This document shows, in pieces, positions 1 through 37,300 of a stretch of DNA of 37,300 bases. Location: assembly GCA_013911065.1 (NCBI GenBank), contig JACERV010000040.1, positions 1 to 37,300 of the forward strand, read 5' to 3'. Positions within the stretch are counted from its first letter, which is position 1; every line of letters begins with the position of its first letter. A program made the translations under genes and the position numbers. This stretch comes from Ruminococcus sp. (GTDB taxonomy: Bacteria; Bacillota; Clostridia; Lachnospirales; Lachnospiraceae). Below the pieces are notes generated by a model. The model had not been told where the DNA came from. It saw nothing but the letters and a program-made list of their open reading frames with translations, and made no database searches.

Positions 1-69
1 CACGTTTTCTTCTTGCCATAGTAGTTCTATCCTTCCTTTTCTCTGTTGTTTAGTTTAACATATCCTGAC

Positions 70-111
70 AAAAAAACAGAGTGTGAAGTTCATTTTGAAC
101 TTACACACTCT
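70..111 (-). terminator. Rho-independent terminator of the catabolic operon
   Basis: An imperfect 15-bp inverted repeat (AGAGTGTGAAGTTCA paired with TGAACTTACACACTCT, one bulged base) is followed, reading the minus strand, by a run of seven Ts. It lies about 55 bases past the stop codon of the last catabolic gene and closes that operon. In the remaining bases 1-69 I see no gene. Confidence 0.9.
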
Positions 112-165
112 ATCTTACACTCCCGTTCTTTCCGTTTTTAACTTTTAAAATATTCCAATGACTTC

Positions 166-1263
166 CTATTCCAACACCAGGATGTCCGGCAGACTCACAG
201 TATTTTCAGCACCATCTCCATATTCCCTCTCCGGCCAGTATCCCCCAAGGGATAATACTGTTATCTGATCCTCTATATTCATAATTAACTCAGCTGATTT
301 CGCCCCGGTGACTGTGACATACCACTCATATGCCTGGCCTGTGCTCATGGTTTTCTCAGGATTGAACATTGCGGCTCCGTCGGTAAGCATATATCCAATA
401 GGTCCTCCGTGTAAATGCTTCATCCATTCATCTGCATACCCTTTTTCTTCATATAATTTTTCTTGCAGATTAAGAATATCTGTAAATCGCACCCCTTTTT
501 TACTTGCAGCAATAATCTTTGCCTGAATTTCACAAACATCATTATACTTTTTACGCAATTCCCCGTCAGGCTCTCCTATGGAAATCATTCTTGCAAGATT
601 TGCATGCAGCCCCTTTTTTCTTAAAGCCGGAGATATGAGCACGGTTTTCTCAATCACTTTATCTGTAGGTGTACAATGCCGGTAGCATGAGATTCTTTCA
701 TCACTTCCGATTAATAATACATCGATATCTATGTCATACTGTAGACATTGTTGTATAAATATCCTTTTTATTTCATTTTCTGTCATCCCACGGCGGATTT
801 TATCTGCTGTGTATTTTAATATGCGGTCACAAAGCTTTCCAAAGACTTTATATCTTTCAACCTCCGTTTGCGTCATCGGATATTCCAGGCTGTAGATTCC
901 TTCCAGGTCTGCAACTGCACCTTCTATCGGGATATCTGATACAATTTTTCCCCCTCCCAGTAATTTGACAGCCTGTTCCTCTTTACTTATGGATTTCCAG
1001 TCTAACTCACATGGTTCAAAATCTGCCCCCAGAAGTTGTTCCTGCATAGCTCTGTCAATATCTGCCCGCATGGCAACTGCCCATCTTTTTGTTCTGGTAA
1101 TCACAAGATAGACAAAACCTGTTTCCATATTAAGTACGACTCCGCTCTCCTCTCCGCCGGTGAGCCAGGAAAAATTATCTCTTCTGCCAAGAATCATTCC
1201 GTCATAATTATTTTTTTCCAGATAGCCATATATTCTGTTTAGCTTCATCTCAAAATCTTTCAT
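166..1263 (-). CDS. M24 (creatinase/aminopeptidase P) family protein with lost metal ligands
   Basis: 365 residues with the two-domain layout of creatinase/prolidase-type M24 proteins: an N-terminal creatinase-like domain (about 1-125) and a C-terminal pita-bread domain (about 135-340). The normal D-D-H-E-E metal site is not intact. The segment at 211-226 aligns with the usual DxGAxxxGYxSDxTR block, but the two Asp positions are Ser211 and Asn222. The GHG motif is GGP (286-288), and only the last Glu (NIED, E331) is clear. It may therefore be a metal-independent enzyme, as creatinase is, or a binding protein rather than a peptidase. It is the last gene of the sugar operon and its ATG overlaps the stop of the upstream kinase by one base (TAATG), with AGGAGG six bases upstream, so it is translationally coupled. 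Family assignment is firm; function is unknown. Confidence 0.85.
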   Translation of the reverse strand: MKDFEMKLNRIYGYLEKNNYDGMILGRRDNFSWLTGGEESGVVLNMETGFVYLVITRTKRWAVAMRADIDRAMQEQLLGADFEPCELDWKSISKEEQAVKLLGGGKIVSDIPIEGAVADLEGIYSLEYPMTQTEVERYKVFGKLCDRILKYTADKIRRGMTENEIKRIFIQQCLQYDIDIDVLLIGSDERISCYRHCTPTDKVIEKTVLISPALRKKGLHANLARMISIGEPDGELRKKYNDVCEIQAKIIAASKKGVRFTDILNLQEKLYEEKGYADEWMKHLHGGPIGYMLTDGAAMFNPEKTMSTGQAYEWYVTVTGAKSAELIMNIEDQITVLSLGGYWPEREYGDGAENTVSLPDILVLE

Positions 1264-2822
1264 TACTTTTCCTCCTGGCCGCTCCTATTTCTCAGCTTAC
1301 TCAGGGTTTTATAGTCCTGTTTTACATGTTCATACAAGCTTTTATATATATCGAAATACTGCATATATATTTCATGATTCTCCGGGATGGGGTCCATTGG
1401 CTCCACATACTCTGCTTTTTCTTTCGCAATGCTGTAATCCTTAAAATATCCGGTTGCCACTCCTGCAAGCAATGCATCTCCGTATGGTGCACCAACTCTG
1501 TTTTTTACAAAAACGGTTGGTACGTTCAGGACATCTGTAATAATTCTTCTCCACAGTCTGCTCTTTGCTCCGCCTTCATTCATAACCAGAGGATAATTAA
1601 TATGAATTCCGCTGTCTTTTAAAATCCGGAAAGAATCATACAGTGCATATGCAACCCCTTCCAGCATTGCCCGGACCAGATGTGCTTTTGTGTGGTACAG
1701 GGATAATCCGAATATAACTCCTCTGGCATCATTATCCCATATTGGCGTTCTTTCTCCCATGAGATATGGAAGAACTACCAGCCCTTCACTTCCCACAGAA
1801 ATCTTTTCAGCTTCCATATTCAAATAGTCATATGCATCAAAATCCGGAAGCAGCTTCTCCATGGCTGTTTCTAAATCACCGAAATTTTCTTTCAGATACC
1901 GCAGTGATTGTCCTCCTGTTTGAGTTGTTGTCACAGTAATATAAGTTTTGGTACAATCTGTCGTGTATCTGATATTAAACATATTTTCAAAGAATTCTTC
2001 CCGTTCATGTACAATTCCGATATTTCCGCAAGTTCCAAGATTCATCTGGACATCGCCTGCTGCTATGGCCCCGCCTCCAATCCAGCCTGCATTACAGTCC
2101 ACCTGGCCTCCTGCTACCTCTATTCCCTGTGCAAGTCCGGTTTCACCTGCTGCCTGCTCACTTACTTCACCCACAATATCCTCACAACGATAAAAATCGG
2201 GCATCAGGTCCATAGAAATACCAAGCTCTTTCATAAGCTTTTCATCAAACTTGTTTTCTCTCAGGTTATATGCCACGCCATAGAATGTACCTGCTGAATG
2301 ATGAGCTGTGTGTGTTCCCGTCAGTTTTAATCTGATATATCCGTCTATAGTCAATGCTTTATAAATTTTTTTATAAGCCTCCGGCCGGTTTTCTTTTTCC
2401 CATAACAGATTCACAAGAATCGGATGATCTTCAATTCTGTTTCCTGTTAATTCAAAGATTTTTTGAACACCTACATGTTCAACCAGCCATTTTTCCTGTT
2501 TGTCTGCTCTTCGATCCATCAAATTGTATGCATTGTGTACCGGGTTTCCCTCTCTGTCAACAAGTACTAACGAGGGAAGGGCTGACGATGTCCCTATTCC
2601 TCTAATTTCCTTTGGGTCCACCCCTGCCTTTTGAATACACTCGTTTATCATGTCACAGGTAAGGGGCCAGTAATCTGTTGCTTTATGTTCCGAATAATTA
2701 TCCTGATTTGTCAGAATTTCATACTGACGGTAAGCATAGGCAAGGACATCTGCATGTTCGTCTATAATACACACTTTACAGCCGCCTGTTCCATAATCCA
2801 ATCCCATAAAATAGTTTCCCAT
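1263..2822 (-). CDS. FGGY-family carbohydrate kinase (xylulokinase-like), first of two
   Basis: 519 residues, the usual length of FGGY kinases. The N-terminal phosphate loop DYGTGG (9-14) and the catalytic Asp of the GGQVDC motif (about residue 242) are present, with the C-terminal ATPase-fold half containing GGAKSRLWRRI and GAPYGDALLAG. It should phosphorylate a ketose or polyol using ATP in the cytoplasm. I chose the ATG preceded by GGAGG at four bases. An in-frame ATG 18 bases upstream overlaps no good ribosome binding site. It sits between the aldolase and the M24 gene. A second FGGY kinase lies in the same operon with clearly different sequence (DYGTGG versus DLGTTG), so the two probably act on different intermediates. 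The substrate cannot be assigned from sequence. Confidence 0.9.
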   Translation of the reverse strand: MGNYFMGLDYGTGGCKVCIIDEHADVLAYAYRQYEILTNQDNYSEHKATDYWPLTCDMINECIQKAGVDPKEIRGIGTSSALPSLVLVDREGNPVHNAYNLMDRRADKQEKWLVEHVGVQKIFELTGNRIEDHPILVNLLWEKENRPEAYKKIYKALTIDGYIRLKLTGTHTAHHSAGTFYGVAYNLRENKFDEKLMKELGISMDLMPDFYRCEDIVGEVSEQAAGETGLAQGIEVAGGQVDCNAGWIGGGAIAAGDVQMNLGTCGNIGIVHEREEFFENMFNIRYTTDCTKTYITVTTTQTGGQSLRYLKENFGDLETAMEKLLPDFDAYDYLNMEAEKISVGSEGLVVLPYLMGERTPIWDNDARGVIFGLSLYHTKAHLVRAMLEGVAYALYDSFRILKDSGIHINYPLVMNEGGAKSRLWRRIITDVLNVPTVFVKNRVGAPYGDALLAGVATGYFKDYSIAKEKAEYVEPMDPIPENHEIYMQYFDIYKSLYEHVKQDYKTLSKLRNRSGQEEK

Positions 2823-2860
2823 ACGTCCTCCATTTAACAACCATTGTTTTCATCCTGTTT

Positions 2861-3538
2861 TTAGTCTTTTGTATCCGGACTGATAACAGAATCCGGGTGT
2901 TCTCCCTGTATTAATCTATTGACATTTTTCATCTGTTCCTTATTCAAGTATCTTGTATGACCAAGAATTTTAGAAACAATATTTGCCTTTGAAAACATCT
3001 CTAAGATTTCCATTTTATAAAACGCATCAAATACGTCTATGGTACTTATTGTCAGAGCACCGTGGTTTGCCAGTAAGATTGTTTCGCTTTCAGGATTTTC
3101 TTTTAAGACTCTTGTAACCTCTCTTGGTACTTCAATTGTAGTCGGTGTTGTATATTTTGTAACTGCAATCCCTTTTAATGCAAACATTACTTCCGGCAAA
3201 GGTACTTCATCAAAGGAAACCTCTGACATTGCATATCCCGTTGTTACCGGAGGATGTGCGTGAACTACCGCTTTAATCTCCGGTCTTTGTCTGTATACCG
3301 CCAAGTGCATTCTAATATCCCTTGCCGGTTTCTGACCCCAAAGTACAGTTCCTTCCATATCTACTTTCGTAATATTCTGTACCTGCATCTTACCCTTACA
3401 TATCCCGGAAGCTGTAATTAATACTTCATTTTTCCCAACACGAATACTGATATTTCCATCTGTACCTACAAGCAGCCCTTTCTCATACAGCTCTTTGCCT
3501 GCCTGTACCATGTCTCTTTTATATTGTTCCTGTGTCAT
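2861..3538 (-). CDS. Class II aldolase (L-fuculose-phosphate aldolase / ribulose-phosphate epimerase fold)
   Basis: 225 residues, typical of zinc-dependent class II aldolases of the FucA/AraD family. Visible motifs are GTDGNIS (25-31, normally GTSGNIS), the zinc ligands HAHPP (about 95-97), the catalytic Glu in LPEVMF (about 114) and ANHGA with the third His (about 157). The expected reaction is retro-aldol cleavage of a phosphorylated ketose to dihydroxyacetone phosphate plus an aldehyde, or C4 epimerisation. The ATG used has GGAGG six bases upstream; another ATG two codons earlier abuts that site and is unlikely. It is flanked by two FGGY kinases, consistent with cleavage of a kinase product. 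Aldolase versus epimerase cannot be decided here. Confidence 0.9.
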   Translation of the reverse strand: MTQEQYKRDMVQAGKELYEKGLLVGTDGNISIRVGKNEVLITASGICKGKMQVQNITKVDMEGTVLWGQKPARDIRMHLAVYRQRPEIKAVVHAHPPVTTGYAMSEVSFDEVPLPEVMFALKGIAVTKYTTPTTIEVPREVTRVLKENPESETILLANHGALTISTIDVFDAFYKMEILEMFSKANIVSKILGHTRYLNKEQMKNVNRLIQGEHPDSVISPDTKD

Positions 3539-3565
3539 CAACATCCTCCACCTCTTTTTATGATC

Positions 3566-5065
3566 TTACAAAGAATGCATCGTCTGCTTTAGTGTTTCAT
3601 ATAGGGATTGATAAAGGAAATATCGTTCCTTATAAAGAGACACTATTTCCATTTGCGGATGATATATTTTATCCGTTCTTACAATCTGTGCCGCCTGTTT
3701 TATATTCTCAAATACTCCTGTGGCAGCTCCTGCCAGCATGGCCGCCCCCAAACAGGCAGCTTCCCTGATTTGAAGTGTTGATACGGGCATTCCCAGGATA
3801 TTTGCTTTTAATTGTAAGCCTTCCTGGGACTTTGCGCCGCCGCCCACACATCTTAATTCTTGAATGATTACATTTCCATCCTTCAGGGTATCAATATTTA
3901 ATTTCATTTCAAATGCCTGCGCCTCAAGAATTGCCTTGGCAATATCATACCTTGTTGTTGTCATGGTAAGACCCAGAAATGCCCCTTTCATATTAAGGTC
4001 ACAGGTTGGATTCCCACTTCCGTTAAGGTACGGCATCATCAGGACAGGGGAGGGGGCTTCCGGCAATTTTTCAAACAGATAATCGTAAACCTGTTTATGA
4101 CCGGCTTTTGCTGCTTCTTTATCTTCATAGCAGAATTCATCCACAAACCATTTGAGCAGCACCCCTCCTGTATGATTTAATGCAAATGTAAAATACATAT
4201 CAGGGTCTGTGTGAATGTAACAGGGATAGAAACATTTATACATTGCCGGCTCTACATGAGGTTTCTGAAATACTGCAGAAATCACCTCTGCAGTGCCATG
4301 AGAATCCAATGCCATATTTTCATGCACGATTCCTGCCCCTAAGGCTGCACAGGTCTGATCATGTCCTCCTGCCACAAGAACGGCCCCGGGATGAATTCCA
4401 AGTTCCTCTGCCAGCTGTTTATCAATGACTCCCACGACTTCCCCTGAAGGAACTGCCCGACCCAGCTTATCCTGTTGTATTTCCAGCCGGGAGAGTATTT
4501 CCTGGTCCCACATCTTTGTATGAATATTAAAGCCCATAGTCCGGCTTGCCATGGTGTAATCCAGCACGATTTCATCACTTCCCAGCTTTCCCAGGATGAA
4601 ATCTGCATATGTTACGAACTTAAAGGTCCGCTCATATAATTGGGGCAGGTTATTTTTCACCCATAGTATTTTAATCAGGGAGTTCATCGGGTGAGGGCGC
4701 ATACCCGTCTTCTCAAACAAGTATTCTCCCCCCAGCGTTGTATTGCAATATTCCGCCTCTTTTGTTCCCCGATAGTCCATTCCCAATTGTGCATATGCCA
4801 GGGCTTCTCTCTTGCTGTTAATTGGGATGACCGCATCACCCTGCACTGATATTGAGATACCTTTTATGTATTTTCCGGCTTCTTGTGCCGCTTCACATAT
4901 GACCGTCTTTGTGCACAGCCACAAACTTTCCGCATCCTGCTCCGTGTATCCCGCTTTCGAACACATAATATCATATTCCTGAAAACCATACCCCGCAGGC
5001 TTTCCATCCTCATCAAATACCATTGCTTTCACACCGGTTGTACCCAAATCTATCCCTAATAACAT
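3566..5065 (-). CDS. FGGY-family carbohydrate kinase (xylulokinase-like), second
   Basis: 499 residues starting MLLGIDLGTTG, the canonical xylulokinase-type phosphate loop (4-11). The catalytic Asp is in GGHDQT (about 236), and the C-terminal half has the CVGGGAKS and REAACLGAAMLAGAATG signatures. It is closer to the classical xylulokinase pattern than the other kinase of this operon. GAGGTGACAT precedes the ATG. It lies directly downstream of the isomerase-like gene, with an 18-base gap, and upstream of the aldolase. This fits an isomerase-kinase-aldolase sequence in which the isomerised ketose is phosphorylated and then cleaved. The substrate is not identifiable. Confidence 0.92.
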   Translation of the reverse strand: MLLGIDLGTTGVKAMVFDEDGKPAGYGFQEYDIMCSKAGYTEQDAESLWLCTKTVICEAAQEAGKYIKGISISVQGDAVIPINSKREALAYAQLGMDYRGTKEAEYCNTTLGGEYLFEKTGMRPHPMNSLIKILWVKNNLPQLYERTFKFVTYADFILGKLGSDEIVLDYTMASRTMGFNIHTKMWDQEILSRLEIQQDKLGRAVPSGEVVGVIDKQLAEELGIHPGAVLVAGGHDQTCAALGAGIVHENMALDSHGTAEVISAVFQKPHVEPAMYKCFYPCYIHTDPDMYFTFALNHTGGVLLKWFVDEFCYEDKEAAKAGHKQVYDYLFEKLPEAPSPVLMMPYLNGSGNPTCDLNMKGAFLGLTMTTTRYDIAKAILEAQAFEMKLNIDTLKDGNVIIQELRCVGGGAKSQEGLQLKANILGMPVSTLQIREAACLGAAMLAGAATGVFENIKQAAQIVRTDKIYHPQMEIVSLYKERYFLYQSLYETLKQTMHSL

Positions 5066-5083
5066 ATGTCACCTCTTAACGAT

Positions 5084-6499
5084 TTACTGGAAATAAAAAT
5101 TTCTCGCTTCCTTCTCCTGCTCTCCATCATAAAAATCTGCACGTACTCCCGGAATATAGGTCAATGCTTCTAAGATTACCGGTAATACATCACCATGAAT
5201 ACCTACTGCATGATGAACATAAGGACCTTTTACAATCATAGTTTCTACTTTAGACCAGTTTGGAATTTCCACCCACGCATATGTTCCAATTGTCTTCGGT
5301 CCGTCAATAGTCTTTGCCTTACCCATTAACATGCCGTACGCTCCGTTATCCCCATCAAATCGAAGAATTGAGATTTCACCGGGTTTCAATTCTGCAACCA
5401 CTGACCCAGGACAATGTTCCGGGAATGCGAATGGCCTGTCTAATTTTGCCTTTTCTTTTGCCAGAGAAATCGGCCATGGGCCACAATGCTGTAATAACTC
5501 TCCATTTTCATTTTCCGGATGGCGTACAGACCAGTCTACGAAGAAGCTGGGAGTTTCCCCCATTCCTGCTGCCTGAACCATAATAGCCGTAATTGCTCCA
5601 TGAATATCAGTTTCACAGACTACCGGTATTCCTTCCTCCGTAAGTAAGGCATTGGCGCAGCAGGGCATCACATGAAGTGCCTGCTGCAATGCATCCCAGC
5701 ATTGGATTGCCACGGCATTACAATCATTTTCCTCTGCGAAATATTTCATGGCGACTTTTAATGCCGCTACTCTCCGAACTGATTCTTCCGGGATACACAC
5801 TTCCATATTAGCATGAATAAAATCAACGGTATCAGCTACATCCTGATTATCAGATGCTTCCAAATCTTTTACTCTATCTGCAAATTCAACCATTGTGATC
5901 GGGAATACCTGAACTCCAAATTTTTCTAACAGCTCACCTTCATTTACCATCATAGTCCAGAAATCTGCCGGTCTTGTATCAATCTGAAGAATTCTTGCTT
6001 TTCTGAATTCTTTGATTACATTTGCTGCAGCAACAAAGTTTTTCAGTCCTTTTTCAAAGCTTTCGTCCTCCACTCTGCAGTTTGGCATGTAAGTAAAAGG
6101 CACCTTCATTCTCCTCAATACTTTTCCTGTTGCAAAAAGTCCGCATTGTGTATCTCTCAGCCGGCTTCCGTCTGCCTCCGGTGCCTCATCCCGGGGCCCC
6201 CATAACAATACCGGCACATTTAATGCTCTCGCAACTTTTCCGCAGCTATGCTCGGAACCAAAGTTACAGTGAGGGATAAAAAGTGCATCTACTTTTGCAC
6301 CTTTGAATTTTTCAATTACTGCATCTACATCTTCCGCACAACGCAGCAAGCCTTCCTCATTGATGTCTTCAATATCAATAAATTCAATTTCCAGCCCCTG
6401 CATTTTTTCTGCAATTAGCTTTTTATACTTGAGAGCATCCTCTGCACTAAAAATTCTTCTTCTTGTCGGTGCATAACCAACTAACACTTTATTTTCCAT
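5084..6499 (-). CDS. L-fucose/L-arabinose isomerase family protein
   Basis: 471 residues, shorter than classical hexameric FucI (about 590) and close to the length of AraA-like and FucI-like short forms. The metal-binding residues expected for the fold are visible: Glu in VCETDIHGA (about 295), Asp in FFVDWS (about 322) and His in YVHHAVGIHGD (about 429). The likely reaction is manganese-dependent aldose-ketose isomerisation in the cytoplasm. It is first in the isomerase, kinase, aldolase part of the operon. AAAGGAAAACGTAT precedes the ATG. Some members of this family are annotated only by fold, so the substrate and even isomerase activity are inferred. Confidence 0.85.
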   Translation of the reverse strand: MENKVLVGYAPTRRRIFSAEDALKYKKLIAEKMQGLEIEFIDIEDINEEGLLRCAEDVDAVIEKFKGAKVDALFIPHCNFGSEHSCGKVARALNVPVLLWGPRDEAPEADGSRLRDTQCGLFATGKVLRRMKVPFTYMPNCRVEDESFEKGLKNFVAAANVIKEFRKARILQIDTRPADFWTMMVNEGELLEKFGVQVFPITMVEFADRVKDLEASDNQDVADTVDFIHANMEVCIPEESVRRVAALKVAMKYFAEENDCNAVAIQCWDALQQALHVMPCCANALLTEEGIPVVCETDIHGAITAIMVQAAGMGETPSFFVDWSVRHPENENGELLQHCGPWPISLAKEKAKLDRPFAFPEHCPGSVVAELKPGEISILRFDGDNGAYGMLMGKAKTIDGPKTIGTYAWVEIPNWSKVETMIVKGPYVHHAVGIHGDVLPVILEALTYIPGVRADFYDGEQEKEARNFYFQ

Positions 6500-6536
6500 A
6501 TACGTTTTCCTTTCCTGGCCTGGGCCAAATACATTT

Positions 6537-7832
6537 TTACCCTAATAACTGATCCTGCATACGTCTTAATTGAAGTAATACCGATGAATTATCAAGTTCC
6601 ACCATATCGTATGTAATCACCGTATCAACAGGCACATCCACTTTTAATACTGCTCCTTTTGCCAGTCCCACCGGCAGCATATTCCCATCTTTTGCTATAT
6701 GTGCATGTTCAATAGATGCCCGGTAACAATATTCTCCGATTGCATCTAATGTTTCTCCCGCCTTCAAATCCTTTTTGGCAACAGTAATACACTCTGAAGT
6801 CAGGCGGTCCATAGGATGGGCTGTTGACTCCCCATACAATACCGCCTGCGCTGCGGTAATGGGAGTCTCAATGGAGCAGAGATGGTATGGTCTGTACAGT
6901 AAATAATTAGGACCCTTTCCCATATCTCTTTGTACTAATCCGTCAATGATTCTTTTATTATCCGTAGTTACGATAACAAAAACTCCCGGGTTAATGTCAC
7001 CGATGCCATAGTCTACCACCCCTGTAGTTTCCAGGATCCCTCCTTGTTTCTTCAAAGAGAAAACCTTTGCCAGATCTTTCACATTACAGCTTGGGCCATG
7101 CATTCCCCTGACATCTACTTTTAGACCAGTTGCGTTTGAAACCGCACACATCTCTATCATAGTTTTTGATCCGTCCACGAATTCCACCAGCATGCGGGGA
7201 TTCATATCCCTTGCCGCTGCTTTTGTCATCCATTCCTCCTGTCCCGGATTTGCATACAAGTCCAGAGGATTGTTCTTCCCCTTTCCTGCTGCCACCACTT
7301 CAAATCCTAAGGCTTTGGCAAACCGATACACTTCTATAATGGACCCCGGCTCGTCGCCTGCCGTCAATGAATACACAATTCCTGCCTGCTCACACATTTT
7401 TCTTAAGATTGGTCCCACCGTAATATCACACTCTACATTCATCATAACAATGTGCTTTTTATAAAAAATACATTCTGTGGTAACTCTGGCCCCCATTTCA
7501 GGAGATCCGGTTGCATCGATTACACTTTGAATGGGTTTTGCTGCAACTGCCAGCTTGTAGTTTGTGGTTGCTACTCTTTTTCCTGCTGCAAGGGCAGCCT
7601 CTGCTTCCTCCAGCGAATCTGTTACAACAATGTCTTCTTTTGTATTCGCCTGCTTATATGCATCCACTGCAATATCCGTATTGATATCCACCACAATATC
7701 ACAAATCATTCCCTTCATTTCAGAGATTTGTGAGACAATGTCTTTGCCCATCTGGCCTGCACCAATAAGGGCCACATGGATTGGTTTTCCTTCCGCTTCA
7801 AGCTTTAATAATTTTGTATCAATTTCATACAT
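6537..7832 (-). CDS. NAD(P)-dependent oxidoreductase with C-terminal SAF-like domain
   Basis: 431 residues. An N-terminal Rossmann fold with GAGQMG (24-29) belongs to the homoserine-dehydrogenase-like NAD-binding group. The middle part (about 130-340) looks like the catalytic dimerisation region, and the last ~90 residues (KKDLKAGETLDAIGEY...LPVGLAKGAVLKVDVPVDTVITYDMV) have the SAF pattern also found in antifreeze-like and altronate-type proteins. The likely role is redox of a sugar, sugar acid or aldehyde intermediate. It lies between the zinc dehydrogenase and the isomerase-like gene, with 15- and 37-base gaps, so it is co-transcribed. Family members appear in many polyol and sugar-acid operons but few have a proven substrate; none is claimed here. 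Confidence 0.85.
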   Translation of the reverse strand: MYEIDTKLLKLEAEGKPIHVALIGAGQMGKDIVSQISEMKGMICDIVVDINTDIAVDAYKQANTKEDIVVTDSLEEAEAALAAGKRVATTNYKLAVAAKPIQSVIDATGSPEMGARVTTECIFYKKHIVMMNVECDITVGPILRKMCEQAGIVYSLTAGDEPGSIIEVYRFAKALGFEVVAAGKGKNNPLDLYANPGQEEWMTKAAARDMNPRMLVEFVDGSKTMIEMCAVSNATGLKVDVRGMHGPSCNVKDLAKVFSLKKQGGILETTGVVDYGIGDINPGVFVIVTTDNKRIIDGLVQRDMGKGPNYLLYRPYHLCSIETPITAAQAVLYGESTAHPMDRLTSECITVAKKDLKAGETLDAIGEYCYRASIEHAHIAKDGNMLPVGLAKGAVLKVDVPVDTVITYDMVELDNSSVLLQLRRMQDQLLG

Positions 7833-7847
7833 AATGTTTTTCTCCTT

Positions 7848-8900
7848 CTACATCCATGGATCAACTACAACCTTTATTGCCTGTCCGCTGGTTACCATTT
7901 CCATTCCATCTACAATGTTGTCCAGACTTACTTTTCCATTCACATACATTTCTGCATGAATATCCTTGTTATGAATAGCCTGAAGTGCATGATACAGCCC
8001 TGTACACGGATAGGAAAAAGCACCTAATATCATGATTTCATCATAATGTATCTTGTTGGAATCCAATGTTGTCATCGGATTTGATTTTGGGACCCCGCCA
8101 TAGATTATGATTCTTCCTCTTTTTCTGACTAACTCTAATGCCTGCTGCTGAGCCTCAGTGTTGGGTACCGCACAGATTACAATATCTGCTCCCGGACCTG
8201 CCAGTTCTTTTACTTTATCCGTAGCTTCTTTGGGATCCTTATTACTGAATATGTACTCAAATCCAAATTTCTGTGCCTGCTTCATTCTTCCTCTTGCAAG
8301 CATAATGACTTTTCTTGCCCCTCTTGCTTTTGCCACTTCCATATGAAGGCATCCTACAGGGCCATCTCCTATCACGATAACGGTATCACCATAGGAAACC
8401 TGATTATACTCCTGACAAGCCAGGACCCCTGATGACGGCTCTCCGAATGCGGCGTGGTCATAGCTCATGCCCTCCGGAATGTGTTCAATAAATCCCCGCT
8501 CCATAACTACTTCCGGTACGGCAATATACCCTGCAAATCCTCCCGGAAAGTGTGTCCCCAGCATACGGTGGTTTTCACATAAATTCACCTGTCCCCTTTT
8601 ACAGTAATAACATTCACCGCAGCTTACATCTGGTGCAAGAGCAACCCGGTCTCCCGCCTTAAACCGTCTGACATCCGGATGAACTTCCACTACCTCTCCG
8701 GCAATTTCATGTCCCATAATCTGATCTTTGATGCCATCCTTTAATCCATTATAATAATTCCTAATATCTCCTCCGCAAATTCCGCATGCATGTACTTTCA
8801 CCAACACCCCTTCGCTGGGACATTCAGGTATAGGACGTTCCTCAATCTCAATATGCTCTATGTCTTTGAATACCGCGGCTTTCATATATCCTTTTTTCAT
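7848..8900 (-). CDS. Zinc-dependent alcohol dehydrogenase, sorbitol-dehydrogenase-like
   Basis: 350 residues of the medium-chain dehydrogenase family. The catalytic zinc site is seen as Cys39 (ACGICGGD) with His64-Glu65 (MGHE), and the four-Cys structural zinc lobe is complete (Cys94, 97, 100, 108). The NAD-binding Rossmann fold has GDGPVGCLHME. It should interconvert a polyol hydroxyl and a ketone. The ATG overlaps the stop of the SIS gene in an ATGA arrangement, which implies coupling. A second ATG five codons in (MKAAVFKD, start at 8885) matches the family's usual N-terminus and has AAAGGA upstream, so it is a real alternative start. Third residue group and cofactor choice (NAD versus NADP) are not resolved. 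Confidence 0.9.
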   Translation of the reverse strand: MKKGYMKAAVFKDIEHIEIEERPIPECPSEGVLVKVHACGICGGDIRNYYNGLKDGIKDQIMGHEIAGEVVEVHPDVRRFKAGDRVALAPDVSCGECYYCKRGQVNLCENHRMLGTHFPGGFAGYIAVPEVVMERGFIEHIPEGMSYDHAAFGEPSSGVLACQEYNQVSYGDTVIVIGDGPVGCLHMEVAKARGARKVIMLARGRMKQAQKFGFEYIFSNKDPKEATDKVKELAGPGADIVICAVPNTEAQQQALELVRKRGRIIIYGGVPKSNPMTTLDSNKIHYDEIMILGAFSYPCTGLYHALQAIHNKDIHAEMYVNGKVSLDNIVDGMEMVTSGQAIKVVVDPWM

Positions 8901-9511
8901 TCCTCTTTCACCTTACCTAACAAACGGTCACCTACTGCGCCTTTGGGATGAATGATTGCAAACTGTTCTTTTGTGTAATTTGTATATTTCATCAGAGAAA
9001 TACAAATAGCGTCAAAAACTGAAATTACACCCAATGTACTTGCTGTGGCAAGCATATTAAACCGGCATGGTTCCTGATTGATTTTTACTTTAATGCAAAT
9101 GTCTGCCATTTTCCCAATCTCAGATTCTTCATTTTCTGTAATTGCAACCAATGCTGCCCCCTTTGCTTTACAGGCTGGAATCATATGTACTAGTTCTTCT
9201 GTCCCGCCGCCTTTACTAACTAAAATAAGAATATCCTCTTTCTGCAACACCCCCAGCCCTCCATGCACTGCATCCGATGGAGTTAAGAATACTGCAGGAC
9301 ATTCAATACAATTCAAGGAATGTACTCCTTTCCTGGCTGCCATTGCTGAAGTTCCGCATCCGGAGATAACAACCTTTCCGGTTCTGTCACCAATCAATGT
9401 GACTGCCTCTGCAACCTTTTCCTTGTCCACAGTGGTCAACAGCGATTCTATAGCTTTTGCCTCCATGGAAATAGTTCGTTCAATTTCCTGGATAATCTCT
9501 TTGTTTTTCAT
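8897..9511 (-). CDS. SIS-domain sugar-phosphate isomerase (KpsF/GutQ-like, no CBS domains)
   Basis: 204 residues forming one SIS domain. The phosphosugar-binding motif GCGTSA (51-56), the SKGGGTEELV segment and the C-terminal HPKGAVGDRLL block resemble arabinose-5-phosphate isomerases of the KdsD/GutQ type, but the CBS pair those carry is absent. The likely reaction is aldose-ketose isomerisation of a sugar phosphate. It is the first gene of the catabolic operon, with a strong site (GGGGAGGTGAAGAC) before the ATG. It stands next to, but beyond a terminator from, the response regulator. SIS domains also occur in regulators and deglycases, so isomerase activity is inferred. Confidence 0.85.
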   Translation of the reverse strand: MKNKEIIQEIERTISMEAKAIESLLTTVDKEKVAEAVTLIGDRTGKVVISGCGTSAMAARKGVHSLNCIECPAVFLTPSDAVHGGLGVLQKEDILILVSKGGGTEELVHMIPACKAKGAALVAITENEESEIGKMADICIKVKINQEPCRFNMLATASTLGVISVFDAICISLMKYTNYTKEQFAIIHPKGAVGDRLLGKVKEE

Positions 9512-9550
9512 GTCTTCACCTCCCCTTTCTATTTAAAGTTTCCGCAAAAA

Positions 9551-9590
9551 ATGACGTGTGTAAAAATATTCTTCTCTTTACACACGTCAT
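9551..9590 (-). terminator. Terminator after the two-component system genes
   Basis: A perfect 14-bp inverted repeat (ATGACGTGTGTAAA / TTTACACACGTCAT) with a 12-base loop is followed on the minus strand by a run of Ts. It separates the response regulator from the SIS gene, so the eight-gene catabolic operon needs its own promoter or read-through. Confidence 0.85.
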
Positions 9591-9652
9591 ATTATCATAT
9601 TCATTTTTTATTAACTGTACATTTTTTTTATAATATTTTTGGATTTTTTTTA
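9591..9652 (-). promoter_or_regulatory. Candidate regulator-binding repeats and promoter of the catabolic operon
   Basis: Two TAAAAAAAAT direct repeats (minus-strand reading; plus positions 9621-9630 and 9643-9652) lie 22 bp apart, overlapping the stop of the response regulator gene. Below them are -10-like TATGAT/GATAAT sequences near 9591-9600 with no good -35, as expected for an activator-dependent promoter. The same kind of repeat pair, 23 bp apart, is found upstream of the ABC importer. The DNA here is very AT-rich, so chance similarity is possible. Confidence 0.4.
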
Positions 9653-11263
9653 GTCGGAAGTATTTTCTTTTCTGTACCGGGAAGGCGTCATATGCAAATG
9701 CTTCACAAATACTTCTCTAAAATATCTTGCATCATTGTAACCAATTGCTCCTGCTATCTCATTCACTGATAAACTGCTTGCCACTAATAGCTCCTGCGCT
9801 TTATTTAATCTTAATCCTGTAATATAATCAATAAATTTGATATTCTTTTCTTTTTTGAACAACTGGCTTAAATAACTTGTGTTAATAAAGAACTTCTTTG
9901 AGATTCCCCCAAGGCTTATATCTTTGCTGTAATTCTTTTCTATATATTCTATAATTTCTTCAATCAGGGGCTTTCCATAATTTTTTTTGCTCTTTGAAAA
10001 CAGCTGACTGACCTCAATCAACTTATTTTCAAGCCACCGCTCTAACAATTCTATGCTGCTATTGGCACCGATTGCTTCTTCAATTTCTTCAAACATGGCT
10101 AAAGCTATATCTGTATCTTTCTCATTTTCTTTCAGCAGTTTTAATACTATAAAATAAATATCCAGAGAAATAATTTTTATATTCGCATAATTATTCTTCA
10201 CTGCTTCTCTGAATATTTCCTGCAGGCATTTTTTAATTTCTGCTTCATTCTGAGTTTTAATAAAGCTTTCCAGAAGATCCTTTTTTAATCCTGTAATAAT
10301 TTGAATATCACTTTTCTTTATTTTAATTTCAGAGAAATGACATACGGAGCTTACACTTGGCAAATTACACTGCATTACACTCTGTACCGACTGTCTGTAA
10401 CTTTTACAGACATCTTCCACCGCCTCTACTTCATCCCCTATTCCAATATGTAAGTTTAAGCCATAAATATTATCCAGAATTGTAACTAATTTATTTGCTT
10501 TCTCAATCAAAAAATATCTTGCAATCGTTGTATCCGTATTTAGAATCAGGACAAATTGATTATCATATTTAAAGTGAGTAAAAGAACGGCCTTCACAATT
10601 AGTAAATACTTCGTCTATTACATTACAGACAGCATATTGAAGAATTTCCAGTCCGGACACATTCTTGAATTCAGGAATCTCTTTAATGTTGCCTGCAATA
10701 ATCGTTAGTACAACATATTTCTTTTGCTTAAAAACAATTCCCATTTCCTTCAGATCCGACAACAGCTCTGTTGTATCAATTTCTGCATCTGCACTTACCA
10801 GTTCTGTAAGATATCTGTTTTTCTTATAAGTTGTCCCTTCATAAGCCTTGGTCTTAATCCTGGACTCTATTGCCCGGTTTTCTTTATTTCTGTCTAAATC
10901 ATCCAACAATTCCTGTATCTGTTTTTTGAATTCTTCATTATCAATTGGTTTCAATAAATAATCGTTTACTCCAAGAGTAATTGCGGTGCGGGCATATTCA
11001 AAATTTTTAAATCCGCTTATTACAATGAACTTTAAGAACTGATTATATTCTTTTGCTTTTGCAATAAACTCTAAACCATCCATCATTGGCATTTTGATAT
11101 CTACCAGGACAATATCCACCTGATTATTTTGTATAAAATGTAATGCTTCAATTGCATTTTCCTGAGCCGGTGCTACTTCCAGTTCCGGAAAAAATCTGTT
11201 TATTTTTTTACAAATACCGTTTCTGATAATTTCCTCATCATCAATCACTAATACTCTATACAT
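9650..11263 (-). CDS. Response regulator with AraC-type DNA-binding domain (YesN-like)
   Basis: 537 residues. The receiver domain (1-120) has the acidic pair DDE (8-10), the phosphoacceptor Asp55 in VLVDIKMP and the Lys of DYLLKPID (about 105). A central region (about 150-400) has no recognisable enzyme motif and fits the variable linker of large YesN-type regulators. The C-terminal ~100 residues form an AraC/XylS double helix-turn-helix (EYIEKNYSKDISLGGISKKF, GYNDARYFREVFVKH). It probably activates the neighbouring ABC and catabolic operons when phosphorylated by the histidine kinase encoded immediately upstream (14-base gap). AAGGAGGAAGAAA precedes the ATG. Confidence 0.95.
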   Translation of the reverse strand: MYRVLVIDDEEIIRNGICKKINRFFPELEVAPAQENAIEALHFIQNNQVDIVLVDIKMPMMDGLEFIAKAKEYNQFLKFIVISGFKNFEYARTAITLGVNDYLLKPIDNEEFKKQIQELLDDLDRNKENRAIESRIKTKAYEGTTYKKNRYLTELVSADAEIDTTELLSDLKEMGIVFKQKKYVVLTIIAGNIKEIPEFKNVSGLEILQYAVCNVIDEVFTNCEGRSFTHFKYDNQFVLILNTDTTIARYFLIEKANKLVTILDNIYGLNLHIGIGDEVEAVEDVCKSYRQSVQSVMQCNLPSVSSVCHFSEIKIKKSDIQIITGLKKDLLESFIKTQNEAEIKKCLQEIFREAVKNNYANIKIISLDIYFIVLKLLKENEKDTDIALAMFEEIEEAIGANSSIELLERWLENKLIEVSQLFSKSKKNYGKPLIEEIIEYIEKNYSKDISLGGISKKFFINTSYLSQLFKKEKNIKFIDYITGLRLNKAQELLVASSLSVNEIAGAIGYNDARYFREVFVKHLHMTPSRYRKENTSD

Positions 11264-11277
11264 TTTCTTCCTCCTTC

Positions 11278-13092
11278 CTATATGGTTTTCACAGGCAGAT
11301 TCAGTTCCACAAGCGTTCCCACGCCCTCTTTACTGCTTATTTTAATTCCGTATTCTTCTCCAAAATATAATTTAATTCTTGCGTTGGTGTTCTCCAGCCC
11401 TATGCTGCTGTGGGTTCCCTCATAACTCACTTTGTGGACAATATCATTTCTGGAGTAATTTTCCAGCCTGTTATTTAATTGCTCCAAACGCTCTCCGGGA
11501 ATTCCATCGCCGTCATCCTCCACCTGTATAACAAGCTTTTCGTCCTTCTGATATGCCCTGACAACTACCTGGCATTTGCCAATGGAATTTTCAATTCCAT
11601 GAACCACCGCATTTTCAACTAATGGCTGTATGAGAAGTTTTACAATGAGCAGTTCACCGCATCCTGTCTCGACTTCATAAAATATATCTATCTTTTTACC
11701 AAATCTCAATTTCTGAATGATCATATAATTTTTTATATGGCTTATTTCCTCTTTCAGAGAAACATATTCCTGGCCTCTGTTAATGGAATATCTGTACATT
11801 TTAGATAATGCCTGACAGGCATCGCTGATACTGTCCGCACCTTCTGCTTCAGCCATCATATCAATGGTCTGCAGAGTGTTGTACAGGAAGTGGGGATTAA
11901 TCTGTGCCTGCAGAGCATTAAGCTCGGCTTCCTTTTGATAGATTTCAGACTGGTATACATTGTCAATCAGCTGCTTTGTTTTCTTAACCATTTTATCAAA
12001 GGAGCTTGCAAGCTGCCCTATTTCATCCTGTGTACCTGTATCAGCATCAATGTCAAAATCCCCTTTTCCTACCTGTCTCATCTTCTTTTGAAGCTGTGTA
12101 ATCGGTTCAGTCATTGACCTTTTAACAGTAAAAGCAAGATACAGTGATACAATAATACACAGTAAAGTGGTTGCTATAATTACAATTCTCAGGTTCCTTA
12201 TATCAGAAAGAAGAGCTGCTGCTTCCAGTTCATAAATTACGCTCCATTTTGTTATTTCCGATGTGCTAAAGGCTACAAATTTGTTTTCTTTTTCAGATTC
12301 CAGATATCCGCTTTTCCGCATTAGGGCATCACTGATATAATCACTTCGGAATTGTGTTCCTATATACCGGGAATCTGGGTGATAAACAATGGTTTTATTG
12401 TCGTCAACAATCACCACCTTCTGCCCCTTATTGTTATTCATATCCTGGAGCAGATTTCCCAATGTATTGCAGCTTAAATCTATAATAATGCAGCCTACTT
12501 CTTTTCTATTATTTTCATCATATATTTTTTTCACAATAGAAAATAGCTTTTTTTCGGCTCCTTCCTGAATTACAGCCGCCCTGTCATAAGTGGAGAGGAT
12601 CAAGGTATTGGTTCCACTGCGTTTCATAAATGCAAACCACTGGGTTCTGGTAAAGTCATATTCTGTTCTAAGGCTCAGATAATTTTTATCTGATGTGTAA
12701 ACCATTCCATTATAAGAGCATATGTATATGTTTTCTACTGCAAAAGAAGTAACAAATGCCATATCTATAAGGTTATTCATATACTGTTCATCCTCATAAT
12801 AAGAGGCTGTAGTTGTCTTTTTCTCCTGGGCTAATATTTCCTTTAACTTCCTGTCTGATGTTACCTGCATGGCAAGATTCATCGTATTGTTAATTTCATT
12901 ATCAATATTATCAATCATTTGCCGGGTGGTTTCCTGTGTGGACTTCATGACCTTATTTTTTAAAGAATAACTTCCCAGGTAGGCACTGAAAGCGCTCAAC
13001 ACCACTTCCGGTAAAATGATAACAATCAGGAAGATTACGATGAGTTTATTTCCAAACTTTAAATTCCGATACGCATTTTGTATTTTTCCCAT
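11278..13092 (-). CDS. Membrane sensor histidine kinase (YesM/LytS-type)
   Basis: 604 residues. Transmembrane helix 1 (about 16-40), an extracellular Cache-like sensing domain (about 41-300), transmembrane helix 2 (302-323), a HAMP domain (about 324-376), the His_kinase dimerisation block with the phosphoacceptor His401 (QINPHFLYNTLQ), and a C-terminal HATPase_c domain with the N-box QPLVENAVVHGIE and DDGDGIPGERL. It should sense a sugar or a liganded binding protein outside the cell and phosphorylate the downstream AraC-type regulator. It is divergent from two membrane-anchored binding-protein genes, the arrangement expected if these act as co-receptors. Confidence 0.95.
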   Translation of the reverse strand: MGKIQNAYRNLKFGNKLIVIFLIVIILPEVVLSAFSAYLGSYSLKNKVMKSTQETTRQMIDNIDNEINNTMNLAMQVTSDRKLKEILAQEKKTTTASYYEDEQYMNNLIDMAFVTSFAVENIYICSYNGMVYTSDKNYLSLRTEYDFTRTQWFAFMKRSGTNTLILSTYDRAAVIQEGAEKKLFSIVKKIYDENNRKEVGCIIIDLSCNTLGNLLQDMNNNKGQKVVIVDDNKTIVYHPDSRYIGTQFRSDYISDALMRKSGYLESEKENKFVAFSTSEITKWSVIYELEAAALLSDIRNLRIVIIATTLLCIIVSLYLAFTVKRSMTEPITQLQKKMRQVGKGDFDIDADTGTQDEIGQLASSFDKMVKKTKQLIDNVYQSEIYQKEAELNALQAQINPHFLYNTLQTIDMMAEAEGADSISDACQALSKMYRYSINRGQEYVSLKEEISHIKNYMIIQKLRFGKKIDIFYEVETGCGELLIVKLLIQPLVENAVVHGIENSIGKCQVVVRAYQKDEKLVIQVEDDGDGIPGERLEQLNNRLENYSRNDIVHKVSYEGTHSSIGLENTNARIKLYFGEEYGIKISSKEGVGTLVELNLPVKTI

Positions 13093-13197
13093 TACCGCTC
13101 ATCCTCATTTTTGATATTTCTTGCATATTATATGCCTTTATTATATTATTAAATGGTCAACATTACTATCTTTCTTTTGTTTTAAGAGAGGTCTTTT
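13093..13197. promoter_or_regulatory. Divergent promoter region between sensor kinase and anchored binding proteins
   Basis: A 105-bp AT-rich gap between divergent starts. It contains the 13-bp palindrome GCATATTATATGC (13123-13135), which includes a TATAAT on the minus strand and could be both the kinase -10 and an operator. Several TATATT/TATTAT sequences suit a plus-strand -10, but no -35 stands out. An A-tract repeat pair like those upstream of the importer is not evident here. Confidence 0.4.
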
Positions 13198-14445
13198 ATG
13201 CAAAATACTAAAAATTACCAGAAGCTTGGTGTATTAATTTTATCTCTTATCACCCTTCTTATGTTTATAAATATTGTATACACTGCATTGATATCTATTC
13301 AAAAGAAAAATATGCCGGTATCAGAGAGTAAGACAATATCCATTTTAACATGGAAGCCGATACCTACTATAATCATAGATGGATTTCATAAACAATACCC
13401 CGGCTATTACCTTAATATAGAGCGTTATCCCAAAACAAATTATATTTCTTTCTTAAATTCCAAACTACAGACGGATGCCTCTGTTGATCTGGTAGAAATA
13501 CCTGTGGAATTTTATAAAGACTATATAAACTCTGATTCCTTAACCCCTGTTACAAATATTTCCATGTTGTCCCGGTTTTGGAATGAACCTGTTGATTTTC
13601 TAAAATCAGTCTCAGGTACAAAAGAAATATATGGCATTCCCTATCAAAGCGATTTTCAGGAATTTTGGTATAATCAAGCCATTTTTGAGAAATATGATTT
13701 AGATCCGCCAAACAGTATTCCAAACTTTTATAAAGCATGTGAAGTATTATCCCAGGCCAATATCCCACCGCTGGCAATAGGTTTAAGTGATTGCCGCACA
13801 GCGCAGAACTTCTTATCTGCTTTGATTTCTGAACCAGTACTGAAGGGTATTACCGCGGATGAAAAAGCATCCATTACTAATGCGTATCAAATGCTCCATA
13901 AGAATTATATAAATGACACCCTTTTTTCTATGAGCAATGAGCAGGCCTTTGCTGCCTTTTTGGATTCTTCCTATGCCATGGCATTTACATCGGAGGATGT
14001 AACTTCACAATTATCTGATTCTATTATGCAGAAAATAGATATTCAGGTGACAGGAATTTATATTCAGAATGAAGACCAGACATATGTCATGGGCTCCCCT
14101 GTAGATTCTGTACTCTGTATCAGCAGCCACTCATCCAATCAGGATATGTGCAGGGAATTTCTGGATTACTATACGCAGTATGATACTGTCAAATCCTATA
14201 TTGACGAAACCAAGTCTACTACCAATATACAGGAATATACCATTAATCCCTCCATTTCAAAGGAATGGGAGAAAATGCGTCTGAGTATTCCATATCCAGG
14301 CTGGAATAATTACCATGTTTCCTCCTTTCATTCTGATAATGGAGAGGAAACTTTAGCTCAAAAATTATTGTGCAATATAGTAACACCTGATGAGTACATT
14401 CAACAAATTCAATCCGGAGGAGGCAAACATGAAACAATTAGATAA
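13198..14445 (+). CDS. Membrane-anchored extracellular solute-binding protein (maltose-binding-like fold)
   Basis: 415 residues. One hydrophobic helix (about 11-33) follows a short basic N-terminus; there is no lipobox Cys, so it looks like a signal anchor rather than a secreted or lipoprotein. The rest (about 45-400) resembles family 1 extracellular solute-binding proteins: an SILTWK start strand, NIERYP, GIPYQSDFQEFWYNQAIFEKYDL and a YAMAFTS segment. It has no transporter genes of its own type nearby. Its position, divergent from the sensor kinase and overlapping the next binding-protein gene by 17 bases, suggests a sensory accessory role. GAGGTCTTTT precedes the ATG. Direct ligand binding is not shown by the sequence. 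Confidence 0.8.
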   Translation: MQNTKNYQKLGVLILSLITLLMFINIVYTALISIQKKNMPVSESKTISILTWKPIPTIIIDGFHKQYPGYYLNIERYPKTNYISFLNSKLQTDASVDLVEIPVEFYKDYINSDSLTPVTNISMLSRFWNEPVDFLKSVSGTKEIYGIPYQSDFQEFWYNQAIFEKYDLDPPNSIPNFYKACEVLSQANIPPLAIGLSDCRTAQNFLSALISEPVLKGITADEKASITNAYQMLHKNYINDTLFSMSNEQAFAAFLDSSYAMAFTSEDVTSQLSDSIMQKIDIQVTGIYIQNEDQTYVMGSPVDSVLCISSHSSNQDMCREFLDYYTQYDTVKSYIDETKSTTNIQEYTINPSISKEWEKMRLSIPYPGWNNYHVSSFHSDNGEETLAQKLLCNIVTPDEYIQQIQSGGGKHETIR

Positions 14446-15439
14446 AAATAAAATGTTACTGTATTTGCTGATATTAAGTTTCATAGTTATTGTGTTCCAG
14501 TTCTATCTCCTGATTAAACCGGATATCAGTTCCGCTCAGACCAAAGGTTCTAAGGAAGAATATATCTGGGTTTCTACTATGACCGGGGACCCTATGTTTA
14601 CGGAAAATGATATTCCTGCATTCCGAAAATTCGGAGAAGAAAAAAATGTCACTACAACGATCATGGGTCCCAGAGAATATGATATCACCGGACAGATTGA
14701 GGCCCTGGAAGAAGCCATTGCCAGAAAGCCGGCAGGCATACTGGTCCTGGGAATGGAGCAAAGTCTTGCCCCCACTATTAATAAAGCCATTCAGAAAGGA
14801 ATTCCTGTAATCACTGTGGATTCGGATGTACAATCCTCTTCCCGAATCGCATTCGTAGGTTCCAACTGGTACGATATTGGGGTTGCACAGGCAGAATCCA
14901 TGGTAAAGCTAATTGGCGGGCAGGGTAAAATCGCTATAATGGGAATCGGAGGCGCTGATACGACAGAGGCCGCCTTCGCCGGTTACTACAGTGTTATTGA
15001 AAATTATCCTGACATTACGATCGTAGGAGAATACGATGATATGGCCAACTCAGATGAATCAGCCCGCATTACTGCCCAGGTACTGGAAACCTATCCCGAC
15101 ATTGCAGGTTTCTCAGGCTTTAACAGTAACAGTGCTTGTGGTATTGCCCAGGGGATACGGGATAATGCTCCGGAAAAAGATATCAAAGTCACTGCAATGG
15201 ATATTGAACCGGCTAATTTAAAATTAGTTGACAGCGAAGAAGTTGATGTTATTATCGGGCAAAAACGTTCTCTTTTCACTTATTACGGAGGTAATTTTCT
15301 TTATGACATCAATCATTCTTCACTGACAATCAAAGACCTGGCTGAAGATATTACAGACGTCATTCCCGAAAAAACATACACCGGGTTAATAAAGGTAGAC
15401 CGTTCCAATTTGCATACTTACTTTCCGGGTTTAAAATAA
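14429..15439 (+). CDS. Membrane-anchored ribose-type sugar-binding protein, probable co-receptor
   Basis: 336 residues. One transmembrane helix (about 9-27, LLYLLILSFIVIVFQFYLL), no lipobox, then a type 1 periplasmic binding-protein fold (about 43-325) with GILVLGMEQSLAPTINKAIQKGIPVITVDSD, the inter-lobe region around YDDMANSDESA and AVGSN-like FVGSNWYDIGVAQ. The start was chosen from GGAGGAGGCAAAC before the ATG; it lies inside the end of the preceding gene. It resembles the anchored xylose-binding XylFII of Clostridium beijerinckii, which works with the LytS kinase and YesN regulator, and the same gene types are adjacent here. A sensory role is inferred from this parallel and from the anchor. 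Confidence 0.82.
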   Translation: MKQLDKNKMLLYLLILSFIVIVFQFYLLIKPDISSAQTKGSKEEYIWVSTMTGDPMFTENDIPAFRKFGEEKNVTTTIMGPREYDITGQIEALEEAIARKPAGILVLGMEQSLAPTINKAIQKGIPVITVDSDVQSSSRIAFVGSNWYDIGVAQAESMVKLIGGQGKIAIMGIGGADTTEAAFAGYYSVIENYPDITIVGEYDDMANSDESARITAQVLETYPDIAGFSGFNSNSACGIAQGIRDNAPEKDIKVTAMDIEPANLKLVDSEEVDVIIGQKRSLFTYYGGNFLYDINHSSLTIKDLAEDITDVIPEKTYTGLIKVDRSNLHTYFPGLK

Positions 15440-15444
15440 TATAA

Positions 15445-15480
15445 GATGGAGATGTTGCATTTTGCAACATCTCCCTTTAT
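15445..15480 (+). terminator. Bidirectional-type terminator between convergent operons
   Basis: A perfect 12-bp stem GGAGATGTTGCA / TGCAACATCTCC with a 3-base T loop is followed on the plus strand by CTTTATT. On the minus strand the downstream side is also T-rich (ATCTTATATTATTTT). It ends the anchored binding-protein genes and can also end the ABC importer operon. Confidence 0.8.
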
Positions 15481-15513
15481 TCCTATACAAGGCTGACTCA
15501 GCAACACAAAACT

Positions 15514-16509
15514 TTATTGCAGCCCTTTATTTTCATTTCTAATGTTTCTTTTTTCTGCCTTTGCAATGTATTTACTTCTTATACTGTCAAGGAATACTGC
15601 CAGGAAGATAATTCCTGCAGATATTAATGGCTGTTTATATAAGTCAGTCTGCATGAATACAAGCCCGGCCTGAATCATCTGAATCATAACCGCCCCCAGC
15701 ACCACTCCCGGAAATACCTTACCCACACCCCCGGCAAGGCTTACTCCGCCCAGTACCGCGGCTGCAATTGCATTGAACTCTTCCCCTTTCCCGAATGCGG
15801 CATTGACAATCCCAATCTGTGCCACAGATATAATTCCTCCAATACCCGCAAACAGGGCTGACATTACATAGCATGTAAACAGAACCTTCTTCGTATGAAT
15901 TCCTGCTTTTCTTGCTTCCTCCACATCATTTCCTACGGCATAAATCTGTCTGCCAAGCTTTGTTTTTCCTAAAAACAAGACTCCAAATAAAATAATTATA
16001 GCGAAAATAATAATTGGCATCGGGATCCCCAAAACCGACTGTGAGCCCATTGAGGTTATAACCTTGGGCAGCTTTACCGATTCAGACTTCGTCATCAGCA
16101 GACCAACTGCTTTTACAAATACCATCATGCCCAGAGTCGTAATAAATGGTAATATATCCAATATGACAATGAGGAAGGCATTTATTACACCAACCAGCGT
16201 TGCTATCCCCAGGCCTATGATGATTGCTAAAACAGTAGGTACCTGTAATTTCTGAACCGACAACCCGGTAACAGCTGCCGACAAATACATCACAGAGCCT
16301 ATGGATAAGTCAATTCCTCCCGTTAATAATACAAACATAATACCAATTGCAATGATTCCGACATAAGAGGAGGATACCAGAATATTTTTAAAGGAATCCA
16401 CACTGATGAATTTAGGTGAAAAAATGCCGAATATTAAGAAGATTGCAATAAATAATATAATGGGGATATTTCTTAAAATAACCATTTTTATACTTTTATT
16501 CCCTATCAT
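15514..16509 (-). CDS. Ribose-type ABC transporter permease (RbsC family), last gene
   Basis: 331 residues, very hydrophobic with about eight to ten predicted membrane segments. The family signature TGGIDLSIGSVM is near residue 65 and the cytoplasmic loop GRQIYAVGNDVEEARKAGIHTKK interacts with the ATPase. It forms the membrane channel for sugar import together with the other permease of the operon. It starts directly after the ATPase stop (no gap), with GGGGGAAGATAA before the ATG. The two permeases are clearly different in sequence, so the channel is probably a heterodimer. The substrate is likely the same as that of the catabolic operon. Confidence 0.93.
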   Translation of the reverse strand: MIGNKSIKMVILRNIPIILFIAIFLIFGIFSPKFISVDSFKNILVSSSYVGIIAIGIMFVLLTGGIDLSIGSVMYLSAAVTGLSVQKLQVPTVLAIIIGLGIATLVGVINAFLIVILDILPFITTLGMMVFVKAVGLLMTKSESVKLPKVITSMGSQSVLGIPMPIIIFAIIILFGVLFLGKTKLGRQIYAVGNDVEEARKAGIHTKKVLFTCYVMSALFAGIGGIISVAQIGIVNAAFGKGEEFNAIAAAVLGGVSLAGGVGKVFPGVVLGAVMIQMIQAGLVFMQTDLYKQPLISAGIIFLAVFLDSIRSKYIAKAEKRNIRNENKGLQ

Positions 16510-18045
16510 TTATCTTCCCCCCTTTTCTGTCTTATCTTCAACTGTCTGGTTAAATGCCGCTTTCAGAATATTTTCTTTGTCGAACTCTTCTCTTGCAAGC
16601 TCTCCATGAATTTCTCCGTTTCCCATAACCAATATTTTGTCACAAATCCCCATTAGTTCTTCAAGTTCAGAGGATATCACCCATACAGCTTTCTTATCTG
16701 TTGCCAGTTGATTAATGATATTGTATACTTCATATTTTGCGCCTACGTCAATTCCTCTTGTGGGCTCATCCACAATAAAAACTTCCGGATCAGTGAGCAG
16801 CCACTTTCCGATAACCACCTTCTGCTGATTTCCTCCGCTCATGCTTTTTGCCGGATTATTCTCAATAGGCGGGCATTTCACCTTTAATTTATTTACAATG
16901 TCCTCTGCTTTATTTTTAACACATTCATCATTGACGATCTTAAGTTTCCCTTTTGCACTGGAGGGTACAGAAACCAATGATAAATTATCTAAAATAGAAA
17001 ACTCCATCAATAATCCTTCTTCCCGCCGGTTTTCTGTTACAAATGCTATTTTATGTTCAATCGCTTTCTGGGGGTTATGTTTTTCTACCTTTTCCCCGTT
17101 AATGATTATTTCCCCGGCTTCATAGGGGTCTAATCCATATATAATCCTTGCCAGTTCGCTTCGTCCTGATCCCATTAATCCAAACATTCCCACGACTTCG
17201 CCCTTATGTATGTCCATATTGATATTATGTACAATCCCGCTCTGAGACAGACCTTTTACACTTAATGCAGTCTCTTTTGACGGTTTATTCGTCTTAGTCG
17301 GATATAATTGGCTGATTTCCCTGCCAATCATGGATTGAATCATTCTGTCAATTGTGTAATTTTCTTTTTTATCCTCATCCGTGATACAGCCGTCACGTAA
17401 AACAATAATTTGATCTGACAGTCTTTCTACATCTGCTAAAATATGAGAGATATAAATAATGGATTTTCCTTCTTCCCTTAACTTGTCAATAATCCCAAAC
17501 AATTTCTCTGTCTCCTTATTGGTCAAAGAAGTCGTTGGTTCATCAAAAATCAAAATCTGGGGATCAGAGGACAGTGCCTTTGCAATCTCCACCAGCTGGC
17601 GTTCCCCGGGTGATAATTTTTCAACAATCGTATCCGGCGAAACGTGCAGGTCCACTGCTTCCAAGGCCTTCTTCACCCTTCTGCTCATTTCAGTTTTTTT
17701 GATAAGGGGCAGAACCCCTATCCTGGGAAATGAATCAATAAACACATTGTCATTGATGCTAAGATTGGTAAACAAATTCAACTCCTGATGTATAAATGCA
17801 ATTCCAGCCTTTTTTGCATCAGATGGCTGGGTGGGCCTGTATAGTTCTCCGTTTATATAGAGTTCACCGCTGTCTGCCGGTAAAATTCCTCCTACAATAT
17901 TCATCATAGTGGACTTTCCGGCACCATTTTCTCCAATTAAACTCAGCAATTCACCTTTTTTTAACCCCCACGTGACATCTTTTAATGCCGGAATTCCGAA
18001 AAAGCTTTTCGCTATGTGCCGTAATTCTAATACATATTCACTCAT
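16510..18045 (-). CDS. Sugar ABC transporter ATP-binding protein (RbsA/XylG type, two domains)
   Basis: 511 residues with two fused nucleotide-binding domains. Domain 1 has the Walker A GENGAGKST (38-46), the signature LSPGERQLVEIAKAL, Walker B LIFDEPT and the switch His in YISHIL. Domain 2 has the degenerate Walker A GLMGSGRSELAR typical of this family, the signature SGGNQQKV and Walker B FIVDEPTRG. It energises sugar uptake at the membrane. I chose the ATG preceded by AGGTGTTTAAT; an ATG six codons upstream has no ribosome binding site and overlaps the previous gene. It sits between the two permease genes. Confidence 0.95.
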   Translation of the reverse strand: MSEYVLELRHIAKSFFGIPALKDVTWGLKKGELLSLIGENGAGKSTMMNIVGGILPADSGELYINGELYRPTQPSDAKKAGIAFIHQELNLFTNLSINDNVFIDSFPRIGVLPLIKKTEMSRRVKKALEAVDLHVSPDTIVEKLSPGERQLVEIAKALSSDPQILIFDEPTTSLTNKETEKLFGIIDKLREEGKSIIYISHILADVERLSDQIIVLRDGCITDEDKKENYTIDRMIQSMIGREISQLYPTKTNKPSKETALSVKGLSQSGIVHNINMDIHKGEVVGMFGLMGSGRSELARIIYGLDPYEAGEIIINGEKVEKHNPQKAIEHKIAFVTENRREEGLLMEFSILDNLSLVSVPSSAKGKLKIVNDECVKNKAEDIVNKLKVKCPPIENNPAKSMSGGNQQKVVIGKWLLTDPEVFIVDEPTRGIDVGAKYEVYNIINQLATDKKAVWVISSELEELMGICDKILVMGNGEIHGELAREEFDKENILKAAFNQTVEDKTEKGGR

Positions 18046-18046
18046 A

Positions 18047-19144
18047 TTAAACACCTGCCCCATTCACAATCGACATTCTAGTCATTAATTTTGTTCTGAT
18101 TACATCAAGGAATGCTGCCGCTAAAATGACAAGCCCTTTCACAATATTAATTGTGAAGTATGACAAATTAAACAGATTTAATGTATTAAACAGCAGCGTA
18201 AAGAAAAATACACCAAACAGAGTCCACATTACCTTTCCTTTTCCTCCGGATAAGCTTGTTCCTCCAATAATGGCAGCGCCAACAATATCCATCATGATAT
18301 CTTCACCTAATGTAGGCCTTCCCATCCCCAGCCTTGCAGAATAAATTGCCGAACCTGCTGCCGCGCAAAACCCGCTCATTGCATAACAAAATAAAGTTAC
18401 TTTTTTCGTAGGAACCCCGGAAACAACACTTGCAACTTCATTTTCCCCGCTTGCATATATCCATTTTCCAAGTACCATTTTTGCCAGAATAAAATGCGCC
18501 CCCAGTGCTATTAAAACCACAAAAATAGCCGCATAGGGTATGAATCCCAAAGATTTTGTCCCAAATGCTGAAAAGCTTTCCGGTAATCCCATGATATTTC
18601 TTGACTGTGTAAGGTAGATTGCAAAGGACAGCAAAAACATCTGTGTTACTAATGTAACCATGAATGGAGGCATTTTGAATCTTGCAACAAAGAATCCATT
18701 AAACAATCCAATCAGCGTCCCTATTATTAGCATCACAAATATACTGACAGGCACTGATGCCGCACTGCCCGCAAGGGGGCCTCCATTTTCATGAATCAGC
18801 CATCCCCAAAGCGGCGTTCCTTCAAAAATTGCAGGGTCAAAGGAATTGCTCATTAAAGCTGTGCCTATTACACTGGTTACTCCTATGATTGACACCTGAG
18901 ATAAATCAATTCCACCAAGGAGCAGTACAAAAGTCTGCCCAATTGCAATAACCAGCAACGGCCATAGATTTGATAATAAATTTAATAAATTGCTTTGCGA
19001 AATAATTCTAGGTGCAAAGGGAATCACACAGACAAAGTAAATCAGACTCATAATCAATATAAAATATTCAGATAAGAATATCCGCTGTATAACCTGCTTT
19101 GCCGGCTTTTTTTGTCTATATGTTTCAGATTTTAATGCACTCAT
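18047..19144 (-). CDS. Ribose-type ABC transporter permease (RbsC family), first gene
   Basis: 365 residues with about ten hydrophobic segments and the LGGIDLSQVS variant of the family's GIDLSxGS motif. The permease loop GKWIYASGENEVASVVSGVPTKKV is present. It has an extra extracellular loop (about 110-145, rich in Gly and Trp, EGTPLWGWLIHENGG) compared with the other permease. The start at MSALKSET was chosen because GGAGGT lies six bases upstream; longer readings run into this site. It is separated from the binding-protein gene by about 120 bases containing a weak hairpin, often seen where the binding protein is made in excess. One base separates its stop from the ATPase start. Confidence 0.93.
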   Translation of the reverse strand: MSALKSETYRQKKPAKQVIQRIFLSEYFILIMSLIYFVCVIPFAPRIISQSNLLNLLSNLWPLLVIAIGQTFVLLLGGIDLSQVSIIGVTSVIGTALMSNSFDPAIFEGTPLWGWLIHENGGPLAGSAASVPVSIFVMLIIGTLIGLFNGFFVARFKMPPFMVTLVTQMFLLSFAIYLTQSRNIMGLPESFSAFGTKSLGFIPYAAIFVVLIALGAHFILAKMVLGKWIYASGENEVASVVSGVPTKKVTLFCYAMSGFCAAAGSAIYSARLGMGRPTLGEDIMMDIVGAAIIGGTSLSGGKGKVMWTLFGVFFFTLLFNTLNLFNLSYFTINIVKGLVILAAAFLDVIRTKLMTRMSIVNGAGV

Positions 19145-19263
19145 AACATAACCTCCATTAATGCTGAGAGCCACCGCAAAACAGAACATTTATACTGAAT
19201 ATTGCTTTAAGCATATATACAATATCAGATGAGAAAAGTCTATTTTACGGCAGCTCCTGGCTT

Positions 19264-20307
19264 TTATTGTTCTCTTAAAATATTTCCCCACATGTCCATT
19301 CTTTTTTCTTTAAGATTGCCTTGTGTAAGCGCAAACCCTGGATCTTCACGAATTTCATCCGGCTGTGTTTCGCCTGCTTCAATTGCATCTAAGATCCCGC
19401 TGATTGCCAGATCAGCCTCATTATATACATCCTGAACTCCCGTTCCTTCAATGATACCTTCATCAATTAATTCTCCGGCAGTTGCGTCTCCGTCAAGGCC
19501 TCCCATGATTACATGTCCTTCTTCACCAACTTTTACCCATTTTCCCAATGGTTCAAGTACAGATTGAATTGTCGGGAACAGGAAGTCAGACGATGTAAAT
19601 AAGAAATCAACATCTGGATTTGCCTGTACCGCACTTTGCAGATTTGCAAGCGCTGTTGCCGCATCCCATTCGGTGGGAACTTCAATTACTTTATTAAAAA
19701 GCTCCGGTTTCTTTTCGATTGCAGCATAAAATCCTTCTTTACGTGCAATGGCATTGGGATCTCCAAGATCTCCCACCATAATAAGCGGAGTCAGCTTTTC
19801 GCCTGTTTTATCAAATTTCTTTTCTGCTTCCTCAACCATATAATCCACACACGCTTCGGCAACTGTCGCATTATCACAGACTACGGTAATATTTGCACCT
19901 TCATCACTTGTTGGCGGCCGGTTAAAGATAACAATCGGGATATCCGCATTATTTGCTTCCTTTGTGACTGCAACTGCTGTATCACCATCTTTGGGAATAA
20001 CAATAATTCCATCTACATTCTGTGTAATGACATCTTTTACCTGCTCCAACTGTTTGTTGGCATCGCCCTGACAGTTTGTCTCAATTACCTTGATGCCCTG
20101 TTCTTCTAAAGTATCCACAATCGCCTTATGTGCGGCAACCCAGAATTCAGTTTCCAGGTCTTCTGTACAAAGTGCTATTGTCTTACTTCCACCCTCACTA
20201 CTGCTGGTACTTGTACTGGTGCCTTCTTCACCTTTTTTATCAGCACATCCGACAAACATAGTCGCCAGCATTACAAGTGCCAATAAAAGACTTACTCGTT
20301 TTTTCAT
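19264..20307 (-). CDS. Sugar-binding lipoprotein of the ABC importer (ribose-binding-like)
   Basis: 347 residues. A lipoprotein signal peptide MKKRVSLLLALVMLATMFVGC with lipid-attachment Cys21 is followed by a Ser/Thr/Gly-rich linker (about 25-45) and a type 1 periplasmic binding-protein fold beginning KTIALCTEDLETEFW. Motifs include DGIIVIPKDGDTAV, IPIVIFNRPPT and an inter-lobe MGGLDGDATA. It delivers sugar to the two permeases encoded downstream. The start was set by GGAGGT ten bases upstream of MKKR; earlier ATGs overlap this site. Unlike the two anchored binding proteins convergent with this operon, it has a proper lipobox. Confidence 0.93.
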   Translation of the reverse strand: MKKRVSLLLALVMLATMFVGCADKKGEEGTSTSTSSSEGGSKTIALCTEDLETEFWVAAHKAIVDTLEEQGIKVIETNCQGDANKQLEQVKDVITQNVDGIIVIPKDGDTAVAVTKEANNADIPIVIFNRPPTSDEGANITVVCDNATVAEACVDYMVEEAEKKFDKTGEKLTPLIMVGDLGDPNAIARKEGFYAAIEKKPELFNKVIEVPTEWDAATALANLQSAVQANPDVDFLFTSSDFLFPTIQSVLEPLGKWVKVGEEGHVIMGGLDGDATAGELIDEGIIEGTGVQDVYNEADLAISGILDAIEAGETQPDEIREDPGFALTQGNLKEKRMDMWGNILREQ

Positions 20308-20349
20308 AATTTCTTTTACCTCCATTTTTATTATGATTTTTATAGGTTG

Positions 20350-20417
20350 AGTATAATAAATTAGAGGAGTTTTCAAAAGGCAAATTTTTTTAGAAGGAGA
20401 ATGGGGATTTTTTTAGA
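20350..20417 (-). promoter_or_regulatory. Activator-type promoter of the ABC importer operon
   Basis: On the minus strand, TTGAAA (20371-20376) and TATACT (20350-20355) form a sigma-A-like promoter with a short 15-base spacer. Immediately upstream, the 11-base direct repeat TCTAAAAAAAT occurs twice (20384-20394 and 20407-20417), 23 bp apart and ending seven bases before the -35. This is the layout of AraC-family activator sites, and the YesN-type regulator of this cluster is the obvious candidate. Binding is inferred. Confidence 0.5.
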
Positions 20418-20441
20418 GATGTTTATGCAGCTTCCTAATTG

Positions 20442-20489
20442 CAAAAAAAAATCTCTCAGACTGTGATACTATCACTAATCTGAGAGATT
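20442..20489 (-). terminator. Rho-independent terminator after the GH13 gene
   Basis: Stem AATCTCTCAGA / TCTGAGAGATT, with an inner GTGATA/TATCAC pairing, followed on the minus strand by nine Ts. It cuts off the glycosidase unit from the ABC importer operon downstream. Confidence 0.92.
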
Positions 20490-20503
20490 CTCTCCATTTT
20501 GTT

Positions 20504-22549
20504 CTATTCTTCTTTTTTCGTCCTCATCACAATAGCGGAATGCCGCCCTATATTCAATACAACTTCTCCATTTATAACAAGATACTCATCCGGTTCCGTC
20601 GTATATCCTTCCTCATAAGAGTAAAGCAGGCGTTCCATACGTCCCGTCACAGGTACTTCCGCCAGCCACACAGGTATTGTGACTTCTTCTAAATCCTTAC
20701 TGTTGTTTAATACTACTATAATTTGTTCCTCACCCTGAAATCTGCCGTATGCCAGGATATTCTTTCTCCAGTACAGCATCCTCAGGGAACCGGTCTTTAA
20801 AGGTGCCTCATTTTTGTGGATATGGATCATCTCTTTATGGAACTCCAGCATTTCCTCGTCTCCGCTGTCCCACGGATATGTTCTGCGGTTATCCGGGTCC
20901 GTAAAGCCGCATAAGCCAACTTCATCTCCATAATATACGGTAGGTGCTCCCACCCAGGTCATCTGAATCACAACAGCCTCACGCATAACAGCCTTGTTTA
21001 TGCCTTCTTCCGCTGCCTTATACCCTAACTGCCCTACCCGTCCTACAATATGGTTTGTACGAGTAAGAAAGCGGGAATGGTCATGGTTGGATAATTCATT
21101 CATTGCTACCTGGAGAGATGGTGTAAGCATAGTTGCCATAAAATGATTCATTGTATTTACAAAGTTGTCTGCATTTCCCCAAAGGTCTGTACGCCGCTCA
21201 TCACTATGCTTTTCCATGCCGGTTAAAAACCAGGTTACCGGTTCCATGAATGCATCATAGTTCATGATACTGTCCCACTCATTCCCCCGCAGCCACTCGG
21301 TAGGATCTCCGTAGTGCTCAGCCAGAATCAGTGCATCCGGGTTTGCCTCCTTCACTTCTTTTCTGAAGCGCTTCCAAAACATATGGTTATACTCATTGCT
21401 GTAACCCAGATCTGCCGCCACATCCAGGCGCCACCCATCCACGTTGAAGGGCGGTGACACCCACTTTTTACCAATACTCATAATGTACTGTACCAGCAAA
21501 GGAGACTCCTCATAATTTAACTTGGGAAGCGTATCATGCCCCCACCACCCATCATACTGGTAATTATACGGCCATGCGGATTCACTTTCATTAAAAAAAT
21601 GAAAGAAGCTGCGGTATGGACTTTCTGCACTGACAAACGCACCTTTTGCATAGTCCTCCTGCTGCTCATAAATTCGTTCCCTGTCCATCCATTTATTATA
21701 AGAACCACAATGATTAAATACTCCGTCTAAGATGACACGCATTCCCCGGATGTGCATCGCCTCCACCAATTTAATAAACAACTCGTTGCTGGCCTCGAGA
21801 TTGGCTTTCGCACCGGTCCGTTTCTGATACTTGGTGGCTGTGATGTTATCCGTTTCCCACTCAAGAAGAGGGTTTCCGCCATCCTCTACAATTTTCCCAT
21901 AGTGCGGATCAATATAGTCGTAATCCTGTATATCATATTTATGATTAGAAGGAGAAACAAACAGAGGGTTGAAATAAACCACCTCTACTCCTAATTCTTC
22001 AAGATAATCCAGCTTATCCATGACCCCCTGCAGATCCCCGCCATAAAATCTGCGGATATCCACGGGTGCCGGCGGCTGGCTCCAGTCCTTTACCTTCTGA
22101 CAGGGTTCTCCTATGTAAATATACTCCCGGTCTTCTACATCATTGGACGTGTCACCGTTATAAAACCGGTCTACAAATATCTGATACATAACGGCGCCCT
22201 TTGCCCAATCCGGCGTAGAAAAGCCCGGAACAATAATAAACATATAAACATCCAGGATTTCCCTTGCAGCACCGCAGCGGTTATAATAACAGACTTCCTC
22301 ACCTGCCTTGATTTCAAAACAGTAAGAAAATGGTTCCGCTCCCAACTGCCACTCTATCTCATAATAGTCAAACTCTCCTAAGTCGTATGCCTTCTCCATC
22401 TGGTACTTACCCGTCCCAGTGGAGAGAAACACCTCATCTGCATCACCTTTCGCTGTACGGAACCGCAGCCGTACCCTCTCATGCTCTTCCGGTTCCGCGG
22501 GAATCACATAGCTGGACGTTCCATCACTAAATAGTGCGTCCTTATTCAT
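20504..22549 (-). CDS. GH13 neopullulanase / cyclomaltodextrinase-type glycosidase
   Basis: 681 residues with no signal peptide, so cytoplasmic. Order: an N-terminal CBM34-like domain (about 1-115), the catalytic barrel (about 120-590) and a C-terminal beta domain. The conserved regions are seen as DGVFNHCG, DGWRLDVAADL (nucleophile Asp about 375), ILAEHYGD (acid/base Glu about 410) and LSNHDHSR (transition-state Asp about 490). It should hydrolyse maltodextrins, cyclodextrins or pullulan fragments. AAAGGAGGC precedes the chosen ATG; an upstream ATG seven codons earlier lacks such a site. It follows ftsH by 58 bases and has its own terminator, and is not part of the sugar cluster downstream. 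Exact specificity is not resolved. Confidence 0.92.
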   Translation of the reverse strand: MNKDALFSDGTSSYVIPAEPEEHERVRLRFRTAKGDADEVFLSTGTGKYQMEKAYDLGEFDYYEIEWQLGAEPFSYCFEIKAGEEVCYYNRCGAAREILDVYMFIIVPGFSTPDWAKGAVMYQIFVDRFYNGDTSNDVEDREYIYIGEPCQKVKDWSQPPAPVDIRRFYGGDLQGVMDKLDYLEELGVEVVYFNPLFVSPSNHKYDIQDYDYIDPHYGKIVEDGGNPLLEWETDNITATKYQKRTGAKANLEASNELFIKLVEAMHIRGMRVILDGVFNHCGSYNKWMDRERIYEQQEDYAKGAFVSAESPYRSFFHFFNESESAWPYNYQYDGWWGHDTLPKLNYEESPLLVQYIMSIGKKWVSPPFNVDGWRLDVAADLGYSNEYNHMFWKRFRKEVKEANPDALILAEHYGDPTEWLRGNEWDSIMNYDAFMEPVTWFLTGMEKHSDERRTDLWGNADNFVNTMNHFMATMLTPSLQVAMNELSNHDHSRFLTRTNHIVGRVGQLGYKAAEEGINKAVMREAVVIQMTWVGAPTVYYGDEVGLCGFTDPDNRRTYPWDSGDEEMLEFHKEMIHIHKNEAPLKTGSLRMLYWRKNILAYGRFQGEEQIIVVLNNSKDLEEVTIPVWLAEVPVTGRMERLLYSYEEGYTTEPDEYLVINGEVVLNIGRHSAIVMRTKKEE

Positions 22550-22607
22550 AAAAAGCCTCCTTTGGGACAAGCCTCTCCCACCTTGAAAGTACTTGCCCCA
22601 TTCTCAT

Positions 22608-24428
22608 TTACTCCTCAAACAGTGCTTCAAATTCACTTCTTGTAATCTTTTCTTTTTCCAGCAATAATTCCGCACATGCCTGAAGAACGGACTGATATTC
22701 TAATAAGATAGACTTTGCTTTCAAATAGCACTCATCTATAATACGTTTAATCTCTTCATCAATTGTACTTGCCACTTTTTCTCCATACCCTCTTGATGTA
22801 TGACCAAAATCACGCCCTATAAATACTTCATCACTGTCATTGTCGTAATTAATCAGGCCAAGGCGCTCGGACATACCGAACTTCATAATCATAGAACGGG
22901 CAATTGCTGTAGCCTGTTTAATGTCCTGAGACGCTCCTGTTGTAATATCGTCGAATACTTTCTCCTCTGCAGCACGGCCTCCCAGCGAAACGGTAATTTC
23001 CTGAAGCATATGCCCTTTTGTATTGAACATATCATCTTTTTCCGGAAGCGGCATCGTATAACCCCCTGCTCCTCCGGTGGGTACTATAGAAACGCTGTAT
23101 ACAGGTCCCACATCCGGCAGTACATGGAACAAAATGGCATGGCCTGCCTCATGATAAGCCGTAATTTTGCGCTCTTTCTCAGATACAATACGGCTCTTCT
23201 TCTCCGGTCCAATGCCCACCTTTATAAATGCATGGCGGATATCGGCCTGCTCCAGATATACACGCCCTTCCTTTGCAGCTAAAATCGCAGCTTCATTCAA
23301 AAGATTCTCCAGATCCGCTCCGGTAAAGCCTGCTGTGGTCTGAGCTATCTGTTTTAAATCTACGTCATCACCCAATGGTTTATTTCTCGCATGAACTTTC
23401 AGGATTTCTTCCCGGCCTCCTACATCAGGTCTGCCTACAATGACGTTTCTGTCAAAACGTCCCGGCCTTAAAATAGCAGGGTCCAGAATATCCTTTCTGT
23501 TCGTCGCCGCCATGACAATAATACCTTCGTTCACCCCAAAACCGTCCATCTCTACAAGAAGCTGGTTCAAGGTCTGCTCTCTCTCGTCATGTCCTCCGCC
23601 AAGGCCGCTGCCTCTGCGTCTGGCAACTGCATCAATTTCATCAATAAAAATAATACATGGGGCATTCTTCTTTGCATCCTGGAACAAATCACGGACACGG
23701 GACGCTCCCACACCGACAAACATCTCTACGAAATCAGAACCGGAAATACTAAAGAAAGGAACGCCTGCTTCCCCTGCAACAGCCTTTGCAAGCAAGGTTT
23801 TACCAGTTCCCGGAGGGCCCTCAAGCAGCACACCTTTCGGAATTCTCGCTCCTACCTGGATATATTTCTTAGGTGATTTGAGAAAATCTACGATTTCTTC
23901 CAGTTCTTCTTTTTCTTCCTTTAACCCCGCCACTTCCGCAAAGGTTACCTTTTTATCTGTCTCCGTACTCATCTTCGCACGGCTCTTGCCAAAGTTCATA
24001 GCCTTTGTATTAGCACCGCCTCCCTGGCGGTTCATAAACATAAATATCAGCGTGATACCCAGGAGTGTAATAACCAGCGGCATCAAGATATTCGTGAGCC
24101 ACGAATCTTCTGGGACATTTGGCATCTTATAATCTACTCCATGCTCATCCAGAAGCACCTGTGCCTCTTTTACATCTGATACATTTACTTGTTTTACAGT
24201 TCCGTCTTCTTTTAGTGTCACAGTTATAACTCCCGTAGGAACTGCCTTATTCTGTTTTATTGTCGCTTCCTGAATATTATCACTCTGCACTTCCTGTACA
24301 AAGCTTTGGTATGTCATTTCCTGATCTCTGACCTGCATTCTGTTTGCCAGCCAAAGTGTAAGGAAAACAATTACAATAAATGTAAGGAACGTGGCACCGC
24401 CTGCGTTTTTATACTTTTTGTTGTTCAA
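22608..24428 (-). CDS. ftsH: ATP-dependent zinc metalloprotease FtsH
   Basis: 606 residues, the usual length. Two transmembrane helices (about 11-26 and 110-130) flank a short extracytoplasmic domain. The AAA domain has Walker A GPPGTGKT, Walker [10 protein letters not shown] and the second region of homology ([21 protein letters not shown]). The protease domain has the zinc site HEAGHA and the third ligand Asp within the GASQDI region. It degrades misfolded membrane and regulatory proteins as a hexamer. Translation appears to start at TTG, with AAGGAG eight bases upstream; no in-frame ATG lies close by. It is the third gene of the conserved tilS-hpt-ftsH unit. Confidence 0.97.
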
Positions 24429-24443
24429 TGGTGTTACTCCTTC

Positions 24444-24971
24444 CTATTCTACTCCTTCCACCACACCAATATATGGCAGATTTCTATATTTTTGAGCATA
24501 GTCTAAACCATAGCCCACTACAAACTCATCCGGTATTTCAAATCCAACATAATCCACTTTTACGTCTTTTTCTCTTCTCTCTGGCTTATCCAGCAGCGTG
24601 CACAAACGCAGGCTATTTGGATGCCTCTGTCTTAAAACATCCATCAAATAATACAAGGTTCTTCCTGAATCTATGATATCTTCCACAATCAAGACATCTT
24701 TTCCCTCTATTGACTCATCCAGGTCTTTTGCAATACGCACAACACCACTGCTGGAAGTCCCGTCCCCGTAACTGCTGACGCTCATGAAATCCAGTGAAAC
24801 TGGTGTGGTAATTCTTTTTGCCAATTCACACATAAAAAAGGCGCCCCCTTTTAATACGCAGATTAAATGTACCTGCCTTCCCTCGTAGTCCTTGCTAATC
24901 TGCTTTCCCAGCGCTTCAATTTTTTCATCTACTTCTGTTTCTGATATTAAAACCTTAATTCTCTCCGACAT
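24444..24971 (-). CDS. hpt: Hypoxanthine phosphoribosyltransferase
   Basis: 175 residues. The PRPP-binding motif LIVEDIIDSGRTL (about 95-107) is complete, with the N-terminal CVLKGGAFFMCELAKR and the C-terminal VGYGLDYAQKYRNLPYIG purine-site segment. It salvages hypoxanthine (and guanine) to IMP/GMP. The start codon lies within the end of tilS (17-base overlap) with GGAGG ten bases upstream, so translation is coupled. The order tilS, hpt, ftsH is conserved in Firmicutes. Confidence 0.97.
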   Translation of the reverse strand: MSERIKVLISETEVDEKIEALGKQISKDYEGRQVHLICVLKGGAFFMCELAKRITTPVSLDFMSVSSYGDGTSSSGVVRIAKDLDESIEGKDVLIVEDIIDSGRTLYYLMDVLRQRHPNSLRLCTLLDKPERREKDVKVDYVGFEIPDEFVVGYGLDYAQKYRNLPYIGVVEGVE

Positions 24972-26370
24972 CCGTTTTTTCCTCCGTTACTTTTATCTCC
25001 AGTATTTGGCGTGTCTTTCCTGTGACCTGGTAGGCACTGCTCATCCGATATCCCAATATCCATATAATCTGCCCGTCATCTGCAATCAGCGGAAGTTTCT
25101 TCCGTATTTCAGCGGGAATTTTCTCGTTAATGAAATAGGATTTTATCTTCTGTCTCCGGCCTGCCTGATCAATTATAATGCTGTCCTTGCTCCGCCTTGT
25201 TCTGACAATCAGATTGCTTTTTATTATATCATAATCAAACCATTTCGTGTAGGCTTTTTGGGGCACATGTTTTATAGAAAAATCCTCTGTCTTTTCCAGA
25301 ATCGTACAGCATATTTCCAGATTCAATTCCGGCACTACAGTAACACCCGGAATTTTAAGCTCTCTGGGACAAAATTCCGCTTCCTGGTCCTCCCCTGCTT
25401 TTTTAAGCGCTACTCCTTCATAATTTCTGAATGCTTTCACAGAATATGGGAGATTACGGCTCTTACCGGACTGCTTATGGAATAATTCCACTACAGCCTC
25501 CACATGGGCCATGGTTATATTTCTCTCCGACCCTGCTGCCCTTGCCAGACAAGCTCTAACCAGCAGTTTCTGAAGTACCTCCGGCTGTCTGCTAAACACT
25601 TCCTCTTTTATATTAATATTCCCGTCCGGTGTTTCTGACACACAGCTTTCATATGCACTCTCTGTCTGCATCTCCATATAATCCCAGACCTGCCGTATTT
25701 GCTCCATTGCTTCATTCATATGCCGCACAGCTTGGGCATTGACCTGTTCCTCCAAAATAGGGACTACAAAATGGCGCAGGCGGTTCCTGGTATAGTCATC
25801 CTCCTCATTAGTCTCATCCCGGCAATAGTCACGTCCCAGTTCCTGCAAATATACCTCAATCTCTCTGCGGTTCAGGCACAAAAGGGGGCGAATTACATGA
25901 CCGTTTACCGGACGTATTCCCCCAAGCCCTTTTAGGCCGGTTCCTCTTGCCAGATTCATAAGGAGAGTTTCTACATTGTCATTCTGATGATGGGCCATAG
26001 CAATTTTCGTCCCCTGATATTTTACAAGGGTTTCCTCAAATGCTTCCCTGCGGACAATGCGTCCTGCCTCCTCAACAGATTGTTTCCTCTTTTTGGCGAT
26101 TAATTCCACATTTTCATGATAAACTACACATTCTACCTGATGCTCTTCGCACAGCTTCTGCACAAACTGTTCATCTCTCCCGGCAGTTTCCTTCCGGATG
26201 CCATGATTCACATGAACAGCTATAATCTCAATGCCCATCGTTTTTTGAAGTTCAAGGAGCACAAAAAGCAGGCATACCGAATCTGCACCTCCCGATATAC
26301 CCGCAATTACCCTGTCATTATTTGCAATCATATGATATTTCTCAATAAACATATCCACTTTCTTCATCAT
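24955..26370 (-). CDS. tilS: tRNA(Ile)-lysidine synthase
   Basis: 471 residues. The ATP-pyrophosphatase loop SGGADS is at 26-31, followed by VHVNHGIR, AMAHHQNDNVETLLMNLARG and PLL (RPLLCLNRREIE). The C-terminal TilS domain carries RSKDSIIIDQAGRRQKIKSYF. It attaches lysine to C34 of tRNA-Ile(CAU) so that it reads AUA; normally essential. It begins ATGATG with no convincing ribosome binding site and a promoter -10 ending only seven bases upstream (separate entry), so its mRNA may be leaderless. It heads the tilS-hpt-ftsH unit. Confidence 0.97.
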   Translation of the reverse strand: MMKKVDMFIEKYHMIANNDRVIAGISGGADSVCLLFVLLELQKTMGIEIIAVHVNHGIRKETAGRDEQFVQKLCEEHQVECVVYHENVELIAKKRKQSVEEAGRIVRREAFEETLVKYQGTKIAMAHHQNDNVETLLMNLARGTGLKGLGGIRPVNGHVIRPLLCLNRREIEVYLQELGRDYCRDETNEEDDYTRNRLRHFVVPILEEQVNAQAVRHMNEAMEQIRQVWDYMEMQTESAYESCVSETPDGNINIKEEVFSRQPEVLQKLLVRACLARAAGSERNITMAHVEAVVELFHKQSGKSRNLPYSVKAFRNYEGVALKKAGEDQEAEFCPRELKIPGVTVVPELNLEICCTILEKTEDFSIKHVPQKAYTKWFDYDIIKSNLIVRTRRSKDSIIIDQAGRRQKIKSYFINEKIPAEIRKKLPLIADDGQIIWILGYRMSSAYQVTGKTRQILEIKVTEEKTDVGEN

Positions 26371-26377
26371 ATGTCAT

Positions 26378-26406
26378 ACTATACCCAATTTCCCCCCGAA
26401 ATGCAA
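26378..26406 (-). promoter_or_regulatory. Sigma-A promoter of tilS placing the transcript start at the start codon
   Basis: On the minus strand, TTGCAT (26401-26406), a 17-base spacer and TATAGT (26378-26383) make a good sigma-A promoter. The tilS ATG begins seven bases after the -10, where transcription would normally begin, so the message would have almost no leader. No other promoter-like sequence is apparent in the gap to spoIIE. Confidence 0.6.
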
Positions 26407-26458
26407 GGGGGACTCGTACTCTCCGGACAGACAAAACGATATTTTGCCGCCCGGTTTC

Positions 26459-26474
26459 AGGGAGCCCCCTCCCT
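26459..26474 (-). other. GC-rich hairpin just after the spoIIE stop
   Basis: AGGGAG-CCCC-CTCCCT forms a 6-bp stem next to the spoIIE stop codon. It has no T-run on the minus strand, so it may slow or protect the mRNA end rather than act as a classic terminator. Confidence 0.35.
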
Positions 26475-27875
26475 CTAATTGGTTTCCCACATTCCAACCG
26501 CCAGCACTGTCATATCATCCATCGGAAGTTCTCCGGTCCAGTTCAATACCTGTTCCAATATGTGGTGCGCCATTTCTTTGGGGTTATTCATTGCCGTCCC
26601 CCGGATAATGGTTTCCAGAAGAATATCCTGTTCACCCACAGGCAGGGCATCCATAATTCCATCGGTTACCATGATAACAAAGTCTCCGTCCTCTAACTGG
26701 CGTTTAACGGAATCTATTTCTATGGTATGCAGCACTCCAATAGGAAGACTTGTAGAACTTAAGTGTTCTACCCCATCCTTCTTTTTAATAAAAGTGGATG
26801 ATGCACCTGCTTTAATAAATTCACAAACTCCACTATACAAATCAAATACACTCATATCAATGGTAGAGAAATGGATTTCTTCTCTTCCCATTACGAGGGT
26901 AGTATTTATCATCTGAATGGCAGTTTTCTCCGGAAATCCGGCTTCTAAAAGCTCTTCTAAAAGCTCTATGACCAGCGTACTCTCCCTGCATGCCTTTTCG
27001 CCTGAACCCATACCATCAGATAATGCCACCCCCTGGCGTCCCCCGGGCAGCTCCAGCATCATAAAATTATCCCCGGATATCTGGTTGCAGCCCTTCCCTA
27101 TTCGTGCCACACCCTGCAGGGTATAAAACCCAGGGCCTTCTATACATACCACAGTCGTGTAATCTTTCCCCAGAATCTGTCCATGTACTCCATCCAGCAC
27201 AAACCTGCGGCCCATAACTTCCGACAGGCCCCGGACCAGTTCCTTTGTCGTGACACATTCATTCTGCATTGCACGGGCAGTGACATGGACTTCATATTTT
27301 CCTTCCCGGTTCATAAAAAAATTAGTATATAAAACACGAATTCCCTTCCTCTTCAAATGTGTGCTGATTTTTTTCTCCAGCCGTTCGTCCGTAAACATAC
27401 TATCTTCCAGCTCTTTCGCCGTATTTCGAATCATATCGGCAAAAGTATCCATCTGCACTGCACAGCCTTCCCGGCTCTGGGCAATGCGGTTAATCCATAT
27501 CATATTCTGCCTTGCATCGTGGAATGCTTCCAGCATCTCCCTTAAAAACCTGGGCGCCATAATACATCTCTGCTGCAACTTTCTTTTTGTCTCTGTATTC
27601 AAATCGTTTCCGTAATTATCCACCGCCGACAGGATTTCGTATCCCATCTGATACGTGTGAACAAAATTTTCTCCCCAGCACCAGGAGCATTTTTCGCAGT
27701 TTTCACATACCTTGTCTTTCACCCGCTCAAACATTGCCTCTATCTCCTCATTGCTGAGGGATTTTTTCTGCTCTTCCAGTTTTAAAAAAGTATGAGACAG
27801 TTGTTTCAGAGAATCTGCAAATTTTTCTATCTGGGCCACATAGGGACTAGCATGTAAAACTTGTCCATCGTCCAT
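26475..27875 (-). CDS. spoIIE: SpoIIE-type PP2C serine phosphatase lacking the membrane domain
   Basis: 466 residues; B. subtilis SpoIIE is 827 with ten N-terminal membrane helices, none of which is present here. Residues about 1-230 match the central region, with a Cys-rich segment (CENCEKCSWCWGENF), and about 240-466 form the PP2C domain with ALSDGMGSGEKA, GASSTFI, VTDGIMDALP and DDMTVLAVGM. Its role is dephosphorylation of SpoIIAA to release sigma-F in the forespore. An in-frame stop lies five codons upstream of the ATG, and AAGGAG sits before the ATG, so the short form is a real gene start. Its place between divIC and tilS is that of spoIIE in Firmicutes, which supports orthology. How it reaches the division site is unclear. 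Confidence 0.88.
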   Translation of the reverse strand: MDDGQVLHASPYVAQIEKFADSLKQLSHTFLKLEEQKKSLSNEEIEAMFERVKDKVCENCEKCSWCWGENFVHTYQMGYEILSAVDNYGNDLNTETKRKLQQRCIMAPRFLREMLEAFHDARQNMIWINRIAQSREGCAVQMDTFADMIRNTAKELEDSMFTDERLEKKISTHLKRKGIRVLYTNFFMNREGKYEVHVTARAMQNECVTTKELVRGLSEVMGRRFVLDGVHGQILGKDYTTVVCIEGPGFYTLQGVARIGKGCNQISGDNFMMLELPGGRQGVALSDGMGSGEKACRESTLVIELLEELLEAGFPEKTAIQMINTTLVMGREEIHFSTIDMSVFDLYSGVCEFIKAGASSTFIKKKDGVEHLSSTSLPIGVLHTIEIDSVKRQLEDGDFVIMVTDGIMDALPVGEQDILLETIIRGTAMNNPKEMAHHILEQVLNWTGELPMDDMTVLAVGMWETN

Positions 27876-27907
27876 ATTTATCTCTCCTTATTCTCCATAT
27901 ATTCTAT

Positions 27908-27962
27908 AGTGCGCATCTCCCGGAGGTCTTTATATAATGGGAAACGCAGTTCCTATTACAAA
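27908..27962 (+). repeat. Intergenic palindromic repeat, half copy (A)
   Basis: Begins AGTGCGCATCTCCCGGAGG, then TTTATATAATGGGAAACGCAGTTCCTATTA. It matches the right half of the other two copies (AGTGCGCATC, AATAGGAAACACAGTTTCC) with several substitutions and a partly degraded stem. It directly abuts the full copy B. Confidence 0.7.
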
Positions 27963-28090
27963 ACAAAGAGTTTGCGAAGCAAACTCTTGCGCCTGGGCTG
28001 GCCGCATAACGACATCTGCCGCTTACACCCCAGTGCGATCCCCGAAGGGTATTTATGTAATAGGAGACACAGTTTCCTAATTACATAAAT
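27963..28090 (+). repeat. Intergenic palindromic repeat, full copy (B)
   Basis: Starts AACAAAGAGT with an internal perfect hairpin, continues through ACTCTTGCGCC, CTTACACCCCAGTGCGATCC, and ends in the palindrome ATTTATGTAATAGGA / TCCTAATTACATAAAT. The order of these blocks is the same as in copy C. Function unknown; it looks like a short non-coding mobile or REP/MITE-like element. Confidence 0.7.
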
Positions 28091-28118
28091 AAGCTCCAGG
28101 AATTCTCCTGGAGCTTAT
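28089..28118 (-). terminator. Possible terminator of the yabP-yabQ-divIC unit
   Basis: A perfect 13-bp stem (ATAAGCTCCAGGA / TCCTGGAGCTTAT) with an ATTC loop lies about 60 bases past the divIC stop. The following minus-strand bases (TTATGTAATT) are only moderately T-rich. Confidence 0.55.
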
Positions 28119-28179
28119 CTTTCGTAGTGTATATATAGTGTACTCATGTAATCTCTTTATTTAGATTTTTCAAACATGC

Positions 28180-28518
28180 CTAACCTGCCGGTTTAAATAT
28201 AATTTCATTCGGATCCACCAAACCCAGCTTCTCTTCGGCAACTTCTTTTACATATTCATCTGTCTTAACATACTCTTCGTACTCTTTGATCTCTTTTGTG
28301 CGGTCCTTCTGCTCATTAATCTGAGCCTTCAGCTCCGCCTCCTGCTGTTTATAATCCTTGTTCCTGGCATGCAGTGTCAGTGCATTTACCGTCAGCACAC
28401 ACACCAGTAATACCAATATCATAGTAATCACAGCTACACTACGCCTGTGACTGCCAAAACCAGAGCTTCGCTTCCGGTTTCCCGACCGGCGCATTCCCGC
28501 TTTTTTCCTATTCGTCAT
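28180..28518 (-). CDS. divIC: Septum formation initiator DivIC (FtsB/DivIC family)
   Basis: 112 residues: a basic cytoplasmic N-terminus (1-28), one transmembrane helix (about 29-48) and an extracytoplasmic coiled coil (about 52-85, KDYKQQEAELKAQINEQKDRTKEIKEYEEY) followed by the family's short C-terminal motif EEKLGLVDPNEIIFK. It works in the divisome with FtsL and DivIB. GGGTGAG precedes the ATG. It follows yabQ by 53 bases, as in B. subtilis. Confidence 0.93.
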   Translation of the reverse strand: MTNRKKAGMRRSGNRKRSSGFGSHRRSVAVITMILVLLVCVLTVNALTLHARNKDYKQQEAELKAQINEQKDRTKEIKEYEEYVKTDEYVKEVAEEKLGLVDPNEIIFKPAG

Positions 28519-28571
28519 GTATACTCACCCTACTTATTTTTTATTAGACACCCCTGCTTAATAAAATTATT

Positions 28572-28904
28572 CTATCGGTTTTTACCTTTTTTTTCAAGGC
28601 TTTTCTTGATTTTTCCATATGTTTTTTTTGCCAAAGAAAGTACAAAATTGGCGAAAATTATTCCACATACCACACCTAGTACAAAGAACCATCTGATGCT
28701 ACCATATGTCGTTTTATACATTTGGCGGAACAAATACACACTGACCCCAATCCAATAAAAAAAGTCCTCTAAATTGATGACAGCTATGTGATGTCTAATC
28801 AGATGTCTCAGCAGCCTGAGTATTTGATAACTGAACAGTACGACAATTCCTGAGAGTCCTGCATAAAAAAATATTACTGCCTCTTTCCCTATTCCCAACA
28901 TCAT
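28572..28904 (-). CDS. yabQ: Spore cortex biosynthesis protein YabQ
   Basis: 110 residues with three to four hydrophobic segments (about 8-26, 47-60, 70-95), the YabQ pattern FYAGLSGIVVLFSYQILRLLRH. In B. subtilis the protein localises to the forespore outer membrane and is needed for cortex formation. It is shorter than the B. subtilis protein (about 210) because it lacks the C-terminal extension. ATGATG begins eight bases after the yabP stop, so the two are co-transcribed. Confidence 0.9.
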   Translation of the reverse strand: MMLGIGKEAVIFFYAGLSGIVVLFSYQILRLLRHLIRHHIAVINLEDFFYWIGVSVYLFRQMYKTTYGSIRWFFVLGVVCGIIFANFVLSLAKKTYGKIKKSLEKKGKNR

Positions 28905-28912
28905 AGGCGGAC

Positions 28913-29197
28913 CTACTTAAACAGCTTTGCAAAGAAATTTTCATTCTGCCTTCCGGCCTGATTTGCATTGGAATATGCAATACTGTCGATACTTCCTGAC
29001 AAATCCACTTCTCCCTTTTCCACACTTAAACGGTTTACATGTAAATCGGTTCCCTTCACCATTAACATTCCCTGTTCTGTTTCCAATAAGATTTCATTTA
29101 AATCAAAAGAAAGAACATCCAGGACTCCAGTGACCATACTTGTCTTTCTGTTGTTTACAACCAGTTTATGCACTTTAGGCATTTGCCGCTCTTCCAT
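28913..29197 (-). CDS. yabP: Sporulation protein YabP
   Basis: 94 residues, all beta-rich and soluble, with the YabP/YqfC family core KVHKLVVNNRKTSMVTGVLDVLSFDLNEILLETEQGMLMVKG. It is a mother-cell sporulation protein of unclear biochemistry, possibly spore-coat related. I chose the ATG preceded by GGGAGAAGGTAAGTGT; a GTG seven codons upstream is unlikely. A sigma-E-like promoter lies about 35 bases upstream. It starts the yabP-yabQ-divIC unit. Confidence 0.92.
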   Translation of the reverse strand: MEERQMPKVHKLVVNNRKTSMVTGVLDVLSFDLNEILLETEQGMLMVKGTDLHVNRLSVEKGEVDLSGSIDSIAYSNANQAGRQNENFFAKLFK

Positions 29198-29230
29198 ACA
29201 CTTACCTTCTCCCTTCACTATGCTTTTCTA

Positions 29231-29259
29231 TATATATGACAAGTCCCAGAAAAATATAA
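29231..29259 (-). promoter_or_regulatory. Sigma-E-like promoter of yabP
   Basis: Minus-strand TTATATT, 14 bases, CATATATA resembles the mother-cell sigma-E consensus KMATATT-N14-CATACAHT (mismatches at one -35 and two -10 positions). The yabP ATG is about 34 bases downstream. yabP and yabQ are sigma-E-type sporulation genes in B. subtilis, which supports the call. The edge of repeat copy C touches the -35. Confidence 0.5.
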
Positions 29260-29395
29260 CAAAGAGTCAGGCTTTGCCGGACTCGCGCGCCAAAGCGTGG
29301 TTGCTTTAGCGGCCATCTTTCTTATGCCCGCAGTGCGCATCCCCCGGATGGCTTTTTATATAATAGGAAACACAGTTTCCTATTATATAAAAAGC
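29258..29395 (+). repeat. Intergenic palindromic repeat, full copy (C)
   Basis: Starts AACAAAGAGTC, contains ACTCGCGCGCC, CTTATGCCCGCAGTGCGCATCC, and ends in a perfect 20-bp inverted repeat (29351-29370 and 29376-29395) with loop CACAG. It fills most of the 222-base gap between rqcP and yabP; I see no gene there. On the minus strand it could also end the hup/rqcP transcript, but no T-run follows. Confidence 0.75.
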
Positions 29396-29419
29396 GAAGT
29401 AAGATTCGGTAAGTATGTC

Positions 29420-29659
29420 TTATAAATATCTGAACAGTTCTTTTGCCTCTTCCTTCTTCGTCGTATCCTGAAGCTGAAGTACCTCTGCCTTCACCGCTTT
29501 CGTCCCAAACTGGATTTCTATAATATCGCCGGGTTTTACCTTTACCGATGCTTTCGCTGCAGTCCCATTTACAAATACCCTTCCTGCATCACATGCTTCA
29601 TTTGCCACGGTCCGCCTTTTAATAAGACGGGATACTTTTAAGAATTTATCTAAACGCAT
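29420..29659 (-). CDS. rqcP: S4-domain RNA-binding protein RqcP (YabO)
   Basis: 79 residues with an S4 RNA-binding domain filling the first ~60 (MRLDKFLKVSRLIKRRTVANEACDAGRVFVNG, VKPGDIIEIQFG). In B. subtilis this small protein works with RqcH on stalled 50S subunits, stabilising the P-site tRNA during alanine tailing of incomplete peptides. AAGGAATTAAAA precedes the ATG. It follows hup, the same order as in other Firmicutes. Confidence 0.93.
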   Translation of the reverse strand: MRLDKFLKVSRLIKRRTVANEACDAGRVFVNGTAAKASVKVKPGDIIEIQFGTKAVKAEVLQLQDTTKKEEAKELFRYL

Positions 29660-29689
29660 TTTTAATTCCTTCCCACCTGTTTATACAAA

Positions 29690-29731
29690 GACGTCCCCCT
29701 CCTTCGCCTCAAAGCGAAAGCGGGGGACATC
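29690..29731 (-). terminator. Terminator-like hairpin between hup and rqcP
   Basis: Outer stem GACGTCCCCC / GGGGGACATC with inner TTCGC/GCGAA pairing. On the minus strand it is followed by TTTG rather than a long T-run, so it may terminate only partly and let rqcP be read through from the hup promoter. Confidence 0.55.
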
Positions 29732-29772
29732 TTCTGTAAGTTTATATTACTCTTTTATGGACTCTTCGCTTA

Positions 29773-30048
29773 TTAAGCGTTCACTTCATCTTTTAGTGCC
29801 TTGCCAGCTTTGAATTTAGGAGCTTTGCATGCTTCGATCTTCATGGTCTTTCCAGTCTGTGGATTTCTTCCTTCTCTTGCTGCTCTTTCGCTTACTTCAA
29901 AGGTACCGAATCCTACTAACTGTACTTTATCACCTTTTTTTAACTGATCTGTAACTACATCAGTAAAAGCCTTTAATGCTTTTTCGGAATCTTTCTTAGA
30001 AATTTCGGCCTTTTCTGCAATAGCTGCTATTAATTCTGTTTTGTTCAT
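29773..30048 (-). CDS. hup: HU-type histone-like DNA-binding protein
   Basis: 91 residues, the full length of HU. Helical N-terminal dimerisation part (1-45) then the beta arms with the signature [21 protein letters not shown] and the C-terminal [16 protein letters not shown]. It packs DNA and is normally abundant, which fits the strong promoter and ribosome binding site upstream. GAGGAGGAAAATAATCC precedes the ATG. Confidence 0.97.
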
Positions 30049-30075
30049 GGATTATTTTCCTCCTCTTTATTGTAC

Positions 30076-30092
30076 TAGAATACAATATTCTA
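30076..30092. other. Inverted repeat in the hup leader
   Basis: TAGAATA-CAA-TATTCTA is a 7-bp inverted repeat in the hup leader, about 27 bases before the start codon. It could be an operator or a small mRNA hairpin. No regulator is suggested by the sequence. Confidence 0.35.
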
Positions 30093-30147
30093 CAGTTTAA
30101 TAAAGGCTGTCATGTACTGGCGTTCACATGATTGGCCCTTATGTACT

Positions 30148-30176
30148 GTTATAACCGTTTCCATTATTTTTGTCAA
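30148..30176 (-). promoter_or_regulatory. Strong sigma-A promoter of hup
   Basis: Minus-strand TTGACA (30171-30176), exactly 17 bases, TATAAC (30148-30153). Transcription would begin near 30141, giving a leader of about 93 bases. This is the best sigma-A match in the window. Confidence 0.85.
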
Positions 30177-30247
30177 GGAGTTTTCCCATTAAATCGCGTT
30201 TTTTGGCACTTTTTTAGAGTTTTGAAAACCTGTCCAAGAAAAATATG

Positions 30248-31978
30248 TTACATCATGTTATCAATCATGGCAAGAACTTCCTTACCCATCTTTTCTGATT
30301 TGTCATCTGCATCCTGTAAAGAATCCCCTTTAACACCATAGTAAAACTTTACTTTTGGTTCCGTACCTGATGGCCTTACGCAAACCCATGCATCGTCTGT
30401 CAGATCATAGTAAAGTACATTGGAGCTGGGCAGACCGGTTCCCGTCACCTCTCCCGTTTCCATATTTTTGATGGTGTCTTCTTTATAGTCTCTCGCTGCC
30501 ACGACCTTATATCCGCCAATCTCTGCCGGAGGATTCTTACGCAGTGTATCCAAAATCTCCTGAATCTTGGCAAGCCCTTCGATTCCCTTTAATGTGATGG
30601 ACTGGATATCATCTTTGTAATATCCGTAACGGTCATACAGCTCAATCATGGCATCCCACAAATTCATGCCCTTTGTCTTATAAAAAGCGGCTGCCTCACA
30701 GAGAGCCATGGTAGCAATAATTGCATCTTTGTCCCTTGCATATGTACCAATCAGACAACCATAGCTTTCTTCAAATCCAAATAAATACTCACCTTTTCCG
30801 CTTGTCTCAAATCCAAGTATCTGCTGTCCGATATACTTAAAGCCAGTCAGTACCTCAATCAGCCCCGCATTGTAATACTTCGCAATCGCATCTGCCATAT
30901 TGGATGTAACAATGGTTTTAATCAAATATCCGTCATCAGGAAGACCTTTTAATTCTTTTCTCTGTCCGATTTCATAATCAGCCAGCAGGCAGCCTGACAT
31001 ATTTCCTGTCAGAGTATGATACTCTCCATTCTTGTCCTTCACACGGACACCCAGACGATCCGCATCAGGGTCTGTAGCAAGCACAATATCCGCATCAATT
31101 TCTTTTGCCAGTTTCAGGCCCAGTTCAAAAGCTTCCTCTGCTTCAGGATTGGGATAGGATACGGTAGGGAATTCTCCATCCGGCAATTCCTGTTCTTTTA
31201 CCACAAATACATTTTCAAATCCAAGTTCCTTCAAGATCCGGCGGGCCGGGATGTTTCCAGTTCCATGCAGGGGGCTGTAAACAATTTTGATATCTTTTCC
31301 GGCTGCATCAATTGCATCCTGGTGAAGTACCTGTTTCTTCAGCTCCGCAATGTAAGCATCATCCACCTGGGCACCGATGACTTCATACAGACCTGCTGCT
31401 TTTGCATCTTCCAGGCTCATGGTTTTCATTGTGGTGTAGTCCTCCACCGCTTTTACCTCGTCCATGATTCCTTTGTCGTGAGGGGGAGTGATCTGTGCAC
31501 CATCTTCCCAATATACTTTATATCCGTTATATTCCGGAGGATTGTGGCTGGCCGTGATATTGATTCCAGCTATACATCCCAGCTCTCTGACCGCAAATGA
31601 CAATTCCGGGGTAGGACGCAATGATTCAAACACGTAAGCTTTGATTCCATTTGCCGCCAGACATAATGCCGCTTCCCCGGCAAACTCCGGTGACATACGG
31701 CGGGAATCGTAAGCCACTGCCACGCTTTTGTTTACGTTCCCGCCTTTTTTAATATAATTAGCCAATCCCTGGGTTGCTTTTCTGACCGTATAAATATTCA
31801 TACGGTTAGTCCCTGCGCCAATGATTCCGCGCAGGCCTGCCGTACCAAATTCCAGGTCTGTGTAGAAACGTTCTTTAATCTCGTTCTCATCTTCTTTGAT
31901 ACTCTCAAGCTCCGCTTTTGTATCTCCGTCAAAATATGGGTTTGATAACCACGCCTCGTATCTTGCTTTGTATTCCAT
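30248..31978 (-). CDS. pgcA: Alpha-phosphoglucomutase / phosphomannomutase
   Basis: 576 residues, close to B. subtilis PgcA. The phosphoserine loop TASHNPP (about 142), metal-binding DPDADRLG (about 305), sugar-binding GFEESYGC (about 410) and phosphate-binding RPSGTEPKVKF (about 545) are all intact. It interconverts glucose-1-phosphate and glucose-6-phosphate and so links glycolysis to glycogen, cell-wall and nucleotide-sugar synthesis. The ATG was chosen from AGGAGGTACCAGC; an ATG 14 codons earlier is weak. It has a promoter-like TATAAT about 35 bases upstream and is not tightly joined to the gene before it. Confidence 0.95.
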   Translation of the reverse strand: MEYKARYEAWLSNPYFDGDTKAELESIKEDENEIKERFYTDLEFGTAGLRGIIGAGTNRMNIYTVRKATQGLANYIKKGGNVNKSVAVAYDSRRMSPEFAGEAALCLAANGIKAYVFESLRPTPELSFAVRELGCIAGINITASHNPPEYNGYKVYWEDGAQITPPHDKGIMDEVKAVEDYTTMKTMSLEDAKAAGLYEVIGAQVDDAYIAELKKQVLHQDAIDAAGKDIKIVYSPLHGTGNIPARRILKELGFENVFVVKEQELPDGEFPTVSYPNPEAEEAFELGLKLAKEIDADIVLATDPDADRLGVRVKDKNGEYHTLTGNMSGCLLADYEIGQRKELKGLPDDGYLIKTIVTSNMADAIAKYYNAGLIEVLTGFKYIGQQILGFETSGKGEYLFGFEESYGCLIGTYARDKDAIIATMALCEAAAFYKTKGMNLWDAMIELYDRYGYYKDDIQSITLKGIEGLAKIQEILDTLRKNPPAEIGGYKVVAARDYKEDTIKNMETGEVTGTGLPSSNVLYYDLTDDAWVCVRPSGTEPKVKFYYGVKGDSLQDADDKSEKMGKEVLAMIDNMM

Positions 31979-32011
31979 GCTGGTACCTCCTGCCTTAAAT
32001 AATATGCTCTT

Positions 32012-32039
32012 ATTATACAACAGGCACCTATAAAATGAA
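32012..32039 (-). promoter_or_regulatory. Possible sigma-A promoter of the phosphoglucomutase gene
   Basis: Minus-strand TATAAT (32012-32017) lies 33 bases before the start codon; with a 17-base spacer the -35 would be TTCATT, a weak match overlapping the end of the coat-protein gene. The perfect -10 is the main support. Confidence 0.4.
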
Positions 32040-33038
32040 AGTGAATATATTCTCTAAAAACCGAAGTTTCTCTTCTGTCTGCGTAATGGCTGTCTGCAGC
32101 TTCGCCACATTTTTTTCCGGAATCCAGGCTTTATTAGAATGATAATAAGTATTCGCTGTTTTCCAGAACTTTTCCGGATATGCAAGGCAGAGTGCAATGC
32201 ACTCCAATTCCCTTGAATCCAGAGGACGCACACTTTGATATGCCTCCAGCATAGACTGCCCCAGACTTTCCCGCCACTGATGTTTTTCCATGACTTTTCT
32301 CAGAAAATAATAAAGATCCTGCACCTGTACGTCTACCCTAAAATGTTCAAAATTAGTGGTAGCTATTCCGTTTGACGTAAACAAAACATTGTGGTAATTA
32401 TAGTCACCATGTACAAGGCTCTGGTTCTCAATACTTTCTTTGTATAGAACATCATATCCGGATTTCTCCAGACGTCTTGTTACTTCCTCTGCTAAAGTAT
32501 ACATTTTCTCAAAATACTCCAGAAGAAGAAACTCAAATACACTTTTAGAAACTTTATTCCTCATAAAGCTACGTACTTTTTTCAATTCCCGGTTATGCCT
32601 TAAAAATTCTTCCCGCAGATGTCTCCCTGTAGGCGGACGTATGACCGAGGCGTCTTCCGCTTTCTGAGGAGGCCGCCACCTCATTTTATTGTGCAGTTCA
32701 GCCAGGTTCCTGGATGCCTGTAAAATTTCATATTCCCGCTTTACATCACATTCTCTGCCGGAATACCATTTTTTCAGCATATACCTTGAGCCATCCCGTG
32801 ATTCACTGACCAGCCCGCCCTCTTTATTGTAAATCGGAGTATCTACATTGAAACAACCATCCTCCTCTAAGCTGTGAAGAACGGCATACAGTAAAGGGGC
32901 ACGCCGGTCCGAAACATCGGTTTCTTTCAACAGCATTATGCCCTCTTTTGTGTCGCAAAAAAACGCACCCCTTATTTTGCGGGTGCCTTTTACTTCTATC
33001 TCATATTGTTCCAAGATTTCTAATTCATACTCTCTCAT
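32028..33038 (-). CDS. CotS-family spore coat protein (aminoglycoside phosphotransferase fold)
   Basis: 336 residues of the CotS/YtaA/YutH family, which share the APH kinase fold. Visible are the N-lobe (about 1-95, with GIMLLKETD holding the likely Lys), the catalytic-loop-like LVHGDYNYHNVLFTSNG (about 210) and the following TTNFEHFRVDVQVQDLYYFLRKV, where the usual IDFD metal motif reads TNFE. The missing Asp suggests weak or no kinase activity. CotS-type proteins sit in the inner spore coat; a near-consensus sigma-E promoter upstream supports a sporulation role. It lies between cca and the phosphoglucomutase gene. Confidence 0.85.
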   Translation of the reverse strand: MREYELEILEQYEIEVKGTRKIRGAFFCDTKEGIMLLKETDVSDRRAPLLYAVLHSLEEDGCFNVDTPIYNKEGGLVSESRDGSRYMLKKWYSGRECDVKREYEILQASRNLAELHNKMRWRPPQKAEDASVIRPPTGRHLREEFLRHNRELKKVRSFMRNKVSKSVFEFLLLEYFEKMYTLAEEVTRRLEKSGYDVLYKESIENQSLVHGDYNYHNVLFTSNGIATTNFEHFRVDVQVQDLYYFLRKVMEKHQWRESLGQSMLEAYQSVRPLDSRELECIALCLAYPEKFWKTANTYYHSNKAWIPEKNVAKLQTAITQTEEKLRFLENIFTFIL

Positions 33039-33094
33039 GGCTGCCCCCTGATTCTACGATTCTGACTCTTTCTAATGTATGAAAAGGGCAGCCC
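33039..33094 (-). promoter_or_regulatory. Inverted repeat covering the coat gene's ribosome binding site
   Basis: In the minus-strand RNA, GGCTGCCC (33086-33093) can pair with GGGCAGCC (33039-33046), which includes part of the AGGGGG site and abuts the ATG; two G-U pairs extend the stem. The upstream arm lies inside the sigma-E promoter spacer, so only transcripts reading through from cca can form the stem. Confidence 0.5.
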
Positions 33095-33102
33095 GAGTAT
33101 GC
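33074..33102 (-). promoter_or_regulatory. Sigma-E-type promoter of the CotS-like gene
   Basis: Minus-strand GCATACT (33096-33102), 14 bases, CATACATT (33074-33081). The -10 matches the B. subtilis sigma-E consensus CATACAHT fully and the -35 matches KMATATT at six of seven positions. Transcription would begin near 33067, about 29 bases before the ATG. The -35 touches the stop codon of cca. Confidence 0.7.
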
Positions 33103-34436
33103 TAGATACCAAGTTTTTCTTTCACATAGCTACATAATTTTTCTTTTTCATTCATTTCTGGTTCATCAATGACAAGCTCCAGAAGTTCATTCAGCATATC
33201 TCCCATCTGGCGTCCCGGCTGCATCCCAAGCTGCATCAAATCTTTTCCGCTGATGGCCAGCTGTCTGAGGGTTACACATTGGTCGTTAATGAGTATTTCC
33301 TGATAGATTTCACGCATTTCTACAATGTTTTCAATCTTTTTTCTCCGCTCATATGGGCTCTGCGCCTTCACATCAGCCATTCGTACGGCAAGGTAGTAGG
33401 GAAACAGCTCTACGCCAATCCGGTTCATGGCGCGCCGTACATTTCCGGGTGTTGCTTCAATCCGGTAATCATGGTAGCACACAAGCCGGGTTACCTTTTT
33501 CACCGTGTCATTATCGAACTTCAAACGCCTTAAAACCTTGCGTGCAATTTCTTCACTGACAAGAGCATGGCCTTTGAAATGATCCACTCCCACCTCATCT
33601 GTAGTCCTCATGAAAGGTTTTCCCATATCATGAAATAGTATTGCCAGACGTAAAATTTTATCTTTTTTTACATTTTTCAAAGCACAGAGGGTGTGTTCCG
33701 CCACATCATATTTGTGATGAGGGGTATTTTGTTCCACTCCTGCCATTGCATCCCACTCAGGCAAAATCACTTTAGTGATTCCTAGTTCATATGCATCCTG
33801 AATCAGCTCCGGATGGTCGGACATGAGAAGCTTCACAAGTTCTACCTGGATACGCTCCGCGCTAATATTCTTAAGAGTCGGCGCTAACTTCCGGATAGCC
33901 TCCGCAGTCTCCTTCTCAATGGGAAAGGCAAGCTGGGCGGAGAACCTGACAGCCCGCAGAATCCGCAGTGCATCTTCAGAAAACCGCTCCATAGGATCTC
34001 CCACACAACGGATTAAATGATGATTCAAATCCTGCATCCCGCCAAACACATCCACAAGGCGCACCTCATCATTATAAGCCATAGCATTAATCGTAAAGTC
34101 CCTGCGCTTCAAATCCTCTTCCAGATTTGTCGTAAAAGTCACCCCAATAGGATGCCGGCTATCCTCATACGTGCCGTCAACCCGGTAAGTTGTCACTTCA
34201 AACCCTTCCTTACCAATCAGCACAGTAACCGTGCCATGCTCAATCCCTGTATCCACAGTCCTGCGGAACAGCCTCTTAATCTCCTCCGGCTTGGCCGAAG
34301 TCGTAATATCCCAGTCCTCCGGCTTCCGGCAGAGAATAGAATCACGCACACAGCCTCCCACCGCAAAGGCTTCATATCCATGCAACTGTAGGTTGTTAAT
34401 AATCATAATCACTTTTCTTGGCAGCTCTATCTTCAT
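33102..34436 (-). CDS. cca: CCA-adding tRNA nucleotidyltransferase
   Basis: 444 residues. The class II nucleotidyltransferase head has GGCVRDSILCRKPEDWDITTSAKPEE (about 26-51) with the catalytic Asp pair, then DFTINAMAY and the RRD/template-reading helices. A C-terminal HD domain carries HHKYDVAEHT and LFHDMGKP (about 235-275) as in many Firmicutes CCA enzymes. It builds or repairs the CCA end of tRNAs. AAGGAAGAGATAC precedes the ATG. It stands alone between a REP-like element and the coat gene. Confidence 0.95.
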   Translation of the reverse strand: MKIELPRKVIMIINNLQLHGYEAFAVGGCVRDSILCRKPEDWDITTSAKPEEIKRLFRRTVDTGIEHGTVTVLIGKEGFEVTTYRVDGTYEDSRHPIGVTFTTNLEEDLKRRDFTINAMAYNDEVRLVDVFGGMQDLNHHLIRCVGDPMERFSEDALRILRAVRFSAQLAFPIEKETAEAIRKLAPTLKNISAERIQVELVKLLMSDHPELIQDAYELGITKVILPEWDAMAGVEQNTPHHKYDVAEHTLCALKNVKKDKILRLAILFHDMGKPFMRTTDEVGVDHFKGHALVSEEIARKVLRRLKFDNDTVKKVTRLVCYHDYRIEATPGNVRRAMNRIGVELFPYYLAVRMADVKAQSPYERRKKIENIVEMREIYQEILINDQCVTLRQLAISGKDLMQLGMQPGRQMGDMLNELLELVIDEPEMNEKEKLCSYVKEKLGI

Positions 34437-34460
34437 GTATCTCTTCCTTTCAAAGCGGCT

Positions 34461-34519
34461 TCAAAAGGGCTTTTTCAAAGGGGACAGTCCCTTTTGAAAA
34501 GGGTCAGTCCCCTTTGCAA
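34461..34519. repeat. REP-like palindromic element with GGGGACAGTCCC
   Basis: CAAAGGGGACAGTCCCTTTTG and AAAAGGGTCAGTCCCCTTTG form an inverted repeat of about 20 bp, with a further CAAAAGGGC fragment to the left. GGGGACAGTCCC-type palindromes are widespread intergenic repeats in bacteria, often linked to Y1 (RAYT-type) transposases acting in trans; no such gene is in this window. On the minus strand it could also end the upstream ATPase transcript. Confidence 0.7.
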
Positions 34520-34526
34520 GCCATTT

Positions 34527-36032
34527 TCAGAATTGTTTTACAATTTCTTGCTCACGCTTTTGGCAAGTAAATATTATAGCTTGTCTTTCCTGTTCGCTCA
34601 ACCATTTTAAGGTCGATTTTAATCTTTTTTCGTCATAGTATACAAATGCATCATCCAGAATAACTGGCTGCGGCTCCTCATAAAGCAGGTCTATTACGGC
34701 CATCCTAAGTGAAAAGTAGACTTGTTCCATTGTGCCCCGTGATACCCTCTCTACCGGAATTCTCCTGCCACCCCTGAACAGTACCATATTTAACTGTTCA
34801 TCTATCAGCAGTTTTGTATACCTGCCGTCAGTTATCTGCTCAAGAATCTGGGATGCATTTTGATTTAATCTGGTACCGAATCCTTGTACCATATTTTTGG
34901 AGGCCTCCAGCATTTTTTCTTCTGCAAGCAATAGGGCCTGACGCGTTACCCGAAGATTTTTAATTGGTTCTTCGGGTATTTCAAGTTCAGCCATTTGCTC
35001 CTGTAAGTTTTGAAGCATCACCCGCTTCTCCCTACACTCACCTTGTATTCTCTGGCTCTCCCATTGAAGTTTTTTCAAAGCTTCCTCTTCCATCTGTTTT
35101 TCTTTTACAAGAGAGTTATTTCTGTAATTTTTCCAGTATTTCACAATGCCTGCACAGAGAAGCCCCAGACCGGACACTAACAAAATCCACCAAAAACCGG
35201 AGATTATGCTATTGCCGGAAATCCCTGGTGAATCTGCTGCAGATATACTCCACAACTTCCCCAGCAAACCTGTAAAAACACCAAAAATTCCAACTGCAGC
35301 CAGCTTTTTAATACTCTTGTCTTTTGCTTCTGCTTGTTCTGGCTGTACCGTACTTTGTTTTCTATCATTATGCTCAAGTTCTTTTTGCAGCCTTTCTATA
35401 TCATTCAGCACATATTGACATTCCTGGCGTATCGTCTCTTTTTTCACTTCCTGATTTTCTGCCAGTTCTTTTATCTTCCGCTCTATTGTTTTTCTGCGCA
35501 GCCGCAGCGTTTCCAGTGCACCGTTAAGATTCACCGTACTGCTGCCGCTTTCATAATAATTTGCAGCATAATTTTTCAGCTCTTCCGCCAGTCCCTGCCC
35601 AGGCTTTGCAGTGAGTTGTCCTATAGCTGCCGTATTTTCAAAAGATTCCCCGGTCACCTGACCCAGCAGCATTTCAAGGTCTCCATCCTCCAGGGATAAC
35701 TCTTCTCCATCATCTTCACATACCAGACTTGCACTTCTGGAATACCTGTCAAACTGGCGCTCCAGACGGAAACTCTTTCCTCCGCTGGTGAAGCGCATAA
35801 TACCTGCATAGTAATTCGGGTTTTCCCAAGGTTCATAACGGCTGAATTCATCATTTTGCGCCGCCCTTCCTCTTCCCCGCTCCATTCCGAAAAGCATGGC
35901 TTTTATAAAAGCGTAAATCGTAGACTTCCCGTATTCATTTTCACCATAAAAAATGTGGATTCCCTTGTTTATAAAAAAATGCTGGTCCGAAAATTTTCCG
36001 AAGTTCTTTAAATACAGTTCCTTAATCTCCAT
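34527..36032 (-). CDS. Compact SMC/Rad50-like ATPase with membrane helices (YhaN-like)
   Basis: 501 residues. The ABC-type head is split as in Rad50/SbcC: Walker A GENEYGKST (30-38) at the N-terminus, and the signature VSRGTMEQVYFSLRMA and Walker B PVILDDAFVYYDE (about 455) at the C-terminus. Between are short coiled coils (about 190-235 and 305-375) and two hydrophobic helices (about 244-262 and 277-299) at the tip where Rad50 has its zinc hook. B. subtilis YhaN is 963 residues, so this is a short form. Start chosen at MEIKELYLKNFGKF with GGGGGAAAAGT upstream; a longer reading has no ribosome site. It follows its nuclease partner. Confidence 0.85.
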   Translation of the reverse strand: MEIKELYLKNFGKFSDQHFFINKGIHIFYGENEYGKSTIYAFIKAMLFGMERGRGRAAQNDEFSRYEPWENPNYYAGIMRFTSGGKSFRLERQFDRYSRSASLVCEDDGEELSLEDGDLEMLLGQVTGESFENTAAIGQLTAKPGQGLAEELKNYAANYYESGSSTVNLNGALETLRLRRKTIERKIKELAENQEVKKETIRQECQYVLNDIERLQKELEHNDRKQSTVQPEQAEAKDKSIKKLAAVGIFGVFTGLLGKLWSISAADSPGISGNSIISGFWWILLVSGLGLLCAGIVKYWKNYRNNSLVKEKQMEEEALKKLQWESQRIQGECREKRVMLQNLQEQMAELEIPEEPIKNLRVTRQALLLAEEKMLEASKNMVQGFGTRLNQNASQILEQITDGRYTKLLIDEQLNMVLFRGGRRIPVERVSRGTMEQVYFSLRMAVIDLLYEEPQPVILDDAFVYYDEKRLKSTLKWLSEQERQAIIFTCQKREQEIVKQF

Positions 36033-36119
36033 ACTTTTCCCCCGCCGTAAAAAAGATAGTTGCAATCCGTTCTGCTGCCTGCTCATAAATACAGGTGGCC
36101 TTGTGCCCATGCATTCAAA

Positions 36120-37169
36120 TTACAGGCGGCTGTCCAGCAGGGCCTGCACCCCTTCCTGCAAAGCCTGATGCTCTATACTGCCTTCCCCGCATCCTTCAAA
36201 TGCTTCAATATATCTGCCTATGAGATTATTTTTATTCTCCTCATACAAAGACTGATAACCATAAGCCGGCTGGGTCTCATCCACAATTTCCAATATGTTT
36301 CCATATGTATCCATATGCCCGGTATCAAATTCCACTGCCGGGTCACGAAGCCCGCGGAGGATAAACTTGTACATGTTATCCACACCTCGTTTTTCTATCA
36401 CATCACTGATGTAATCCTTCAAGCTTCCATTTGTCATAGACTCATTTATACGCAGCGCCAGGTGGATATATTCCCTCACAGCAGCTGGGATAAACTCTGT
36501 AAAAGTTCCTCTTTCCGTAATTTCTCCCCGGATATATCCGTGCTGTCCCGTATCATTTTTATCTACCGGCTCCAGTGCCCCTGCGTAAGCCGCAAGATTT
36601 TCTACTAAAACCTGGGGCTTGTGGATATGCCCCATCGCAATGTAATCAAACCCGGAAGTCTCCAGCGTTTCTCTTTTCACAGGTATATGCCGCTCATCTC
36701 CTCCATGTGCAAGCAGAATCTCATAACGGTATTTTCCGGGTGCCTTTATATGATACTTCTCTTCCCGTATCTCTCGGGCATGATAACTGAACCCATATAC
36801 AGCCAGGTCCAATTGAGCCAGTACCGCACACCCCATCTCCGCCTCCTGCAGAAAATGCACATTGTGATTCCAATCAAAGGTCCTATAGTAGGAATCCCTT
36901 TTTATATAGTCATGGTTTCCCGCAATAAAAACAACTTGTGTATGTAATAACGTGGAAAACAAATAGTTTACTTCTTTCAATTCCCGCAAAAGCGGCTGCC
37001 TATGGAATAAATCTCCTGCAATCAGCAGAACATCTGCTTTTGCCTTCTCACACAGAGCTATGATACGTGAAAAAGAATCCCACAACTCTCGGGGACGCCT
37101 CTCACTATACGTTTCTCCGGCATCCGGATGCGCCCCTAAATGCACATCAGCAATGTGAATAAACCTCAT
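36120..37169 (-). CDS. Metallophosphoesterase, SbcD/Mre11-like (YhaO-like)
   Basis: 349 residues. All calcineurin-type metal motifs are present in order: DVHLGAH (8-14), GDLFHR (about 50), GNHDY (about 83), the HGGDE His (about 170) and GHIHKPQ. It probably forms a two-metal DNA nuclease that works with the ATPase encoded next. The start at MRFIHIADVHLG fits the family's N-terminus and has AAGG five bases upstream. A GTG ten codons earlier (37199) has a stronger site (GAAAGGAG, eight bases), so it is a serious alternative. The gap to the ATPase start is 87 bases. Confidence 0.9.
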   Translation of the reverse strand: MRFIHIADVHLGAHPDAGETYSERRPRELWDSFSRIIALCEKAKADVLLIAGDLFHRQPLLRELKEVNYLFSTLLHTQVVFIAGNHDYIKRDSYYRTFDWNHNVHFLQEAEMGCAVLAQLDLAVYGFSYHAREIREEKYHIKAPGKYRYEILLAHGGDERHIPVKRETLETSGFDYIAMGHIHKPQVLVENLAAYAGALEPVDKNDTGQHGYIRGEITERGTFTEFIPAAVREYIHLALRINESMTNGSLKDYISDVIEKRGVDNMYKFILRGLRDPAVEFDTGHMDTYGNILEIVDETQPAYGYQSLYEENKNNLIGRYIEAFEGCGEGSIEHQALQEGVQALLDSRL

Positions 37170-37199
37170 AAATACCTTGTATGATGTAGTTAGTTCCAC

Positions 37200-37300
37200 A
37201 CCATACTCTCCTTTCTTTTCAACTTTGTTATAATCAATAGTGACACTGTGGACTTTTTATAAAGACCTATAGCTTTAACTATTTGAAGGAGTGTATTGCC
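37200..37300. promoter_or_regulatory. Divergent upstream region at the window edge
   Basis: The region holds TATAAC/TATAAT motifs on both strands (around 37229-37236) suited to the nuclease gene and to a plus-strand gene. GAAGGAG followed by a TTG at 37296 near the right edge may be the start of a plus-strand gene that continues outside the window. Evidence is weak. Confidence 0.25.

Follow-up and report, generated by a model that had tools for sequence, protein, structure and literature searches.

A candidate four-component sugar sensor with a YesM-type kinase and two anchor-bearing binding proteins of unlike fold in a Lachnospiraceae sugar cluster

The window, by which we mean the whole stretch of 37,300 nucleotides analysed here, is part of a 4.3-Mb genome whose nearest named relative is Faecalicatena contorta. 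It carries genes for a sensor kinase, a response regulator and two solute-binding proteins (SBPm and SBPr, the latter 99% identical to its counterpart in F. contorta), together with importer and catabolic genes:

166-9511, minus strand: catabolic genes, for a SIS isomerase, a Zn alcohol dehydrogenase, a DRL oxidoreductase, an isomerase-like protein, FGGY kinases, a class II aldolase and an M24 protein (Pfam, NCBIfam)
9650-11263, minus strand: YesN-type response regulator (Pfam Response_reg and HTH_18; receiver and AraC-type HTH)
11278-13092, minus strand: YesM-type sensor kinase (Pfam dCache_1, HAMP, His_kinase and HATPase_c)
13198-14445, plus strand: SBPm, anchored family-1 (maltose-type) binding protein (Pfam SBP_bac_8, SBP_bac_1)
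14429-15439, plus strand: SBPr, anchored CUT2 (ribose-type) binding protein (Pfam Peripla_BP_4)
15514-20376, minus strand: CUT2 importer, consisting of permease, ATPase, permease and a lipoprotein SBP at 19264-20376 (Pfam BPD_transp_2, ABC_tran, Peripla_BP_4)

The kinase and regulator genes diverge from the SBPm/SBPr pair, the importer genes converge with it, and the row of catabolic genes lies downstream of the regulator gene. The longest open reading frame of SBPr is 14390-15439 (plus strand). Its true start is likely the ATG at 14429, which is preceded by GGAGG, and the SBPm and SBPr genes would therefore overlap by 17 bp. Open reading frames and Pfam assignments agree in this with a preliminary description of the locus, which had placed a kinase and a regulator divergent from two overlapping binding-protein genes, one ribose-like and one of the maltose type; the regulator gene lies just outside the positions it covered (11278-15439). 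Chance open reading frames were ruled out, as all four genes have domains and syntenic homologues. The catabolic enzymes suggest as substrate a sugar or polyol handled by a dehydrogenase, an isomerase, an FGGY kinase and a class II aldolase, and the importer and catabolic genes are the probable targets of the sensor.

The dCache ectodomain of the kinase spans residues 44-287. The structural model of the kinase, built on an alignment of only 9 sequences, has a pLDDT of 73.4, and its structural matches are dCache ectodomains and the kinase domain of GanS. That of SBPm, built on only 8 sequences and of moderate confidence (pLDDT 72.6), has a single helix (2-38) at its start, and its structural matches are binding proteins of family 1; the SBPm of the four relatives tested belong to SBP_bac_1 in Pfam. 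The best solved relative of SBPr is 6sw4, an arabinose binding protein that we take to be AraP of the Geobacillus AraPST system, and 5xsj, presumably XylFII of Clostridium beijerinckii, is also among the best. The comparison with XylFII made in the preliminary description is thus apt for SBPr, although 6sw4 is closer. SBPr thus groups with the proteins that serve as sensors in three-component YesM/YesN systems.

Both binding proteins begin with an uncharged run (residues 10-35 in SBPm, 9-29 in SBPr) and have no cysteine in their first 45 residues, whereas the importer SBP of the window has the lipobox FVGC. Inspection of the N-termini therefore bears out that each has one hydrophobic helix and no lipobox, and that a true transport lipoprotein is encoded separately in the convergent importer, as previously proposed. 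An uncharged N-terminal run of 18-29 residues is found in 9 SBPm and 9 SBPr rows, and the lipobox pattern is absent from 17 of these 18, the exception being the SBPr of L076, with LTGC inside the hydrophobic run. The importer SBP has a lipobox in all seven genomes compared (the window's row is 15 residues short at the C-terminus and was used for the N-terminus only). Relatives do not retain the SSA-Q stretch that follows the helix in the SBPr of the window (signal-peptide cleavage was judged by eye). These results support anchor-like N-termini for SBPm and SBPr. Among the weaker SBPm matches, all 25 fetched from the order (L093-L117) have a lipobox-like cysteine, judged by eye, and 26 of 29 from the family and the window's own genome (L021-L049) have the lipobox pattern; the exceptions include L023, which reads LQGC, and L032, whose start is unsure. 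In a tree of SBPm with its transport relatives there are two label changes, and a single origin is found in 22% of 200 bootstrap trees. The third of the above exceptions, in a family genome (L036:16-2409), is a family-1 binding protein whose N-terminus resembles a signal peptide but lacks a cysteine; its gene adjoins that of a regulator.

We then considered how the two proteins are distributed across genomes, placing the thresholds for close homologues at score gaps after the scores had been seen. In the family sample, SBPm and SBPr have close homologues in the same 5 of 299 genomes, with no discordant genome. With SBPm as single-sequence query the fifth genome (G133) scores 80 bits and the next match, a lipoprotein, 62 bits; with SBPr the five carriers score at least 527 bits, and the two further matches (262 and 227 bits) are importer lipoproteins. 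In the order sample both occur in the same 5 of 392 genomes, where SBPm reaches at least 326 bits (next match 161 bits, a lipoprotein) and SBPr at least 478 bits (next four matches 240-241 bits, lipoproteins). In the genus sample both are present in 3 of 4 genomes and neither in the fourth. The three samples overlap and the carrier genomes are related, so that this co-occurrence does not amount to many independent events. The SBPr search of the class sample (391 genomes) found sensor-type SBPr only in the window itself; the other four matches (218-365 bits) are lipobox-bearing proteins encoded alongside importer genes. One of these (L159) is the direct neighbour of a YesM/YesN pair and could be a sensing protein in its own right, and the same applies to a family match (L160).

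In total, 11 distinct genomes have both binding proteins. Kinase and regulator were seen in 10 of them, and in the eleventh (G364) the regulator gene is cut by the end of the contig. A scan of species genomes for two peptide patterns taken from an alignment of SBPr, which retrieves pattern holders only and missed one carrier (G334), gave 15 loci. At those with at least 42% identity SBPm adjoins SBPr in seven out of seven cases, and kinase and regulator lie in the same locus in six; in the seventh (L077) the end of the contig cuts SBPm, and the kinase, the regulator and the rest of SBPm are on L071 of the same genome. Of the eight weaker loci three were examined: L080 is a three-component set without an adjoining SBPm, and L081 and L082 are importers.

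The carriers show three gene orders. The divergent arrangement of the window (order A) is found in seven genomes (window, L073, L074, L069, L075, L076 and G163, where the set is split over two contigs). In L078 and L079 the genes run kinase, regulator, SBPr, SBPm (order B); the L078 contig ends about 1.2 kb past SBPm, so the missing importer there means little. In G334, and in G364 as far as the contig reaches, the series is kinase, regulator, SBPr, importer, M24, SBPm and catabolic genes (order C). In both orders that keep them adjacent, the SBP genes overlap or almost touch. A chance neighbourhood is ruled out by the co-occurrence of the binding proteins and the three gene orders. The conserved linkage for which the preliminary description had proposed a search is thus present, and the retention of the four genes through rearrangements is our main argument that they form one unit. 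Within this unit SBPm is the least conserved part between clades. Identity between the window and L069/L075/L076 is 37-39% for SBPm, 64-66% for SBPr, 53-54% for the kinase and 52-53% for the regulator; within the kinase it is 43-44% in the ectodomain and 67-68% in the cytoplasmic part. Rapid change in both the ectodomain and SBPm would fit a shared contact surface, and equally a relaxed role.

Upstream of the importer lies a direct repeat that may be the site of the regulator, with a weaker copy before the catabolic operon:

20381-20420, minus strand: direct repeat CTAAAAAAATY-N12-CTAAAAA with a 23-bp period, candidate regulator site upstream of the importer
9618-9657, minus strand: weaker copy before the catabolic operon, second-best matrix hit (14.5 bits, resampled maximum 11.0)

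The repeat was spotted by eye and only then tested, so that its single match in the window, against a mean of 0.01 in 100 shuffles, is a test after the fact. It has matches in 10 of 161 loci, nine from this cluster and one outside it (L128). It precedes the importer in all seven order-A genomes, and one half is kept in L119 (order C). For weaker copies we used a matrix built from five sites and compared each score with the highest in five resampled sequences (scores below are given as hit; maximum). The copy before the catabolic operon exceeds this maximum, as second-best hit, in three of the five genomes compared, namely the window, L074 (14.3; 12.2) and, barely, L069 (10.7; 10.6), and falls below it in L075 (8.3; 11.2) and L076 (third hit, 6.9; 10.6). 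No matrix hit exceeds the resampled maximum in L078, while the best hit lies immediately before the kinase gene in L079 (12.8; 11.8) and at the start of a permease gene in L119 (18.7; 14.0). No copy lies between the kinase and SBPm among the top four matrix hits. No transcription factor besides the regulator was recognised in the cluster of the window, so the repeat probably belongs to the regulator.

Two further elements were noticed by eye. Between the regulator and the catabolic genes, positions 9552-9589 hold a perfect inverted repeat of 13 bp with T residues after it, also seen in L073 and L074. It may terminate the sensor transcript or form a hairpin in the leader of the catabolic one. 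A palindrome with arms AAAGAGACG/CGTCTCTTT lies upstream of the importer SBP gene in L069, L075 and L076, and in imperfect form in L070; it overlaps the second repeat half and the -35 region, and is absent from the window's clade.

The genome has 18 YesM-type kinases. A Peripla_BP_4 protein lies directly beside that of the window and three others (L121, L131 and L137), and none of the other 17 was found with an anchored family-1 protein nearby. The search for their neighbours relied on similarity to proteins of the window and on a family-1 profile, so that unlike ones may have been missed. Beside these 17 kinases there are 15 SBP hits, 14 with a lipobox; the remaining one (L125) is cut at the locus edge, with its N-terminus outside. 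Some of these loci have layouts of their own. In L131:2397-8963 a kinase gene and a regulator are flanked by two Peripla_BP_4 proteins, one anchored (7842-8963) and one a lipoprotein (3708-4763), and a third binding protein goes with the importer. In L127:3862-8453 a gene for a family-1 lipoprotein directly follows a kinase/regulator pair, possibly a three-component sensor like CuaDSR. Four short YesM-type kinases of 333-367 residues (L123:5099-7521, L126:4789-7252, L129:6471-9069 and L133:5072-7535) adjoin a regulator gene, a divergent gene for a CUT2-like ABC ATPase and a CUT2 importer (Pfam for L123 only). These ATPases are 21-23% identical to that of the window, and it is possible that such kinases are coupled to an ATPase-like protein.

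The conserved co-occurrence of the binding proteins and the repeat speak for a single sensory unit serving this sugar cluster. We regard it as fairly likely, on sequence and by analogy, that SBPr, SBPm, the YesM-type kinase and the YesN-type regulator form a four-component sensor, and the four genes probably switch on jointly the uptake and breakdown of one sugar. SBPr and SBPm would be tethered outside the membrane by their N-terminal helices, with the kinase's dCache ectodomain as their target. Binding of the sugar, most likely by SBPr, would alter the kinase through the HAMP domain, the kinase would phosphorylate the regulator, and the latter would bind the 23-bp direct repeat and turn on both targets, the importer genes and the catabolic operon. 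We infer here the contact between binding proteins and kinase, ligand binding, phosphotransfer, the role of the repeat as regulator site, and activation rather than repression. Two published accounts offer analogies. In Ruminiclostridium cellulolyticum the sensing protein CuaD binds the kinase CuaS and sharpens sensing (PMC10384115). In LevQRST of Streptococcus mutans, a kinase and a regulator work with two sensing proteins, both of them membrane-associated binding proteins from the ABC family. Induction is abolished when levQ is deleted and lowered when levT is lost, LevQ being required for the function of the complex and LevT for its selectivity (PMC3043104). By analogy, SBPr would report the imported sugar and SBPm would be an obligatory partner comparable with LevQ and LevT, acting as a structural adaptor or as a second receptor that sets specificity. 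More tentatively, one kinase dimer might simultaneously read two unlike tethered receptors, of CUT2 and family-1 type, for different ligands such as a monosaccharide and an oligosaccharide source, with the combination, and not a single sugar, switching importer and catabolism.

Against the four-component reading stand the SBPr of L076, with LTGC inside its helix, the low conservation of SBPm, the relatedness of the carrier genomes, and the copy of the repeat before the catabolic operon, which exceeds the resampled maximum in only three of five genomes. Moreover, adjacent genes for a binding protein and a kinase need not imply an interaction (PMC11113362). A rather unlikely alternative is a three-component sensor of SBPr, kinase and regulator, with SBPm co-expressed outside the complex, for instance as an anchored scavenger for a related oligosaccharide. 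SBPr alone resembles the sensing proteins of such systems, L080 has an anchored SBPr relative (28%), a kinase and a regulator with no adjoining SBPm, and SBPm changes fastest, its low conservation relative to SBPr also fitting a relaxed role. Yet no sampled genome with a close SBPr lacks a close SBPm, which remains in the cluster across the three gene orders. It is improbable that the anchored proteins serve transport, through the CUT2 importer or, for SBPm, through a family-1 importer encoded elsewhere, with proximity to the kinase reflecting co-regulation only. Both do come from transport families and the importer is adjacent, but it has its own lipoprotein in all seven genomes compared and permeases of the CUT2 type (BPD_transp_2), which family-1 binding proteins are not known to serve.

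We give about as little weight to direct sensing by the kinase, in which neither anchored protein would touch it. The kinase has a complete dCache fold, a domain that often binds ligands directly, which would allow this, and for the Pseudomonas aeruginosa kinases AgtS and AruS no binding by the SBPs encoded nearby is reported (PMC11113362). The co-occurrence of the four genes in three orders argues against it, as does the CuaS ectodomain, which had no affinity for the sugars tested (PMC10384115).

Binding proteins as receptors of kinases have mostly been studied singly. A conserved set in which one kinase is served by two receptors that differ in fold, and which is compact enough for reconstruction in a laboratory strain, would allow tests of how two sugar signals are combined by one kinase and of whether binding proteins can serve as adaptors. 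The analysis also offers a testable candidate regulator site, and it names a candidate sensor for a sugar cluster of gut Lachnospiraceae that had been uncharacterised.

In searches of an open-access collection of papers, LevQRST is the only system that we recognised with one kinase and two binding proteins, and we found no description of a YesM/YesN set with two SBP folds. The window set resembles LevQRST in encoding two anchored binding proteins with one kinase and one regulator, and departs from it in several respects. LevS is predicted to have up to five membrane helices, with little of the protein outside the cell (PMC3043104), whereas the kinase of the window has a dCache ectodomain. LevS is listed as HPK7 and LevR as NarL class (PMC3353171), compared with a PF06580 kinase and a regulator with an AraC-type HTH. 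The SBP genes of LevQRST flank those of kinase and regulator, and here they form a divergent pair. Finally, LevQRST controls a PTS with no ABC transporter nearby, while the window set lies beside a CUT2 importer.

With SBP-dependent YesM/YesN sensors the window set shares the PF06580 kinase, the AraC-type response regulator and, if SBPr senses as we infer, a dedicated sensing protein besides the importer lipoprotein. It differs in having two anchored binding proteins, of different Pfam families, instead of a single sensing one. AraPST and XylFII/LytS/YesN likewise place a ribose-type binding protein beside a YesM-class kinase, an AraC-type regulator and a separate transport protein; the accounts available give them one sensing protein and no anchored family-1 partner. 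CuaDSR has a dedicated sensing protein, a two-helix HAMP kinase, a YesN/AraC regulator and a separate transport protein; its one sensing protein is a predicted lipoprotein and the CuaS ectodomain has no predicted domain (PMC10384115). The four-part layout is thus already known from LevQRST, and YesM/YesN sensors with one binding protein from AraPST, XylFII/LytS/YesN and CuaDSR. The preliminary description suggested that pairing two different binding-protein folds with one kinase would be a further variant. Pairing two binding proteins has a precedent in LevQRST, a published four-component system (PMC3043104), and the suggestion holds in a narrower form: as far as these searches of open-access papers show, what is new is the YesM/YesN version with two binding-protein folds.
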